Virus record (IMG/VR): IMGVR_UViG_3300032249_000712
Span: 1 to 50,225 of that record
Reading direction: 5' to 3' (one strand)
DNA length: 50,225 nucleotides
From: a virus
Shown here: piece after piece, positions 1-50,225 of the stretch
Position numbering within the stretch: position 1 is the first letter of the stretch
Layout of the letters: every line of letters starts with the position of its first letter
Made by a program: the position numbers and the translations under genes
Notes under the pieces: model-generated
Databases searched by the model: none
What the model saw: the letters and a program-made list of their open reading frames with translations, nothing else
Told to the model about the DNA's origin: nothing

Positions 1-29
1 CACTAAGAGGAAAGGCATTGGTGAAATAA
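1..29 (+). CDS. C-terminal tail of an upstream gene (partial)
   Basis: An open frame enters from the left edge and ends in TAA at 27-29, giving a tail of about eight residues (LRGKALVK). That TAA shares a base with the ATG at 29, the TAATG coupling used by most neighbouring genes. The fragment is too short to identify, and only the stop/start overlap supports it. Confidence 0.3.
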
Positions 30-178
30 TGATAAACACTTTAATGCGTTTTGACTGTGATGAGTGTAATGGTGTTGGTCTTATCTTTTGGGGTAATGAC
101 CTTGACTATGATGTAGAAAAATGTGACTGTAATGATTTTGCACTTGGCACTTTATTTACTAGTAAGGAAAATGACTAA
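29..178 (+). CDS. Small Cys-rich phage protein, 49 aa
   Basis: I do not recognise this gene. The ATG at 29 follows a purine-rich AGAGGAAAGG stretch and the stop overlaps the next ATG (TAATG). Two close cysteine pairs (CDEC near the N-terminus and CDC in the second half) suggest a metal-binding fold. The C-terminal half resembles the 61-aa product at 576-761 (DYDV followed by a Cys-rich motif), so the two may be distant paralogues. This is inference from the sequence only. Confidence 0.55.
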   Translation: MINTLMRFDCDECNGVGLIFWGNDLDYDVEKCDCNDFALGTLFTSKEND

Positions 179-387
179 TGACTAGAAAAGACTACATACA
201 AACCGCTAATATCTTAAAAAGTTTTATTGATGAAATTCCGCAAACTACTTATGAGGATTTAATAGATAGTTTTGCTGATTGGTTTAAATCAGATAATGAA
301 AACTTTGATTTTGCAAGATTTGAAAAGGCTTGCGGAATTGATGAAATTGGTTTAATTCCTGTTGGCTCTGAAATGTTTAAAGTATAA
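178..387 (+). CDS. Conserved small phage protein, 69 aa
   Basis: The protein opens with MTRKDY and contains the pattern FDFARFEKACG, which I recall from short hypothetical proteins common in tailed phages. Its function is unknown. It is acidic and predicted helical, with no membrane segment. Its start overlaps the previous stop by one base, so it is probably translationally coupled. The first copy of the repeated 3'-UTR hairpin starts 8 nt after its stop. Confidence 0.7.
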   Translation: MTRKDYIQTANILKSFIDEIPQTTYEDLIDSFADWFKSDNENFDFARFEKACGIDEIGLIPVGSEMFKV

Positions 388-394
388 ATAAAAA

Positions 395-419
395 TCCTGG
401 ACAAGATTTAAAACTGTCC
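395..419 (+). ncRNA. Repeated 3'-UTR hairpin, copy 1
   Basis: TCCTG leads into a stem GGAC (399-402) / GTCC (416-419) closed by a 13-nt loop reading AAGATTTAAAACT. It is one of five copies (others at 2806, 3621, 4274 and 5452). The loop is conserved while the stem bases change in compensating pairs. It lies 8 nt after a stop codon. Its function is unknown. Confidence 0.6.
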
Positions 420-446
420 GAACATTTGTTCTAAAAGCCCGAGGGG

Positions 447-467
447 TTTTCCACAGGTTTATCCACA
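447..467 (+). promoter_or_regulatory. Tandem DnaA-box-like sites
   Basis: TTTTCCACA (447-455) and TTATCCACA (459-467) both match the bacterial DnaA box consensus TTWTNCACA and are three bases apart in the same orientation. They lie in a 188-bp intergenic gap. They could bind host DnaA for replication initiation or for transcriptional control. Two boxes alone do not prove an origin. Confidence 0.45.
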
Positions 468-521
468 GGGCGATTATGTGATTAAAAACACACTCCAGAT
501 TCCCCAGATTACTGCGTCTAA

Positions 522-551
522 TTGGATTTTGTCGGTCGTATCTGATAGGAT
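522..551 (+). promoter_or_regulatory. Candidate promoter for the 576-1590 gene run
   Basis: TTGGAT (522-527), an 18-bp spacer, then TAGGAT (546-551). An AACGAAAGGAA ribosome-binding region precedes the ATG at 576. It is weaker than the other left-arm promoters. Confidence 0.4.
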
Positions 552-575
552 AAAGATATAACGAAAGGAAAACTA

Positions 576-761
576 ATGGGAAAGTTCAAAGATACTTTAA
601 TGGAAATACTTGCTCATGATGAGTGCTATGGCGCAGGTTGGCAATTTGTAGGAAATGCGATAGACTATGATGTATGGGCGTGTGAGTGTAATCCTTACAA
701 TATCCCTGCTGATGAAATACAGGAATACCACCAATTATTCAAAACTAAGGAGAACGCATAA
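576..761 (+). CDS. Small acidic phage protein, 61 aa
   Basis: I do not recognise this gene. A good ribosome-binding site (GAAAGGAA) precedes the ATG, and the stop overlaps the next ATG (TAATG). The middle carries YDVWACECNP, similar to the YDV and CDC region of the product at 29-178, so the two may be diverged copies of one family. It is soluble with no membrane segment. It opens a tightly coupled run of five genes to 1590. Confidence 0.6.
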   Translation: MGKFKDTLMEILAHDECYGAGWQFVGNAIDYDVWACECNPYNIPADEIQEYHQLFKTKENA

Positions 762-970
762 TGGAATATACTTATTCACTTACTACTTCATATGATGGAG
801 AGTTAGTAAATACCCTGCGAGTTAGCGATATGCTAGAGGCAGTTAGTGCTTGGGATAAATGTGTAGACTATGGCTTTGCTAAAGAATACGCAACCTACAA
901 TTTGTCTGACCCAACAGGTAAGATGTATACTAAAACCTTCTACACTAATGGAGAGGTCGTAATTAAATAA
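761..970 (+). CDS. Hypothetical phage protein, 69 aa
   Basis: I do not recognise this gene. It is coupled to both neighbours by one-base TAATG overlaps, which is the main evidence that it is real. It is rich in Tyr and Thr with alternating hydrophobic residues, suggesting a small beta-rich soluble protein. It has no cysteine motif beyond a single Cys. Confidence 0.6.
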   Translation: MEYTYSLTTSYDGELVNTLRVSDMLEAVSAWDKCVDYGFAKEYATYNLSDPTGKMYTKTFYTNGEVVIK

Positions 971-1266
971 TGGGAAGCATAACAGCCATTGGTCTAGCGG
1001 ATACAACGCTAGACTTAGAAACACAATTAAAGTATCACTTACAAGGTAATCACTATCCACCAATACCAACAGTAATGGTGCAGCCTTGCATTGAAGCAAT
1101 TGACGCTTACTATGATGAAGACTATTCTCGTAGAATAGAATTGCCAGTTGTTGATGGCTTTCAAATTAGTTGGAAAGGTAATACTTGGACTACCGCCAGC
1201 GCATTGGTATCACACGCACACCTAGAATGGTTCATTGAGCCTAGTGATGAGGATATAGATGAGTAA
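970..1266 (+). CDS. Hypothetical phage protein, 98 aa
   Basis: I do not recognise this gene. The start overlaps the preceding stop, and the last codons overlap the ATG of the 31-aa gene at 1259 (ATGAGTAA). The C-terminal half is Trp- and acid-rich, ending DEDIDE. The opposite-strand frame at 833-1099 is a shadow of this gene and the one before it. Confidence 0.6.
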   Translation: MGSITAIGLADTTLDLETQLKYHLQGNHYPPIPTVMVQPCIEAIDAYYDEDYSRRIELPVVDGFQISWKGNTWTTASALVSHAHLEWFIEPSDEDIDE

Positions 1267-1354
1267 AGACTTGCAAGATAAATTAGACGCAGTTGCAAAA
1301 ATATTAGAGCCTATTCTATGGGAAACGCTAGCAGAAATTGAGGAACAAGAATGA
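1259..1354 (+). CDS. 31-aa helical peptide
   Basis: This short frame overlaps the previous stop by eight bases and the next start by four (ATGA), so it sits exactly in phase with the local coupling pattern. The peptide (MSKDLQDKLDAVAKILEPIL and onwards) is amphipathic and probably one helix ending in acidic residues. Its function is unknown. Confidence 0.5.
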   Translation: MSKDLQDKLDAVAKILEPILWETLAEIEEQE

Positions 1355-1590
1355 TTGATTTAGAAAATGATGATACCATTCAAATTGTGGACTATGTAAA
1401 AGTTGATATGCTAACTTCAGGGCAATTAGAGATTGATGATAATATCTTAATTGCTGATGAGGTTGTGTCTATTGTAGATATAGTTTCATTACCTGATGGA
1501 TACACTTTAGAAATTGTAAATGATTTTGGTGAAAGAGAAATAATTCAAGTTGGTGAGTTTGATCAATTTGATTTAATGATGTTGCAGTAA
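1351..1590 (+). CDS. Acidic beta-rich phage protein, 79 aa
   Basis: I do not recognise this gene. It overlaps the previous gene by ATGA. The strongly acidic sequence has short repeated I-V-D strands (ILIADEVVSIVDIVSLPDGY) and resembles a small beta-barrel. It is the last gene of this unit; a CCCGAGGG block and a fresh promoter follow. Confidence 0.6.
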   Translation: MIDLENDDTIQIVDYVKVDMLTSGQLEIDDNILIADEVVSIVDIVSLPDGYTLEIVNDFGEREIIQVGEFDQFDLMMLQ

Positions 1591-1636
1591 GGGGCGCCCG
1601 AGGGCGATTTGTCCGATTTGTACTAATTAAGGGGAG

Positions 1637-1665
1637 TTGATATTTTTCCCATATTCTGCTAGAAT
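1637..1665 (+). promoter_or_regulatory. Promoter for a leaderless transcript (Gp88-like gene)
   Basis: TTGATA (1637-1642), a 17-bp spacer containing TTTTTCCCAT, then TAGAAT (1660-1665). Only six bases separate the -10 box from the ATG at 1672, so the mRNA should start at or next to the AUG. Upstream lies GTCCGATTT and CTAATTAAG, also found before the promoter at 4372. Confidence 0.75.
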
Positions 1666-1671
1666 TTTCAT

Positions 1672-2400
1672 ATGACTACGCCACAGTTAAAGAGATCTCA
1701 TGACAGAAAGGTTGCTAATCTTGTTACGAAAAACGGAAAGCAAGCCGCAATTGCAAACACGTTCGGATTACCCGCTGGCAAATCTTATTCATGCCCTGGT
1801 GCCACTAGTGTTTGTGAGAGCGTTTGCTACGCAGGAAAACTTGAAAAGTTATTCAAAGGAGTAAGGGCTAACCTCCTACACAATTGGGAATTATTAAAAG
1901 ACGCAGATGAATCTAATATGATTGATCTATTGCAGAATATGATTAATGATTTTAAAAAAGATTGTGAAAAGAAAAATGCACCATTGTTATTTCGTATTCA
2001 TTGGGACGGTGACTTCTTTAATGATACCTACACCATGGCATGGAAGACGATCATCCTTAACAATACAGATATAAAGTTTTGGGTATACACTAGAGTACAC
2101 TCTGCAGCGGTAATGCTTAAGGGTATACCTAATCTATCTTTATACTATTCCACAGATAGTGAGAATAAGGAGATAGGTGTTAGTTTAAAGAAAGATCATG
2201 GTGTGCGCCTTGCATACCTTGCAAAGAATTTTGCCATAGGTCAAGCAGATATGAAAGAGTTATTCAATAAACCTGGTGCTAAGTGTCCTGAAAACTTAAA
2301 GTCTATTCCGCTTATCTCAACTAATGGCTCCGCTTGCGTATCATGCGGATTGTGTGTATACTCTAAGAGCGATATAGTTTTCTCATCGTCTAAAAAATAG
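1672..2400 (+). CDS. Gp88-like phage protein, Cys-rich, 242 aa
   Basis: This resembles the 'gene product 88' family of mycobacteriophages, whose function is not established. Near residues 40-52 it has a CPGATSVCESVCYAGK cysteine cluster, and near the C-terminus a CVSCGLC cluster. Between them is a WDGDFF segment. Paired Cys clusters suggest bound metal or an iron-sulfur centre, but I see no canonical radical-SAM CxxxCxxC. The start is the ATG at 1672, directly after a strong promoter with no room for a leader. It appears to be expressed alone or with the 20-aa frame that follows. Confidence 0.65.
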   Translation: MTTPQLKRSHDRKVANLVTKNGKQAAIANTFGLPAGKSYSCPGATSVCESVCYAGKLEKLFKGVRANLLHNWELLKDADESNMIDLLQNMINDFKKDCEKKNAPLLFRIHWDGDFFNDTYTMAWKTIILNNTDIKFWVYTRVHSAAVMLKGIPNLSLYYSTDSENKEIGVSLKKDHGVRLAYLAKNFAIGQADMKELFNKPGAKCPENLKSIPLISTNGSACVSCGLCVYSKSDIVFSSSKK

Positions 2401-2408
2401 GGGTAACT

Positions 2409-2471
2409 ATGGAACTAGTAATTCTAACTATCTTATTTATCATGGTCTTATTCGCAGGTATGGGACACTAA
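2409..2471 (+). CDS. 20-aa hydrophobic micropeptide
   Basis: This short frame begins eight bases after the preceding stop, with GGGG just upstream. It encodes an almost purely hydrophobic single helix, MELVILTILFIMVLFAGMGH. If translated it would be a one-pass membrane peptide. The evidence is only the composition and position. Confidence 0.35.
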   Translation: MELVILTILFIMVLFAGMGH

Positions 2472-2501
2472 TTGTCCGTTTTGTCCGTTTCGGTATGGTG
2501 G

Positions 2502-2517
2502 TGTGAGATACATCACA
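2502..2517 (+). promoter_or_regulatory. CRP/GlxR-like operator
   Basis: TGTGAGATACATCACA is a perfect TGTGA-N6-TCACA palindrome with TA at the centre. Its centre lies about 83 bp before the predicted transcription start of the promoter at 2558. It is one of three such sites in the left arm. Confidence 0.6.
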
Positions 2518-2525
2518 GATATCAT

Positions 2526-2542
2526 ATCTCAAAATATGAGAT
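2526..2542 (+). promoter_or_regulatory. Palindromic operator candidate
   Basis: ATCTCA (2526-2531), five bases, then TGAGAT (2537-2542): a perfect 6-bp inverted repeat just upstream of the promoter at 2558. It may bind a dimeric regulator. No T-run follows, so it is not a terminator. Confidence 0.35.
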
Positions 2543-2557
2543 TATTAAAAATATAAC

Positions 2558-2586
2558 TTGTATTTTTATCCAAAAAATGTTAGACT
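2558..2586 (+). promoter_or_regulatory. Promoter for the small SH3-like gene 1
   Basis: TTGTAT (2558-2563), 17-bp spacer ending AAAAAATGT, then TAGACT (2581-2586). The spacer end, the -10 box and the following AGTAAGCAAA leader are nearly identical to those of the promoter at 3329. Confidence 0.65.
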
Positions 2587-2620
2587 TAAACAGTAAGCAA
2601 AAACCAACCAAAGGAGAAAC

Positions 2621-2785
2621 ATGTCCGTAGCAAACGCAATATACAAAGTAGGCGACACCTACACAAGCCAAAAGTCAAAGGCAACAGGCGTTATCAAAGA
2701 AATCGTGCCACAGGCAAATGGTAATGTTCGTGTTAAGTTAGATGTTAATGGCTCTACTCGCTGGACAACTTGGACAGCAAAGTAA
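2621..2785 (+). CDS. 54-aa SH3/KOW-like small protein, copy 1
   Basis: The frame is preceded by a strong AAAGGAGAAAC ribosome-binding site. The product reads YKVGDTYTSQKSKATGVIKE and then alternates polar and hydrophobic residues, like a five-stranded SH3 or KOW barrel. It is a paralogue of the 56-aa product at 3397: both have Y-(K/Q)-(V/I)-GD, T-S-K, TG(V/R)I, then RV-L near the end. Promoter, leader and downstream hairpin are shared too. An RNA- or nucleic-acid-binding role is possible but only inferred from the fold type. Confidence 0.6.
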   Translation: MSVANAIYKVGDTYTSQKSKATGVIKEIVPQANGNVRVKLDVNGSTRWTTWTAK

Positions 2786-2805
2786 TCTTAGCCTAGTGGC
2801 TAAAG

Positions 2806-2830
2806 TCCTGAGCATGACCAAAAACTGCTC
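2806..2830 (+). ncRNA. Repeated 3'-UTR hairpin, copy 2
   Basis: TCCTG, stem GAGC (2810-2813) / GCTC (2827-2830), 13-nt loop ATGACCAAAAACT. It starts 21 nt after the stop of the 54-aa gene. Confidence 0.6.
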
Positions 2831-2879
2831 AACTTAATACCCCCATCAACTACACCAAACGAAAAGGAAACCAAACCAA

Positions 2880-3302
2880 ATGGCAAGAGGTAAAGCAATA
2901 CAGGTAAAAATCCCTACGGCTAAAATCATTACTGCCTTAGAAGCAAAGTTAGCAAAGACAAAGGCTGACTACTCAAAGCAAGATGAATACGAAGCCAAAT
3001 ACAAACTGGCAAAAGAAGCATGGCAAAAAGCACTTGGCGCATGGGCTATTGAGAACTTCTCAAAGGCGCAAGACCTACGCACCAACTATCGTCAATGGAA
3101 CAAAACGCTAAATGTTGATTTTGATATTATCACAGATGGCAACGACTTTCCACAAGAGCCTGAGAAGGACTACGAGGAAATCCACCGCCATACTTACAAT
3201 GAGATGGTAGAGGAAATTGAGAACGCTATCCGTATTCTCAAAATGACAGACGAGGAAACAGTTAATACCTCAACCTACAACGCTATTGCTCGTTATCTTT
3301 AA
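2880..3302 (+). CDS. Hypothetical helical phage protein, 140 aa
   Basis: I do not recognise this gene. The ATG at 2880 follows AAAAGGAAACC. The first 60 residues are Ala/Lys-rich and helical, probably a coiled coil (ITALEAKLAKTKADYSKQ), followed by an acidic helical C-terminus. There is no membrane segment or cysteine motif. It lacks its own obvious promoter and may be read from 2558 through hairpin copy 2. Confidence 0.65.
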   Translation: MARGKAIQVKIPTAKIITALEAKLAKTKADYSKQDEYEAKYKLAKEAWQKALGAWAIENFSKAQDLRTNYRQWNKTLNVDFDIITDGNDFPQEPEKDYEEIHRHTYNEMVEEIENAIRILKMTDEETVNTSTYNAIARYL

Positions 3303-3328
3303 TTAGATAATTAGGTGGGGAAGGGTAT

Positions 3329-3357
3329 TTGACTTCCCCCCTAAAAAATGTTAGACT
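3329..3357 (+). promoter_or_regulatory. Promoter for the small SH3-like gene 2
   Basis: TTGACT (3329-3334), 17-bp spacer ending AAAAAATGT, then TAGACT (3352-3357). Its 3' half and the leader that follows duplicate those at 2571-2600. Confidence 0.7.
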
Positions 3358-3396
3358 AAGTAAGTAAGCAAACCACCACAACAGAAAAGGAAAATC

Positions 3397-3567
3397 ATGA
3401 CACTAGGCGGATACACATATCAAATTGGTGATTTATTCACCACTAGTAAAACAGGCGTAACTGGTAGAATTGTAAAGTTCTCACCAATTAACTCTAAACT
3501 TACTAGAGTATCTCTAAAGTTAGCAAATGGCGCACAACGCCTTGCTATGGTAAGCACAACTAAATAA
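3397..3567 (+). CDS. 56-aa SH3/KOW-like small protein, copy 2
   Basis: A ribosome-binding site (GAAAAGGAAAATC) precedes the ATG at 3397. The product (YQIGDLFTTSKTGVTGRIV and onwards) aligns along its length with the 54-aa product at 2621. It is a small, basic, beta-rich protein without cysteines. The whole unit (promoter, leader, gene, hairpin) seems to have been duplicated and then diverged. Its function is not known. Confidence 0.6.
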   Translation: MTLGGYTYQIGDLFTTSKTGVTGRIVKFSPINSKLTRVSLKLANGAQRLAMVSTTK

Positions 3568-3620
3568 TTTATCTCTGATAAGCACTTGGCTTAATTGCTA
3601 GGTTATTCCTGAGATAAGAC

Positions 3621-3646
3621 TCCTGAGCATGAGTTCTAAACTGCTC
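3621..3646 (+). ncRNA. Repeated 3'-UTR hairpin, copy 3
   Basis: TCCTG, stem GAGC (3625-3628) / GCTC (3643-3646), loop of 14 nt (ATGAGTTCTAAACT), one base longer than the other copies. It starts 54 nt after the stop of the 56-aa gene. Confidence 0.6.
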
Positions 3647-3657
3647 ATATTTTAATT

Positions 3658-3673
3658 CCCCGCAAAAGCGGGG
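3658..3673 (+). terminator. GC hairpin, possible terminator
   Basis: CCCCGC-AAAA-GCGGGG forms a compact 6-bp hairpin just after hairpin copy 3. No T-run follows, so it is not a canonical intrinsic terminator. It may stop transcription weakly or protect the 3' end. Confidence 0.35.
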
Positions 3674-3682
3674 CCGAGGCAA

Positions 3683-3698
3683 CGTGATCTAAATCACA
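3683..3698 (+). promoter_or_regulatory. CRP/GlxR-like operator
   Basis: CGTGATCTAAATCACA matches the CRP core with one mismatch in the outer arm and the same central TA. Its centre is about 75 bp before the predicted start of the promoter at 3731. Confidence 0.55.
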
Positions 3699-3730
3699 TC
3701 CCATTATGTGAGACTAATTAAGAACTGGAC

Positions 3731-3759
3731 TTGCATTTCCACAATCATCCTGATATTAT
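3731..3759 (+). promoter_or_regulatory. Promoter for the 154-aa gene
   Basis: TTGCAT (3731-3736), 17-bp spacer, TATTAT (3754-3759). A leader with AAAAGGAACC precedes the ATG at 3784. Confidence 0.6.
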
Positions 3760-3783
3760 TGTATTAACAGAAAAGGAACCCCT

Positions 3784-4248
3784 ATGAGCGACGTAATGAC
3801 ACAAGAACAACTATCAGTGCCCTATAACCCTAACCTATTGGTTACATATAAATATGTTCCAGAGACATATGCAGCACCAGAAAGCCCTACATTCATGACT
3901 GATAAGGTTACTCAGATTGAGTGGGACCTTCACAATGGACGCAAGAATGCTGCAATTGCTGCAGAACGACGTGCAGATATTGAAATGCTTGAAGAGCAAA
4001 TTCCTGAATGGTATGACCCAAACTATTCTAAAGAAGATGTTTTAAAAGCGCTAGCACAACACTTTGGTATTGATCCCATAAAACAAATGAGTGTATATGG
4101 AACTATTACATTCAGTGGAACTATTAATATTCCAATCTCAGAGATTGAAGACTTTGACCTAAGCAATGTAACCATTGACGCAGAAGTAAGTTCATATGAC
4201 TATGACGGAGACTTTACTGTGGATGATGTTTCAATTGAAGAGAATTAA
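3784..4248 (+). CDS. Hypothetical acidic phage protein, 154 aa
   Basis: I do not recognise this gene. The N-terminal third is Pro/Tyr-rich, the middle is helical (about residues 45-100), and the C-terminus is strongly acidic and beta-like (SSYDYDGDFTVDDVSIEEN). There is no membrane segment and no Cys. The middle and end resemble small hypothetical proteins I recall from actinobacteriophage early regions. It has its own promoter, a CRP-like site upstream and hairpin copy 4 after the stop, so it is a single-gene unit. Confidence 0.65.
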   Translation: MSDVMTQEQLSVPYNPNLLVTYKYVPETYAAPESPTFMTDKVTQIEWDLHNGRKNAAIAAERRADIEMLEEQIPEWYDPNYSKEDVLKALAQHFGIDPIKQMSVYGTITFSGTINIPISEIEDFDLSNVTIDAEVSSYDYDGDFTVDDVSIEEN

Positions 4249-4273
4249 GGTTTGATAGGGGGCTATCAAAAGA

Positions 4274-4298
4274 TCCTGGCCACGATCTAAAACTGGCC
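4274..4298 (+). ncRNA. Repeated 3'-UTR hairpin, copy 4
   Basis: TCCTG, stem GGCC (4278-4281) / GGCC (4295-4298), 13-nt loop ACGATCTAAAACT. The loop is nearly identical to copy 5 while the stem bases differ in compensating pairs. It is followed by CCCGAGGG at 4306-4313. Confidence 0.65.
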
Positions 4299-4371
4299 AT
4301 AAAAACCCGAGGGGCCCGAAATGTCCGATTTATCCTAATTAAGAAGATTAAACCATTTTCCCTAATCCTAG

Positions 4372-4400
4372 TTGACATTGTCTGCCATGACTGCTAAACT
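4372..4400 (+). promoter_or_regulatory. Strong promoter for the DUF932 gene
   Basis: TTGACA (4372-4377), 17-bp spacer, TAAACT (4395-4400). It is preceded by GTCCGATTT (4323-4331) and CTAATTAAG (4335-4343), the block also seen at 1611-1631. Confidence 0.75.
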
Positions 4401-4426
4401 TAGTTAAAACAACCGAAAGGATAAAA

Positions 4427-5443
4427 ATGGCTCATGAGTTAGAAACTCAAAACGGTGTGGTAAGTTTTGCATCATTCCGTGAACCTGCATGGCACAATCT
4501 TGGTACTGTATTTGATACTGAGAAAAATACTAACGAAATGTTAGTTGCTGCTAACTTAAATAATTGGAATGTTAGATTAGAGGATTTAGAAATCCCATCT
4601 AGTTTAGTATCTGATAAGCAATACCAATATGTAGTTCGCACTAACCCTACTGATAAATCTCAAACTGATGTTTTGGGAATTGTTGGTGAGCGTTATGTTC
4701 CATTACAAAATGAAGATTTGTTTTCATTTGGTGATAACATTCTTGATGGTGGGGGTCGCTGGGAAACTGCTGGCTCCATTCGTGGTGGTCGTGTAGTATT
4801 TGGCTCTCTTGCATTAGAGCGTGAAACTGTATTAGACCCTAACGGCGTGGCAGATGTTGTTAAAACTTATCTGCTTATTAACACATCACATGATGGCTCA
4901 ATCGCTATTCAAGCAAGCATAACGCCTGTTCGTGTTGTGTGCGCTAACACTCTTAATGTGGCACTTAACCGCACTAAGAAAAAAGATGGCGTAAAGCAAT
5001 CTTTCAAAATCCGTCATACACAAACTGCTGAGGGCAAAATAACTGTTGCTCGTCAGGCACTAGGCATGGCTAACGCTTACATGACTGAGTTTGATAAGAT
5101 GGCTCATGCCATGATAGCAAAAGAAATCTCTGCTAAGGATTTCAACGATATTATTCTTGCTGCTTACCCTAAGCCTGAATTAGATACTAAGGGTGCTGTA
5201 AAGAAATGGGAAAACAAAGTAGATATGATTAACGATATCTATACTGGCGAATATAACGGAATGATTAGTGGCAATGCTTGGGGTGCGTTCAATGCACTAA
5301 CTGAGCGTTTAGACTGGTATCGTTCTGCTCGTGGTGGTAATAGCGAAAGCATGTTTGCTGCTGCTTCTGGATTTGACCCTGCAATTAACGCAGAGAAAAA
5401 TCGTTTGCTAACTATTGTGCAAAATACTTTGCAACTGGCTTAG
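4427..5443 (+). CDS. DUF932 / phage-plasmid-like protein (TIGR03299 type)
   Basis: The length of 338 aa and the opening MAHELETQNGVVSFASFREP, followed by AWHNLGTVF, are characteristic of the DUF932 family, widespread on phages and plasmids and often called phage/plasmid-like protein TIGR03299. Its biochemical role is unknown; links to DNA metabolism or anti-defence have been discussed. The rest is a mixed alpha/beta soluble protein with a VRVVCANTLN motif near residue 165, typical of the family. The ATG at 4427 follows CCGAAAGGA. It has its own strong promoter and ends with hairpin copy 5, then tRNA-Asp. Confidence 0.85.
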   Translation: MAHELETQNGVVSFASFREPAWHNLGTVFDTEKNTNEMLVAANLNNWNVRLEDLEIPSSLVSDKQYQYVVRTNPTDKSQTDVLGIVGERYVPLQNEDLFSFGDNILDGGGRWETAGSIRGGRVVFGSLALERETVLDPNGVADVVKTYLLINTSHDGSIAIQASITPVRVVCANTLNVALNRTKKKDGVKQSFKIRHTQTAEGKITVARQALGMANAYMTEFDKMAHAMIAKEISAKDFNDIILAAYPKPELDTKGAVKKWENKVDMINDIYTGEYNGMISGNAWGAFNALTERLDWYRSARGGNSESMFAAASGFDPAINAEKNRLLTIVQNTLQLA

Positions 5444-5451
5444 TAAAAAAA

Positions 5452-5476
5452 TCCTGAGCACGATTTAAAACTGCTC
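5452..5476 (+). ncRNA. Repeated 3'-UTR hairpin, copy 5
   Basis: TCCTG, stem GAGC (5456-5459) / GCTC (5473-5476), 13-nt loop ACGATTTAAAACT. It begins 9 nt after the DUF932 stop and ends 4 nt before the tRNA-Asp gene, so it may mark or guide processing between mRNA and tRNA. Confidence 0.65.
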
Positions 5477-5480
5477 CGCT

Positions 5481-5554
5481 GGTCCCATAGATCAATTGGT
5501 TAGATCGTTACCCTGTCACGGTAAAGGCTACGGGTTCAAGTCCCGTTGGGATCG
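5481..5554 (+). tRNA. tRNA-Asp (GTC)
   Basis: A complete cloverleaf. The acceptor GGTCCCA/TGGGATC has one G:U pair. The D-stem is GATC/GATC. The anticodon stem TTACC/GGTAA holds loop CTGTCAC with anticodon GTC. The T-arm is ACGGG-TTCAAGT-CCCGT. Discriminator G is followed by CA rather than an encoded CCA. It is probably co-transcribed with the DUF932 gene. Confidence 0.95.
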
Positions 5555-5633
5555 CAGGTGCCCGAGTGTAACATTTTTGTTATAATTGTATTACGTTGAG
5601 ATGATATTTTTCCCATTTTCTCATTACGGTATG

Positions 5634-5662
5634 TTGACATTTTTCCCATTTTGTAGGATAAT
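5634..5662 (+). promoter_or_regulatory. Promoter for a leaderless five-unit run
   Basis: TTGACA (5634-5639), 17-bp spacer TTTTTCCCATTTTGTAG, GATAAT (5657-5662). Six bases then separate the -10 from the ATG at 5669. A similar TATTTTTCCCATTTTCT stretch about 30 bp upstream looks like a decayed second copy of the same promoter. Confidence 0.75.
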
Positions 5663-5668
5663 TAATTC

Positions 5669-5830
5669 ATGACCACAATTAACAAACCACATACCATAAA
5701 CGAACTAATACAAACCATCTATGACGAGAACTACTCACATCTAGATTTCATGGACAACATGGCTAGTGGTGATTGTGATTGTCGTATCCATATGACTCTT
5801 AATACTATCTTAGAATACTGGGGTGAGTAA
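5669..5830 (+). CDS. Hypothetical phage protein, 53 aa, leaderless
   Basis: I do not recognise this gene. The ATG lies where the transcript should begin, with no ribosome-binding site. The stop overlaps the next ATG (TAATG). The protein is mostly helical with a central CDC motif. It opens a coupled set of four tiny genes to 6238. Confidence 0.55.
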   Translation: MTTINKPHTINELIQTIYDENYSHLDFMDNMASGDCDCRIHMTLNTILEYWGE

Positions 5831-5928
5831 TGAGTACTTGTTGCAATGCATATGTGACTTTCTTTGACTCTACCCTGGTTTGTAAGAAATGTTATAAGGA
5901 ACAACCACTAGAAACTTTGGGGGACTAA
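5830..5928 (+). CDS. 32-aa zinc-ribbon-like protein
   Basis: It overlaps both neighbours through TAATG. Cysteines at the start (STCC) and in the middle (CKKC) could chelate one zinc ion. It is too short for more than a single zinc knuckle. Its function is unknown. Confidence 0.5.
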   Translation: MSTCCNAYVTFFDSTLVCKKCYKEQPLETLGD

Positions 5929-6104
5929 TGTTAGGTTATACATATAAGGATATACAGGCCTTTGGTAATAGTTTAACTTGGGCTATTGATACCGCCAAAT
6001 CTCAGGGGGATGAACAAAACTATAAACAATTACTAATAGTATGGGACTTCTTTGAGGGACTACTAGCAGAAGGGTACATAGATGAGAACACATACTATGG
6101 ATAA
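5928..6104 (+). CDS. Hypothetical phage protein, 58 aa
   Basis: I do not recognise this gene. It is coupled on both sides by TAATG. The Tyr/Trp-rich helical sequence (LLIVWDFFEGLLAEGY) is probably a small two-helix protein. Confidence 0.55.
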   Translation: MLGYTYKDIQAFGNSLTWAIDTAKSQGDEQNYKQLLIVWDFFEGLLAEGYIDENTYYG

Positions 6105-6238
6105 TGACTGACCTGGTTGCCGTTCATTACTGGTCAGATATGGCCAACCTCACTCACGTATCACAAGTAGAACTATTTGACTTCTGTGCCTGTGAGGAGC
6201 AAGAGTACTTCCCATACGATGACTGTCCTGTGATGTAG
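6104..6238 (+). CDS. Hypothetical phage protein, 44 aa
   Basis: The ATG overlaps the previous stop. The acidic peptide has Cys residues in DFCACEEQE and DDCPVM and may bind metal. Its last codons overlap the CRP-like palindrome at 6229. It is supported mainly by the overlap pattern. Confidence 0.45.
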   Translation: MTDLVAVHYWSDMANLTHVSQVELFDFCACEEQEYFPYDDCPVM

Positions 6239-6244
6239 ATCACA
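6229..6244 (+). promoter_or_regulatory. CRP/GlxR-like operator
   Basis: TGTGATGTAGATCACA is a perfect TGTGA-N6-TCACA with central TA. It sits directly upstream of the promoter at 6255, its centre about 53 bp before the predicted start. Confidence 0.6.
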
Positions 6245-6254
6245 TCTCTATACC

Positions 6255-6283
6255 TTGCAAAAGTCCACACATTTTGTTAGAAT
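6255..6283 (+). promoter_or_regulatory. Promoter for the 6315-8031 gene run
   Basis: TTGCAA (6255-6260), 17-bp spacer, TAGAAT (6278-6283), followed by a 31-nt leader with AGAGAAAGAGA before the ATG at 6315. Confidence 0.65.
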
Positions 6284-6314
6284 TGTATTAAGAACCTAGA
6301 GAAAGAGACCCACA

Positions 6315-6851
6315 ATGCATACGCTCCACTGGATAGCAACAAAAGCAAAAGATAGACAAGAAGCCTTTGACATTGTCACTGTTAGTCTTATGCCAAACGA
6401 AGACGGAAACCGTATGGCTGACTGGTCAGACTGGCATGTCGTAGGTGGTGGCCGCTGGTCAGACAGTGCCTATCAAAATTCTTCTGACATGATTATTTCA
6501 TATGCTGAGAAGCCTGATGAGTTCAAGAAAACAATAGAAGACATCAAGCGCTATCGTATTAACTACATGAACGATAAACTTATCAAACTTGATAATGCCT
6601 TTGATAACCTTAAGTCAGATGTCGTTGATTATATTAGCAATGATTGTAAACTAGATGATAAAAGGCAGTTTGATTTTTCTCGCTGGGAAATCACGGAAGC
6701 CATAAATATGATTAATGGTAAGTGGACCTGTGACAGTGCATTCTTTGACCATAATGAATTCACATCTAGTTTTCAATATCTTGAAGAGCGCCTTGACAAA
6801 CCTGAAGAGGCTGCGCTACACTATCTAGTACCTGTAGACTTCCACTTCTAA
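6315..6851 (+). CDS. Hypothetical phage protein, 178 aa
   Basis: I do not recognise this gene. The protein begins with a hydrophobic strand (MHTLHWIATKAKDRQEAFD), then has a Gly/Trp-rich turn (WHVVGGGRWSDS) and a long helical second half. It is soluble with two scattered Cys. It is first in an operon of five small genes that overlap or abut. The CRP-like site and promoter upstream suggest control by a host regulator. Confidence 0.65.
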   Translation: MHTLHWIATKAKDRQEAFDIVTVSLMPNEDGNRMADWSDWHVVGGGRWSDSAYQNSSDMIISYAEKPDEFKKTIEDIKRYRINYMNDKLIKLDNAFDNLKSDVVDYISNDCKLDDKRQFDFSRWEITEAINMINGKWTCDSAFFDHNEFTSSFQYLEERLDKPEEAALHYLVPVDFHF

Positions 6852-6859
6852 GGAGACCA

Positions 6860-7330
6860 ATGAACGACTTAATAGAACTTACAGAGGAAGAGTGGTTTGA
6901 TACTTTCAAGCCAATCCCAAACCATATAGATGACAATGCCTCATTTCAAACTGAAGAAGGCGTAGGTTATATGTTTGAGACATATGATGACGAGTTAAGG
7001 TTTGTCCAATCTCAGGAGCCTAATAGGATATGGACTTATTGTGATGGGGACGACAGAGGTACCTATATATTTCAGGGTATGCGTATAGTTAATAGGATTG
7101 GGTACTTCGTGACTGCCGTGCCCTTTGATGGTAGCAAGGACTATCAGATACAGATTAGCAGCGAGGGTGTTTATGAATGTCCTAACTGTTATGAGATATG
7201 GGAAGATGAAGCAGCAGCCTTACATTATGACAAATTTGAGGATTTGGAAAAATGTGCTGGTTGCGCTACAATAGAAGAAATCAAAGAGATAGAAGAAATG
7301 GAGACCCACGATGCCAACTTACGAGGTTAA
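6860..7330 (+). CDS. Zinc-ribbon phage protein, 156 aa
   Basis: The C-terminal third carries CPNC (about residues 113-116) and CAGC (about 134-137), a two-knuckle zinc ribbon. The first 100 residues form an acidic beta-rich domain I do not recognise. The start follows TAAGGAGACC. It overlaps the next gene by 20 bases. A role in binding nucleic acid or a host protein is possible but only inferred. Confidence 0.65.
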   Translation: MNDLIELTEEEWFDTFKPIPNHIDDNASFQTEEGVGYMFETYDDELRFVQSQEPNRIWTYCDGDDRGTYIFQGMRIVNRIGYFVTAVPFDGSKDYQIQISSEGVYECPNCYEIWEDEAAALHYDKFEDLEKCAGCATIEEIKEIEEMETHDANLRG

Positions 7331-7502
7331 GGTTACAGGACAAATCACCAAGTCTTTCCGTATTATAGATGCAGAGAGCGATGTTGATGCACGAGACATT
7401 GCAGAAAATGAATTCCTAGATGAATATGCTGTAACAATTTCAGACGGTTCAGGAATTGCATGGGACCTAGTTGAGTCAACACAATCTGAGGAGACACTAT
7501 AA
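7311..7502 (+). CDS. DpnD/PcfM-like small protein, 63 aa
   Basis: The pattern of a short beta strand (YEVKVTGQITKSFRI), then A-S-V-A-(R)-IAENEF, resembles the DpnD/PcfM-type domain found on plasmids and phages, whose function is not defined. The start at 7311 has GGAG upstream and the stop overlaps the next ATG. Confidence 0.55.
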   Translation: MPTYEVKVTGQITKSFRIIDAESDVDARDIAENEFLDEYAVTISDGSGIAWDLVESTQSEETL

Positions 7503-7660
7503 TGGCAAGATGGGAAGTTGAAGTAATATTTGAGCCCACAGGCGATTACATGAACTTTGAGTATGAGACTGACAATGAAGATGAAGACAGCATCTTTAAT
7601 GAGATATCTAACCAACTATCAATCGTACCAAATCTAATAGAGAAAAACGAGGAAGAGTAA
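7502..7660 (+). CDS. Acidic hypothetical protein, 52 aa
   Basis: It is coupled by TAATG to both neighbours. The start (ARWEVEVIFEP) echoes the beta-strand opening of the preceding gene, so they may be related half-domains. It is very acidic (DNEDEDS) and its function is unknown. Confidence 0.55.
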   Translation: MARWEVEVIFEPTGDYMNFEYETDNEDEDSIFNEISNQLSIVPNLIEKNEEE

Positions 7661-8031
7661 TGGGAGCACGTTGCACATTTGTTTTTAAACAGTCAGAGGA
7701 TCTAGCAGTAGCGCTGTACAGCCATTGGGGCGAAGACAGTATGTATCAAGATCTTGCTCAGGCCCTGCAGCATGCAGCGGTACGAAGCGGGGATAAAGAA
7801 TACTACGTCCGTATGGCCATTAGCCATCTACTAAAGGATTCTATTCTGGATGAGACAGGGTTTGGTATCTATGCATGTAATCCTAATGACCTAGGTTTTA
7901 TGGACCATCCAATATTAATTGACCTTACAGATAATACTATCAGTCATGATGGTGTAGACCATAAGAGCATTGGTAGTTTTATTGAATACAATTTGCCCAG
8001 CAGTGTCCTTTCCACTGTGGGGGCTTCATAA
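7660..8031 (+). CDS. Hypothetical phage protein, 123 aa
   Basis: This resembles a hypothetical family I recall from actinobacteriophages, opening with MGARCTFVFKQ followed by a Y-S-HWG motif and a helical middle. No function is known. It is soluble with no repeat or membrane segment. It ends the 6315-8031 operon and is followed by a hairpin. Confidence 0.65.
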   Translation: MGARCTFVFKQSEDLAVALYSHWGEDSMYQDLAQALQHAAVRSGDKEYYVRMAISHLLKDSILDETGFGIYACNPNDLGFMDHPILIDLTDNTISHDGVDHKSIGSFIEYNLPSSVLSTVGAS

Positions 8032-8067
8032 GCGGAGGTAGGGGTCACCTCTCGCTATAGACAGGGG

Positions 8068-8098
8068 GAAGCGCATTCTTGTGGTGGGTTTGCGCTTC
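8068..8098 (+). terminator. Hairpin between operons, possible terminator
   Basis: GAAGCGCA (8068-8075) pairs with TGCGCTTC (8091-8098) around a 15-nt loop. The right arm overlaps the -35 of the next promoter. A short T-rich stretch follows only after eight bases, so termination is uncertain. Confidence 0.4.
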
Positions 8099-8118
8099 TC
8101 CATACTTTTTGATAGAAT
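8090..8118 (+). promoter_or_regulatory. Promoter for a leaderless two-gene unit
   Basis: TTGCGC (8090-8095), 17-bp spacer, TAGAAT (8113-8118), then six bases to the ATG at 8125. The -35 lies inside the right arm of the preceding hairpin. Confidence 0.6.
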
Positions 8119-8124
8119 TGGGAT

Positions 8125-8358
8125 ATGGGGTTTATGCGTAGGTCTATTAGGCTTGGAATAAGTAAAGAGGAAAAGGTAGCAGGTAGAATAACGACCTTGC
8201 TATCTGATTTTACTCTTGACTTAGAAGCCATAGGATTTTATTTAGCAAAGGCTTCGCCCCACATTATTTATACTAGGGCTAATGAGGTTTTGGAAGCCAT
8301 GCAGTATAATAAAGAAGTTGACCAATTAGATAGAGGAGTTTACAATGGCAGGCGGTAA
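8125..8358 (+). CDS. Hypothetical phage protein, 77 aa, leaderless
   Basis: I do not recognise this gene. The ATG is placed at the expected transcript start. The protein is basic and helical at the N-terminus (MGFMRRSIRLGISKEEK), then amphipathic. It overlaps the next gene by 14 bases. Confidence 0.55.
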   Translation: MGFMRRSIRLGISKEEKVAGRITTLLSDFTLDLEAIGFYLAKASPHIIYTRANEVLEAMQYNKEVDQLDRGVYNGRR

Positions 8359-8611
8359 TACTTTTGAGAACAAGATAACTATCCTTGCTGAGTTGTGGAT
8401 GAACTATCGTGATGATGAGGACTTACAAGATTTTGTAGAGTATAACGATTTAGGTTTGCCACTTGCTTATTTTTTAGTGAATGAAATTGTTCTGCCAACA
8501 AGTCAGTCAGAGTTATATATAAACGAAACCTATGATTTATTTATTGCCTCTCTACAAGTTGCTGATAAAGAGTGGGAAAGTCTTGACGAATTACTGGGAG
8601 ATCAGGCGTAG
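8345..8611 (+). CDS. Hypothetical acidic phage protein, 88 aa
   Basis: This is an all-helical acidic protein (FENKITILAELWMNYRDDED) that I have only seen as hypothetical in actinobacteriophages. Its start is preceded by TAGAGGAG. It is the last gene before the repeat-rich non-coding region. Confidence 0.6.
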   Translation: MAGGNTFENKITILAELWMNYRDDEDLQDFVEYNDLGLPLAYFLVNEIVLPTSQSELYINETYDLFIASLQVADKEWESLDELLGDQA

Positions 8612-8829
8612 CCCTGCCCCCTCGGGTAAAATCATATCAAACCACCCAAAACGGACATAGATTTTACGAAAAGACATTAAGAACCAATTTTAAAAAATCC
8701 CAGATCGTGGGAGATTACGACATCTGTAGAATTTTCCAGATTCATGTCAAACCTTCAAACCTTCTAATCTCAAACTTTCAAACCTCATATCTGCCAAACC
8801 TTTATATCCAGAAGATATGGTTTGTATAC

Positions 8830-8899
8830 TACTAGGAGTATTGGTATATCTTTTTATCCCCGCCGATTTTGCGTCCCCGCGGGGCGCTGAGTCCTAGTA
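8830..8899. repeat. Inverted repeat around a GC-rich core
   Basis: TACTAGGA (8830-8837) and TCCTAGTA (8892-8899) are perfect 8-bp arms. Between them lies a GC island with the palindrome CCCCGCGGGG (about 8875-8884), striking in AT-rich surroundings. It could extrude as a cruciform or act as a protein-binding site. Confidence 0.45.
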
Positions 8900-9040
8900 T
8901 TAATAGACATTACGAAGCGGGAATTTAAATTGCGAATTATTTAAAACTTTTACCATAGTTATCAAACCTTTCTAGATTTTTTCCTGGTGTTTTAAAAGAT
9001 TTTGCTACATTTTTGGGGCATTTTTTTAGGCTATAAAGGT

Positions 9041-9069
9041 TTGACAAACCATGGTTTTGGGGGTATAAT
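9041..9069 (+). promoter_or_regulatory. Perfect-consensus promoter with overlapping palindromes
   Basis: TTGACA (9041-9046), 17-bp spacer, TATAAT (9064-9069) is the exact sigma-70 consensus. GGTTTG-A-CAAACC (9038-9050) and AAACCATGGTTT (about 9046-9057) are palindromes overlapping the -35 and spacer. This strongly suggests repression at this promoter by whatever binds the heptamers. Confidence 0.7.
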
Positions 9070-9075
9070 GCATGC

Positions 9076-9195
9076 CAGATATGTGGATAGAAAGGTTTGG
9101 GAGGTTTGGGATAGAGAGGTTTGGCCGCCAGAGGATTACGACGCCATCTATAAAATCGCCCAATCACCCACTATCCTCCACTTTCCTCCCTTTTA
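9076..9195 (+). ncRNA. Candidate structured small RNA downstream of the perfect promoter
   Basis: The predicted transcript begins near 9076 and is purine-rich at first and pyrimidine-rich at the end. GGGAGG (9099-9104) can pair with CCTCCC (9185-9190), nested outside GGATAG (9109-9114) with CTATCC (9171-9176); TTTT follows the outer arm. A 64-aa frame crosses the region but starts before the promoter. Short frames from ATGs at 9072 or 9081 exist but look like low-complexity translations of the repeats. Confidence 0.35.
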
Positions 9196-9455
9196 ACTAT
9201 AATTAAAAAATATCAGTAAGATTTATTTCTCTTACCAAACCACTCTAGATGGCACTTAAAAGCCTTCCAAGCCTTAAATCAGCGGGTATCAAACCATCGC
9301 CCTGGATCCATATTGTGCCTATTCTCATTATCAAACCAGATACTTGCACATAGGTTCAAACCTTTATATCAAGCACATTCTGTGTCTGGCTATGGGGATA
9401 TTAGGCTATAGGGTTTGAAAGGTTTGTTATTACACTGGGGGGTATTAGGTATTTC

Positions 9456-9484
9456 TTTACATTCCCGCCAAAATCTGATAGACT
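9456..9484 (+). promoter_or_regulatory. Promoter for the 68-aa basic protein
   Basis: TTTACA (9456-9461), 17-bp spacer, TAGACT (9479-9484), then TTTATAAAAGGAGAAAT before the ATG at 9502. Confidence 0.65.
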
Positions 9485-9501
9485 TTTATAAAAGGAGAAA
9501 T

Positions 9502-9708
9502 ATGTCTGAGCCTAATCTATTTGTAACAACCTTACATAAAGGTTTAGGGATGCACAGAAAAAGTCCCAGAATCAAGGGTAAACGTAAGCCAATGAAGTCT
9601 AAACCTGTAATTAGGGTAGGGGGTAGAAAGGTTTCTGCTGCTCCTAGAAATAAAACAAAGTATAGGTTTCCTGTTGAAGTCTCATATGTAGGGGATACTA
9701 ACCGATAG
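9502..9708 (+). CDS. Small basic protein, 68 aa
   Basis: I do not recognise this gene. The start at 9502 is chosen because a strong AAAGGAGAAAT site and a promoter precede it; a longer frame from 9415 would start inside the heptamer repeats. The product is very rich in Lys and Arg (HRKSPRIKGKRKPMKSKP) with no membrane segment, suggesting a nucleic-acid-binding protein. Two heptamer-like sites fall inside the gene. Confidence 0.6.
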   Translation: MSEPNLFVTTLHKGLGMHRKSPRIKGKRKPMKSKPVIRVGGRKVSAAPRNKTKYRFPVEVSYVGDTNR

Positions 9709-9753
9709 TGCCCGTTTAGGGCATGGAAAGGTTTGATAGTTCCATTTTGCGCC

Positions 9754-9782
9754 TTGACTTTACCGCCGAACTTTGATATGAT
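9754..9782 (+). promoter_or_regulatory. Promoter for a leaderless run of small genes
   Basis: TTGACT (9754-9759), 17-bp spacer, TATGAT (9777-9782), then six bases to the ATG at 9789. The flanks carry GGTTTGA (9730) and TCAAACC (9801). Confidence 0.7.
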
Positions 9783-9788
9783 TGAGTA

Positions 9789-9965
9789 ATGAAAAATCTA
9801 TCAAACCTCATTTCCGCATCAGGATCTTTTAACTTAGATGAGGCTCTTCGTGCTGTCGCCGAACTCCATATCCCAGAAGGCACATTATTTCATAGATGCC
9901 AAGAAGATAAAAAACCTTGGCCTTGTCAAACCATTCAGGCTATTGAAAAAGAATTAACAAAATGA
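9789..9965 (+). CDS. Hypothetical phage protein, 58 aa, leaderless
   Basis: I do not recognise this gene. The ATG coincides with the predicted transcript start and the gene overlaps the next by four bases (ATGA). The soluble, helical protein has HRCQEDKKPWPCQT near the end, where the His and two Cys could bind metal. The DNA encoding SNLIS includes a TCAAACC site just after the start. Confidence 0.55.
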   Translation: MKNLSNLISASGSFNLDEALRAVAELHIPEGTLFHRCQEDKKPWPCQTIQAIEKELTK

Positions 9966-10120
9966 TAACTGATAATCTAACTTGGGCAGAAGAAGAAAAC
10001 AACCTTTGGAAGGGTTGGACATACAGCCTTGAAAAAAATCGCTATTATTTTAATGATATAGGTAGTGAATCTCTTGCAGCCTTTTGGGCAGATGAGTTTT
10101 TGAATCAGGCCTACTCATAG
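9962..10120 (+). CDS. Hypothetical Trp-rich protein, 52 aa
   Basis: It overlaps the previous gene by ATGA. Acidic and aromatic-rich (NNLWKGWTYSLEKNRYYF). Its function is unknown. Confidence 0.5.
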   Translation: MITDNLTWAEEENNLWKGWTYSLEKNRYYFNDIGSESLAAFWADEFLNQAYS

Positions 10121-10121
10121 A

Positions 10122-10280
10122 ATGGGAAAACTTATGATTAAAAGTAAAGAGTGGAGAGTTAGTAATAGGGTTTGGGTTGGTGTTGGTTTTGCTCCCCGCA
10201 GAATTGCGTTAGGGTTTAGCGTAGATAGATTTTGCATTAATATTGATTTTCTTTGGTTTTGGGTAACACTTGAATACTAA
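10122..10280 (+). CDS. Hypothetical beta-rich protein, 52 aa
   Basis: It follows the previous stop by one base. Alternating hydrophobic residues (WRVSNRVWVGVGFAPRRIAL) and a C-terminal aromatic strand suggest a small beta sheet or membrane-associated hairpin. A second in-frame ATG at codon 5 is possible. Confidence 0.45.
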   Translation: MGKLMIKSKEWRVSNRVWVGVGFAPRRIALGFSVDRFCINIDFLWFWVTLEY

Positions 10281-10294
10281 ACTGAGTCAAGCCC

Positions 10295-10423
10295 ATGAGT
10301 GAAGATATTGTTGACCTAGCCATTTCAGTGGCAGAGATAGATACAGGGATGAAGTTGCCCTTAGAAGAACGTGAAGCAATGAAGCAGAGGATCTTGGCAA
10401 GGCTAGAGAACATCAATAAGTGA
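10295..10423 (+). CDS. Hypothetical helical peptide, 42 aa
   Basis: This short frame has a helical, charged product (LPLEEREAMKQRILARLENI). The spacing to its neighbours is small and the frame fills the gap. Its function is unknown. Confidence 0.45.
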   Translation: MSEDIVDLAISVAEIDTGMKLPLEEREAMKQRILARLENINK

Positions 10424-10472
10424 TAGACTTATACTATGAAGTATAGCAATTTAAAGAAAAGGATTCAAACAC

Positions 10473-10988
10473 ATGAATAAAGAAGAAATAAAATCATTTA
10501 AAAACTATGTTGAACCACAAGATGCTCAATCATTAATTGATTTAATGAATGAACTAAAATCAAAGGATCAACTAAAAAATGAAAGAGGCGATAGAACTTT
10601 TAGACTTTATAATTATGATTCTAATGATCCTGTTTTATTTAATTTTGTAAAAAAATATTCAGATAAATTTATTGGAGATAAAAATCTTTATGTAACAGAA
10701 TACATAGTTGCTCTTTATGAAGAGGGTGCTTTTATGAACCTTCATAGAGATGTTGAAGATGATTCTGAGACTGTAAGTACTGTAATTTATTTAAATGACG
10801 AATATACAGGTGGAGAGTTGTCTTTTCCAGAGATTGATGGTGGGTATACCTACATTCCCGAAAAATATGAACTAATTTATTTTCCAACCCCATATTTACA
10901 CGGAGTAAATATAGTAAAATCAGGAAAAAGATATATTATTACAATTGCTTACACAGATAAAATACAACATAAGAATTCAAAGTTTTAA
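10473..10988 (+). CDS. 2-oxoglutarate/Fe(II) dioxygenase (prolyl-4-hydroxylase-like)
   Basis: The 171-aa protein shows the jelly-roll signature of the 2OG-Fe(II) oxygenase superfamily: HxD at H91/D93 (LHRDVED), YTGGELSFPE in between, a distal His in YLHGVN (about 143), and the 2OG-binding Arg in KRYIITIAYTD (about 153). The family hydroxylates protein or other substrates using oxygen and 2-oxoglutarate; phage members are common and their targets are mostly unknown. The ATG at 10473 follows AAAGGATTC. It sits immediately before a tandem pair of unknown paralogues, perhaps its partners. Confidence 0.85.
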   Translation: MNKEEIKSFKNYVEPQDAQSLIDLMNELKSKDQLKNERGDRTFRLYNYDSNDPVLFNFVKKYSDKFIGDKNLYVTEYIVALYEEGAFMNLHRDVEDDSETVSTVIYLNDEYTGGELSFPEIDGGYTYIPEKYELIYFPTPYLHGVNIVKSGKRYIITIAYTDKIQHKNSKF

Positions 10989-10995
10989 AATAAAT

Positions 10996-11694
10996 ATGTT
11001 TAAAAAAAAACCAGTTCTTCAATACGAATCTGCCATAGAGATATACCCTAATATAATAACTCCAGCCAAGAATCATATTCCAGATTGGTATAAAAAAATA
11101 CCAAAATGGAAAAACAACGAAATGTTTGAAGTTGGCAAAGGCTTTAACATTACTCTTAAACATTGTATGCCATTCTTAGATTCTTTAACTACTGGATATA
11201 TGATTGTTCTACCAAATGATCTTTATGTAAAAAATAATAATGGAGCACCTTTTATTACTTGGAATAATGCGGATTTCCCCCCAATTGCAAGACAAGAGTT
11301 AGCGAGTTTAGATTTAGTGCCTACTGGACACCATCCAACAGAATTTGTTTGGCAGTCTGGTGTTTCAAACACTATACCAGTGGGATATAGTTTACTTTTT
11401 ACTCATCCGCTAAATAGACATGACCTACCATTTACAACCTTAAGCGGTGTTGTTGATGGAGGACTTGTTATGAACCCTAAAGGACAGATTCCATTTTTTG
11501 TTAAAGAAAATTTTGAGGGAGTAATTCCACAAGGAACGCCAATAATCCAACTAATCCCATATCGTCAAGAAAACTGGACACATAAAAAAACAAAAGAATT
11601 ATTAGATAAATCTAACGAACATAATTTAAAAACATCTTCTTTAATTTATGGGTGGTATAAAAAAACTTTTTGGACACGTAAAAAATATGAATAA
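10996..11694 (+). CDS. Conserved phage protein of unknown function, paralogue A, 232 aa
   Basis: It starts MFKKKPVLQYESA; I chose the ATG at 10996 because the next gene begins with the same motif. The longer frame from 10945 overlaps the oxygenase. The two paralogues share DWYKK-PKWKNNEMF, HCMPFLDSLTTGY, HPLNR-DLPFTTLSG, EG-IPQGTPI and a C-terminal SLIYGWY-K-FWTRKKY. I recall similar proteins in environmental phages, possibly DUF6065-like, but am not certain. There is no signal peptide or membrane segment. Proximity suggests a link with the oxygenase. Confidence 0.7.
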   Translation: MFKKKPVLQYESAIEIYPNIITPAKNHIPDWYKKIPKWKNNEMFEVGKGFNITLKHCMPFLDSLTTGYMIVLPNDLYVKNNNGAPFITWNNADFPPIARQELASLDLVPTGHHPTEFVWQSGVSNTIPVGYSLLFTHPLNRHDLPFTTLSGVVDGGLVMNPKGQIPFFVKENFEGVIPQGTPIIQLIPYRQENWTHKKTKELLDKSNEHNLKTSSLIYGWYKKTFWTRKKYE

Positions 11695-11732
11695 AATAAA
11701 TTTTACAAAATATAAATTAAGGTGTTGCCATT

Positions 11733-12437
11733 GTGTTTAAAAAAAAACCAACAATAAAGTACGAGTCTGCTGCTAATTTCTACAATGATGTTTTTATTAC
11801 TGCAAAAAAAAATATTCCAGATTGGTATAAAAAAAAGCCAAAATGGAAAAACAACGAAATGTTTACCGTTGGAGAAGGATTCAATGTTACAGTTAAACAC
11901 TGTATGCCATTTTTAGACTCTTTAACTACTGGATATCTGGTTACCCTTCCTTACGATTTATTTGTTACAAAAAATAAAGATAATAAACCAGAAATTAGTT
12001 GGAAAATAGAAAGCAAATATGCTCCATCTTGGAGAGAAAGTCCTTCAGACTCAAACCTTGTACCTTTTAATCATTTTAATATTGAATTTACTTGGAAACT
12101 TGGTTGTTCTTTTGTTGTACCAAAAAAATATAGCATGCTATTAACTCATCCATTAAACAGATACGATTTACCATTTACAACATTAAGTGGAATAATTGAT
12201 GGAGGATATACTACATTATATAATGGAAATGTACCATTTTACATTAAAAAAGATTTTGAAGGAATAATTCCTCAAGGCACTCCAATTGTTCAAGTTATAC
12301 CATTTTATAATCAAAGTTGGTCATCAAAAAAAGAAAATGGATTATTAAAAGAATCTGATGTAAATACTAAAAAAGCAACATCTTTAATTTATGGTTGGTA
12401 TCAAAAAAACTTTTGGACACGTAAAAAATACGATTAA
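11733..12437 (+). CDS. Conserved phage protein of unknown function, paralogue B, 234 aa
   Basis: The start codon is GTG at 11733, with AAGGTG upstream. It aligns with paralogue A along its whole length, with an extra stretch near residues 85-110. The conserved DWYKK, LTHPLNR and PFTTLSG blocks are retained, so both copies are probably functional. Its stop overlaps the stop of the convergent zinc-ribbon gene. Its function is unknown. Confidence 0.7.
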   Translation: MFKKKPTIKYESAANFYNDVFITAKKNIPDWYKKKPKWKNNEMFTVGEGFNVTVKHCMPFLDSLTTGYLVTLPYDLFVTKNKDNKPEISWKIESKYAPSWRESPSDSNLVPFNHFNIEFTWKLGCSFVVPKKYSMLLTHPLNRYDLPFTTLSGIIDGGYTTLYNGNVPFYIKKDFEGIIPQGTPIVQVIPFYNQSWSSKKENGLLKESDVNTKKATSLIYGWYQKNFWTRKKYD

Positions 12438-12622
12438 AGTTTATTATTTAACTTAATATTAAAACTTTTAGTACATTTTTTACAATAAGATGTTGGGCTG
12501 TCTTTTGTATGATATGTAGTAGATATTAAAAATATTAAACCTTCTTTATGCATATCTAAGTACTTTTTACTTGAGTATCCATAAAGGATTGGGATTAGCG
12601 AATTATTACAGTTTGGGCACAT
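12434..12622 (-). CDS. Lone leftward zinc-ribbon protein, 62 aa
   Basis: CPNC at residues 2-5 and CKKC near residues 47-50 form a complete zinc ribbon, so I consider this a real gene although all genes around it run rightward. A -10-like TATACT lies nine bases before the ATG (12632-12637 on this strand), back to back with the rightward promoter at 12648. Its stop overlaps the stop of the preceding gene. Its function is unknown; a small regulator is plausible. Confidence 0.55.
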   Translation of the reverse strand: MCPNCNNSLIPILYGYSSKKYLDMHKEGLIFLISTTYHTKDSPTSYCKKCTKSFNIKLNNKL

Positions 12623-12647
12623 ACAGGTTCTAGTATATCATTGTGCC

Positions 12648-12676
12648 TTGACGTACCGCTCAAAATTTGATATACT
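12648..12676 (+). promoter_or_regulatory. Promoter for a near-leaderless gene pair
   Basis: TTGACG (12648-12653), 17-bp spacer, TATACT (12671-12676), then eight bases to the ATG at 12685. The sequence GCCTTGAC(T/G)TACCGC(C/T) matches the promoter at 9754, suggesting duplicated promoters. Confidence 0.7.
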
Positions 12677-12684
12677 GGGTTTAT

Positions 12685-12792
12685 ATGTCAGCCAATAGGT
12701 TTGTTGTTTGCGAGGTATGCAAGGTGCAAATTCAAATAAGGTCTTCTATGGCATATCAAACTTTATATAATCATATGAAAGAGCATAAATGA
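12685..12792 (+). CDS. 35-aa zinc-finger-like protein
   Basis: CEVC (residues 9-12) followed by HMKEH near the C-terminus makes a C2H2-type spacing, enough for one zinc finger. The gene overlaps the next by ATGA. Confidence 0.55.
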   Translation: MSANRFVVCEVCKVQIQIRSSMAYQTLYNHMKEHK

Positions 12793-12971
12793 AAAAAATA
12801 AAACAGTTTGAAGAGTTTGACAAGCCTATTGATTTAATTGTTCATACCAAATGTCCAGATAAATGGTTGCTCATAGATAGAGAAACTGGAGAAATATATC
12901 AAGGAAGTTCTGCGGGGCACTGGGATAGACTTGATCCAATTATTAAAAATAACCATAACTTTACAAAATAA
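12789..12971 (+). CDS. Hypothetical phage protein, 60 aa
   Basis: I recall the LLIDRETGEIYQGSSAGHWDR segment from short hypothetical phage proteins. Its function is unknown. It is coupled to the zinc-finger gene by ATGA. No membrane segment or cysteine pair is seen. Confidence 0.6.
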   Translation: MKKIKQFEEFDKPIDLIVHTKCPDKWLLIDRETGEIYQGSSAGHWDRLDPIIKNNHNFTK

Positions 12972-12988
12972 CTTGAATAGGATATACT
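12960..12988 (+). promoter_or_regulatory. Promoter for a leaderless secreted-protein gene
   Basis: TTTACA (12960-12965), 17-bp spacer, TATACT (12983-12988), then six bases to the ATG at 12995. It overlaps the end of the previous gene. Confidence 0.65.
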
Positions 12989-12994
12989 TATAAT

Positions 12995-13393
12995 ATGAAA
13001 AAAATAATTATAACTTCTTTATTAATATCGCTATTAATTCCTACTGCATCTGCTCACGCAGCAGCAAAGTCATTAAACACTAAAAACAACAAGGCTTCTT
13101 GTAAAAGCATTAAGATAAAGTATGAATCAGAGGTAATGTCTGAGTGGTCCAATGGGCTAGCAAGTGATCAAGATGTTTTAAAAGAGATAGATTTAAACAT
13201 AGGTATGCTTGCTGCAAAACAAAAATCTACAACTGGCAAAATTAAAACAACTATTGCCTCTTGGATTACAGCAGAAAAAAATACAAAAATTGCACTAACT
13301 AGTAAAAATGTTGAAGCAATTACTGCTGCAATGAATTTAAAGATTTTTTCAATTACTAATTTTGACAAATTGTGTAAGTCTATAGAAAAATAA
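12995..13393 (+). CDS. Secreted hypothetical protein, 132 aa
   Basis: The N-terminus MKKIIITSLLISLLIPTASA is a classical Sec signal peptide with an AxA cleavage region (ASAHAAA) near residues 18-24. The mature part is helical and Lys/Thr-rich with two Cys that could form a disulfide. I do not recognise a family. Expression should be leaderless. It is one of several exported proteins in this phage, unusual outside lysis genes. Confidence 0.65.
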   Translation: MKKIIITSLLISLLIPTASAHAAAKSLNTKNNKASCKSIKIKYESEVMSEWSNGLASDQDVLKEIDLNIGMLAAKQKSTTGKIKTTIASWITAEKNTKIALTSKNVEAITAAMNLKIFSITNFDKLCKSIEK

Positions 13394-13394
13394 C

Positions 13395-13517
13395 ATGGAC
13401 GAAAAACAAATACGTGAACAAATAGCCAAGGAAATTGAGGCTATTGATATTGATCAAAGTCATACAAATGCAGTTGGTATGAGAATTCTTGCTGCAAAGA
13501 TTGCCAGAAAAGATTAA
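13395..13517 (+). CDS. Hypothetical helical peptide, 40 aa
   Basis: It begins one base after the preceding stop. The charged, helical product (MDEKQIREQIAKEIEAI) resembles a single coiled-coil segment, and its N-terminal REQIA matches EIREQIARDIEA in the 73-aa product at 13848, so the two may be related. Confidence 0.5.
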   Translation: MDEKQIREQIAKEIEAIDIDQSHTNAVGMRILAAKIARKD

Positions 13518-13523
13518 AAAATG

Positions 13524-13553
13524 TTGATTTGCTAAGCAAATTAATGATATACT
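13524..13553 (+). promoter_or_regulatory. Promoter upstream of the sugar-cassette run
   Basis: TTGATT (13524-13529), an 18-bp spacer, TATACT (13548-13553). It is the last recognisable rightward promoter before the 13590-19240 run of overlapping genes. Confidence 0.6.
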
Positions 13554-13589
13554 TATTTAGTCATTAAAAAAATACCGACAGGGGAAAAA

Positions 13590-13748
13590 ATGAAATGTAG
13601 GAATAGCAGTGGAGATTGTAAATTAGAACTAAAATTTTTTGACGACGGAGATATTTTAGAATTTTGCACTGTTTGTGATTATAAAGTTTTGCATGAATCT
13701 AAAAATATAAAAAATAATCATTTAAATCCACATAAAAAAGAAAACTAA
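13590..13748 (+). CDS. Zinc-ribbon-like protein, 52 aa
   Basis: The ATG follows GACAGGGG. Cysteines at positions 3 and 10 and CTVC near 26-29 suggest one zinc-binding ribbon; the C-terminus is Lys/His/Asn-rich. Its function is unknown. Confidence 0.55.
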   Translation: MKCRNSSGDCKLELKFFDDGDILEFCTVCDYKVLHESKNIKNNHLNPHKKEN

Positions 13749-13753
13749 AATTG

Positions 13754-13855
13754 ATGTTTTGCAATTTATGTGGCAGCAAACTTGTTAATGGAGACTGCTT
13801 TAATTGCTATACCAATTCTGCTGCTTTAAAAGAATTTGAAGAAGAAGATGACTAA
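13754..13855 (+). CDS. 33-aa double-knuckle zinc protein
   Basis: MFCNLCGS followed by CFNC gives two CxxC knuckles, a minimal zinc ribbon, and an acidic tail. It overlaps the next start by eight bases (ATGACTAA). Confidence 0.5.
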   Translation: MFCNLCGSKLVNGDCFNCYTNSAALKEFEEEDD

Positions 13856-14069
13856 CTGGACTGACGAACTTAATGATAAACAAAAAGAAGATGTCTGGAA
13901 CTTTGTTGTTTTTACTGTTAAAGAAATAAGAGAGCAGATAGCCAGAGACATTGAAGCAACTATTCCACTTTGGAAATCAAAAGGCTTTTTAAAGTCTCGT
14001 AGAACACAAAGGGCGTTTGAAGCATCTGCTGCAATTGCTAGAGGGCAGAACGAACAAATAGATGGCTAA
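13848..14069 (+). CDS. Hypothetical helical protein, 73 aa
   Basis: I chose the ATG at 13848 (MTNWTDELNDKQKEDVWNF), which overlaps the previous stop, over an upstream in-frame ATG at 13836 inside the zinc gene. The helical, basic C-terminal half contains RRTQRAFEASAAIARGQ. It overlaps the following glycosyltransferase by eight bases. Its function is unknown. Confidence 0.6.
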   Translation: MTNWTDELNDKQKEDVWNFVVFTVKEIREQIARDIEATIPLWKSKGFLKSRRTQRAFEASAAIARGQNEQIDG

Positions 14070-15021
14070 CATAGTTTTTCTTGGTAACTTTGAGGTATCT
14101 TATAGTAGTGAGAATCATCATGCTAAATCTTTAGAATCTCTTGGGCATACCGTGCAAAAGTTGCAAGAGAAAAAAACGGATAGCACAGAAATATTAAGTG
14201 CAGCATTAAACTCTGATCTATTCATATGGGTACACACACATAGATGGCAGACTCCAGGATCTAGGTCTATGACAGATGTATTAAAAGAATTAAAGGCTGC
14301 TGGCATACCAACCATGACCTATCATTTAGATTTATGGTTTGGAATTGAACGTGAAAAAGATTTAAAGAATGATGACTTCTACACAAACATTGGTCACTTC
14401 TTTGCTACAGATAAGTTAATGTGTGATTGGTTTAATGAAAACACACAAGTTAAAGGACACTTCTTACCTGCTGGAGTATATGATAAAGAATGTTATATCC
14501 ATGAAGAGTATGATCCACACAACTTTGAAAACGATATTATCTTTGTTGGTAGTAAGGGTTACCATCATGAACATAAATACCGTCCAGAATTAATAGACTT
14601 TTTAAGAAAAACCTATGGCAAAAGATTCTTACACGTTGGTGGAGATGGGGACACTGGAACTGTACGTGGAGATGCGTTAAACCGTATCTATGCTAAAAGC
14701 AAGGTAGCAATAGGTGATAGTTTAAACATTAATTTTAAATATCCTTACTACACTAGTGATAGGTTGTTTGAGAGTACTGGTCGTGGTGGGTTTACTATCT
14801 ACCCTCGCATTAAAGGACTTGAAGAATACTTTAAAGATGAAAATGAAATTGTATTTTATGAACACGGTAACCTTGAAGATCTAAAAAATAAGATAGATAA
14901 GTATTTATTGGACGGTGTATCAAGAGAAACAATCAGACTTAATGGACATGAAAGAACAAAGAAAGAACATACTTACGTCCATAGATGGTCCACAATATTA
15001 GAAACTTTAAACATAAAATGA
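14062..15021 (+). CDS. CgeB-like glycosyltransferase, 319 aa
   Basis: This is a GT-B-fold glycosyltransferase related to CgeB and spore/phage glycosyltransferases. The N-terminal Rossmann-like half begins MANIVFLGNFEVSY. The C-terminal half contains IIFVGSKGYHHEHKYRPELI and the donor-site-like stretch SDRLFESTGRGGF followed by GLEEYF, where the family contacts the nucleotide sugar. It lies first in a run of overlapping sugar genes, so it probably adds a sugar made or modified by the next gene. The acceptor is unknown. The start overlaps the previous gene. Confidence 0.8.
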   Translation: MANIVFLGNFEVSYSSENHHAKSLESLGHTVQKLQEKKTDSTEILSAALNSDLFIWVHTHRWQTPGSRSMTDVLKELKAAGIPTMTYHLDLWFGIEREKDLKNDDFYTNIGHFFATDKLMCDWFNENTQVKGHFLPAGVYDKECYIHEEYDPHNFENDIIFVGSKGYHHEHKYRPELIDFLRKTYGKRFLHVGGDGDTGTVRGDALNRIYAKSKVAIGDSLNINFKYPYYTSDRLFESTGRGGFTIYPRIKGLEEYFKDENEIVFYEHGNLEDLKNKIDKYLLDGVSRETIRLNGHERTKKEHTYVHRWSTILETLNIK

Positions 15022-15905
15022 AATATTTAGTTACTGGTGGTGCTGGTTTCATTGGATCAAACCTTGTTGATAAGTTAATCAGTCTTGGTCACGATGTTAT
15101 TTGTATTGATGATGAGTCTGCAGAATGTCACGAACAATTCTATTGGAATGATAAAGCACAAAACTATAAATATGATATCTGTGATTATGATCTGATTGCC
15201 CCACTATTTAAAGATATTGATTGCGTATTTCACGTTGCATCCGATGCAAGAATACAGCCAGCAATACTAAATCCTAAAAAATCTATTCAATCAAACGCAG
15301 TAGGAACAGCCAATGTTCTTGAACTTTGTAGAGTTAATATTGTAGATAGATTAATCTATTCAAGCACATCTTCTTCTTATGGAAAAAGGGCCTTACTTCC
15401 AAACCAAGAAACTCAATCGCCTGATCCACTAACTCCATACTCTGCTGCTAAAGTTTTTGGTGAAAACCTTGCAAGAGTTTATTATAACCTTTATGGATTA
15501 AAGACCATATCCCTTAGATACTTTAATGTTTATGGAGATAGACAACCATTAAAAGGTCAATATGCACCAGTAATAGGACTATTCTTAAAACAACATCATG
15601 AGTCAAAACCATTAACGATAGTTGGCGATGGTTCTCAGCGCAGAGACTTTACTCATATATCAGACGTAATAGAAGCAAACATTCTTGCATCTGAGGTTGA
15701 AAATGGGTTTGGTGAAGTATATAACATTGGGTATGGAAGTAACTACGCTATACTTGATATTGCTAATATGATCTCAAATGATATTAGATTTATCCCGCCA
15801 AGAATTGGTGAAGTGCAAGAAACTCTTGCATCTAATGCCAAGTTTAAAGATCTAACTGGTTGGACTCCAAAAATATCTCTTAAAAATTGGATACAAAATG
15901 ACTAA
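15018..15905 (+). CDS. NAD-dependent nucleotide-sugar epimerase/dehydratase (extended SDR), 295 aa
   Basis: The start at 15018 overlaps the previous stop (ATGA) and puts the Rossmann glycine motif GGAGFIGSN at residues 7-15. The catalytic Tyr-x-x-x-Lys is Y141/K145 (PYSAAK), with the Ser/Thr-rich SSTSSSYG before it. Members interconvert or dehydrate UDP-, GDP- or dTDP-sugars; UDP-glucose 4-epimerase-like activity is the best guess, but the substrate cannot be read from the sequence. It probably supplies an activated sugar to the flanking transferases. Confidence 0.88.
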   Translation: MKYLVTGGAGFIGSNLVDKLISLGHDVICIDDESAECHEQFYWNDKAQNYKYDICDYDLIAPLFKDIDCVFHVASDARIQPAILNPKKSIQSNAVGTANVLELCRVNIVDRLIYSSTSSSYGKRALLPNQETQSPDPLTPYSAAKVFGENLARVYYNLYGLKTISLRYFNVYGDRQPLKGQYAPVIGLFLKQHHESKPLTIVGDGSQRRDFTHISDVIEANILASEVENGFGEVYNIGYGSNYAILDIANMISNDIRFIPPRIGEVQETLASNAKFKDLTGWTPKISLKNWIQND

Positions 15906-16611
15906 AATGATTAAGGCTACTATTAACGGTGAATTTGAAATAATGTTACCAAAACATCGTGCAGATAGACCAGACTGGTATCAGCCACATGGTTGGGAAA
16001 AACCAAGGCTAAAGCATATGTCAGAAAATATTTCATCTGGAGATGTTATGTATTATGTTGGTGCAGAAGAAGGAGAGATGCCTGCTTTATGTCAAATGTG
16101 GGGTGCAGAGGTTGTTTTGTTTGAACCTAATCCAAAAGTTTGGTCACACTTTCCTTTGCTTTGGAGCGCTAATAATTTAGAAATGCCATTAGCCTGTATT
16201 CCTGGATTTGCATCTGATAAGGACAACAACCTTGCACGTATTTACTATAATGGGTTTCCGCCAGAGGCTAACGCACCTATTGAACCAGCGCATGGATTTA
16301 AAGAACTGCAGTATGAAGCAGACAAGTATGGTCAAACAAAGATTGATAGTCTTGTTTATAAAAAAGGAATGAAGCCACCAACAGCAATATCTCTTGATGT
16401 TGAGGGTAGTGAGTGGAGGGTCCTAGGAGGGGCTGAGAAGGTCCTTAGAGAGCATAAACCTAAGATTTGGCTATCTGGACACCCAGAATTTATGATGATG
16501 TATTGGAAAGAATATTTGTATGATTTAAGGCAGTTTATTAAAGGTATTGGCTACAAAGAAACCTTACTTGACTACCAGCATGAGGTACACTTATTTTATG
16601 AACGATATTAA
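15898..16611 (+). CDS. FkbM-family methyltransferase, 237 aa
   Basis: The SAM-dependent FkbM fold is shown by YYVGAEEGEMPALCQMWGAE (motif I region, about residues 51-70), VVLFEPNP shortly after, and ISLDVEGSEWRVLGGAEKVL (about 160-180), the hallmark of the family. FkbM enzymes O-methylate sugars or polyketides; within this cassette a sugar O-methyltransferase is the natural reading. It overlaps both neighbours by short stretches. Confidence 0.82.
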   Translation: MTKMIKATINGEFEIMLPKHRADRPDWYQPHGWEKPRLKHMSENISSGDVMYYVGAEEGEMPALCQMWGAEVVLFEPNPKVWSHFPLLWSANNLEMPLACIPGFASDKDNNLARIYYNGFPPEANAPIEPAHGFKELQYEADKYGQTKIDSLVYKKGMKPPTAISLDVEGSEWRVLGGAEKVLREHKPKIWLSGHPEFMMMYWKEYLYDLRQFIKGIGYKETLLDYQHEVHLFYERY

Positions 16612-17452
16612 GGCATATCTTTATTCAGTTAAACAAGAAGACTGTGCTGCTGATAAATGGGATTACGGTTTATTAAAACAATTTTTTAATAAAAACAAGA
16701 TTAAACCAGACAGAGTAACAACTTTGCCCAATGTAGATAGAGCCTTTGTTGTCATTCCTGGACCACAAAATGTAGACTTTGAAGATCAAATATCTGAAGA
16801 GTTAAGTAAAATAGGTAGGGTAGTTTTATTTATTACTGGAGATGAAAGCGCTACTTTTAAAGTTGATAAGATAGAGCATAGCAATATTGAGATTTGGATT
16901 CAATACCCACATAGAAAACACTCACAATATAATAAGTTAGCATTAGGTGTTCCACAACATCTATCAAATAATTTACCAGAGTATCAAGATAAATCTTATG
17001 ATGTATTTTTTTCAGGACAAATAACTCATCAAAGAAGGCAAGAACTTGCAACTGTTATGCTTGACATACCAAACTCTTTTTATAATCCAACTACTGGTTT
17101 TGCAGAAGGCTTAAGTCCGAAATCATATTACGATAAAATGTTTTTATCAAAAATTGTTCCTTGCCCTAGTGGAGCAATGGTCATTGATTCATTTAGATTT
17201 TATGAGGCAATTGAAATGCTTTGTTTGCCTATAGGAGATAAGTTAGATTCAAAAATGCAGAACACAAATTTTTTTAATTTTTTGTTTCAAGGTGAGCACT
17301 CAATAAAGACTGTTGAAAATTGGCAAAACTTATCTGGCTTGCTACCTGAATTATTAAATAACTATACATCTGAAATGCATCAAATTGTCTGTTGGTGGAT
17401 TAAATATAAAAGAGATTTGTTTAATGAATTAATGAGGCAAATAAATGCATAA
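16598..17452 (+). CDS. Exostosin-like glycosyltransferase candidate, 284 aa
   Basis: I chose the ATG at 16598 (MNDIKAYLYSVKQ), 14 bases inside the previous gene; an upstream ATG at 16547 would overlap more. The C-terminal SKIVPCPSGAMVIDSFRFYEAIEM resembles the exostosin/GT47 donor-site motif (cysteine-proline-glycine, then S-R-x-x-E). The middle includes YDVFFSGQITHQRR, as in related phage transferases. The nucleotide sugar and acceptor are unknown. Confidence 0.6.
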   Translation: MNDIKAYLYSVKQEDCAADKWDYGLLKQFFNKNKIKPDRVTTLPNVDRAFVVIPGPQNVDFEDQISEELSKIGRVVLFITGDESATFKVDKIEHSNIEIWIQYPHRKHSQYNKLALGVPQHLSNNLPEYQDKSYDVFFSGQITHQRRQELATVMLDIPNSFYNPTTGFAEGLSPKSYYDKMFLSKIVPCPSGAMVIDSFRFYEAIEMLCLPIGDKLDSKMQNTNFFNFLFQGEHSIKTVENWQNLSGLLPELLNNYTSEMHQIVCWWIKYKRDLFNELMRQINA

Positions 17453-18206
17453 AAGAGATATAACAATTGTCATGGCTACTTCTGTAATTACAGATCACCC
17501 AAGCACAAAAATGATAGATCAAACCATTAGTGATATTCGTGTCCATTTTCCAGACAATGAAATTATTATGCAAATAGATGGTCTTAGGGAAGAACAAAAA
17601 GATCGTAAAAAAAATTACGATGAATATAAAAATCGCATTTTGTGGAAGTGTTTACATGAAGATAAAAACATATTACCATTTATATTTAAAGAGCATAGTC
17701 ATCAAACCAACATGATGCGTCAAACAATTACTGAAGTTAAAACACCTCTGTTACTTTATATTGAAGGCGATGCTCCTTTAACTCCAGATATACCAATAGA
17801 TTGGAATAAGTGCTTGGATATGTTTGAATACAATAAAGCAAACACTATTCGTTTTCATTATGAATCTTTTATTCCAAAAGATCACGAACACCTTATGTTT
17901 GGTTTAGAAGATGGCTTTATGAAAACCATTCAATGGAGTCAGCGACCACACCTAAGTAGAAAAAAATATTACAAAGACATTGTACTTCCAAGATGTAAAG
18001 ATAAATTTTTTATAGAAGATACTTTTCATGGAGCAATTCAAGATGATATATCTCCATATGAAGTATTTAATCAAGAAGGATGGGATATGCACAAACTCTG
18101 GATATATCATCCTGAAGGCAATATCAAACGCTCTTATCACTTAGATGGTCGTCAAGGCACAAGAAAGTATACTTCTGATGATGCAACTTGGGGGTATAAA
18201 GAATGA
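17445..18206 (+). CDS. GT-A-type glycosyltransferase-like protein, 253 aa
   Basis: It begins with a beta strand (ITIVMATSVITDHPSTKMID), as in GT2/GT-A enzymes. LLYIEGDAPLTPDIP near residues 104-118 is a likely metal-binding DxD-type site. The overall pattern matches uncharacterised glycosyltransferase-like proteins of large environmental phages. It overlaps neighbours at both ends, so it is part of one polycistronic sugar operon. Specificity is unknown. Confidence 0.6.
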   Translation: MHKRDITIVMATSVITDHPSTKMIDQTISDIRVHFPDNEIIMQIDGLREEQKDRKKNYDEYKNRILWKCLHEDKNILPFIFKEHSHQTNMMRQTITEVKTPLLLYIEGDAPLTPDIPIDWNKCLDMFEYNKANTIRFHYESFIPKDHEHLMFGLEDGFMKTIQWSQRPHLSRKKYYKDIVLPRCKDKFFIEDTFHGAIQDDISPYEVFNQEGWDMHKLWIYHPEGNIKRSYHLDGRQGTRKYTSDDATWGYKE

Positions 18207-19240
18207 GACTAGGAATTATAGCAAGATCAGATAACACTGGCCTTGGTAATCAGACTAGAGAGTTAGTTAATATGCTTAGTCCTGATAAGATTCTTTTAAT
18301 TGATTCTACCCCGTTTAATAAAAATAAGCAACACCCAGAGTGGTATGACCAATACAGTTGTATTAAGACACAGGGTTTTCCCTCTGTTCAACAGATTAAA
18401 ATGTTTTTAGGAGATGTAGACGTTGTATTAAGTTGTGAAACTTTTTACGATCAAAACTTTATAAGGTTTGCAAATAGACGGGGAGTAAAAACCATTCTTC
18501 AGTATAATTATGAACTGTTTGGTCATTTAGCAAACCCAGAACTGCCATTACCAAACGTCTTACTATCTCCCAGTTTATGGCAAATTGAAACAATTCAAAG
18601 TATGTTTGGAGATAGGACAAAGGTAATTCATCTTCCACCTCCAACTACTCCTGAGTTATTCGCAACTGCAAAAAATAATAACATTTCTAAATCACATAAT
18701 AGACTATTACACATTGCTGGAAAGAAGGCAGCCAAAGATAGAAACGGTACTGAAACCGTAATAAATATGCTAAAGCACTCTAAAGCAGATTATGAATTAG
18801 TTATTAGAAGTCAAAGTGAAATAGTAACTAATGTAACAGACTCAAGACTAAAGATTGAAATTGGCAACCCAGAAAATAGGGAAGATATGTATGATGGCTT
18901 TGATGCTATGATATTGCCAAGACGATATGCAGGACTATGTTTACCAATGAATGAGGCTTTGCTTTCTGGTCTTCCCGTTTTTATGACAAATGTTTCACCT
19001 AATAATCAGATCTTGCCACAAGATTGGTTAGTTGAATCAGACTCTATAGGAACAATTAGAACAAAGGTTAGAATTAATTTGTTTGAAGCAAACAATGTTT
19101 TGTTAGCGCAAACAATTGACAAGTATATGTCTATCAATGATAAAACTAACTATAAGCAACAAGCCTATGATTTAGGATTTAATAACTTTGCACCAACAAT
19201 ATTAAAAAATAAATACCTAGAACTTATTGCTCAAATTTAG
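18203..19240 (+). CDS. GT4-like glycosyltransferase, 345 aa
   Basis: GT-B fold: N-terminal MRLGIIARSDNTGLGNQTREL (the G-G-loop used by GT4 enzymes) and C-terminal ILPRRYAGLCLPMNEALLSG followed by LPVFMTNVSPN, the E-x7-E-like donor-binding region. It probably transfers a hexose to the glycan built by the cassette. It is the last rightward gene; its 3' end overlaps the 3' end of the leftward gene at 19224 by 17 bases, with no terminator visible between them. Confidence 0.78.
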   Translation: MRLGIIARSDNTGLGNQTRELVNMLSPDKILLIDSTPFNKNKQHPEWYDQYSCIKTQGFPSVQQIKMFLGDVDVVLSCETFYDQNFIRFANRRGVKTILQYNYELFGHLANPELPLPNVLLSPSLWQIETIQSMFGDRTKVIHLPPPTTPELFATAKNNNISKSHNRLLHIAGKKAAKDRNGTETVINMLKHSKADYELVIRSQSEIVTNVTDSRLKIEIGNPENREDMYDGFDAMILPRRYAGLCLPMNEALLSGLPVFMTNVSPNNQILPQDWLVESDSIGTIRTKVRINLFEANNVLLAQTIDKYMSINDKTNYKQQAYDLGFNNFAPTILKNKYLELIAQI

Positions 19241-19916
19241 TTTTTTTATCAAACTTAAACTTAAGTATTTTATTAAATATACTATTAAATGAACTATCTG
19301 CACTAGACAAATAAGTGTGATCATCTATGTTTAAATTATAAGACTTAAGAACTAATGGTCCAGAATTATAAACTTTGACGTCCTCCATTTGTGTGCCACC
19401 AACATTAAACTTGTTACCGTATATAGATCTCCATAAAAATTGATCTAAAAGTTCTAGCACTATTTTTAATTTTTCTTTTTCCATAATCATGGGAACGTGG
19501 AGTTCATAATCTAAGGGATTTTCAAATCCTAATGCTTTAAGTTTTTTATACGTGCCTGAGAGTTTTCTGGTGTACTGAGAGTTGCCGTTAAGTTTTTGAT
19601 ATAGATTTATTTTATCTAACAGAAAGCCACTATGAAAATTTTCTATTTTGTTTATTTTTTTAATAATATAAAAGTCATCATTCATTAAAATAAACGATTC
19701 TGATATTTCTTGTGAAGAACAAATTGTTTGTAAATTTTTTACAGCATTCTTATACTTTGATTCTTTTTGTTCTACTTCTATATAATTTCCTATATACCAG
19801 TCAGGCTTACCACCAACAAGCCATACGCTTGCTTCTGGAAAACTTTCAACAACAGACCTAATAGAATACTTTAATTCTTCATTAATGCCTTCTTTGCAAA
19901 TATAAACAAAATCCAT
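19224..19916 (-). CDS. Stealth-like sugar-phosphotransferase candidate, 230 aa
   Basis: DFVYICKEGINEELKYSIRS, then WLVGGKPDWY and FILMNDDFYII, resemble conserved regions 1 and 2 of Stealth proteins, which transfer hexose-1-phosphate to capsule glycans. The similarity is partial: the middle matches best and the C-terminal regions 3-4 are not clear. A GT-A glycosyltransferase is the alternative. The gene is very AT-rich and last in a leftward sugar cluster. Confidence 0.5.
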   Translation of the reverse strand: MDFVYICKEGINEELKYSIRSVVESFPEASVWLVGGKPDWYIGNYIEVEQKESKYKNAVKNLQTICSSQEISESFILMNDDFYIIKKINKIENFHSGFLLDKINLYQKLNGNSQYTRKLSGTYKKLKALGFENPLDYELHVPMIMEKEKLKIVLELLDQFLWRSIYGNKFNVGGTQMEDVKVYNSGPLVLKSYNLNIDDHTYLSSADSSFNSIFNKILKFKFDKKTKFEQ

Positions 19917-19920
19917 TTAA

Positions 19921-20652
19921 TTAATTTATAAAAAATGGTTTATAAAAATCTTTAATATCTACCATCTTATTAATTCCCTCCGTGTATTTTTTAAAATATA
20001 AATCTCTAACGTTTTCTTGATGTTGAATAACTAAGTTGTCTCCTGTAAGTTGTGCATAATACAATAATTCTTCAACCCTAAAGACAGATTGGTTTGAATT
20101 TATTTTTATATATCTTAACAGTCTATGCCAATATTCTGTGTCTGCTCCAAATTTAGAATTATCAAAATAACCCAATATATCAAAAACTTTTTTACTAAAA
20201 AATGCATGAGCATGATTTGGCATTGTTTTTCCTAATTCTATTAACCACTTTGGGGGCATACCTCCAATCCTTAACTCAAAATCTTCTACTGCTAAAATAT
20301 TTTTATTTTCTAAAACGTTAGCCATTTTTTCAAATCTTGTTGAATCAGAAAAGTCATCTGCATCGTGAATAGTGTACATATCAAAATTTTCTTTTTTTAA
20401 TAACTGGAGTCCAACATTTCTAGAATAATAGGCACCCATATTTTTGTTGTTATTAATTAGTCTAACTCTAGAATTTGATAAGTATTTTTCTATTTTATTT
20501 AAAGAATTATCTATTGAACAATCATTAACTATGCATAGTTCAAAATTTTTAAAGGTTTGATTAAGTATACTATTGATTGCTCTTTCAACATACAATTCAT
20601 CATTATATAATGGCATTACAATTAACAATTTTTTTATATTATTTTTATGCAT
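19921..20652 (-). CDS. GT2-family glycosyltransferase, 243 aa
   Basis: A clear GT2 domain: LLIVMPLYNDELYVERAINS at the N-terminus, ELCIVNDCSIDNSL near residues 38-50, and the metal-binding DAD motif in YTIHDADDFSDSTRF near residue 100. It catalyses transfer from a nucleotide sugar in the cytoplasm; donor and acceptor are unknown. Its start overlaps the sulfotransferase stop (TAATG), so the two are co-translated. Confidence 0.85.
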   Translation of the reverse strand: MHKNNIKKLLIVMPLYNDELYVERAINSILNQTFKNFELCIVNDCSIDNSLNKIEKYLSNSRVRLINNNKNMGAYYSRNVGLQLLKKENFDMYTIHDADDFSDSTRFEKMANVLENKNILAVEDFELRIGGMPPKWLIELGKTMPNHAHAFFSKKVFDILGYFDNSKFGADTEYWHRLLRYIKINSNQSVFRVEELLYYAQLTGDNLVIQHQENVRDLYFKKYTEGINKMVDIKDFYKPFFIN

Positions 20653-21293
20653 TACTCTTTATATCCAAACGTTTTGAATTCCCAAGACCATTCATTATAT
20701 ATTTTTTCTAAATGATCATCATTAAAAACATTGTGAATTGTAAGATGATCTGGCCTATATTTTTTTTCAAATGTATTCATTTTTATATTATTAATTCCGC
20801 TTACAGAAAGAACTTTATTTATTTCGTTTTCTATACCTAACTCATATCTTAAAACATCGCTAACCATAATTTTAGGATTTTCATTGTTTGTGGTATATAT
20901 CTCTTTTGTGCTTCTTAAAAATTTTTCCCAATGTTTATTTGAAGTTGAATTAAAATAGTCATCTACTTGATTTTTTAAATTATTTAAATGTAATTTTGTG
21001 TTATTTAATTGTAAACAATAAAAAAAGTGAGAGAGAACAGTGCTGTATGGGTGCCTAATAAAAATATAAGATTTAACATCATCTAAATTAATTTTATTAC
21101 TTACCTCTGTATAAGTCATATGATGATAAAATCCTCCATTATAATTTCTAGGAAAATGCCTTGGATTTGAAGGGTCTAATGTAGTTACTATTGCATTTTC
21201 TGGAACAACACATGAAACTTCTACCTCAAGAGAACTTGAGCCAACCTTATGATTTTTTAACAATAGAAACTTATGGTCTGGTGAATAAATCAT
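20652..21293 (-). CDS. Sulfotransferase family protein, 213 aa
   Basis: The PAPS-binding signatures are visible: the 5'-phosphosulfate loop in LLKNHKVGSSSLE (about residues 11-23) and the 3'-phosphate site in YIFIRHPYSTVLSHF (about 76-90). Such enzymes move sulfate from PAPS to a carbohydrate or other hydroxyl. The neighbouring GT2 suggests a glycan substrate. An APS-kinase-like gene that could supply PAPS lies 2 kb upstream on the same strand. It begins three bases after a 15-codon frame. Confidence 0.8.
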   Translation of the reverse strand: MIYSPDHKFLLLKNHKVGSSSLEVEVSCVVPENAIVTTLDPSNPRHFPRNYNGGFYHHMTYTEVSNKINLDDVKSYIFIRHPYSTVLSHFFYCLQLNNTKLHLNNLKNQVDDYFNSTSNKHWEKFLRSTKEIYTTNNENPKIMVSDVLRYELGIENEINKVLSVSGINNIKMNTFEKKYRPDHLTIHNVFNDDHLEKIYNEWSWEFKTFGYKE

Positions 21294-21296
21294 TTT

Positions 21297-21344
21297 TTAT
21301 TCCATTGTTGTTGCTTGCCATGCATTAGCCCAGTTTTGTTTCAT
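21297..21344 (-). CDS. 15-aa frame resembling the WhiB C-terminus
   Basis: The frame encodes MKQNWANAWQATTME, with AAGGAG four bases before the ATG. The WhiB protein of this phage ends TKQDWSNTWQALTME. Both frames stop directly before the start of the next gene. It may be a leader peptide or the remnant of a second whiB whose start region was replaced. Confidence 0.4.
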   Translation of the reverse strand: MKQNWANAWQATTME

Positions 21345-21357
21345 TAAACTCCTTAAT

Positions 21358-21396
21358 TAAAAAATGGGCCTAGAATAAAACCAGACCCATTTTCTA
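21358..21396 (-). terminator. Intrinsic terminator
   Basis: On the minus strand AAATGGGTC pairs with GGCCCATTT (one G:T pair) around a loop and is followed by a T-run. It lies between the holin candidate and the 15-aa frame. No promoter follows it, so the sugar genes downstream may depend on read-through. Confidence 0.7.
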
Positions 21397-21404
21397 TAAT
21401 TAAA

Positions 21405-21683
21405 CTACTTTTTCTTAGCAGCCTTCTTTTTTGGTGCACTTTTAACAGGCACAATCTTACCAAGAGCATCTGAAATAATACCAGTATCTGGTAATACGCC
21501 AAACGCTTTGTCATTAGGATTGAGCGCTCTCAATGCAACGGGCGCTAGAGCAGCAACTAGTGCAGCCCATAGATCCTTTGGATCTGTTACGCCAGCCATG
21601 TAAAGTGCAATTACTGAACCAAGGACAGATCGTCCGTATGATGCCAGCATTGCCTTTGTCTTATCGTTTAATAGGTTATTCAT
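21405..21683 (-). CDS. Holin candidate, 92 aa
   Basis: I chose the start at 21683 (MNNLLNDKTKAMLASYGRS) because TAGGAGGAA precedes it. A hydrophobic segment (VLGSVIALYMAGV) and a second, weaker one (LWAALVAALAPVALRAL) precede the conserved NPNDKAFG motif. The C-terminus is a lysine-rich tail. The layout and NPND motif match small holin-like proteins of actinobacteriophages. The CHAP endolysin is 12 kb away, so the lysis role is inferred. Confidence 0.6.
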   Translation of the reverse strand: MNNLLNDKTKAMLASYGRSVLGSVIALYMAGVTDPKDLWAALVAALAPVALRALNPNDKAFGVLPDTGIISDALGKIVPVKSAPKKKAAKKK

Positions 21684-21691
21684 TATTCCTC

Positions 21692-21850
21692 CTAGGATAT
21701 AACTTTTGTTATTGTTGTAAAACCAATCCATAGACCAATAATTCCTGCGACTCCCGCAAAAACTGGTGGTGCTGGAATTGGTAATTTGAATGCAGCAAAT
21801 ACAATACCACATCCAAAGCCTGTAATAGTTGATAATAGAATCTCTCTCAT
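21692..21850 (-). CDS. XapX-domain membrane protein, 52 aa
   Basis: Two hydrophobic helices separated by the LPIPAPPVFAGVAGIIG turn are the signature of the XapX domain (DUF1427), a small membrane protein family of unknown function. MREILLSTITGFGCGIVFAA begins the first helix. It lies directly upstream of the holin candidate, so it may accompany lysis or membrane changes. Confidence 0.7.
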   Translation of the reverse strand: MREILLSTITGFGCGIVFAAFKLPIPAPPVFAGVAGIIGLWIGFTTITKVIS

Positions 21851-21851
21851 A

Positions 21852-22214
21852 TTATCTTTTTTCTTGATTTGTTTCTGGTAAAAGGGCTAAAAGTTTTTCA
21901 GAATAATTGTCCAAACCTTTTATTCTTAATTCATCTGAAACCTCTTTAATGGTTTGCTGTGACTTTTCAATGTACTCAAAAGCCCAATCTCTTGAGTCAG
22001 ATAGAAACTTTATAAAGTTTTCTTTATGTATTGTGTCGTCAGACATACTAATGCCGTTGTTTACTTGAGAGTTTAATTCTTCAAGTGCCCTGGTTTTTAT
22101 AAAAAGTTCAGCCAATAGTAGATTAGATTTTTTTAATTTATCAAAGGTAGCCCAATAGGATAGTCCAAAGGAAAAAGACAGGGTAGCAAAAAATATCAAA
22201 AGGATCATTTCCAT
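21852..22214 (-). CDS. Membrane-anchored helical protein, 120 aa
   Basis: One N-terminal membrane helix (MEMILLIFFATLSFSFGLSY) precedes a charged, mostly helical region of about 95 residues, probably coiled coil. An Rz/spanin-like or holin-accessory role is possible from the layout but there is no specific motif. It ends just before the XapX gene. Confidence 0.55.
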   Translation of the reverse strand: MEMILLIFFATLSFSFGLSYWATFDKLKKSNLLLAELFIKTRALEELNSQVNNGISMSDDTIHKENFIKFLSDSRDWAFEYIEKSQQTIKEVSDELRIKGLDNYSEKLLALLPETNQEKR

Positions 22215-22244
22215 ACTATCTATTGTACCTCATTCTGTCCAGCA

Positions 22245-22376
22245 TTAAAAGTCATCTTCCTCAATGTCAAATAAATCTAAGTCTGATAACCGACTAAGCC
22301 TTGAGGCAAAAAATAAATTAATTGCAATAAAAATAGATATTGCTGATAATATTAATATAATTATTTTCTTTTTCAT
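22245..22376 (-). CDS. Single-pass membrane peptide, 43 aa
   Basis: MKKKIIILILSAISIFIAIN is a membrane helix with a positive N-terminus, followed by an acidic tail (LDLFDIEEDDF). It overlaps the upstream gene by ATGA. Its function is unknown. Confidence 0.55.
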   Translation of the reverse strand: MKKKIIILILSAISIFIAINLFFASRLSRLSDLDLFDIEEDDF

Positions 22377-22504
22377 TTTGTTATTGTTGCTCCACATCTT
22401 AGACACGCTGCATAATTCTTACCAGTAAACGGACAAGAGCCAGCGTCAACAAGACTATGTGATTTAATCTTACAAATAAAAAACAGGCCAATCTGCTTTA
22501 TCAT
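22373..22504 (-). CDS. Cys-motif protein, 43 aa
   Basis: A hydrophobic start (MIKQIGLFFICKIK) precedes CPFTGKNYAACLRCGA, which could bind zinc. It overlaps both neighbours by ATGA. I recall small phage proteins with a similar Cys ending, but no function is assigned. Confidence 0.5.
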   Translation of the reverse strand: MIKQIGLFFICKIKSHSLVDAGSCPFTGKNYAACLRCGATITK

Positions 22505-22731
22505 TTTACTGCCTCCCTAGTTACTAAAACGATAGCACCGTTTATTTCTAGTGCATTCTTTAGTTGTACTACATACTGAAGTGCTGCCATTTTTTCATCA
22601 TGTAACATTTTTAAAAATTTATATTCATCTAATTTTATAGTAAGAAAGTGTTCGTTGTCAATAATCTCTACGCCAAATCCTTTAGGAGGTATAATTGAAT
22701 GCACAGCCCTACGCATTTCGTTCGTATACAT
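22501..22731 (-). CDS. Hypothetical phage protein, 76 aa
   Basis: I do not recognise this gene. IIPPKGFGVEIIDNEHFLTI is followed by a helical segment, suggesting a small alpha/beta protein. The stop overlaps the next start by ATGA and the start abuts the DUF2061 gene, so it lies in one dense operon. Confidence 0.55.
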   Translation of the reverse strand: MYTNEMRRAVHSIIPPKGFGVEIIDNEHFLTIKLDEYKFLKMLHDEKMAALQYVVQLKNALEINGAIVLVTREAVK

Positions 22732-22934
22732 TACTTTCTACCCCATTGAATATAATTCCATCCACGTTCATGTGCGTAATAAATAAATACTTTAACAACT
22801 GTTTCCCAAAATGCAATCGTTACAGAAAGTGAAGCGTTTTTTGTTATAACATAGGCAACTGCAACAGAAGATAGTGTTCCCCATATACGATAACTTAGTG
22901 CCTTAGCAAATGATCGTGCTTTAGTTACTGTCAT
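22731..22934 (-). CDS. DUF2061 membrane protein, 67 aa
   Basis: SFAKALSYRIWGTLSSVAVA begins the DUF2061 pattern: two helices joined by T-K-N-A-S-L, then FWETVVKVFIYYAHERGW, the family ending. DUF2061 proteins are small membrane proteins of unknown function in bacteria and phages. It overlaps the next and previous genes. Confidence 0.8.
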   Translation of the reverse strand: MTVTKARSFAKALSYRIWGTLSSVAVAYVITKNASLSVTIAFWETVVKVFIYYAHERGWNYIQWGRK

Positions 22935-23038
22935 AGATTTATGTCACTATCGTCTAATCTTCCAAACTTCTTTTCTATAGCATAAACCATGACCCCAGCA
23001 AATACAAACGATATTATAAGAGCGATTAATGTATTCAT
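22931..23038 (-). CDS. Single-pass membrane peptide, 35 aa
   Basis: MNTLIALIISFVFAGVMVYA is a membrane helix followed by a short charged tail. It overlaps the DUF2061 start by ATGA. Its function is unknown. Confidence 0.5.
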   Translation of the reverse strand: MNTLIALIISFVFAGVMVYAIEKKFGRLDDSDINL

Positions 23039-23041
23039 AAT

Positions 23042-23806
23042 CTATATTCCCAATTCCTTGCGTTTTTGCGTAGCAGAAATAGCATGAATGTCTGCCCCCA
23101 AATCTACTTGTTCAATTTTATATCCTACATCACGACCATATACAATGTTGGTAATGTTTGGCAAACGTAATACCATTGCATCTTTCATAAACTCATCTTT
23201 AGCAATATAACCCTTTACTTCGTCAAATGTAAGTGGATCTTTTTCGCTAGTATTATATGTATTACGTACTCCAAGTAGCACTTGATTTGTTCTCATTCCA
23301 GCCTGTAAATACAAAGCATGATGCCCTTCATGCCATGGTTGATAGCGACCAAGCATAAGTGTTGTTGGTGCAGACCAATCATGTAGTTCAAACAAAGAAA
23401 TAATTAAACTTGCTTTTTCGTATGAATCTTTTTCATGATCAGAAAACATGAAGTCAAATTCTTTTGGTGCTACAAACATTTTATTTGTATCTTTAAATCT
23501 GCCTTCTTTAATTGTATCCATAAAAATTAGAATATCTGGTTTACCAAATGCTTCCCTTGTCGCATCTGTTGGACAAACAAAATCTACAATTACTGGGGCA
23601 ACTCCTTGGTTGGCAATAAGTCTTGCCATTTCTCCCATGCGTCGTGCCTGCTCTATGCGATTTTCTGGGGTAAATCCAAGATCAGAATTTACTGTAGCAC
23701 GTACCTCATCTGCATTAAAATGAATAGCATTAATACGTTCTTTAAGGGCTTTTGCTAATTCCGTTTTTCCAGAGCCAGGTAGTCCAATTATTTGTATAAT
23801 CATCAT
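23042..23806 (-). CDS. APS-kinase-like / nucleotidyltransferase fusion, 254 aa
   Basis: The start (MMIIQ) shares a base with the WhiB stop (TAATGATG). Residues 1-135 have a P-loop GLPGSGKT (8-15) and the CysC-like pattern DLGFTPENRIEQARRMGEM, then VIVDFVCPTDATRE, as in adenylylsulfate kinases, which make PAPS from APS. Residues 145-254 form a second domain with GRYQPWHEGHH (HxGH, 159-162) and ISATQKR (243-249), the two motifs of NMN-adenylyltransferase-type enzymes. It may feed PAPS to the sulfotransferase or act in NAD salvage; the sequence does not settle which. Confidence 0.7.
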   Translation of the reverse strand: MMIIQIIGLPGSGKTELAKALKERINAIHFNADEVRATVNSDLGFTPENRIEQARRMGEMARLIANQGVAPVIVDFVCPTDATREAFGKPDILIFMDTIKEGRFKDTNKMFVAPKEFDFMFSDHEKDSYEKASLIISLFELHDWSAPTTLMLGRYQPWHEGHHALYLQAGMRTNQVLLGVRNTYNTSEKDPLTFDEVKGYIAKDEFMKDAMVLRLPNITNIVYGRDVGYKIEQVDLGADIHAISATQKRKELGI

Positions 23807-24087
23807 TACTCCATTGTTAGTGCTTGCCAAGTATTTGACCAGTCTTGTTTAGTTTTATGCTTATTAAATTCTCTTGAAACTTCTCCACCCTCTAAGTATA
23901 CTCCACCCCAGACGCCCCACTCTTTTCCAGATATACCGTTTGCAAAGCATATCTTTTTTACTGGACATTGCTTACAAAGTGCGTCAACGTCTCTTCTAGA
24001 TCCTTCGTGATCTTCATATTTATCAAAAAATGCATTATTTTCCATTCCTAAACATAAGGCTTCGTCTTTCCATAAATGCTGTTTCAA
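23806..24087 (-). CDS. WhiB-family transcription factor, 93 aa
   Basis: Four cysteines at 12, 38, 41 and 47 (ALC, then CKQCPVKKIC) bind the [4Fe-4S] cluster. GVWGG near residues 58-62 is the WhiB turn that contacts sigma factor. WhiB proteins occur in actinobacteria and their phages and act on host RNA polymerase, so this is the best host marker in the window. The start is TTG at 24087, preceded by AAGGAT. Its C-terminal residues are echoed by the 15-aa frame at 21297. Confidence 0.93.
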   Translation of the reverse strand: MKQHLWKDEALCLGMENNAFFDKYEDHEGSRRDVDALCKQCPVKKICFANGISGKEWGVWGGVYLEGGEVSREFNKHKTKQDWSNTWQALTME

Positions 24088-24089
24088 GA

Positions 24090-24299
24090 TTAATCCTTAT
24101 ACTTATTTGGTATATCCCAACCATTACGACCAGGTTTATAGATTCTATGCAAATACCATTTATCTTTTACTCTAATGCCCATAGGAGATGTTTTTGCAGT
24201 GTCTGATTCTTTTAAATCAATTACATCCCAACCACGCCACAACAGGTTTTTATTTTTATTTATAATTTTTTCCATTGTATTTAAACTTCTAATAATCAT
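24090..24299 (-). CDS. Hypothetical phage protein, 69 aa
   Basis: I do not recognise this gene. An AGGAG site seven bases before the ATG at 24299 supports the start. Trp-rich segments (LLWRGWDVIDLKES and KWYLHRIYKPGRNGWDIP) suggest a small beta-barrel. It stops three bases before the WhiB TTG start, so the two are probably co-expressed. Confidence 0.6.
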   Translation of the reverse strand: MIIRSLNTMEKIINKNKNLLWRGWDVIDLKESDTAKTSPMGIRVKDKWYLHRIYKPGRNGWDIPNKYKD

Positions 24300-24308
24300 T
24301 TTATTCTC

Positions 24309-24659
24309 CTAATACCTAAAAAGACCAACATCAATGTTGTTGGCTTCTGCAACTAAAACTAATTTTGATTTTGATTCTTTTGGACGACTTAAAAAAGCAA
24401 AGTAATTAATTTGATTTATATTTTCACTCAACCATATTGGCGCAGCATTATAAAACTTAATTTTTTTGCCTCTTGCTTTCATTCCTCGTTCCGATAAATT
24501 AGAGAACTCTGAAACAAAGTGATTTATTCTTGATGGGCCAGCGGAGTAAATAATAAAATCATTATCTCCATCTTTCATGCCAGATAGAGCAACGCTCATG
24601 GCACGAAGGAATACGTTATAGTCGTTAAATTCCTTTGTTCCCTGTACTGCTACTATCAT
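24309..24659 (-). CDS. SLOG/DUF2493-like small protein, 116 aa
   Basis: MIVAVQGTKEFNDYNVFLRA, then FIIYSAGPSRINHFVSEF, recalls DUF2493/SLOG domains, whose Rossmann-like fold binds nucleotide ligands. Similarity is limited to the first half, so this is tentative. It overlaps the upstream gene by 35 bases. Confidence 0.45.
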   Translation of the reverse strand: MIVAVQGTKEFNDYNVFLRAMSVALSGMKDGDNDFIIYSAGPSRINHFVSEFSNLSERGMKARGKKIKFYNAAPIWLSENINQINYFAFLSRPKESKSKLVLVAEANNIDVGLFRY

Positions 24660-25053
24660 TTGGTCCTACCCCTTGTTTTAAGTCATCAAGTATTGATAAC
24701 ATCTTGTCTAGTTCTTTTGTTGGCATATTTTCAATATCTAATGGTTTTATTGTTTCTTCATCTACCCTGCCATTTATAGCATTTGCAGTATAAAAAACAT
24801 TATTTAATATCCAGTATGCACTTCCGTCTGCTATTACGACCCTTAGCATATTTTTTTGAATATGTCTTTGAGACTGCGTTATAACTTTAGGCTTATCAAA
24901 CCTTTGTTTTGGAACAACATCTTTAACCATTTCAAAAATAGAACTTTGTCTATATTTATTCTTGTTTAAAAATATCATTCTTCTTTTGTTTGATATTTTA
25001 ATTATAGACCAATAAGACAACAATGTCAAGCCTACAACTAATAAATATTCCAT
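24625..25053 (-). CDS. Conserved phage protein with N-terminal membrane helix, 142 aa
   Basis: A single helix (MEYLLVVGLTLLSYWSIIKI) is followed by a soluble domain with VVIADGSAYWILNNVFYTAN and a helical LDKMLSILDDLKQG. I recall such proteins, always hypothetical, in environmental phages. A cytoplasmic domain tethered to the membrane is likely. Its C-terminal codons overlap the following gene. Confidence 0.6.
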   Translation of the reverse strand: MEYLLVVGLTLLSYWSIIKISNKRRMIFLNKNKYRQSSIFEMVKDVVPKQRFDKPKVITQSQRHIQKNMLRVVIADGSAYWILNNVFYTANAINGRVDEETIKPLDIENMPTKELDKMLSILDDLKQGVGPNDSSSTGNKGI

Positions 25054-25054
25054 G

Positions 25055-25216
25055 CTATTTAGTTTTTTTGACTGGTTCTTGGCTTAAACTTAAAACCATA
25101 GAGTTAAGTTTATTAACCTCAAGTTGTAGTTTTAATGATTCTAGTTCTACGTCAGATAGTTTTTGCTTATAAAATCTTATCAGTTGAAGTAGTTCATTTT
25201 TTTCTAAATTTTCCAT
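25055..25216 (-). CDS. Coiled-coil peptide, 53 aa
   Basis: Leu at heptad positions (LLQLIRFYKQKLSDVELESL) indicates a short coiled coil with a basic tail. It ends one base before the following gene's ATG. Its function is unknown. Confidence 0.5.
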   Translation of the reverse strand: MENLEKNELLQLIRFYKQKLSDVELESLKLQLEVNKLNSMVLSLSQEPVKKTK

Positions 25217-25222
25217 CGCCCC

Positions 25223-25591
25223 CTACTTTCTTAGATCAAAGGCAGTTCCCTGCCAAACCTTTTCTAGTTTTTTCTTTTCTCTTTGTGTAATTGCACGGCT
25301 CCATGAAAATCCTGCATCTCCACCCCAAGCATCCCACATAATTCTTCCATTGGACGGAAACTCTGGACCATCGTAAAATCCCTTACCTTTTTTATCTACC
25401 TCGTGACGTGAGAAAAAAGAATACATTCTTTTAACAGTACTAAGAGACATTGCGGATCCGTTTATAATATCAGTTGCACGACCCCAGCCTACTGGAGTTC
25501 CTGCTCCTTTAGCCTTGCCATCTGCTTTCCATTTTAAAGCACGACGAGCAGCAGCCTTCATACCAGATGTAGGAGTGTATGTATCAGCCAT
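25223..25591 (-). CDS. Phage domain protein (found fused to head proteins elsewhere), 122 aa
   Basis: PTSGMKAAARRALKWKADGK, then VKRMYSFFSRHEVDKKGKGF and MWDAWGGDAGFSWSR, form a domain I recall from large phage proteins, often fused to capsid maturation proteases or ADP-ribosyltransferases. Its role is unknown. Here it stands alone. The start codon overlaps the stop of the small upstream gene. Confidence 0.6.
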   Translation of the reverse strand: MADTYTPTSGMKAAARRALKWKADGKAKGAGTPVGWGRATDIINGSAMSLSTVKRMYSFFSRHEVDKKGKGFYDGPEFPSNGRIMWDAWGGDAGFSWSRAITQREKKKLEKVWQGTAFDLRK

Positions 25592-25691
25592 TTTGTTTTA
25601 CCTTGTTTTTTTCATAAGCCTTACCCCAAAAAAATGAACCAATCATTAACAAGCCTATTGCTAATGAATGTAAGAAATAAAATGTACTCAT
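25584..25691 (-). CDS. Single-pass membrane peptide, 35 aa
   Basis: MSTFYFLHSLAIGLLMIGSF forms one membrane helix with a basic tail. It overlaps both neighbours: ATGA with the upstream gene, and its last codons run into the next start. Confidence 0.5.
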   Translation of the reverse strand: MSTFYFLHSLAIGLLMIGSFFWGKAYEKNKVKQNG

Positions 25692-25792
25692 TTTGATTTC
25701 TTCTTTTCTTGTTTGGCAGCACGTTTTTCTTTAAGAGTCATCTTTGGCTCTTTCTTTTTATTAGTATTTCCCTTTTGTTCTTTATTTGCCAT
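25688..25792 (-). CDS. Lysine-rich 34-aa protein
   Basis: MANKEQKGNTNKKKEPKMTL and a following Lys/Arg-rich stretch give a highly basic peptide of a type seen in environmental phages, possibly nucleic-acid-binding. It overlaps neighbours on both sides. Confidence 0.5.
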   Translation of the reverse strand: MANKEQKGNTNKKKEPKMTLKEKRAAKQEKKKSK

Positions 25793-25940
25793 TGCTAGCC
25801 CCCTTTTTTATTTTTGGATACGGACCAAGATCCGCCTTAACACTACCGTCTTTTCTTAAACGAACTATTCTTCCATTTTTTATTTGCAATGGATTAAATG
25901 CATAGTTTTTAAAAAAAGATCCTGAAGATTTTTTAGACAT
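25782..25940 (-). CDS. Basic hypothetical protein, 52 aa
   Basis: I do not recognise this gene. It is Lys- and Gly-rich (KNGRIVRLRKDGSVKADLG) and probably a small beta structure. Its start overlaps the stop of the 287-aa gene (TAATG) and its end overlaps the 34-aa gene. Confidence 0.5.
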   Translation of the reverse strand: MSKKSSGSFFKNYAFNPLQIKNGRIVRLRKDGSVKADLGPYPKIKKGASNGK

Positions 25941-26803
25941 TATTTTTCAAATGTCAGAGGATCAAATGCTCCGCCCCAGATACTTTTTGTTGTAGATTTT
26001 GACTCTGACTTGTATGTGCCACCACGACGCTTATATTCTTGAACTACCCAAGAGTTAGCAACGGCAGATGGATAAACATCAAACTTATCTTTTGCTGCTT
26101 GTACAACTGCTGCATAAAGTTTTGGATTAGATGGTTCACTACCACCACTTCTTGGTTTAATAAAATCTTCATATTTTGGTTTTGCTTTTGCCATATCGTC
26201 ATCCATTTCTTTTAGTTTGCCAACAGGAACACAATTAGGAACCATGCGTCCACCTTTTTGTTTCATACCACGTTGTTCATATCCAACCCAACATGCTTTT
26301 TCCATATTGTCCCATTTATCTTCTTCTTCATTATCTGAATAATAACTTTTGCTTATTGTGTTTGTTTTTATTTCTTCTATCATTTTATCCATGCCAATGT
26401 TTGATTCTAAAGATGGCATAGCCATAACTTCGGATGCTTTCATACCAACAAAATATTCTGTTTCTTTTAATCCGCCTTCTTCCATTTCAAAAAGTTGAAT
26501 TAGTATTGCTGGTTCTTGTGGAGATGCAGCAAGTGCATACTCTGATCCAGGAAAGCCAAGCATTCCTTCCGTCATTACGTGAATAACACGACCAACATAA
26601 ACTTCATCATCATTTGGCGCCATAACCATGTCGCCTTCTTTTACCATTGCCTTACCAATATTTCCTTCACTAATATTAATAGCATAAATTTGACGAGCAG
26701 CAGCGCCCTTAGTTTTATGACAACCCATTACTGTTCCATCGTCTTTTAAAGCAGGGTAGCCTGAACACCCATATGATCCTTTAGCGCCTACATGATATGG
26801 CAT
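25940..26803 (-). CDS. Multi-domain phage protein, 287 aa
   Basis: Three segments are visible. The N-terminal module (GSYGCSGYPALKDDGTVMGCH, residues 9-29) is of a kind seen at the start of phage head-associated proteins. The middle is an acidic beta-rich module (about 50-125). The C-terminal helical module, with LYAAVVQAAKDKFDVYPSAV then NSWVVQEYKRRGG, I recall as a domain of unknown function (DUF5872-like). The end, WGGAFDPLTFEK, looks like a short tail motif. An AGGAGGG site precedes the ATG. Function is unknown. Confidence 0.55.
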   Translation of the reverse strand: MPYHVGAKGSYGCSGYPALKDDGTVMGCHKTKGAAARQIYAINISEGNIGKAMVKEGDMVMAPNDDEVYVGRVIHVMTEGMLGFPGSEYALAASPQEPAILIQLFEMEEGGLKETEYFVGMKASEVMAMPSLESNIGMDKMIEEIKTNTISKSYYSDNEEEDKWDNMEKACWVGYEQRGMKQKGGRMVPNCVPVGKLKEMDDDMAKAKPKYEDFIKPRSGGSEPSNPKLYAAVVQAAKDKFDVYPSAVANSWVVQEYKRRGGTYKSESKSTTKSIWGGAFDPLTFEK

Positions 26804-26841
26804 ATCAAACCCTCCTAAGTTATATACTGATTATATCAGAG

Positions 26842-27219
26842 TTATTTTTTACGAGTTAGGCGTTTGAGTTCTTCTATAGCCCAAACGTCTTGCTTACGTA
26901 GTTTTGACATTTCTACAGGATCAAAAGACTTATTTGTAATTGTCACTATTGGCTCTTTTGCTAAGAAGTCTATGTCTACATAGCCTCTTTCCCATAATGA
27001 AAGTATTTCAGCATTAACTCTATTAAGATGGTCATGATAAAGTTCTGGCATTACCTGTTCAATTTTGGAGGTAAATGAATATAGTAATGATCCATCTTCA
27101 GAATCAACACCAGCAACCTCAAGCGCTCCTTCAAGGATTAATTTTTCAATCATTTCATTTTCATCTAAACTCATGCTTTTCCCATCTGGATTAAAGATCC
27201 TTTTGAACAATTTCTTCAT
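26842..27219 (-). CDS. Hypothetical phage protein, 125 aa
   Basis: I chose the start at 27219 (MKKLFKRIFNPDGKSMSL) over an upstream in-frame ATG at 27237. It is an acidic helical protein with PELYHDHLNRVNAEILSLWE in the middle. I recall similar proteins in environmental phages only as hypotheticals. It overlaps the thioredoxin-fusion gene by 29 bases. Confidence 0.6.
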   Translation of the reverse strand: MKKLFKRIFNPDGKSMSLDENEMIEKLILEGALEVAGVDSEDGSLLYSFTSKIEQVMPELYHDHLNRVNAEILSLWERGYVDIDFLAKEPIVTITNKSFDPVEMSKLRKQDVWAIEELKRLTRKK

Positions 27220-27970
27220 GGTTCCCCGTTTCAGCAAAAGTTAAAAACTCTTGCAATTTTTCTTTTGTTTGTGACCCCGTTAGCCTTTGTATTTCTTTAC
27301 CTTGATTAATGATTATAAAGGTTGGTAAAGATTGAATTTTAAATCTTTGGACCAACTCTTGTTCTATGTCTGCATCAATCATATGAAATTTTAACCCAGG
27401 CTTATCTCTATTTATTTCATTTATTATAGGTTTGATATTTTTACATGGTTGGCACCAATCAGCAGTAAAATAAAAAACATTAACTAAATTTGTTATAATC
27501 ATTTCAAGAATAATCCTTTTTTCTTTTTCTGAATTTTTTTTTAAATCTAAATACAACCCATACTCAAATTCTTTTTCACTTCTTTTTCTCATACCTGGAC
27601 AATACATTCTCGTTTGTTTCATACACTCTAAATGTAATGGGTGTATATCAGATAAAACAAAGTTTCCGTCATGTTTTATTTTATTTATGTCTGGATTTTT
27701 CCATCTAGTAACATTTTCTTCATTTTTTATTGTTATTCCACAATAGGAACATAAACTTTTATAATAAACAGTGTCTTCATTTTCTTGTATTATTCTCAAA
27801 AAACTACTTTCATCATTTTTTGCTGCTGATTGCCACGGGATAGGAACCTTTGCAGAAAGTTTTTGATTAATGCGATGTTTTTTTAAAACTTTAGAAAATG
27901 GTCTTGGCAATCCAATAAAATTTCTAAATGAATCGTTCCACTCATTATTATTAAAAACTTTATTATTCAT
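27191..27970 (-). CDS. Zinc-domain/thioredoxin fusion, 259 aa
   Basis: Residues 165-250 are a thioredoxin domain with FYFTADWCQPCKNIKP (active-site C173 and C176) and cis-Pro in SLPTFIIINQG. Residues 70-128 have CSYC, then HLEC and CPGM, probably a zinc site. Thioredoxins reduce disulfides, for example in ribonucleotide reductase or phage DNA polymerase complexes. The frame is continuous, so the fusion appears real, but an internal start at MIITNLVN (codon 157) could yield thioredoxin alone. Confidence 0.75.
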   Translation of the reverse strand: MNNKVFNNNEWNDSFRNFIGLPRPFSKVLKKHRINQKLSAKVPIPWQSAAKNDESSFLRIIQENEDTVYYKSLCSYCGITIKNEENVTRWKNPDINKIKHDGNFVLSDIHPLHLECMKQTRMYCPGMRKRSEKEFEYGLYLDLKKNSEKEKRIILEMIITNLVNVFYFTADWCQPCKNIKPIINEINRDKPGLKFHMIDADIEQELVQRFKIQSLPTFIIINQGKEIQRLTGSQTKEKLQEFLTFAETGNHEEIVQKDL

Positions 27971-27972
27971 TT

Positions 27973-28383
27973 TTATTTAGAAGGTTTTGTTCTAGCCTTT
28001 TTAAGCGCTTCAAAATCTTTAATTTTAGTTTCACCAAGGTAGCCCCAAGCATAACCATCATTAATCATTTTATTATTAACTGATTCAGACTCTCCATTAA
28101 TGTATACCCAGCCAAGAATACGTCCATATTTTTCAGATGAATTCATTTTTTCTGTACGAATAACAACAGATTTTGCATCTTTAAGTTGTTTCTTTAAATA
28201 TTCTTTAGCCTCAAGGCCAAGAATTTTTTCTGCTTTATCTGTTGTGCGTGATTCTGGAGTATCAATTCCAGCCAAACGAACACGAGATGCAAACAAAATA
28301 TCAAACCCTAAATCAATAACAACGTCAATTGTATCTCCATCAACAACAGTTTTTACTTCTTCAACAAAATACTCATACATCAT
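27973..28383 (-). CDS. Staphylococcal-nuclease-family endonuclease (thermonuclease), 136 aa
   Basis: The SNase/OB-fold nuclease signature is complete: TVVDGDTIDVVIDLGF, the catalytic Arg and Glu in VRLAGIDTPES, and the second Arg in EKYGRILGWVY. MINDGYAWGYLGE follows, as in the family. It cleaves DNA and RNA with calcium. No signal peptide is seen, so it probably acts in the cytoplasm, perhaps degrading host nucleic acid. The start overlaps the stop of the upstream zinc-protein gene. Confidence 0.88.
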   Translation of the reverse strand: MMYEYFVEEVKTVVDGDTIDVVIDLGFDILFASRVRLAGIDTPESRTTDKAEKILGLEAKEYLKKQLKDAKSVVIRTEKMNSSEKYGRILGWVYINGESESVNNKMINDGYAWGYLGETKIKDFEALKKARTKPSK

Positions 28384-28637
28384 ACGCCCCCTATTGGCTT
28401 GTCTTTAATAAGTTTTTCACGTTCATCAAGAACTTCTACTAAGAAAGCCATCATCTTATTGTGTGATTCGGGATTGTTCATTATGTTTTCGTAATGATGA
28501 TTGCAGAATGTTAATTCTCCAGATAAACCTTTAACTCTAATTAAGGCTTGTGCTTGACATTTATCACAACGATCATTGGCATTTAGAATATATTTTTTTG
28601 AAACTACGCTTGGATGTTCTTGAACAATGTTAGTCAT
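28380..28637 (-). CDS. DUF7455-like zinc protein, 85 aa
   Basis: RCDKCQAQALIRVKGLSGEL followed by TFCNHHYENI is the actinobacterial DUF7455 pattern (CDxC-x-A, then C-x-HH). Function is unknown. An alternative ATG at 28652 sits directly after the FmdB-like stop. I favour 28637 because a -10-like TATAAT lies six bases before it, as at other leaderless starts, but no matching -35 is visible. Confidence 0.7.
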   Translation of the reverse strand: MTNIVQEHPSVVSKKYILNANDRCDKCQAQALIRVKGLSGELTFCNHHYENIMNNPESHNKMMAFLVEVLDEREKLIKDKPIGGV

Positions 28638-28652
28638 AGTATTATTATACAT

Positions 28653-28826
28653 CTACTTTCTGTTGTCGGTTGAATAAAATCCGCTACCGTTAAAAATTGC
28701 AGCAGGAGCACTCCATAACTTTTGCATAGACTCACTACAGCATACTGGATCTCTATCATCACCGATTGATTTTTCAAATTCAATTTGTGAGGAACAAATA
28801 GAGCATTTGTAGTCGTACCTAGGCAT
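28653..28826 (-). CDS. FmdB-type zinc-ribbon protein, 57 aa
   Basis: MPRYDYKCSICSSQIEFEKS followed by CC and AAIFNGSGFYSTD matches the FmdB regulatory-protein zinc ribbon, with the usual ending. It is about half the length of chromosomal FmdB. The start follows AAGGAGAGTTT and a promoter at 28851. The 82-aa frame at 28634-28882 on the same strand is a shadow. Confidence 0.75.
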   Translation of the reverse strand: MPRYDYKCSICSSQIEFEKSIGDDRDPVCCSESMQKLWSAPAAIFNGSGFYSTDNRK

Positions 28827-28850
28827 AAACTCTCCTTAAATTCTACTACA

Positions 28851-28879
28851 AGTATATCAAATAATAGGCAGTTTTGCAA
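28851..28879 (-). promoter_or_regulatory. Promoter for the FmdB-like gene
   Basis: On the minus strand TTGCAA (28874-28879), 17-bp spacer, TATACT (28851-28856). A TAGGCA/TGCCTA hairpin overlaps the -35 and spacer, possibly an operator or a terminator of the HSP20 unit. Confidence 0.6.
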
Positions 28880-28900
28880 CATGCCTAGGTTGTTGTTGTT

Positions 28901-29317
28901 TTATTTTATTTTAATTACTTTAGGTTTTTTGTCTTCAGGAATAACACGAACAATATTAATTGTCAGCATTCCGTCTTTTAGTTCTGCACTAGAGACTTCC
29001 ATATATTCACCAAGAGCAAAAGATCGTACAAACTTACGACCAGCAATTCCTTTGTGAACTATTTCAGCATCTGTGACCTCAATAATTTCACCTTTAATTA
29101 CAAGGGTTCCATTATCTACTGAAACATTAATATCTTCTTTAGTAAATCCTGCGATAGCAACGGATAAACGGTATGTATCTTCATCTAGTTTCAGAAGATC
29201 ATACGGAGGATACGATTGTGAATTTACTTTATGTGCTGTATTTAAACGGCCTAACTCTCTGTTAAACCCAATAAAAAAAGGATCATTGAATAGATCCATT
29301 GCAAACTGTGTTACCAT
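28901..29317 (-). CDS. Small heat-shock protein, HSP20/IbpA family, 138 aa
   Basis: An alpha-crystallin domain: YPPYDLLKLDEDTYRLSVAI, then GFTKEDINVSVDNGTLVIKG and ELKDGMLTINIVR, which includes the GxLxI-like element of the family. HSP20 proteins are ATP-independent chaperones; phage copies, known in cyanophages, may help virion assembly or stress tolerance. AAAGGGGAATAAA precedes the start. Confidence 0.9.
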   Translation of the reverse strand: MVTQFAMDLFNDPFFIGFNRELGRLNTAHKVNSQSYPPYDLLKLDEDTYRLSVAIAGFTKEDINVSVDNGTLVIKGEIIEVTDAEIVHKGIAGRKFVRSFALGEYMEVSSAELKDGMLTINIVRVIPEDKKPKVIKIK

Positions 29318-29398
29318 TTTATTCCCCTTTCAAGCGAATAAGTTATTGTATCCCCAATTGGCAGATACATAATAATTATATCATATTTCTATTGTGGG

Positions 29399-30193
29399 CT
29401 AATTATTTAAGTATTTTTTATGCATAAAATTAGCCCAGTACTCATTAAATCCTGTTCCAAAATGAAGTCCATCTCTGGCGTATATTGCATATTGACTTTT
29501 ATTTTCTTTTTTATGCTCATAAACAAAACTTAAAAGATTGTCTTCATTTATTTTATAAAATGTTTTTTTAAAATTATCCGACAATTGATTTTCTGTATTT
29601 TTACTCCAAGAAAAAGAATATAATTTTATGTTGTTTGAATTGCAATATTGTTCTAACATTAGGTAATACTGGTAAACCAATAATCCTAAAACTGGGATTG
29701 ACTCATCATTATATTCAGAATCAATTAGTCTATCTTCATAACTGTAAAATCTTGTTAAATCTGGCATATTAAAAAATATGATATCTGGGTTTCCGTATTC
29801 GCTAAAATATTTGAACATATTTGTTACTTGACCCAAAATTGAAGTTCCTGCAATTGATAAATTAAAATATCCAGAGCATTCTTCTTTATTGTGTATTTTT
29901 TTATATAAAATATTTGACCACATCTCTTTTTTAAGTAAAGAGTACCCCCATGTTTCTGAACATCCAGTAAACAAAATATGCAGACCTTTGTGTGTTTTTA
30001 TAAAATTATCTGATCTAAACCCCAAAAAATTTATTTCTTCTAATGGAACACACTCATTCTCTTTTTTAAATTTTTCAGGCCAATTTGAATATTCAGAAAC
30101 TTTTGACCTTGGAATTTTTTCAAAAAAAATTTCATCATTTTTTAAATTAAAAGAAAAATTTCTTGTTGGATACATTAAAAATTTTTTATTCAT
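29399..30193 (-). CDS. SGNH-hydrolase-like protein A, 264 aa
   Basis: The SGNH blocks are present: ILFTGCSETWGYS (block I, Ser79 in GCSE 77-80), NLSIAGTSILG (block II), FFNMPDLTRFY (block III) and DGLHFGTG near the C-terminus (block V, D-x-x-H). SGNH enzymes cleave or transfer acyl groups, often on glycans. It is a paralogue of the gene at 32502. It is AT-rich and lies just downstream of two tRNAs, like a recently acquired accessory gene. Confidence 0.7.
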   Translation of the reverse strand: MNKKFLMYPTRNFSFNLKNDEIFFEKIPRSKVSEYSNWPEKFKKENECVPLEEINFLGFRSDNFIKTHKGLHILFTGCSETWGYSLLKKEMWSNILYKKIHNKEECSGYFNLSIAGTSILGQVTNMFKYFSEYGNPDIIFFNMPDLTRFYSYEDRLIDSEYNDESIPVLGLLVYQYYLMLEQYCNSNNIKLYSFSWSKNTENQLSDNFKKTFYKINEDNLLSFVYEHKKENKSQYAIYARDGLHFGTGFNEYWANFMHKKYLNN

Positions 30194-30215
30194 AATAAAA
30201 GGATATCACAAGTCG

Positions 30216-30287
30216 TACCCCCAAGGGGAATTGAACCCCTGTTGCCACCGTGAAAGGGTGGTGTCATAACCACTAGACCATGAGGGC
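30216..30287 (-). tRNA. tRNA-Glu (TTC)
   Basis: A cloverleaf read on the minus strand. Acceptor GCCCTCA/TGGGGGT with G:U pairs as in actinobacterial tRNA-Glu. Anticodon loop CTTTCAC gives TTC between CACC arms. The T-arm is AGGGG-TTCAATT-CCCCT. Discriminator A; no encoded CCA. Confidence 0.93.
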
Positions 30288-30291
30288 ATGG

Positions 30292-30363
30292 AGCGAAAGA
30301 CGAGATTTGAACTCGCAACATCTACCTTGGCAAGGTAGTACTCTACCATTGAGTTACTTTCGC
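30292..30363 (-). tRNA. tRNA-Gly (GCC)
   Basis: A cloverleaf on the minus strand with acceptor GCGAAAG/CTTTCGC, D-stem ACTC/GAGT, anticodon stem CTACC/GGTAG with loop TTGCCAA (anticodon GCC), and T-arm GCGAG-TTCAAAT-CTCGT. It lies five bases upstream of tRNA-Glu, so the two form one unit. Confidence 0.93.
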
Positions 30364-30373
30364 AACACTTATA

Positions 30374-30988
30374 TTATTTAACCCAACCACCAAGCAAAGA
30401 AATTAATGTTTGAATTTTAGAGTTGAGCAACTGTAGTCCAGAATTCTGTACAGACTCTTGAATCTGAACACCTGTTTGTCTATTTCCAAAATCTAAAGAC
30501 TCAGTAATGTTATTTTTATTTACAGAAACAGAAGCAGAAGTTTCTTCTTTATAGCCATATGCAAAGCCAAGTCTTGTAAATAAGTTGTCGCCAATAGTAT
30601 CTGAGTATTTAAATTGTGTTGTTGCTCCACCATTAATTGTTGCAGATGAAGTAACAGTTTCTCCATTTTCTTTTTCAGAAATTGAATTTACGACTGTTCT
30701 ATTGTCTGTCATTGTAAAAGTTCCAGAATTGGAATCATAAGTTGTAGTTCCTGGACCCTGCCAAAATCCACCACGATTTTCACCTGTTACAGGATCGGCT
30801 GCAACCTGTGGAACAACAGTTTGTCCTGCAAAAGTTCCTCCAGCACATGCACTACCACAGACAATAATGTTTGTAACATTTCCATTTGCATCAAGTACTG
30901 CATATGTTGGGTCTGCACTGGCAGAAGAAACATTTAATGCTAATAAAATTGTTGCAAGTAATACAAAAACGTTTAAATTTTTTTTCAT
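30374..30988 (-). CDS. Exported hypothetical protein, 204 aa
   Basis: The start at 30988 follows AAGGAGTAAA and gives a Sec signal peptide, MKKNLNVFVLLATILLALNV, with cleavage near SASA. The mature part is Ser/Thr/Gly-rich beta structure with a Cys pair (IIVCGSACAGG) and ends in a helix (LQLLNSKIQTLISLLGGWVK) resembling the end of the 539-aa exported protein. I do not recognise a family. A strong promoter at 31044-31072 drives it and the tRNAs. Confidence 0.65.
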   Translation of the reverse strand: MKKNLNVFVLLATILLALNVSSASADPTYAVLDANGNVTNIIVCGSACAGGTFAGQTVVPQVAADPVTGENRGGFWQGPGTTTYDSNSGTFTMTDNRTVVNSISEKENGETVTSSATINGGATTQFKYSDTIGDNLFTRLGFAYGYKEETSASVSVNKNNITESLDFGNRQTGVQIQESVQNSGLQLLNSKIQTLISLLGGWVK

Positions 30989-31043
30989 TTTACTCCTTAG
31001 TTTTTTATTATTTTTATTACTAACTGACATTTGCCATATATAA

Positions 31044-31072
31044 ATCATACACCCTTGATCTATTTCTGTCAA
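31044..31072 (-). promoter_or_regulatory. Strong promoter for the exported protein and tRNAs
   Basis: On the minus strand TTGACA (31067-31072), 17-bp spacer, TATGAT (31044-31049). It begins just after the carbamoyltransferase stop. Confidence 0.7.
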
Positions 31073-31076
31073 ATAA

Positions 31077-32501
31077 CTACCTAATAATCTTGTTATTATA
31101 ATATTTTTCCCATAAATAAATATCATTCTCATCGTTAAGCAAGGGCTGCCCTTTAATGTTTAAACTAGTATTAAGCAAAACTGGTACTCCAGTTATCTTA
31201 TAAAATTTTTCAAGAACAGTCCACAGCCCCAAATGCTGACTTTTACTTACAGTTTGAACTCTAGATGTTCCGTCAGCATGAACAACGGACGGTATCTTTT
31301 CTGGTTTTAAACATTTTACTGTATATTGCATATATGGACTTTCAAAATTCATATCAAACCATTCTGACGCATACTCTGCCATAATTACTGGAGCAAAGGG
31401 TCTAAAAAGTTCTCTTTGTTTAATTAGATTAACTTTGTCTTTGATTAACGGATCTCTTGGGTCGGCAAGGATACTTCTATTGCCTAATGCTCTTGGACCA
31501 TACTCTGCTTTTCCTGTTGCCACTGCAACAATTCCATCTTTTAATATACCGTCAATTATTTTGTCAACTGGATATTTTCCGCCTAAATCGTAACCTAAAT
31601 ATGGGTGTTTCCATTCAATATGTTTTTTATATAGCGCTGCTGCTGCACCTAAAGAACTACCAGCATCACCTGGGTTTGGCATAATCCAAATTTTGTTAAA
31701 AATATTCCATAGCAATGTATTTGCTGAAGAGTTTAAGGCACATCCACCCATAAACACTAAATTACTTTTACCACTTATTTTTTTTGCCATAAGCATAAAG
31801 TCTTTAAGTCTTTTTTCATACACAACTTGAACTGCTGCTGCTATGTCAAACTTATCTTGTTCTGATTTAATCCATCCCCAATCATTTATTCCTTTATGAA
31901 AATTATATTTTTGTTTATTATATAAAGGAAAATATTCATTAACTTTTTTATAGTGCTTTTCCCAGTTTCCGTAAGCAGCCATACCCATCATAATGTACTC
32001 TTCTTGATTTGGCATAAGGCCTATTAATTGTGTAAATGCTGAATAAAATAATCCAAAACTTACTGGATAATCTTGTTTATATTTTAAGGTTATTTTTTCG
32101 CCTTCTCCCGTCCAAATTGTAGAAGTGTTATATTCACCAATTGCATCAAGAACCACTATTACAGAATCATTGAAGGGGCTAGTGTAGTAACCTGCACATG
32201 CATGAGAATAATGATGGCTAAATGATTTTCTAGGAACTCCTGATAAATTAAAACGGGGCTTCCATTCTCCAGAACCACCTTTTAAAAATAGCCTAGAGGC
32301 TTTTAGAAGCGGTTTTTCGTAGTAGGCTATGTAATCTGGCATTCCATACTGCAAGGCATCTTTTATTAAACTATCATTTATATACCAATCATTTTTTTGT
32401 TTGCTATATCTTTCAGCATGACCAGAAAAAAGAATTTTTTCATTTTTAATTAATGACAGCGATGCATCGTGAGATGTTTCATTGACGCCAAGAATAATCA
32501 T
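31077..32501 (-). CDS. NodU/CmcH/TobZ-type carbamoyltransferase, 474 aa
   Basis: The N-terminal ASKHA-like domain opens MIILGVNETSHDASLSLI and holds the metal-binding HHxxHA motif (SHHYSHACAGYY, H96-A101). The C-terminal YrdC-like domain has EYGPRALGNRSILADPRDP. The length fits the family, somewhat short of 550. These enzymes use carbamoyl phosphate and ATP to carbamoylate a hydroxyl, often on a sugar (NodU, TobZ). It lies between two SGNH genes, so a glycan target is likely. Its start is one base from the SGNH stop. Confidence 0.88.
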   Translation of the reverse strand: MIILGVNETSHDASLSLIKNEKILFSGHAERYSKQKNDWYINDSLIKDALQYGMPDYIAYYEKPLLKASRLFLKGGSGEWKPRFNLSGVPRKSFSHHYSHACAGYYTSPFNDSVIVVLDAIGEYNTSTIWTGEGEKITLKYKQDYPVSFGLFYSAFTQLIGLMPNQEEYIMMGMAAYGNWEKHYKKVNEYFPLYNKQKYNFHKGINDWGWIKSEQDKFDIAAAVQVVYEKRLKDFMLMAKKISGKSNLVFMGGCALNSSANTLLWNIFNKIWIMPNPGDAGSSLGAAAALYKKHIEWKHPYLGYDLGGKYPVDKIIDGILKDGIVAVATGKAEYGPRALGNRSILADPRDPLIKDKVNLIKQRELFRPFAPVIMAEYASEWFDMNFESPYMQYTVKCLKPEKIPSVVHADGTSRVQTVSKSQHLGLWTVLEKFYKITGVPVLLNTSLNIKGQPLLNDENDIYLWEKYYNNKIIR

Positions 32502-33302
32502 TTAATTTTGTTTTTCTAAATATTTATTATAAATAAAATTTGACCAGTAAGTATGTGCACCTGTTCCCCTGTGCATATTATCTCTTGCTACATCAAAAAA
32601 CTTATTATTATCTTTTTGTTTTAACAAAAATAAATTATTTAACATATCTTCTTCATCTATATAATAAAAAGTTTTAAAATTATATTTTTTAAAGGTTGTG
32701 TTTACTGATTCATAAATTTTTTCTATATTGTTTTTTAAAAAATGTTGATCATAATTATCCCAAGTAAATGAAAATAGTTTGATATTATTACTATTACAAT
32801 ATTGCTCTAGCATTAAATAATAATTATAAAATGTTAGTTTTTCTATATGATGAATTTTACTTAGACCTAGGTTTTCTGTTATTCTATATTGTTTATCATT
32901 TTCATTAAAATTAAAGAATCTACTTTGATTTGGTAAATTAATAAAAATTAAATCTGGGTTTCCAAATTTTTTACAATATTTAAAAATGTTTAAAATGGAG
33001 TTAATAATATTATTTCCACCTAAACCAACATTAAAATATCCAGAAGTTTTTTCTATTTCATTTATTTTATTGTAAACTTTATAAGCCCAAACTTCTTCTT
33101 TTTTTAAACCAACTCCATATGTATTAGAGCATCCAGAAAAAAGCACATGTTTGCCTTTATGGTTTGTTGTAAATTCATCGCAACGATAACTCTGAGAGTT
33201 TACCTTATAATCTGAGCCATCTTCTTTTTCTATACTATGTGTGTCAAGTTCTTCAGAAAATCCTTGTATTGGGTGCCACCAATTAAAATTATCAATAGAC
33301 AT
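32502..33302 (-). CDS. SGNH-hydrolase-like protein B, 266 aa
   Basis: A paralogue of the gene at 29399: HVLFSGCSNTYGVGL (block I), NVGLGGNNIINS (II), IFINLPNQSRFF (III) and DNMHRGTGAHTYW (V). The catalytic Ser and the Asp/His pair are kept. Both proteins end with the same -GTG-YW-NF- motif, unusual for the family. It sits directly before the carbamoyltransferase, presumably acting on the same glycan. Confidence 0.7.
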   Translation of the reverse strand: MSIDNFNWWHPIQGFSEELDTHSIEKEDGSDYKVNSQSYRCDEFTTNHKGKHVLFSGCSNTYGVGLKKEEVWAYKVYNKINEIEKTSGYFNVGLGGNNIINSILNIFKYCKKFGNPDLIFINLPNQSRFFNFNENDKQYRITENLGLSKIHHIEKLTFYNYYLMLEQYCNSNNIKLFSFTWDNYDQHFLKNNIEKIYESVNTTFKKYNFKTFYYIDEEDMLNNLFLLKQKDNNKFFDVARDNMHRGTGAHTYWSNFIYNKYLEKQN

Positions 33303-33378
33303 ATTTTCTTTTTTTTTCTTGTTTTTTTATTTTTTTAATGTAAAAATATTTTTTAACTTTATATATAATATTTTTCAT
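33292..33378 (-). CDS. Possible 28-aa Lys/Tyr-rich peptide
   Basis: The frame overlaps the peptidase stop by ATGA and runs into the start of the SGNH gene. It encodes a very basic, low-complexity peptide (MKNIIYKVKKYFYIKKIKKQ) from a homopolymeric A/T stretch. The overlap pattern is its only support; it may be non-coding. Confidence 0.3.
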   Translation of the reverse strand: MKNIIYKVKKYFYIKKIKKQEKKRKYVY

Positions 33379-33905
33379 ATACTCACCACGTCAATTGGAC
33401 CCATACAGGTAGGACTAAATTTTATTGCTGCACTTATTGCCCCAACAACACGATTACGAGGATTTTTAGATTTTTCCGTAGCCGACAAGTATCCATAAGC
33501 ATATTCTGCTCCTGACCCCATTGCTAAATAATCTAAATTATATTTTGATAACGACATATCAATAGCGTTATGCTCATATATTTGACCCTTAATACAAATA
33601 ATAAGACCTAGATCTCCTTCTTTGGTTGTATCTATCCACCAGTCATCGTAAAAACTTCTAAGTTGTTTAACAAACTTAGTCTGCATAAATTTATCTAAAT
33701 CCTTTATGTCTGGAACATATGGATTAAAATTGTAACGAATACGTTCGCCGTCTAAAGAACCAGCATATCCAATTAAATATGGACCAAGTTTCCAAACCTT
33801 TGGTGCTGTTAAAGAAAGAATTGTATTATCATCTGAGGCACCACGATCACCAGCCATATATATTTTATTTGTTAATTGATCACGCACAACAGCAAGTACG
33901 GTCAT
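33375..33905 (-). CDS. Proteasome/HslV-like Ntn peptidase, 176 aa
   Basis: The sequence begins M-TVLAVVRDQ, so Met removal would expose a catalytic Thr1. IYMAGDRGA gives the Asp (D20) and APKVWKLG the Lys (K36), matching proteasome D17/K33 with two extra residues between strands. LAMGSGAEYAYG matches the conserved GSG-x-YA. These are the active-site features of proteasome beta and HslV subunits, which assemble into peptidase barrels. No ATPase partner is visible. The gene has its own strong promoter and a GAGGGGG ribosome-binding site. Confidence 0.82.
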   Translation of the reverse strand: MTVLAVVRDQLTNKIYMAGDRGASDDNTILSLTAPKVWKLGPYLIGYAGSLDGERIRYNFNPYVPDIKDLDKFMQTKFVKQLRSFYDDWWIDTTKEGDLGLIICIKGQIYEHNAIDMSLSKYNLDYLAMGSGAEYAYGYLSATEKSKNPRNRVVGAISAAIKFSPTCMGPIDVVSI

Positions 33906-33931
33906 GCATTCCCCCTCAGAGTATAACTTTA

Positions 33932-33960
33932 ATTATATCAAAGCATTATTGCTTAGTCAA
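33932..33960 (-). promoter_or_regulatory. Strong promoter for the proteasome-like gene
   Basis: On the minus strand TTGACT (33955-33960), 17-bp spacer, TATAAT (33932-33937), in the gap after the endolysin gene. Confidence 0.7.
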
Positions 33961-33966
33961 ACACCC

Positions 33967-34542
33967 TTATTTAATATTTTGACCACATGCTGAGCATGTT
34001 TTTGTTTTAGTTGAAGGTTTTTTTGCTGCATTTGCAGGAGCAGAACCAAACTTAGGTCTACCAAACCCTACAATTGAAACCATAATTCCTTTTTTATTTT
34101 TCTTAAAGGCACGAAGTTTCTTACAAACCTCTCCACCATTACGTTGACTACCCTTTGGATCTCCTGAAGTATTTCCTTCAACACACCAGACTGTTCCATC
34201 TCCATTGTCTGCTACTACTATTGCTACGTGGCTAATTCTATCTACCCCGTCAGATGGGAAATCAAAGTATGCAATATCGCCTGGTTCTGGATCTGCTAAA
34301 TCACCATCAATCCATGAGTTTGCTTTTTTAAATGCTTGTGCACCACCAGGAGTGTAAACGGTATTTGGAATTTTTACCCCAGCCTCATTGCCACACCAGT
34401 TAACGAATGATCCACACCATGGTTGAAAATCTGCTTTAGTAAACTTACCATACTTGGTTTCGTTATCTTTAGGACCTTCAACAGTTCCTACTTCTGCAGT
34501 GGCAACCTCAATAAGACGTGCTGCTGTACCTTGCTCCGCCAT
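33967..34542 (-). CDS. CHAP-domain endolysin, 191 aa
   Basis: A CHAP amidase/peptidase: PWCGSFVNWCGNEAG holds the catalytic Cys, and DRISHVAIVV the His, with PEPGDIAYFDF between, typical of the family. It cleaves peptidoglycan peptide bonds at lysis. The C-terminus is a short linker and CSACGQNIK, half of a zinc ribbon, perhaps a wall-binding tag. No signal peptide is visible, so it needs a holin. The start overlaps the stop of the membrane-protein gene. Confidence 0.85.
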   Translation of the reverse strand: MAEQGTAARLIEVATAEVGTVEGPKDNETKYGKFTKADFQPWCGSFVNWCGNEAGVKIPNTVYTPGGAQAFKKANSWIDGDLADPEPGDIAYFDFPSDGVDRISHVAIVVADNGDGTVWCVEGNTSGDPKGSQRNGGEVCKKLRAFKKNKKGIMVSIVGFGRPKFGSAPANAAKKPSTKTKTCSACGQNIK

Positions 34543-34946
34543 TATTTATCCCAGTTTGCATCAACAGGTTGTTCCTCTGGCATTGCGCCATCAGGCTTGT
34601 TTAGTCTCCGTGCTTTTGCTTCATCAATTTCTGATTCAAGTTTTTTATCTGCTAATGTATTTTTAGAATCCATTTCTTTGTTAGACAACTGTGCATCCAT
34701 AATATCTTTTGCACCAGATTGACCAATTAAAATACCTGCAAGTGTTCCAGTAATAAATGTTGCTACGCTACCAAGAACATTAAAAAACATTTTGTCGTTT
34801 TCGGATTGACCGTTTAGTGGTTGCTCAACAAAAACGAGGGCATATAAAATACCCATTGTTGTAAAGAATAAAATTGCTCCTAAAGTAAGACCTAAAACAA
34901 ACTTTAATAAACCATCTAGTTCTGCTTGCGTCCTTCTTTTACTCAT
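34542..34946 (-). CDS. Two-helix membrane protein, holin-like, 134 aa
   Basis: Two membrane helices (about residues 15-37, GLTLGAILFFTTMGILYALVF with its neighbours, and 50-75) precede a charged helical tail. Holins often show this two-helix layout. It lies immediately upstream of the CHAP endolysin and overlaps it, which is the best reason to call it holin-like. A second holin candidate is at 21405. Confidence 0.55.
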   Translation of the reverse strand: MSKRRTQAELDGLLKFVLGLTLGAILFFTTMGILYALVFVEQPLNGQSENDKMFFNVLGSVATFITGTLAGILIGQSGAKDIMDAQLSNKEMDSKNTLADKKLESEIDEAKARRLNKPDGAMPEEQPVDANWDK

Positions 34947-35124
34947 TGTTAGTTTCCTTTACTAAATCTTTTGTGCATGTACCGTTTGATTCACAAATTG
35001 GCGGATTGCATGCTGCTTCTTTCCAGTTTGCTGGGTCTTGACAGGAATACCTGTAGCGACTTGAACAAGCAGAAAGGCTTATTACAAGTATACCGCAAAG
35101 TAGGGCTGACGTCAATCTTTTCAT
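34939..35124 (-). CDS. Small lipoprotein, 61 aa
   Basis: MKRLTSALLCGILVISLSAC ends in a lipobox (L-S-A-C, Cys20), so the mature protein would be lipid-anchored outside the membrane. Six further Cys in about 40 residues suggest disulfides. Position in the lysis module and size recall the outer spanin or a superinfection-exclusion lipoprotein; neither is proven. A -10-like TATAAT lies six bases before the ATG. Confidence 0.65.
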   Translation of the reverse strand: MKRLTSALLCGILVISLSACSSRYRYSCQDPANWKEAACNPPICESNGTCTKDLVKETNNE

Positions 35125-35179
35125 ACTAATATTATACTATACATTAAAGAATGAATTATAGTATTATTAGATAAGACTA

Positions 35180-35353
35180 TTAGTCTTCTTTACGAATTCC
35201 TATGGTTGCAAACCATATGGCTACTGATATTAGGGTTACATACCCTACTACCGTCTTTGCGCTTCCCTCTAAAACCACCCATGCTACAAAGAAACCAAGA
35301 AATGTAAAGTTTTCGTTTAAGGCTGCCATGCCCCATTCTCTTAACTTTTTCAT
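35180..35353 (-). CDS. Membrane protein, 57 aa
   Basis: The start at 35353 is supported by GAAGGAG, a ribosome-binding site lying inside the last codons of the 874-aa gene. MKKLREWGMAALNENFTFLG is followed by two hydrophobic segments (FFVAWVVLEGSA and VGYVTLISVAIWFATIGI). It is a small membrane protein of unknown role in the lysis module. Confidence 0.6.
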   Translation of the reverse strand: MKKLREWGMAALNENFTFLGFFVAWVVLEGSAKTVVGYVTLISVAIWFATIGIRKED

Positions 35354-35354
35354 T

Positions 35355-37979
35355 TTATCTCCTTCTTCTAGGTGCAGTAGCAACAATTAATTGACCAGCA
35401 ATCACTGTTACTACCACAATATCTTCTGCTTTTTCACGCTCTGGAATGGACATATCAGCACCTATGCTAAGCAAGGCTTTCCCCAACTCACATTTTTGCT
35501 CTTCTGTCAAACCTTCAATTGCTTCATCTGGATTAAAGCAAGTAGCAACTGCACCCAACAATGCTGCTGGACTTTCTAGTACTAGTAGTGCAGAGGCTAC
35601 TTCTGCTTGAATAACTACGGGATTACCATTTGCATCTTCTCTTACCTCTACTGGAATTGTAGGAGGAAGATCACGATATTCAAGTCCCGCTGCTTCTATG
35701 TTGACAGCAGTTACAGGTGCTCCTTCTGCTGATTCTACCAATACATCTGCAACTAAATCTTTTTCTGCTAAAGTAAATTTGCCGTCTTCAGATAAGGCTT
35801 CAGATAAATTAACAACTTCTGCAGTTGTTATTTCTCCATCTGCAGAAAGCATTTCTGTAATAAATTCTGCTTCTGCTTCTGTTAATCCGCTCTCTGATAA
35901 AGATTCAGATACTTCAGCAGCAATCTCTGCAGACACTTCTCCACCTTCAGCAATTGCTTCTAATACTGCAGAAATTTCAGATGCACCTAAACTACTATCG
36001 CTAATTAAATCAGTAACAACTTCTTGAATATCTTCTACAGAAAGGTTTGCACCACTTTCTGATATTTCTTCAATAGATACTTCGCTTTCTTCAAATACAG
36101 CCTCTACTTCTTCTGCAGGAGTATCAACTGGTTCTGTATCAACTGGTTCTGTGTCTACTGGTTCTGTATCTACAGGGGTTGTGTCAACTGGTTCTGTATC
36201 AACTGGTTCTGTGTCTACTGGTTCTGTATCTACAGGGGTTGTGTCAACTGGTTCTGTATCTACAGGGGTTGTGTCAACAGGAGTTGTATCTATTGGAGTT
36301 GTATCTATTGGGGAACTATTGCCACCAGTAGTTAAATTGGAGCCTTGTGATGCGGGTACAGAAATAACAGTCTCAGTATATTGACTTACAGGTCCAGACC
36401 AGTTAGCAACTCTAACCGTATAAGTAGCGCCTTCTGTCAAACCAGTTAATTGAATAGATGCTGGTGCACCATCTGTATTATATGTTCCACCTTCGTATGG
36501 ATTTTCTGCATCTGGATCATCTGTTACTACTTGATAAAACCAAGTGTTTGCTGTGTATCCTTGAGGCAAAGACGGTGTAATAGTTGCAGTAGTTCCTGCA
36601 ACAATTGGAGTTGAAATTATTGGGGCAGGGGTTGGAATGTTGTTATTAATTGCAGTAACTAGTTGACTTGATTTAGTATTTAATGTTGATTGCAAGGAAT
36701 TCCGTGTTGATACCGCTGAGTTTACGGTATTAGTTAAAGATGTTGTGTTAATTGCATTTATATTAGATGTGTTTGTAGTATTTTGAGCAACTACTGGAGT
36801 AAGGCTTGAGTTTAATTGTGCAATAGTTGCATTTGCTGAGTCAACCGCTGCCTGAACTGTTTCTGTATTTGGGTCTACATACGGAGTAAATGCTGCACCT
36901 TGACTTATTTGTCCAGCAAAACCTGTTCCAACATTAGTATCTGTAATTGGAATAAGTGCACCGCTGGTTGTTTCTCTAACATTAAATCTTGCTTGATCTG
37001 GTATTGGTCCATTAGCAGTTACACTTGCCATCCATGCCCCGTCATTTGGATTAACATCAGCATTAAATCTAATTTGAACCATTTGTGTAGAAGCATCTTG
37101 TTGCGGGAAAGGCCTTAAGTCCCAAGCAATATCTAAACTTGTTCCAGTAGTCGCATATGTAATTCCAGTTCCTGTGCTCCAAGTAGTCCAGTCCCATCCA
37201 GCAATAGATACAGAAGGTGCGCCTGGAGTTGTATGATAAACCCATCCTTCATTTGTTCCAAATGTTATCGTTGCATTTGATCCAACAAATACATTATTAT
37301 AAACAGTTCCACCCATTTGCATTCCGAACGGAAGATTCATTTGAACCCCAGCATCATCTACTCCAGCCAAAACATTTGTGCTAGTTCCAATAGTGGCTTG
37401 TAAATTGTTGACTGCTGTTTGGGCAGCATCAATAGCAAGGTTTGCTTGAGTTAATTCGGTTTGTGCAGTTGCTTGTGCTGTAGATGCGTCTGTTTTTGCT
37501 GCAACGGCTTCAGATATTGCTGTCTGAGCCTCTGTTATTTGTGTTGTTATATTATTTATGGCGGTAGTTGCAACAGTTACTGTAGCCTTTGCATCTTGAA
37601 CTACCTGAGAACTTTGATCTATTGGGGTAACAGATAAATCAACATTATTAATAGTATTAATAGCGGTTTGAACATTATTTATTTCTGTATTAGCCAGAGA
37701 TATTTTTGTGGCTACCTCTGCTGTAATACCTTGGGCTTGGGAATATTCGGTTTGTGCTTGTGTTATCTCCCCTATTGCATTGTTTGTGGCTGTATTGGCC
37801 TGTTGTATCTCTGTAGTAGCAGTAGAAAGTGCTTCGTTAACTGCCTGTTGAGCAGGACTTACAACAACTTGTTCTTGGTTTTCTGTAGCACCAGCACGAT
37901 CAGGAGCCATAATTCCAAAAATTGTTACGCATAACCCTACCCCAAAGGCTAATAATAGTCTTCGTTTAAAGTTAGTCAA
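35355..37979 (-). CDS. Large secreted surface protein with FnIII-like domain and PVDT repeats, 874 aa
   Basis: A signal peptide (RRLLLAFGVGLCVTIFGIMA) is followed by coiled coil (about residues 35-200). Then comes a beta-rich domain (about 205-370), a second coiled coil (about 375-440) and a fibronectin-III-like domain (about 448-545). A linker of about ten PVDT/EPVD repeats (about 555-615) leads to a long acidic helical region. The end is a hydrophobic stretch and RRRR, like a membrane anchor. It would be displayed on the host surface or virion. Phage tail fibres do not carry signal peptides, so a host-surface adhesin or shield is more likely. Confidence 0.7.
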   Translation of the reverse strand: MTNFKRRLLLAFGVGLCVTIFGIMAPDRAGATENQEQVVVSPAQQAVNEALSTATTEIQQANTATNNAIGEITQAQTEYSQAQGITAEVATKISLANTEINNVQTAINTINNVDLSVTPIDQSSQVVQDAKATVTVATTAINNITTQITEAQTAISEAVAAKTDASTAQATAQTELTQANLAIDAAQTAVNNLQATIGTSTNVLAGVDDAGVQMNLPFGMQMGGTVYNNVFVGSNATITFGTNEGWVYHTTPGAPSVSIAGWDWTTWSTGTGITYATTGTSLDIAWDLRPFPQQDASTQMVQIRFNADVNPNDGAWMASVTANGPIPDQARFNVRETTSGALIPITDTNVGTGFAGQISQGAAFTPYVDPNTETVQAAVDSANATIAQLNSSLTPVVAQNTTNTSNINAINTTSLTNTVNSAVSTRNSLQSTLNTKSSQLVTAINNNIPTPAPIISTPIVAGTTATITPSLPQGYTANTWFYQVVTDDPDAENPYEGGTYNTDGAPASIQLTGLTEGATYTVRVANWSGPVSQYTETVISVPASQGSNLTTGGNSSPIDTTPIDTTPVDTTPVDTEPVDTTPVDTEPVDTEPVDTEPVDTTPVDTEPVDTEPVDTEPVDTPAEEVEAVFEESEVSIEEISESGANLSVEDIQEVVTDLISDSSLGASEISAVLEAIAEGGEVSAEIAAEVSESLSESGLTEAEAEFITEMLSADGEITTAEVVNLSEALSEDGKFTLAEKDLVADVLVESAEGAPVTAVNIEAAGLEYRDLPPTIPVEVREDANGNPVVIQAEVASALLVLESPAALLGAVATCFNPDEAIEGLTEEQKCELGKALLSIGADMSIPEREKAEDIVVVTVIAGQLIVATAPRRRR
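36115..36310 (-). repeat. Tandem repeat encoding PVDT/EPVD
   Basis: About ten 18-bp units reading, on the plus strand, GTATCAACTGGTTCT or GTGTCTACTGGTTCT, with GTATCTACAGGGGTT variants. They encode alternating PVDTEP and PVDTTP. Such repeats change copy number by slippage and form stiff spacers in wall-spanning proteins. Confidence 0.85.
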
Positions 37980-38034
37980 TTAAGGGGCATCTCCAATGTG
38001 TAATTATATTAGTAATTATACCATTTTAATGCAA

Positions 38035-38066
38035 TAAAAAAGAGGGTAGAAATTAATCTACCCTCT
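38035..38066 (-). terminator. Intrinsic terminator of the 539-aa gene
   Basis: AGAGGGTAGA / TCTACCCTCT form a perfect 10-bp stem with a 6-nt loop, followed on the minus strand by TTTTTATT. It sits about 15 bases after the stop of the gene at 38082. Confidence 0.88.
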
Positions 38067-38081
38067 AATTTTATTAAGAAA

Positions 38082-39701
38082 TTATCTCTTTGCGAGAATC
38101 AATTTCTGTAGTGCTGCAATTTGCTTGTTAATTGTTGCAATAAGTGCAACGATTGATTGCAAGATTTGAGCATTTGTAACAGATCCAGATGCATCAACAA
38201 TTGAGTATGCAACAGTCTTTGCAGAATCAGTTGCTACGTATGCTGGAAGATCTACGATCATGTTAAATGAACCAGTTGTATTGCCAACAGTGAACTTGAT
38301 TACTCTTGTTCCTGCTGTATCAAATACGTCTGCAGATGTTGCAGCAGTAACTGGTGTTAATTGACCACCTGAAATTGCTACACCAGCACCGAGAGTTGCT
38401 CCAGCATGAACCTTAGCACCATTTACATCTGTTGCTGAGATTGTTAGAGTTGCAAGTTCTCCTGCTTTATATTCTTTTTTATCAAGAGATGCTGTGTACT
38501 TATTTACACCACTAGCACATGCTGCAACAAAATCATTTGAGTAAATTACTGTTGCATCTGAGTGTGTGAATTGTAAACGTACAGTTGCAGATCCTGAAGT
38601 TGAAGCACATGTCCATCCGCCAGTTGCAACAGCAGTAGCAGAAGATGCTCCACCTACTGATAATGCAGTAACTTGTGATGTGTACTTGGTTGTATCAGCA
38701 GTTGGAGTAACTCCAGATAACTGATTACCAGAAGAATCCTTGACAACAAAGTCATAGGTTCCAGTACGTGCTCCGCCTGCCTGTGCAATGTCAACACCTG
38801 TTACGGCAATTGATGCTGCACGGCCTGTGAATGTAATTGTTTTTGTAGAAAAAGTAACGCCATTGTATGAAACTGTAATGGTTGTTACTACTGGCTTGTT
38901 TTCGTTAGCAGTACCCTGCTTAACGTAAAGAACTCCGCCAGTTCCTGTTTTTACTGCAAATGAAGCCTGAACAGATGGAGTTGCATCCCATGAAACAATT
39001 GCGCCATTGGTTGCATTTGCTTGCAATACGCCATTTGTTGCCATTGTCTGTGCCCAGCCATCTCGTGCCAAAACATTTACATATCCTGTGCCACCATTAA
39101 CAACAGTTGTTGAATCTGCAACATCTGATGAAGAGGTAAGTGTTCCTTGTGTTGATGTATCTTGTACACGACCCAAAGAATCTGCTACAGAAAAAATATC
39201 TGTCTTTGCAGTTGTTCCTGCATAAATTGTTTTAATGTCAATTACAGAAGTGGTTGATCCAACCTTTTTCTTTTGTGTAATTGTAACTGTACCTGCTCCA
39301 GTAACGTTAACCAAGACTGGTGAAGGTAAATTTACTGCAGTTGATGTTGCTGCTGTAAATGTAAATGTCTTACCAAGATTGGTAAGTGCTAGAGTTGCTG
39401 CGTTGCTACCCGCTGCTGTGTAAGCACCAAAAATAGCAGGTCCAGCAATTTCTAAAGATACATTATCCTCTGCTGTTGAAGCAAGAGTATCAGATGTTGT
39501 TAATGCAATAACTGAATTAACACCAGCCTCTGCCTTGTCAGCATCAGAAGATAATACGGTTACACCACGAGCACCATTAGCAAGAGTAGAAGATAGTTCA
39601 TATCCACCACTAATTGCTGCTGACGCTTGAGGAACTGCAACCAAAAATGTGCTTGCTACGGCTGCAGCCATAACTAAAGCGACTTTTTTAAATGAATTCA
39701 T
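38082..39701 (-). CDS. Exported surface protein, 539 aa
   Basis: A signal peptide (VALVMAAAVASTFLVAVPQA, cleavage near ASA-AI) precedes about 480 residues of Ser/Thr/Ala/Gly-rich beta structure with Ig-like repeats (strands such as GTGTVTITQKK and GAKVHAGATLG). The C-terminal helix ITNAQILQSIVALIATINK-type, IAALQKLILAKR, is reminiscent of ends I recall from surface proteins of small aquatic actinobacteria. GAGGAGAAT precedes the start. It is probably a surface-layer-like or decoy protein. A strong terminator ends the unit. It may have been acquired from the host. Confidence 0.65.
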   Translation of the reverse strand: MNSFKKVALVMAAAVASTFLVAVPQASAAISGGYELSSTLANGARGVTVLSSDADKAEAGVNSVIALTTSDTLASTAEDNVSLEIAGPAIFGAYTAAGSNAATLALTNLGKTFTFTAATSTAVNLPSPVLVNVTGAGTVTITQKKKVGSTTSVIDIKTIYAGTTAKTDIFSVADSLGRVQDTSTQGTLTSSSDVADSTTVVNGGTGYVNVLARDGWAQTMATNGVLQANATNGAIVSWDATPSVQASFAVKTGTGGVLYVKQGTANENKPVVTTITVSYNGVTFSTKTITFTGRAASIAVTGVDIAQAGGARTGTYDFVVKDSSGNQLSGVTPTADTTKYTSQVTALSVGGASSATAVATGGWTCASTSGSATVRLQFTHSDATVIYSNDFVAACASGVNKYTASLDKKEYKAGELATLTISATDVNGAKVHAGATLGAGVAISGGQLTPVTAATSADVFDTAGTRVIKFTVGNTTGSFNMIVDLPAYVATDSAKTVAYSIVDASGSVTNAQILQSIVALIATINKQIAALQKLILAKR

Positions 39702-39718
39702 TATTCTCCTCGTTAGTT

Positions 39719-41503
39719 TTATATTATATTTAATCTGTCAAGAAAATCTCTAACATCGCTAGGCATTTCCTTGTTGTCTAATTCTACCATAGCCCTCTGC
39801 TTCTCTGCAAGTCGCGTAGAGGTAGACCAAGTATGAATCTCAATCTCATGGTTAGAATCTTTAGGCGTATGTGATATTGCTCCAAAAACAGCGCCACATA
39901 CAGCATCTGCTAGGTCCTTAGATTTTTTACGTGGATGGTCAACTCTAGTATTTTTCATAATTTTGAGTTCTGACATTTCTTCCAGTAACAAAGGAATTCT
40001 TGGTATTGCAACTCTCTCTTCATATATCATCATTGCTAAGTCTTCATAGTGTTTCTTGGCAACAGAAACGGTATCTGTTTTTATGCCTACCGCTTTTAGT
40101 TCCTGTTGAATATCAAATGATTGCCAGCGGTCAAATGAAACAACTCCAATATTAAATCCTTGTCTGCGTAAATTAATAATCCACTGTTTTACTTCTGATA
40201 AATTAACTGGACCTTCTGCTTTTGGTTCCCACCAAGCAACTGCATCAACAATAACCATTGGCGCTACTTGTTGATAATCTTTAATAACTTGAATATTTAC
40301 CCACTTGTCTACGTGAGCAATTGCTACAGCACATTTGTCATGTTTCTGTGCAAGGTCAGCATGAATATAGTATATTTTTTCTGGATCAGGTTTAAATGAT
40401 TCATCAAACCTTCTAAAGTTATCAACTGGGTTTCTTAATGTCATACATTTTTCTAACTTATCTTTTTGTTTAAAAAATGCATCTGATGCAAATGTTGGTG
40501 TACATGCAAAGCGCATCATAGCATCGCCAAGGTCTGTGTAAAATGCTAATTTAAAATCATCTATTTTCCTAGTAGGGTTTACATCCCATGTTGTTTTCTT
40601 AAGTGCTAAAACTTTTGGAACTTTATAAGAAAGGATTGTGTCTTCTTCCCATGAAATTTCAAATTGATTATTTGGATCGTCATGTGGCAGATCTTCATTC
40701 ATAATAAATAAGTGTTTCTTTTCAATAGTTTCTTTTTCTGCAATAACATCTTCATATCTTTTAGAAATAAAGTCACCTTGATAGCGGGGGAATGAAAGTA
40801 ATACTACCTTACCTAAATCTGGAAAACGAGAGTCTACGGATCCACGAAATGCTTTATAAATATTTTCTGCAGTCTTTCCTTGTTCATTTCCAGTTCCAAC
40901 TTCAGATGCAAAACCAGAAATTTCATCAAGGACTGCAAGTAATAAGTTTAAACCTTCATGAGACTCTCTCTCTGAGTGTCCAGAATAAACAGTAATTGAT
41001 TTATCAAACTCAATACTGTCAGCCTTTGCATTATATTTTCCTGCAAACCATGGTGATTTTTCTATCTTAGTTTTAAATCCCTTAAAAAATACGTTCTTTG
41101 CTTGTTGTGCGTTAATGGCTACGTTAATGATATCAATTGCATCCCCGCTTGGTTTTCCATAATATCTAGCAGGATCTTTAAGGCATAATAGTTTATAAAC
41201 TATGTATGCACAGGCTACTGTTGATACAAAGTCTTTTCCAGATCCTTTTCCAAGTTGCAAAATAATTTCATTTTTAGTATATTTGTCATAATACTGGGCG
41301 CCAACAACAGATCCAAATATTTCTTGTAATTCTTCTTTACGATAAATCTGACTCATTGCTTCTACAATTTCATATTGAATTAAAGATAATTCTGGCTGGC
41401 CAAGATAGTCCGCAGACTCAACAAATGTTTTTGCGTCTACTGGAATTTCATCAAATTGATTTTCTTTTAAAACTTCTAAAAAATCATTGAACATCTTGGA
41501 CAA
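39719..41503 (-). CDS. Terminase large subunit, 594 aa
   Basis: The packaging ATPase-nuclease. Walker A is LGKGSGKD (residues 84-91), Walker B LLAVLDEISGF (about 188-198). The nuclease Asp residues sit in IHADLAQKHDK (about 375), GVVSFDRWQS (about 455) and KDLADAVCGAVFGA near the end. It cuts concatemers and drives DNA into the prohead. The start lies inside the small subunit gene. No portal or capsid gene follows it, unlike in most phages. Confidence 0.93.
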   Translation of the reverse strand: MSKMFNDFLEVLKENQFDEIPVDAKTFVESADYLGQPELSLIQYEIVEAMSQIYRKEELQEIFGSVVGAQYYDKYTKNEIILQLGKGSGKDFVSTVACAYIVYKLLCLKDPARYYGKPSGDAIDIINVAINAQQAKNVFFKGFKTKIEKSPWFAGKYNAKADSIEFDKSITVYSGHSERESHEGLNLLLAVLDEISGFASEVGTGNEQGKTAENIYKAFRGSVDSRFPDLGKVVLLSFPRYQGDFISKRYEDVIAEKETIEKKHLFIMNEDLPHDDPNNQFEISWEEDTILSYKVPKVLALKKTTWDVNPTRKIDDFKLAFYTDLGDAMMRFACTPTFASDAFFKQKDKLEKCMTLRNPVDNFRRFDESFKPDPEKIYYIHADLAQKHDKCAVAIAHVDKWVNIQVIKDYQQVAPMVIVDAVAWWEPKAEGPVNLSEVKQWIINLRRQGFNIGVVSFDRWQSFDIQQELKAVGIKTDTVSVAKKHYEDLAMMIYEERVAIPRIPLLLEEMSELKIMKNTRVDHPRKKSKDLADAVCGAVFGAISHTPKDSNHEIEIHTWSTSTRLAEKQRAMVELDNKEMPSDVRDFLDRLNII

Positions 41504-42020
41504 TTGTGATTACCTCCCCCTCTTTAGCAATCTGAGAAAGACGTCTCATAATTAAATCACGAACCTCTGGATGGGTTGATGCAATGTCTCTTAAAATTTC
41601 AACAAGGACTTCTTGTCGTCTTTCAATTTCAACCATTTCTTCTGCAAGTTCTTTGTTTTCTAGAAGTCCTGCTTTTTGTAACATTTCAATTCTAGATTTT
41701 TCAATATCCATTACTAACTTAATTGCTTGAGTTTTTGCACTAAGATTATTAGTTATACTTGATTCATCAATTACTTCATAGGCCTTTGTAATAAGTTTTG
41801 TGTAATGCGTATCAGCACCAGCAAGAGCCTCTTTGGCACGAGCACGAATTGCATCGTTAGCAGAAGCCATAACTTTCCACTCGTTAATTAATGAAACAAC
41901 ACGAGTACGTGGAATGTCTAACTCTTTAGAAATTTTTGTTGGATCTTGACCTTTAAGATATTCTGTAACTACTTTATTAACTTCATCAAGATGCTCAATT
42001 AGTTCTGTCTCAGTTGACAT
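41484..42020 (-). CDS. Terminase small subunit, 178 aa
   Basis: An N-terminal helix-turn-helix (about residues 25-55, ISKELDIPRTRVVSLINEWK) for DNA recognition is followed by a helical oligomerisation region and a C-terminal segment (REVRD-like helices) that should bind the large subunit. The location directly upstream of and overlapping the large subunit makes the assignment reliable although the sequence is divergent. Confidence 0.82.
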   Translation of the reverse strand: MSTETELIEHLDEVNKVVTEYLKGQDPTKISKELDIPRTRVVSLINEWKVMASANDAIRARAKEALAGADTHYTKLITKAYEVIDESSITNNLSAKTQAIKLVMDIEKSRIEMLQKAGLLENKELAEEMVEIERRQEVLVEILRDIASTHPEVRDLIMRRLSQIAKEGEVITIVQDVQ

Positions 42021-42345
42021 TTTTTTCCTTTGCTATCTTTAATAATACCAGATACCCTATTAGATCATCAATATCATTATCCCCTACGTAGTCAGTACCT
42101 TTCATAAGTCTGCTTAATTTGTCATCAATTCTAACCTTTAGTTGTTCTACTGGGTCTGATTTACTAAAAATTCTAACTGGGTCAAGTGCAGAATCTCCAT
42201 AGGCTATATTTTTTTCTATAAGCATGTGTGCTATTGAATGGCAGGCAATCCATATTTTAGGACCTGATGGGGCGCCAGTTGATTTTAAATATAAATCTTG
42301 ACAACTAAACTTATTTACATCCTCGTAGACTGGATTTAGTTTCAT
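42010..42345 (-). CDS. Nmad1/DUF1599-like protein, 111 aa
   Basis: I chose the ATG at 42345, which overlaps the previous stop by ATGA. IAYGDSALDPVRIFSKSDPV and DDKLSRLMKGTDYVGDNDID, followed by DLIGYLVLL, match the Nmad1 (DUF1599) pattern, an all-alpha nucleotide pyrophosphatase-like fold linked to nucleotide metabolism and DNA modification. Activity is unproven. It abuts the terminase small subunit. Confidence 0.72.
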   Translation of the reverse strand: MKLNPVYEDVNKFSCQDLYLKSTGAPSGPKIWIACHSIAHMLIEKNIAYGDSALDPVRIFSKSDPVEQLKVRIDDKLSRLMKGTDYVGDNDIDDLIGYLVLLKIAKEKNVN

Positions 42346-43013
42346 ATAAGACTCTCCATTTTCCAAGATATGTAGTTTGGACCAAACACATTTCCATTAC
42401 CAGCATAAAAATGCTCTATTGAATCATAATGTATTTTTTTTGATTTGTTTTTATCATAAAGCATAAAATTATTTTTGTCAACTATTCCAGAGTTAAATGT
42501 GTTATTTATAGATTTTGTAAAAATAACGTATCCAGTTTCATTTATTTCATAATTAACTACATTGCTATATTTATTTTTTAAATAAAACTGTTCTTTAATA
42601 TCACTTAATAAATTTTTTAATATTATATTTTTAGCAGATGATGCAAAAATTGATTGAGTTAGACCAGGCTCTTCTGGTTCTTCAGAAACAACAAAATCTA
42701 AGTTATTGTCTAACCAATAATTTATTGGTTTTTTGCATAACATGTCTAAGTCTGAATAAAGTCCACCATTTATATACAGGCACATGTATCTCCAAAGGTC
42801 AGACCTTAAAATATTAATTTTGTACGAATTATAAATTGTATGCCATTCTTTTCCAAAGTTATCCAATACAAACTTATCTCTTTCTCTCGCTGAAACATAT
42901 CTATATTTCCAGTCTGGATTATTTTTTTGCCAAGAATTAGCACACTCTAATGCTACGGGTGGTAAATCTTGATAGTCTGATTCATATGTCTGCCAAATAA
43001 TTTTAGGTATCAT
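42342..43013 (-). CDS. GT32-like glycosyltransferase, 223 aa
   Basis: A TcdB/OCH1-type GT-A fold: PKIIWQTYESDYQDLPP at the N-terminus and ILRSDLWRYMCLYINGGLYSD, then LDML (the DxD, YSDLDM), near residues 70-95. It is strongly AT-rich relative to its neighbours and interrupts an otherwise DNA-metabolism/packaging operon. It overlaps both neighbours, so it is well settled there. Acceptor unknown. Confidence 0.82.
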   Translation of the reverse strand: MIPKIIWQTYESDYQDLPPVALECANSWQKNNPDWKYRYVSARERDKFVLDNFGKEWHTIYNSYKINILRSDLWRYMCLYINGGLYSDLDMLCKKPINYWLDNNLDFVVSEEPEEPGLTQSIFASSAKNIILKNLLSDIKEQFYLKNKYSNVVNYEINETGYVIFTKSINNTFNSGIVDKNNFMLYDKNKSKKIHYDSIEHFYAGNGNVFGPNYISWKMESLI

Positions 43014-43165
43014 CGTTTTGATTTCCTAAATCCAAATTTTGCAAGGTATACGTAGATAGTTTCAACACTAGTCCCGCACTCCTTAGCAATGTCCTGTGGA
43101 GACTTTTTGTCCATAACAAACCTTTTACGGAGCCAAGCCTCGCTTGTATACAGTTTAGCAGCCAT
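43010..43165 (-). CDS. Small HTH protein, 51 aa
   Basis: MAAKLYTSEAWLRKRFVMDK, then SPQDIAKECGTSVETIYVYL, is a helix-turn-helix of the resolvase/transposon type (S-P-x-x-I-A-x-x-x-G-x-S). The start at 43165 is chosen because it fits the gap after the previous gene; no strong ribosome-binding site is visible. It probably binds DNA and might regulate or direct packaging. Function is unknown. Confidence 0.6.
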   Translation of the reverse strand: MAAKLYTSEAWLRKRFVMDKKSPQDIAKECGTSVETIYVYLAKFGFRKSKR

Positions 43166-43169
43166 AGTA

Positions 43170-43814
43170 TTATTTGTCAACTTCTGCTTCAGAAATGTCA
43201 TAGTCGTATGCATTTGAGTCTTCTAAAACCCATTTATCATAACTTTCAACATCCCATTTATTTGTATTTATAAGTCTTTGTATTACTAGATCTTTTTTGG
43301 TTACAAATGATGGTTCTTTTAATCTAATGCGGTTATTAGGCTGTACCGCAAAATTTCCATCATCTCTTTGAATTACATGACCACATTTATGTTGCCCTGG
43401 ACTTTCTGAGTATCCATCATCTAAAATATTGCTTTCTGGATTGTGCCAGTCCAAAGTAAATAAATATTTTCCGCCAATGTTATTTTTATTTCTATCTATA
43501 TACGACATTCTCATGTTGCTTAAGTTTTCAAATTTTGTAACTGCTATATGCGGACTAAAAGAATTCCAAAGCACAAGGTTGTAGATTGGTTCTTCAGGAA
43601 CTCCTGGTTTTGTGCAAAATGCATTGATTGGCATTCTCCACCAAATTCCTCCATCTTCCATTAAAAAATGAAATAAAGGACTTCTACTTTTAATGCTAGA
43701 AACACCAAAAATTACACATGGAAAATATTGGTTATGGCTATCTTCTTGATCTCTTAAAAAATTACCACGAACGTAGCACTCAATTGGGGGTATGTTAGCA
43801 TTTAACTCTGGCAT
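43170..43814 (-). CDS. Conserved phage protein of unknown function, 214 aa
   Basis: I do not recognise a family. The protein has regions such as YVRGNFLRDQEDSHNQYFPC and GGIWWRMPINAFCTKP, and its second half is charged (KWDVESYDKWVLEDSNAYD). It is soluble, with no signal or membrane segment. It overlaps the RuvC-like gene by one base and is transcribed with the recombination genes, so a DNA-metabolism role is possible. Confidence 0.6.
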   Translation of the reverse strand: MPELNANIPPIECYVRGNFLRDQEDSHNQYFPCVIFGVSSIKSRSPLFHFLMEDGGIWWRMPINAFCTKPGVPEEPIYNLVLWNSFSPHIAVTKFENLSNMRMSYIDRNKNNIGGKYLFTLDWHNPESNILDDGYSESPGQHKCGHVIQRDDGNFAVQPNNRIRLKEPSFVTKKDLVIQRLINTNKWDVESYDKWVLEDSNAYDYDISEAEVDK

Positions 43815-44386
43815 TATTCCTCAACTCTCATTGCTTTATTCCAGTTATTAATAGCCCAGTGGCCGATACCACAAGCATCAGCAACGTCATTATCGTTAAT
43901 AATTTTATCATAGTTGATTTCAATTAACTTTATGGTCCTTTCTTTTCTAATTTGTCTTTCATAAGACTTATACCAAGAATCCGACTTTCCTGGATTTTTT
44001 GTTCTAATATTTATTTGCTCTTCTTTTGTCAATCTTTTATTTCCTAAATAATTTTGCCAAGTTATTGGTGCTACAGTTCCTATAATTTTTGTTCCAGTTA
44101 ATCCTGCTGCACCTAATAGTGCTCCTTGAACTAATGCTAGATCTGCAGCAGTTTTAGGACTATTCATAAATACGGTATGTTCAATTACAATTGCCTCAAA
44201 TCCATCAAAATGTTCAAAAAATGCTTTTGTCTTAGCACAAGCGTCCATTACTTTTTCATAATTTGTTTTTCCATTAAAATTAATTTTACCAATACTGCCC
44301 AGAGTGTTCTCATTAAAAATAGCAAAAGCAAGACTATTAGTGCTTGCATCAATAGCACAAATTGTTTTTGGATTATTCTTGTTCAT
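43814..44386 (-). CDS. RuvC-like Holliday-junction resolvase, 190 aa
   Basis: The RNase-H fold of RuvC-type resolvases: D13 in ICAIDASTNSLAFA, E69 in AIVIEHTVF, and the C-terminal acidic pair in INDNDVADACGIGHW. These residues coordinate magnesium for symmetric cleavage of four-way junctions, needed to debranch replicating phage DNA before packaging. The start is the ATG at 44386; the upstream in-frame codon is TTG. Confidence 0.8.
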   Translation of the reverse strand: MNKNNPKTICAIDASTNSLAFAIFNENTLGSIGKINFNGKTNYEKVMDACAKTKAFFEHFDGFEAIVIEHTVFMNSPKTAADLALVQGALLGAAGLTGTKIIGTVAPITWQNYLGNKRLTKEEQINIRTKNPGKSDSWYKSYERQIRKERTIKLIEINYDKIINDNDVADACGIGHWAINNWNKAMRVEE

Positions 44387-44663
44387 AGTCAAAAAATCCC
44401 TTTAGTTGTTTTAACATTTTGTCTACTTCTTTTTTATTTATATTACAGTTAGTGCAAAATCCAGAGTCATTATATATTGAAAGTTGTTCTTTACAACCAC
44501 CAATACAAAGTCTTTTTTTACCTATTCTTCTTTGTCTACGAGTTATTTGATACCTTTCGGCTATCTTTATTTTGGTGGATTCTTCTCTACAAACATCTCC
44601 ACAATAAATTTGATAACTTACTTTTGGTTTAAACGGGGTCTCGCATCTTTCACATAGTTTCAC
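44373..44663 (-). CDS. Zinc-finger protein, 96 aa
   Basis: Three Cys clusters, CERCETPF, CGDVC and CIGGC then CTNC, form two zinc sites around a basic centre (ITRRQRRIGKKRLCIGGC). This resembles small DNA-binding zinc proteins in replication operons. It overlaps the RuvC-like gene by 14 bases. Function is unknown. Confidence 0.65.
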   Translation of the reverse strand: MKLCERCETPFKPKVSYQIYCGDVCREESTKIKIAERYQITRRQRRIGKKRLCIGGCKEQLSIYNDSGFCTNCNINKKEVDKMLKQLKGFFDYEQE

Positions 44664-44668
44664 ATTGA

Positions 44669-45529
44669 TTAATCCACTTCGTCCTTTAACAGTCTCATAG
44701 GCTTAATTTTAATTGTTCCGTCTCCTGCTTCAGCACATGCTTTTTGAATAGGACATACTTTGCAAATTTTTGAATTTGAGCGATAAGGAATTTCTGGCAA
44801 TTGTTTTTCTTGCCAATTCTTATAAACTAATTTCATCCAATCAAATACTTCTTCTGCCCAAGCACGGTAGTGCTCACTTACTACAACTGGTAAAGTAAGT
44901 AATTCGTGAGTGTTTTTATTTTCGTAAATCATAACACCCTTACGCATTTTCCAAACCTTCATATACAGTAATAACTGCATTAGATGAGCCATTTTAGGTC
45001 GTCTATTTATTTTCCTGTATTCAAACTCATCATTTCTTATTGTTTTAATTTCACCAACAAGTCTTTCACCCTTGTAGTCAATCATGACATCTCCATACCC
45101 GTCAAAAGGTGGATCATCAGTTTTAACTCTAAACTCCATTGCTGGATGAGTTTGTTGACTATATTTTCTTGGTATTGGATCAAACTCCATATCTTGTGCA
45201 AGTAAACCAGAAGCCTCTATTGCTTCTTGTATTCTTCCATGTCCGAGAGTTCCTTGTGTTCTATTTGCTACACCCATAGCATCTGAGTTATCATAAGTGA
45301 TTTGTCCATCAAAGGCTAGAGTCCAATATCTTGGACACTCCCCTGCGCCATAAGCCAAACTAGATGCAGAAAAATTATTCTTTTTAACAAACCTTGTTTT
45401 TGTTTTAACAAGATAACCAGCATTTATAGCAGTTGGCAAACCTTCAACAAAGTTTTCATCTTCTTCGCTGTTTGTTACTTTCTTTTTAGTGCTCTTAGTC
45501 ATAACTTGTTCTAGTAAGTTTTTAGCCAT
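44669..45529 (-). CDS. Cas4/RecB-like Fe-S nuclease, 286 aa
   Basis: A PD-(D/E)xK core (GYGDVMIDYKGERLVGEIKT) with the catalytic Asp and E-x-K. Four Cys typical of the Cas4/AddB-type iron-sulfur site: one before the core (GAGECPRYW, about C65) and three near the end (CKVCPIQKAC). It is a DNA exonuclease-like protein of the recombination set. No Cas genes or repeats are nearby, so it is a phage nuclease, not a CRISPR adaptation gene. The start follows AAGGG. Confidence 0.82.
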   Translation of the reverse strand: MAKNLLEQVMTKSTKKKVTNSEEDENFVEGLPTAINAGYLVKTKTRFVKKNNFSASSLAYGAGECPRYWTLAFDGQITYDNSDAMGVANRTQGTLGHGRIQEAIEASGLLAQDMEFDPIPRKYSQQTHPAMEFRVKTDDPPFDGYGDVMIDYKGERLVGEIKTIRNDEFEYRKINRRPKMAHLMQLLLYMKVWKMRKGVMIYENKNTHELLTLPVVVSEHYRAWAEEVFDWMKLVYKNWQEKQLPEIPYRSNSKICKVCPIQKACAEAGDGTIKIKPMRLLKDEVD

Positions 45530-45561
45530 TTTTATCCCTTGTTTATATTAATTATAGCAGG

Positions 45562-45876
45562 TTAGCGCATTATGTATTTAAGCGCTGATACCAAATCATT
45601 TATTGCTTGTGCTGCTGTAAAGTATATGTTTTTCTTTGCCCTGTCGGATTTGTCAACATTGGCCATCCAAGTGGCTTTAAAGGACATCTTTGCTGCAATG
45701 GCCTGTAGCCTTACAATTTCAAGACTAGCAGCCTGAAGGGGAATATCTGGTTTTATAATAATTTTTGCAATCATAGTTAAGGCAACGGTCAATTCCTCAT
45801 CCTGCATATAGTCTGCGATTTCTGTTAAACCATTTACCATATCAAGTGTTGTTTTTTGTGGTCCTGTTTCAGACAT
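45562..45876 (-). CDS. Hypothetical helical phage protein, 104 aa
   Basis: I do not recognise a family. The protein is all-helical, with an Ala-rich middle and a basic patch (WMANVDKSDRAKKNIY). It overlaps the next upstream gene by eight bases, and lies between a nuclease-like gene and the Cas4-like gene. A single-strand-binding or accessory role is a guess. Confidence 0.55.
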   Translation of the reverse strand: MSETGPQKTTLDMVNGLTEIADYMQDEELTVALTMIAKIIIKPDIPLQAASLEIVRLQAIAAKMSFKATWMANVDKSDRAKKNIYFTAAQAINDLVSALKYIMR

Positions 45877-46168
45877 TATATTCCTCCTCTGTTAATTGTT
45901 CTAGCATATTCATTTCAATTATAGCAAGTCTTACTTTTGTATTGCCTTCTCCAAGAATTACAACAATGGCTGGAGACTTATCTCTACCCGCTTGAATAGA
46001 ATCAGTAACAGCCTTAGCCCACACATCTTTATTTAATGTAAAAGATTTATTGACTTCTTTAAAATCAACAACAAATCCTCTCCAAGTAGCATCACCTTTT
46101 TGTGTGTTCCTACCTGAATTCTTATGTTGTTTTGCACCTATTCTTTTTGATTCATTCTTTTCACTCAT
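45869..46168 (-). CDS. PD-(D/E)xK nuclease-like protein, 99 aa
   Basis: I chose the start at 46168 (MSEKNESKRIGAKQH), eight bases before the previous stop. The layout SGRNTQKGDATWRGFVVDFK followed by SFTLNKDVWAKAV and AIVVILGEG recalls small phage Holliday-junction resolvase-like nucleases (KGD, then a D-x-K strand, then S-F-x-L). The acidic catalytic pair is only partly clear, so this is a tentative family assignment. Confidence 0.45.
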   Translation of the reverse strand: MSEKNESKRIGAKQHKNSGRNTQKGDATWRGFVVDFKEVNKSFTLNKDVWAKAVTDSIQAGRDKSPAIVVILGEGNTKVRLAIIEMNMLEQLTEEEYNV

Positions 46169-46346
46169 TTGTAAAATCTTTCTTTCTTTTCTTTGGAGGT
46201 ATAAGTCCAACTTTTGAAATATGTTTTTGTGTACACATCCATGTTGCGTCTCCAGTCTCTTTCCAATATCTTAAAGATGTTACAATTTCTTCACAAGTTT
46301 TACATGGCCATTTGCCAGGATATACGGTAAATTTTTGTTCAAGCAT
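46161..46346 (-). CDS. Zinc-knuckle protein, 61 aa
   Basis: PCKTCEEIV and, after about 20 residues, a single Cys in WMCTQKH could bind zinc. The C-terminus is basic (PPKKRKKDFTNE). It overlaps both RecA and the nuclease-like gene. Function is unknown. Confidence 0.55.
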   Translation of the reverse strand: MLEQKFTVYPGKWPCKTCEEIVTSLRYWKETGDATWMCTQKHISKVGLIPPKKRKKDFTNE

Positions 46347-47352
46347 TAATTATTTTTGCCTTAATTTGTTCTTGTAGAACTAGGTCTTCTTTGACACGTT
46401 CTATAAAACCATCACGACCTTGTACCTTTGTCCCATCATCTAACTGATACCATGCGCCAGTTCTATTAACTAGCCCCATTGATTCTGCGGTATCAACTAA
46501 ATCTCCTATTGCATCAATACCAATATCGTCACCTCTAAAATAAAAATCATACTCACCAGATTGGAACCCTGGAGAGGTTTTAGAGAACTGTAGTTCCCAA
46601 CGAATCTTTCTACCAATCTTTTCTTCAATTAATTTATCCCCAATCTTAATCTTACCCTTAAGTGCTTGATTTTCTGACTCAGAAGAAAACAATTTAATTA
46701 CACAAGATGAATAAAACTTAGTAGCCTGTCCACCAGAAGGTTGTTGGCTTGTGTACATTGCATTAATATTATTTCTTGATTGTGAAATAAGAACAAGCAG
46801 CGTAGGCTTCACTTTGTTGTTAGCATAGTTAAGCATTTTCCAAGCATTGCTAAAGTCTCTAGACTCTGCACCAATTTGTTTTGTATTTTCAAGTGCCTTC
46901 ATTTCATCTGAATCTTTTTCAAAATATATAGCAGGAAGCATTGATGTAATTGAGTCAACTACAATAAAATCAACTCCAGCATTCATAAGCCCAACACCAA
47001 CATCCACCATGTCACTAATAGTTCGTGCCTGCGAGTAAATTAGTTTTGTTGGATCTACCCCAAGTTGTTTTGCCCAATCTTCTGAGTAAGACATTTCAGA
47101 ATCAATCCATGCACAAACCTTGCCTTCTTTTTGTGCTAAAGCAATCATTTGTAAACACATAGATGATTTAGCGGACGATTTGCTGCCCCATATAAGAACT
47201 TGTCTTCCATACGGTAACCCACCACCTAAAGCACGATTTAAACCAAAACTTGGAGTTGGCTGATACTCAAAGGTAATTCCTTCTCCTGTTCCAAGACGTT
47301 TTCTAATTCTTGGGTCTAACTGCGATAGTACATCCTGTATATTAACTGACAT
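46339..47352 (-). CDS. recA: RecA/UvsX-type recombinase, 337 aa
   Basis: The RecA core is complete. Walker A is unusual: GSKSSAKSS (residues 56-64), with Ala instead of the usual Gly before Lys, as in UvsX-like proteins (SFKS). Walker B is FIVVDSITSM near residue 128, and LLVLISQSRNN carries the sensing Gln. It forms filaments on ssDNA and promotes strand exchange for repair and recombination-dependent replication. The start overlaps the polymerase stop by 11 bases. Confidence 0.93.
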   Translation of the reverse strand: MSVNIQDVLSQLDPRIRKRLGTGEGITFEYQPTPSFGLNRALGGGLPYGRQVLIWGSKSSAKSSMCLQMIALAQKEGKVCAWIDSEMSYSEDWAKQLGVDPTKLIYSQARTISDMVDVGVGLMNAGVDFIVVDSITSMLPAIYFEKDSDEMKALENTKQIGAESRDFSNAWKMLNYANNKVKPTLLVLISQSRNNINAMYTSQQPSGGQATKFYSSCVIKLFSSESENQALKGKIKIGDKLIEEKIGRKIRWELQFSKTSPGFQSGEYDFYFRGDDIGIDAIGDLVDTAESMGLVNRTGAWYQLDDGTKVQGRDGFIERVKEDLVLQEQIKAKIINA

Positions 47353-50225
47353 TTACATCCTCCATAATTACCGTGCCATCTTTGGTTTTACCAAAACTAA
47401 ATTTATACGATTTGCCCTCTTCAATATGCATATATGCTTTTGGAAATGCAGTAGGAAATACTGTTACTGAATGCAAATCTCTTGAAGTATCTGCTAAAGT
47501 TAAAGAAGCCATCTTTTTTCCAGCCTTTGTTATTCTTGATTTAAATGAAACAACAAACATTTCATCATCTGTATAAGGTAATTGTTTATAACCTAAAAAT
47601 TTAACAAGTGCATTTGTTGATCCTTTTACTTCGTCAATAGGAACTGCAGAAACAATCCTATTGTCATTAGCAAGAACCAAGTAAGTACGACCTGTCTCAA
47701 TAGTCGTTGATTCTTCATCAAATATACCAACACTCCCAGTTTTGTCCAAAATTTCAACTCTTGACCATCCCTTTCCTCGTTTAATTGCTTTAACCATACC
47801 CATTAAAATAAAAGATCCTTTTTCTTCAAAATCTTCAATTGATTGAATAAACGCATAATAGTGCGACGGAATAGAAATGTTAAACTCTGGAAGATTTAAA
47901 TACTCATAAAGGTTTTCTTTAATGTCTTCATCGTTACGTGGGTTATCAGAAAATGTTGCAGCACCAGTTAATCTAAGTGCATTTAATGCTCTACTATTTA
48001 CGCCATTACCTTTTGTAAATGTAAACTCTTCAAGTTGTTTATAACTATTAAAAGGTCTTGCGTCAATATATTTTTGTGCAATGTTATTTGAAATAAACTT
48101 AATACCAGTTAATCCAAAACGGATACCCTTGCCTTCAATTTTAAAATCTAAATCTGAGTCGTTAATATGTGGCAGTTTAACTGATATGCCCATGCGTTTT
48201 GCTTCAATTAAATATTCTGTTCTACCGTCTTTATCTTTTTCGTTTTTAAGAAGGGCAAACATAAATTCAAGAGGATAGTAATATTTTAACCACGCCGTCC
48301 AATACGAGAGAGTAGAGTAAGCAACTGCGTGGCTTTTGTTAAACGAGTATCCCGCATGCTCCTCAAAGTCGTGCCAAAGGTCCAAGGCTTTATTAGGAGA
48401 TACGTACTTACTCGCCCCAGCCACAAACCTATCTTGAAATATATTGAACTCTTTTGCATCTTTTTTCTTTCCAATAATCTTACGAACCTTGTCAGCCTCT
48501 GCCATTGTCATCCCACCAAGATAAACGCAAGCCTGCATAACCTGTTCCTGATATAGAATACACCCGTATGTGTCATCTGTGAATTCTTTCATAACTTGGT
48601 GTATGTATGAAATGTTTTGCTTGCCGTGTTTACGAGCAATGTAATCTTTTCCAATAGTGTTCATGGCTCCTGGACGTACTAGTGCGTTAGATGCTGCTAG
48701 TTCGTTAAAATTCTTTACCCCCATTTTTACTAGAAGGTTTGTGTATGGAGTTGCTTCACACTGGAATACTCCTTTAGTATATCCATCTGAAAGCATTTCG
48801 TATACTTTAGGATCTGCCATATCAATAGATAAAAGATCAATATCTTTATAATGATTTTCTTTAACCATATCAATGCAATCTTTTACTACGCTTAAAGTTT
48901 TAAGACCAAGTGCATCAATCTTAATAAGACCAATCTTTTCTGCTTCTTCCATATCAATGCCAACAACTGGAATGCGATCATCTGATCCAGGAGAAGAACG
49001 AGTTTCTAAAGGTGCATATCTAAATATTGGATTTTTACTGGTAACAACTCCAGCAGCGTGAATACCAGTTCCTCTGATACGTCCACGTAGTTGATCTCCG
49101 TAAATTTCTACCTCTGGATATTTTTCTCTAAACCAAAGTGTATTCTTAGACGAACAAAATTCATCCCAAGTATCAACAAGTTTTAAAACCTTATTAACAT
49201 CTGTAAGTGGAATATCTAAAACTCGTGCAACATCTCTTACAACGCCCTTGTCTTTAAATTGAAGGAATGTTGCAATAGATGCTACGTGCCTATATTGTCT
49301 AACTAAATAATCTTTTACTTCATCACGACGAGTATCTTGAATGTCTGTATCAATATCTGGAAAATCATTACGTTCTGGATTAATAAAACGGAAGAACAAT
49401 AGCCCATGCTCTAATGGATCAACATCAGTAATACCAAGAAGATAACAAACCAAAGAACCAGCAGAAGATCCACGTCCTGGACCAACCAAGATTCCCTCTT
49501 TCTTTGCCCAAGAAATCATATTCTGAACTACAAGAAAGTATGGAGCAAATTTTTTATCTCTAATAATAAATAACTCTTCATCAAGCCTTTGTTCGTATAT
49601 GTCATTACCAAGCCAGTTAGAGTTTAATCTTTTTTCTTCTAAAGCAGCAAAGGCTAGGTTTGCCAACTCTTGATCTGGATTCTTATACTGAACTGGAAGT
49701 AAATCAAGCCCATCTTTAATGTCATAGTCTTCTACTGTCTCTGCTAGTAATAGTGTATTTGAATATATATCTTCTCTATCAATACCCTGTTTTTCCATTG
49801 CTACTTTAATCTCTTCATAAGAGAGTAAGTGAATATCAAACTTATTAAATGTTATCTGACGATCTTTTCCATAAAGATAATCAAGGCGCTCCATCATAGA
49901 ATCAATCTTTACAGATTTTGAATATGTAGTATCTTTTTGTACCTTAGCGTGAGTATTCATTAAAAGTTTAAACTCTTGAATATCTTTTTGTGATTCGTCA
50001 ACATGGTGACAATCTGGTGTAACTACGGCTTTAATATTAAATTCATCAGCAAGATCAATAAGATATTTATTTATTTCTGGTGTGTTATGTGGCATAACCT
50101 CAATATAGTAATCGCTACCGAAGTTATCTTTAAACCATTTAATGTGTTTTTTAGCAAGTGCAAACTCTTGCTCTTCTAATGCTTTAACAATAACGATGCT
50201 AGGACAAGCAGATGTTACAATAATG
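47342..50225 (-). CDS. dnaE: DNA polymerase III alpha subunit (DnaE-type), 5' end cut by window
   Basis: The gene continues past 50225; translating through the edge gives a PHP-domain stretch (SACPSIVIVKALEEQEFALA). From the ATG at 50095 the PHP part includes DCHHVDESQKDIQEFK; then come GPGRGSSAGSL, the catalytic PDIDTD (residues 246-251), a third Asp in IKIDALGLKTL, the YQEQVM helix and a C-terminal OB-fold region. It is a family C replicase. The cut removes roughly the first part of the PHP domain. It is the first gene of the operon carrying RecA and the nucleases. Confidence 0.95.
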   Translation of the reverse strand, partial: IIVTSACPSIVIVKALEEQEFALAKKHIKWFKDNFGSDYYIEVMPHNTPEINKYLIDLADEFNIKAVVTPDCHHVDESQKDIQEFKLLMNTHAKVQKDTTYSKSVKIDSMMERLDYLYGKDRQITFNKFDIHLLSYEEIKVAMEKQGIDREDIYSNTLLLAETVEDYDIKDGLDLLPVQYKNPDQELANLAFAALEEKRLNSNWLGNDIYEQRLDEELFIIRDKKFAPYFLVVQNMISWAKKEGILVGPGRGSSAGSLVCYLLGITDVDPLEHGLLFFRFINPERNDFPDIDTDIQDTRRDEVKDYLVRQYRHVASIATFLQFKDKGVVRDVARVLDIPLTDVNKVLKLVDTWDEFCSSKNTLWFREKYPEVEIYGDQLRGRIRGTGIHAAGVVTSKNPIFRYAPLETRSSPGSDDRIPVVGIDMEEAEKIGLIKIDALGLKTLSVVKDCIDMVKENHYKDIDLLSIDMADPKVYEMLSDGYTKGVFQCEATPYTNLLVKMGVKNFNELAASNALVRPGAMNTIGKDYIARKHGKQNISYIHQVMKEFTDDTYGCILYQEQVMQACVYLGGMTMAEADKVRKIIGKKKDAKEFNIFQDRFVAGASKYVSPNKALDLWHDFEEHAGYSFNKSHAVAYSTLSYWTAWLKYYYPLEFMFALLKNEKDKDGRTEYLIEAKRMGISVKLPHINDSDLDFKIEGKGIRFGLTGIKFISNNIAQKYIDARPFNSYKQLEEFTFTKGNGVNSRALNALRLTGAATFSDNPRNDEDIKENLYEYLNLPEFNISIPSHYYAFIQSIEDFEEKGSFILMGMVKAIKRGKGWSRVEILDKTGSVGIFDEESTTIETGRTYLVLANDNRIVSAVPIDEVKGSTNALVKFLGYKQLPYTDDEMFVVSFKSRITKAGKKMASLTLADTSRDLHSVTVFPTAFPKAYMHIEEGKSYKFSFGKTKDGTVIMEDVNVS

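Follow-up and report, generated by a model that had tools for sequence, protein, structure and literature searches.

Mechanical RNA roadblocks that act in the 5′-to-3′ direction are known from eukaryotic RNA viruses. One of these is coremin (xrRNA_C), an RNA of plant viruses such as beet necrotic yellow vein virus, which blocks the progress of Xrn1 from 5′ to 3′ (PMC10520033). Xrn1 stalls one nucleotide before the first stem, and scanning ribosomes are also blocked. Coremin occurs in intergenic regions as well as in 3′ UTRs and close to stop codons, and it also tolerates 6-, 7- and 8-nt loops. Its loop consensus is YGAD or YGNNAD, in which G stands second and the last base is not C.

The window, by which we mean the whole 50,225-nt stretch of DNA analysed here, carries six copies of a small element, five on the plus strand and one on the minus strand. 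The five had been described in an earlier note as TCCTG-led hairpins at positions 395, 2806, 3621, 4274 and 5452; all were recovered by the family model (E-values from 3.4e-11 to 4.8e-6), each behind a stop codon, and the stems read in them, namely GGAC/GTCC, GAGC/GCTC in three copies and GGCC/GGCC, are present. The structure is not a hairpin, however, but an H-type pseudoknot, in which that stem forms the second helix (S2) and the first (S1) arises from pairing between GAY in the loop and the bases that precede CCT (CCU in the RNA); a simple hairpin was rejected because S1 covaries.

Measured to the 3-bp S1, copy 1 (393..419, plus strand; S1 AAUC/GAUU, S2 GGAC/GUCC; model E 9.9e-11) lies 6 nt past the stop of ORF 178-387, copy 2 (2804..2830, plus strand; S1 GUC/GAC, S2 GAGC/GCUC; E 3.4e-11) 19 nt past that of ORF 2621-2785, and copy 3 (3619..3646, plus strand; S1 ACUC/GAGU, S2 GAGC/GCUC; E 4.8e-6), whose spacer is 1 nt longer, 52 nt past that of ORF 3397-3567. 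Copy 4 (4272..4298, plus strand; S1 GAUC/GAUC, S2 GGCC/GGCC; E 1.9e-9) follows the stop of ORF 3784-4248 by 24 nt, and copy 5 (5450..5476, plus strand; S1 AAUC/GAUU, S2 GAGC/GCUC; E 4.4e-11) that of a DUF932 gene (4427-5443) by 7 nt; copies 1, 2, 4 and 5 are included in the alignment of the family model, and copy 3 is outside it. Directly behind copy 5, with 4 nt between, is tRNA-Asp (5481..5555, plus strand), just as had been noted. The impression that the element is absent from the leftward genes proved incorrect, since copy 6 (28866..28892, minus strand, running from 28892 to 28866; S1 CAAC/GUUG, S2 AGGC/GCCU) stands 9 nt past the stop of an Hsp20 gene (28901-29317); its model E is only 0.0093, yet it passed the descriptor with both helices complete.

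The 27-nt pseudoknot can be written as (N)NNC-CU-NNNN-AH-GNN(N)-N..AAACU-N'N'N'N', with an S1 of 3–4 bp closed by a C-G pair (448 of 454 copies), a first loop (L1) of CU, an S2 of 4 bp, a second loop (L2) of AH, and a spacer, normally NN-AAACU, that is followed directly by the 3′ strand of S2. The first base of L1 is C in 454/456 copies and the second is U in 446/456 and C in the other 8, while the penultimate loop base is A in 454/456 and the last is C in 40/456. The distance to the end of AAACU is 8 nt in 416 of 454 copies, AAACU being a requirement of the scans behind these letter counts; when neither the loop nor AAACU was required, CU/A/AAACU was still by far the commonest class (185/751). 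The idea that the loop stays fixed is borne out for CU, A and AAACU and fails for the other loop letters. Plain pseudoknot-free folding returns only the S2 hairpin with extra pairs, and energies were left out of the evidence.

Covariation and excess over chance support this fold strongly. A descriptor scan in which only the unpaired letters were fixed found 255 places with both helices complete, compared with 1 in reversed sequence, and the strict pattern occurred at ≥120 loci in viral contigs, compared with 3 for its reversed form. In IMG/VR, the mismatched pattern was found 0 times for either helix, as opposed to ≥120 occurrences of the matched form in the S1 test and 21 in the S2 test; the viral scans give minimum totals, and pattern searches favour copies with GAGC stems. 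The family model itself was built with 72 of 73 distinct cores. A repeat conserved as a DNA-binding site was rejected because paired positions change in concert in S1 and S2 alike and neither of the mismatched patterns tested occurs. Both the fold and its fixed unpaired letters are established, and the covariance model, the search of further phage sequence and the covariation test that the earlier note had proposed were strongly positive.

The element is by no means confined to the window. Complete copies were found in 21 of the 27 public phage records read, from hosts of several phyla; StB12, S-EIVl and Javan271 gave BLAST matches that did not pass the rule for a complete copy, and flopper, Berlingot and phiEcoM-GJ1 carry a G.A variant. 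In two Lactobacillus phages, the scaffold and capsid genes are immediately preceded by a complete copy, and in Arthrobacter phage Amigo and the crAss-like cr124_1 a copy stands before a tRNA. Certain annotations run against an untranslated position, namely a hypothetical CDS spanning the variant in phiEcoM-GJ1, a glutaredoxin CDS spanning the copy in ICBM2, and minus-strand hypothetical CDSs covering the copy in NatCom_6392.

Rfam 15 yielded only three tRNAs at or above gathering score in the window, only a TPP riboswitch, located away from the element, at 11 bacterial loci, and no match at the element at 15 loci with E up to 1. A known riboswitch or ribozyme was accordingly rejected, and the evidence fully bears out the claim that gene 3′ ends carry a conserved RNA structure missing from Rfam. 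No description of the element was found in the literature searched, which covered few subscription journals and little of bioRxiv; a large survey of microbiome RNAs, PMC8040213, could contain it unnamed.

The position just behind stop codons is equally well established. When ORFs of ≥50 aa were considered at 522 copies, 138 ended 6–7 nt before S1 and 10 ended within S1 or ≤4 nt away; under a longest-ORF rule, 0/403 and 0/116 ORFs ended <5 nt from the element, the genes of viral contigs being the ORF calls of this analysis. This pile-up lies at about the distance where the leading edge of a terminating ribosome would be. In a survey of 419 of 436 copies, with loci L123-L139 set aside, distances from stop to element spread over tens of nucleotides, and 69 of the 419 copies stood 3–14 nt ahead of a tRNA. 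Behind the element is a G-poor tail of ~7 nt, in which positions 1–3 after S2 are mostly A and C.

Like intrinsic terminators, the element places a GC-containing stem behind genes and is sometimes followed by a T run. Unlike them, it has a stem of 4 bp, few T5 runs in the first 16 nt (15.5% of the 330 tRNA-free copies, versus 1–2.5% further on), and a tRNA directly behind it in the 69 copies mentioned above. Terminator-like sites were found ≤90 nt behind the element in 12/249 cases, versus 278/3343 behind genes without it, and with no immediate U tract as a rule, an intrinsic terminator was rejected; given the T5 enrichment, a minority of copies may nevertheless end transcripts. Because spurious antisense ORFs inflate the number of convergent genes when short ORFs are admitted (40/249 versus 802/3343), convergence was counted with ORFs of ≥100 aa instead. 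For the role in anti-termination that had also been suggested, nothing specific was found.

From these features we infer a function, and the best reading, a tentative one that we would put a little short of an even chance, is that of a coremin-like mechanical 5′-to-3′ roadblock at the ends of cistrons. The unpaired CU, A and AAACU would hold the two short helices together as a compact knot that, like coremin, withstands pulling from the 5′ direction. Such a knot could stop ribosomes drifting past the stop codon and, in hosts having it, the 5′-3′ exonuclease RNase J, and therefore the cistron and the RNA behind it, whether the next gene or a tRNA, would be translated and decayed separately. The covariation of both helices, core letters equal to those of coremin, the ribosome register at stops and the copies directly ahead of the Lactobacillus phage scaffold and capsid genes all argue for this. 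Bacterial RNase J1 is stopped by a flaviviral xrRNA (PMC5760640), and a 5′ roadblock in B. subtilis stabilises downstream mRNA (PMC3997798). Against the roadblock, the loop G and second hairpin of coremin are missing, and the ribosome register would be equally expected if the knot must merely stay folded beside ribosomes. RNase J is not known from E. coli, nor Rho from cyanobacteria, yet the element or its variant is present in phages of both, which disfavours RNase J or Rho as sole target, and RNase J in particular cannot be the only one because phages of E. coli carry the variant. The wider proposition, that bacterial chromosomes and the DNA phages of many bacterial phyla commonly carry a coremin-type RNA that resists ribosomes and 5′-3′ exoribonucleases, seems doubtful; if true, phages and bacteria would generally organise their genes with the help of 5′-to-3′ mechanical RNA roadblocks, and RNase J would be one of the natural targets.

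Bacterial chromosomes present a second puzzle. Complete copies there stand behind a tiny ORF encoding a conserved Cys/His peptide, with the knot at a fixed distance: in 24 of 29 cases it begins 8 nt beyond the final conserved codon, a register that also speaks for the roadblock, although in 12 of the 29 there is no stop before the knot. NCBIfam holds no family for three ORFs containing the peptide. On the roadblock reading, translating ribosomes would be halted by the knot at a single fixed codon here, and this mini-gene is directly testable now.

The main rival, a serious one that the earlier note had raised as 3′-end protection or processing but that we consider unlikely, is a 3′-end guard: the upstream mRNA would be shielded at its 3′ terminus from 3′-5′ exonucleases such as PNPase and RNase R, with the knot acting in place of a terminator hairpin once RNase P, an endonuclease or Rho-type termination has formed the end. 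Such exonucleases are general in bacteria, and in 34/38 gaps of 60–100 nt and 41/51 of 150–250 nt the element sits on the side of the upstream stop, a placement away from the gene to be protected that counts against the roadblock; no stop-side preference is seen in gaps of 100–150 nt (15/30) or 250–700 nt (63/128). Gaps behind genes with the element are also longer (median 154 nt versus 18 nt) with no surplus of terminator-like sites, RNase P cleavage at the tRNA-adjoining copies, including those of Amigo and cr124_1, would bare an mRNA 3′ end, and the G-poor tail is likewise in keeping with a cap. Helices of only 3–4 and 4 bp speak against it, however, and it explains neither the invariant CU, A and AAACU nor the constant 8-nt spacing after the bacterial peptide, at which ribosomes must often move into the knot.

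The invariant unpaired letters on a scaffold of variable sequence would suit a binding or processing site, a protein-binding site being another role raised in the earlier note. Here CU/A/AAACU on the knot would be recognised by a protein (a phage or conserved host RNase, or a factor associated with the ribosome) that cleaves or marks transcripts at intergenic sites and ahead of tRNAs. Although the intergenic position and tRNA neighbours fit, the host range would demand a very general host factor, and we regard this as quite improbable. Much the same letters, about ten fixed nucleotides on two helices, could conceivably form the active site of a self-cleaving ribozyme that cuts between cistrons or before tRNAs, and a new class would need no match to an Rfam ribozyme; the alignment suggests no scissile site, however, and the element is smaller than any natural ribozyme class we can name, making this very improbable. 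Least probable of all is a readthrough or frameshift pseudoknot 5–10 nt behind the stop codon. The 6–7 nt pile-up is within the range of known recoding pseudoknots, but stop-to-element distances vary over tens of nucleotides and recoding is excluded where a tRNA rather than a reading frame follows at once.

In all, the element is probably a widespread means, so far overlooked, of marking or guarding where genes end, and so small, covarying and host-wide a structured RNA, matched by no Rfam family, ought to be catalogued. Should the roadblock reading be right, plant-virus xrRNAs and phages would be linked, the way in which phages keep adjacent genes apart in decay and translation would become clear, and a 27-nt part for gene insulation in bacteria would be at hand.

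Among known systems, the preQ1-I riboswitch and other small H-type pseudoknots share with the element the order of helices and loops and an A-rich last loop; unlike them, it lies behind genes, occurs in several copies per genome, has other fixed letters and has no Rfam match. The REP/BIME sequences of enterobacteria likewise occur in several copies per genome, between codirectional genes and close behind stop codons, but they are long, imperfectly palindromic sequences that have spread as repeats in DNA, in contrast to a pseudoknot that covaries and whose loop letters are fixed. Coremin (PMC10520033) comes from eukaryotic RNA viruses, whereas the element is from DNA phages and bacteria. The loop G of coremin is absent, the second loop base of the element being U and its last often C, as is the independent second hairpin (hp2), the strand behind AAACU pairing instead with the loop. 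The element nevertheless has the C-G closing pair of the coremin hp1 stem, a pyrimidine first and an A penultimate in the loop, and the AAACU spacer behind hp1. Its core letters equal those of coremin GUCCGAAGACGUUAAACUAC, with a loop that starts with C and has A as its last base but one, followed by 3 nt plus AAACU, and the two have in common both the spacing of these letters and a helix after AAACU.

The five plus-strand copies that the earlier note had described as small hairpins in the window were borne out as described by the window sequence and a model search, and a stop codon lies 6 to 52 nt upstream of each. Model search and a pattern scan with both helices complete also brought up a sixth copy, which follows the Hsp20 gene on the minus strand. 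The window is a virus record of 50,225 bases, and its phage genes also include those for terminase, DNA polymerase, a UvsX-like recombinase, GP88, and DUF932, and megablast of its first 20 kb against 50,697 phage records returned no match.

The element is a pseudoknot, with a first helix (S1) and the 4-bp helix (S2) of the earlier note. When the base before TCC and its loop partner were both left free, they formed a Watson-Crick pair in 143 of 145 distinct copies (A-T 108, G-C 19, T-A 15, and C-G 1, with 2 exceptions), and the loop letters GAY therefore pair with the bases before CCU. The strict conserved-letter pattern occurs at no fewer than 120 viral loci, as against 3 loci for its reverse, and among the matches listed, from loci and window together, S2 is complete (4/4 pairs) in 133 of 135, a list in which L001 and L002 repeat window copies. 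With only CU, A, and AAACU fixed and no pairing demanded, both helices (S1 3/3, S2 4/4) were complete at 255 places, with nine S1 pair sets, and at 1 place in reversed control sequences; 164 such places were found in later loci, which were fetched with matched patterns and not deduplicated.

Swapped helix strands gave a similar picture. In the IMG/VR collection, S2 occurs as GGCC with GGCC at 21 loci and as mismatched GAGC with GGCC at 0, while S1 occurs as GAC with GTC at at least 120 loci and as mismatched GAC with GAT at 0. In related contigs, where the element follows a small upstream hairpin of the kind seen at window copy 4, S2 reads GGCC/GGCC, GGGC/GCCC, GAGC/GCTC, or GGGT/GCCC (L020, L036, L040, L063, L078). 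Across an alignment of 72 copies, five of the seven pairs vary on both sides and two S1 pairs are invariant; these rows were selected for pairing, so that their 100% pairing is no independent evidence. When only the helices and AAACU were held constant and the remaining loops could vary, the first loop is CU in 446 of 456 places and CC in 8, and 454 of 456 have A at the start of the second loop; the reversed control has 15 places with that loop geometry. A fourth S1 pair is present in 361 of 454 (shuffled mean 205, maximum 235).

Among the 27 phages examined in public records, 21 carry complete copies, with hosts including Synechococcus (2), Nostoc, Roseobacter, Lentibacter (3), Celeribacter, Paracoccus, Arthrobacter, Microbacterium, Mycobacterium, Corynebacterium, Lactobacillus (2), Moorella, and Christensenellales, together with two crAss-like phages, one faecal phage, and one gut microvirus. 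Two crAss-like phages (L282, L289) carry a tandem pair of knots, at 1959 and 2001, the first with an S1 closing pair of G-C rather than C-G. In Lactobacillus phages L283 and L299, the element or a relative lies directly upstream of the scaffold and major capsid genes, as it does by BLAST match only in L284 and L297. The variant present in Chaseviridae phages of E. coli and Erwinia retains S2, CU, A, and AAACU and has a G.A mismatch within S1, with U-A or A-U outside it; this variant pattern matches five IMG/VR contigs, not all necessarily distinct from those phages. In bacterial genomes, taken one per species, the near-exact pattern occurs in 14 stretches, and a search of 199 genomes from a single phylum gave 19 with a match at E ≤0.001, including two already represented among those stretches.

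For 403 of 419 viral copies, an ORF of at least 50 aa has its end inside the element or no more than 300 nt upstream of it, and the longest such ORF is never less than 6 nt from S1 and ends at 6-10 nt in 138. Such an ORF also accompanies 116 of the 127 new copies from later loci, ending at 5 nt in 2, at 6 nt in 14, and none closer. When every ORF of at least 50 aa was counted, the 522 distinct copies gave 80 ends at 6 nt, 58 at 7 nt, and 223 at 5-10 nt before S1; another 10 fall in the element itself or no more than 4 nt away, and chance frames may account for some of these. The distance is 5 nt in two annotated phages, phig1e and Count. By the geometry of the ribosome, this is the mRNA entry point when the A site is occupied by the stop codon.

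Most copies (294 of 343, with ORFs of at least 100 aa) lie between codirectional genes and 26 precede a convergent gene; the median gap to the next codirectional ORF is 154 nt with the element versus 18 nt without. Terminator-like sites within 90 nt follow 12 of 249 genes with the element versus 278 of 3343 without. G makes up 2-9% per position across the first 7 nt 3′ of the element, T5 runs are overrepresented over the first 16 nt, and element pairs spaced 120 nt or less are few (7). A tRNA gene lies 3-14 nt downstream of 69 of the 419 viral copies, tRNA-Asp in 63 of these.

The DUF932 gene, the knot, and tRNA-Asp form one block at 4427-5555 and in related loci. Between a stop codon and copy 4 stands a GGGG-loop hairpin, GATAG-GGGG-CTATC (4251-4269), with TAGTAG-GGGG-CTACTA-like versions at the same place in related contigs, the five named above and L097; from its sequence, this looks like a second covarying element. 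Stretches like TTATCCACAGG (window 451-470; L006, L030, L101, and others) recur behind the element in early intergenic regions and are similar to DnaA boxes. On the minus strand, a tRNA-Glu gene adjoins one for tRNA-Gly (30215-30363), and the model search gave no significant copy of the element at this place.

In bacterial chromosomes, 29 of 33 distinct knots with S1 GTC are preceded by a tiny ORF that ends in xRKRYMLRPVAHCKEG(C/H) or a similar sequence, two of them sharing one ORF. Reading it as a peptide is supported by its last 12 codons, where minor letters have mean frequencies of 0.21, 0.16, and 0.47 at codon positions 1, 2, and 3, in rows that are partly related. In 24 of the 29, the knot begins 8 nt downstream of the final conserved codon, though those 8 nt vary, and in 12 of the 29 no stop codon ends ahead of it; this register points to the ribosome. 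The family is Shine-Dalgarno (SD)-led and occurs in several phyla beside redox- and metal-type regulators (L123-L136, L259-L279), and neighbors at 12 loci, named by eye, include ArsR- and MerR-like regulators and superoxide dismutase-, thiol peroxidase-, and hybrid-cluster-like proteins. NCBIfam had no match for three example ORFs.

As to function, coremin, a plant-virus xrRNA of beet necrotic yellow vein virus and others (GUCCGAAGACGUUAAACUAC), has the same unpaired core letters as the element; both have a C-G closing pair and a loop with C first and A penultimate, followed by 3 nt and AAACU. By hand estimate, such agreement has a chance of 1e-5 to 1e-4, a figure not corrected for the large number of motifs that could be compared. 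The coremin report describes Xrn1 stalling one nt before the first stem, a block to scanning ribosomes, and tolerance of 6-, 7-, or 8-nt loops (PMC10520033); elsewhere, a flaviviral xrRNA stopped RNase J1 (PMC5760640) and 5′ roadblocks stabilized downstream mRNA in B. subtilis (PMC3997798). From this core match and these behaviors, we tentatively prefer the possibility that the element acts as a 5′-to-3′ roadblock at cistron ends. Two observations speak against this: where the gap is 60-100 or 150-250 nt, the element lies near the upstream stop, and its variant is present in E. coli phages. The main rival, a predicted guard against 3′-exonucleases, explains the cases with an adjoining tRNA well, and we consider it a serious though less likely alternative.

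No Rfam family matched, no description of the element was found in the literature searched, and as an RNA class it appears to be new. It lacks the loop G and the second hairpin of coremin, which speaks against a roadblock, and with these two defining features tested for and absent, we do not class it as coremin. As a kind of element, a small pseudoknot that acts in cis and has a core like that of coremin, it is a variant on something known.

Follow-up and report, generated by a model that had tools for sequence, protein, structure and literature searches.

The dense array of CAAACC words in the window, a 50,225-nucleotide stretch of viral DNA (IMG/VR record IMGVR_UViG_3300032249_000712), is best read, with modest confidence on our part, as the cis-acting component of a control region that closes a long direct terminal repeat. 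Its owner would be a Stanwilliamsviridae-like phage with a lytic life style that infects freshwater Actinomycetota, and in it the array would gate a promoter directed into the unique region. The CAAACC copies are ordered and conserved around one strong promoter, and they are probably binding sites for a protein. On this reading, an array that lacked an explanation becomes a control element that can be tested, sited at a predicted genome terminus. It is present in ~100 contigs of uncultured phages and has a counterpart in cultured Streptomyces phages, which are open to experiment. No description of such a control region was found in open papers, which cover part of the literature only.

A conserved array of CAAACC sites

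On both strands of the window TCAAACC occurred 30 times, compared to 7.5 expected in shuffled sequences (0 of 100 shuffles reached 30), and 13 of these copies were packed into 1.3 kb between 8637 and 9932. Shuffle and density counts thus confirmed the dense array put forward in the original prediction, and the distribution along the whole window was uneven, with the array region standing out: CAAACC was its most enriched 6-mer (Poisson p ~3e-15), and 21 of the 80 copies in the window fell within the 1.33 kb of 8612-9940, at 15.8 per kb compared to 1.2 per kb outside (~13-fold). TCAAACC held up as an enriched heptamer but not as a strict unit, as the core conserved across relatives was CAAACC[TA]T (consensus [TC]CAAACC[TA]T). 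Similarly, the region had been called gene-free, which was correct for 8612-9501 but not beyond, where probable small genes occupied 9502-9708 and 9789-9965. The first of these, a 68-aa ORF, had homologues 53-56% identical in relatives L047 and L073, and the second, a 58-aa ORF, contained the outlying CAAACC copies 9802 and 9927 (Table 1). Neither the 68-aa ORF nor the 88-aa ORF on the other side of the array had a match in cultured phages, array DNA yielded chance matches only in a blastn search against cultured phages, and a known RNA element was rejected since an Rfam search returned no match at E up to 1.

Table 1. Positions of the array, its surroundings and two marker genes in the window
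Feature	Position	Strand	Details
DUF932 gene	4427..5443	+	In Streptomyces BE1 phages, homologue located within the 11-kb terminal repeat
Gene-free control region	8612..9501		Between 88-aa ORF (8345-8611) and 68-aa ORF (9502-9708)
Left CAAACC cluster	8638..8824	+	Copies 8638, 8748, 8756, 8779, 8795 plus; 8819 minus
Four TTACGA copies	8664..9141	+	8664, 8715, 8910, 9136; counterpart of TTTACGA copies on the repeat side in Boydwoodruffvirinae
Inverted CAAACC pair GGTTTGACAAACC	9038..9050		Two sites as inverted repeat around the -35 box
Sigma-70 promoter TTGACA-17-TATAAT	9041..9069	+	Perfect, 12/12
Minus-strand CAAACC trio	9094..9123	-	Copies 9094, 9103, 9118; just past the expected transcription start
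Conserved block GCCC/AATCACCCACTATCCTCC	9158..9179	+	Predicted terminal-repeat end and packaging cut (slash), between 9161 and 9162
Conserved block ATCAGTAAGATTTA	9212..9225	+	50-52 bp past the predicted cut
Unique-side CAAACC copies	9236..9426		9236, 9290, 9332, 9357 plus; 9412, 9421 minus
Outlying CAAACC copies	9730..9932		9730 minus; 9802, 9927 plus; less clearly part of the element
Large terminase	39719..41503	-	53-54% identical over 100% length to BE-cluster terminases

We retrieved 80 relatives from IMG/VR, and the region past the conserved 88-aa ORF was comparable in 59 sequences, of which 39 were non-redundant (window included). The array was kept at the same place: in 38 of the 39, CAAACC occurred eight times or more within 1.3 kb (median 14), counts that are not independent given the phylogenetic correlation among relatives, and in three long relatives (records of 88-114 kb) the CAAACC density maximum of the entire record lay there. 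The sole exception, L047 (with its duplicate L048), had an array of CCATAT/GATATGG in that position, with spacings of 26, 17, 8, 9, 9, 8 and 16, the same ~8-bp phasing as the CAAACC arrays described below. As the word was replaced while place and phasing were retained, we infer that a sequence-specific protein coevolves with its sites. The replacement word (GATATGG/TATATGG, L047 4918-5725) is similar to the repeats of TATATGG that NootNoot carries where its terminal repeat meets unique DNA. Four further records (L063, L065-L067) had neither a detectable 88-aa ORF nor a CAAACC array here, possibly reflecting a rearranged junction.

Site order and phasing around one promoter

Promoters had been proposed at 9041, 9456 and 9754; the first was clearly the best, and the other two scored only 9/12 and 10/12. 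The -35 box of the 9041-9069 promoter sits inside GGTTTGACAAACC. Inverted CAAACC pairs had a single preferred distance, yielding GGTTTGNCAAACC, and TTGACAAACC promoters, in which CAAACC copies overlap the -35 box, were present in 30/39 sequences compared to 0.15 expected by shuffling. Spacings between same-strand CAAACC copies peaked at 8, 15-16, 24-25, 31 and 40 bp, with a best period of 8.0-8.2; in 18 divergent sequences the strength of the period at 8.2 bp was 0.389, above the maximum of 0.370 in 500 random placements. Orientation was equally ordered in the window and its relatives. Upstream of the promoter, nearly all copies at 350-650 bp and at 50-150 bp were on the plus strand, those 0-150 bp downstream were mostly on the minus strand (except the copy over the -35 box), and those farther away were on the plus strand again, giving a pattern of plus, promoter, minus, plus along the region. 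Sites phased at 8 bp, both flanking the promoter and within it, fit cooperative binding by a small protein, and the suggestion of a set of repressor sites in the original prediction agrees with the -35 overlap, the phasing and the change of orientation at the promoter.

We propose that a small DNA-binding protein, possibly of the phage and possibly of its host, would bind the sites cooperatively and head to tail, with the inverted pair bound over the -35 box. Once bound, it would repress or time a promoter whose transcripts start in the repeat, which would hold the pre-early genes that enter first, and run past the junction to the early genes of the unique region; the upstream cluster, ~400 bp from the promoter, would permit looping. 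Judged from site order, repression or timing of the 9041 promoter is the most likely role of the array, which would then probably control the switch from the first-entering genes to the next ones.

A known parallel for such binding is omega (RHH ParB) of pSM19035, whose dimers bind cooperatively to short non-palindromic direct and inverted repeats over promoters (PMC9499535). The CAAACC sites are likewise short, non-palindromic, direct as well as inverted, and overlap promoters, but omega sites are contiguous 7-bp heptads whereas the array has an 8-bp phase with gaps, and neither RHH_1 nor AAA_31 (ParA) was found. For RHH_1, no match above the cut-off was obtained in 8 records, a search that a divergent RHH protein might escape; the regulators Lsr2, MerR_1 and HTH_3 also gave no match above the cut-off, and a family search of the window and its relatives (10 records) returned no AAA_31 match. 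A plasmid-like centromere was rejected on the lack of a ParA-type (AAA_31) match.

The original prediction had likened the layout to the stoperators of cluster A phages, which are 13-mers spread over the genome with an orientation tied to transcription, and which serve a temperate-phage repressor (PMC9283540). Many short asymmetric sites, some of them over promoters, are common to both systems, and the replacement of the word between lineages resembles drift of immunity specificity. Nevertheless, temperate-phage immunity based on stoperator-type sites is very improbable here, and the likeness of layout was not supported: the array has none of the stoperator traits named above, its sites form a single dense cluster per genome, and they point both ways, unlike the uniform orientation along transcription in L5. 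Searches for Phage_integrase and Resolvase (tyrosine or serine integrases) found no recognisable match in 10 records (the window and nine relatives, most >100 kb), in keeping with a lytic phage.

Conserved blocks and DnaA boxes past the promoter

In an alignment of 30 sequences, the minus-strand copies were followed in order by ATTACGA, a block like GCTCCATTACCCACTATCCTCCAC, ATCAGTAAGATTTA and two DnaA boxes. A pair of perfect DnaA boxes at a distance of 11-12 bp followed ATCAGTAAGATTTA in most divergent lineages; this pair was lost in the clade of the window, which has extra CAAACC copies instead, and the unique-side copies (Table 1) occupy the place of the DnaA boxes in relatives. DnaA boxes were ~10-fold enriched beside the array in relatives (48 in 31 kb compared to 102 in 682 kb), at least two lay near the array in 16/39 sequences, and the ATCAGTAAGATTTA-DnaA pattern was present in 104 IMG/VR stretches.

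An array with DnaA boxes could load a phage or host initiator and so serve as a replication origin, and the enrichment of DnaA boxes, together with the AT-rich, gene-free, promoter-proximal setting, is what such an origin would look like. We consider this quite unlikely for the array itself. The DnaA pair is lost in the very clade of the window, several other intergenic sites of the early region have such pairs too, GC skew did not change at the array, and the ~8-bp phasing is unlike that of typical iterons, which are long and helically phased. The earlier idea of an iteron origin found no support in the period or in the flat GC skew, nor in the protein families, as no Rep-like family was recognised among the best-ranked matches of 48 window proteins, in itself a weak test. 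For the relatives, the DnaA boxes near the array leave a role in replication possible. DnaA-box pairs 11-12 bp apart at other early sites were seen at 447-467 in the window, upstream of DUF932 in L054-L056, and in L040, L044, L060 and others, so host DnaA may have a wider role at early promoters.

A predicted genome end beside the array

Cultured Streptomyces BE (Stanwilliamsviridae) phages have direct terminal repeats of 10-12 kb; in BE1 phages these measure 10.7-11.5 kb with read-mapped ends (PMC5764925), and the termini of Coruscant were mapped by PhageTerm (PMC7650747). A terminus matrix was built from six cultured BE-phage cut sites only, and both strands of the window were searched with it. 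The best match, at 9158 (rank 1 of ~100,000 positions), fell inside the conserved block, which puts the predicted cut ~90 bp past the 9041-9069 promoter. Because the conserved block is G-poor, matrices with permuted columns were used as a control; these reached rank 1 in 1% of cases, and the joint rank over 16 sequences was equalled by 0/300. The best terminus match across the whole locus lay at the conserved block in 39/103 relatives (in a subset, 11/30 compared to 0.67/30 in controls), with ATCAGTAAG following 50-52 bp later in most loci, and blocks from different relatives were most alike to the mapped termini of different cultured phages, namely TunaTartare (18/22 identities), IchabodCrane (18/22) and Mildred21 (17/22). 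On these sequence matches, we infer that the array region lies where a long direct terminal repeat ends in the phage of the window. If the left repeat were the first to enter the cell, as in T5, no other element of the repeat would come after the promoter. At the right end of the genome, the cut would part the promoter from its target genes, with transcription running off the DNA.

The corresponding junction of BE phages (such as NootNoot, Mildred21, Yaboi and IchabodCrane) is built alike: a gene-free stretch of ~1.0-1.3 kb with lineage-specific short repeats, TTTACGA on the repeat side (in Boydwoodruffvirinae), the cut, [CTA]ATTACACAC and, mostly, DnaA boxes that follow the cut by 60-100 bp, as in most divergent relatives of the window though not in its own clade. 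It differs in the repeat word, which is CATATAC, CTATATAC or TATAAGACA instead of CAAACC, in the ~3 kb of small genes that separate DUF932 from the array in the family of the window, and in the Lsr2 gene of BE repeats, which was not found in that family. The DUF932 protein of the window was 55% identical to that of BE phages, and the NootNoot homologue lies within its ~11-kb direct terminal repeat. The opposite repeat end was strongly conserved among six BE phages (right-hand ends of NootNoot, Mildred21, Yaboi, IchabodCrane, Coruscant and TunaTartare), with ATACATGC...TAGTGCGCCCATA in most and TAGTGCGCCCATA in all six. A matrix scan for this end gave no convincing match in the phage family of the window, although the window may not reach so far, and no record held two copies of DUF932, which is expected, yet not proof, if assemblers collapse the repeat. 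As the opposite end was not found and two DUF932 copies never occurred in one record, the terminal repeat is still a prediction. Contig ends were discarded as evidence for the terminus: 4/103 pattern-matched contigs start 8-18 bp before the cut, but 0/36 contigs of the window clade end there. The terminus matrix can predict physical ends of uncultured genomes that assemblers collapse into circles.

BE terminases were the best matches of the window terminase in the phage collection, which supports a packaging mode shared with BE phages. The small terminase subunit might be the protein that binds CAAACC, positioning the terminal-repeat cut; copies lie on both sides of the predicted cut, their orientation changes there, and the cut region is conserved together with its DnaA/TTACGA context. 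We regard this role as unlikely, as the densest and most ordered copies follow the promoter, plus a cluster reaching as far as 650 bp from it, and not the cut, and the word differs among lineages with the same cut sequence (L047, BE phages).

Comparison with T5 and a possible two-stage takeover

In T5 (AY543070) the left terminal repeat occupies 1-10219 and the annotated injection stop signal 9140-10149, just before the repeat end, with DnaA-like boxes paired 12 bp apart (9437/9449, 9498/9510) and eight 15-base TGTGCAAATCCGACA-type repeats spanning the terminal-repeat end. Repeats, inverted repeats, palindromes and DnaA boxes are hallmarks of the T5 stop signal (PMC13250531). Relatives of the window likewise have a non-coding, repeat-rich region with DnaA boxes paired 11-12 bp apart, placed where a predicted terminal repeat of ~10 kb with putative pre-early genes would end. 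The likeness is one of layout; no sequence relation was found, and T5 repeats are 15-25 bp. T5.011 was compared as a candidate DUF932 homologue and rejected, as it is not DUF932.

By analogy with T5, the array, with the DnaA boxes of relatives, could form a nucleoprotein roadblock where the first-entering terminal repeat ends, so that no more DNA would enter before pre-early proteins lift the block. Its predicted place, and its parts in relatives, are those of the T5 repeat end. We think such an injection stop rather unlikely, because two-step entry was not described for BE phages in the literature examined, the T5 repeat words are unrelated to CAAACC, and the linkage of sites to the -35 box is better explained by control of transcription. 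A broader proposal, which we offer tentatively as possible though not likely, is that large actinobacterial long-repeat phages share a T5-like two-stage takeover, in which the phased array and DnaA boxes would delay early transcription or the entry of DNA until the cell has produced pre-early proteins, within an architecture of interchangeable words common to freshwater and Streptomyces phages. If the T5-like reading were true, staged genome entry or early transcription would extend to actinobacterial phages.

Probable host and further observations

The short contig that carries one close relative had been binned into a metagenome genome of Actinomycetota, which makes a freshwater actinobacterium the likely host. 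The window also encoded GP88, WhiB, a DNA polymerase and a UvsX-like recombinase. Early promoters (3329, 9456, 9754 and 12648 in the window; others in L034, L047, L060, L070 and L078) had a conserved spacer, roughly TTGACTTNCCCGCCAAAATTTGATATNNT, which suggests a second regulatory motif between the -35 and -10 boxes. Between the upstream cluster and the promoter lay a GC-rich CCCCGCCGATTTT... element (window 8858-8890, L047 ~5156-5185), whose copy in L047 reads like an intrinsic terminator. Elsewhere in the window, an in-frame 15-bp/60-bp repeat array (VDTEPVDT-type) was located at 36121-36305, within an 874-aa ORF (35355-37979).
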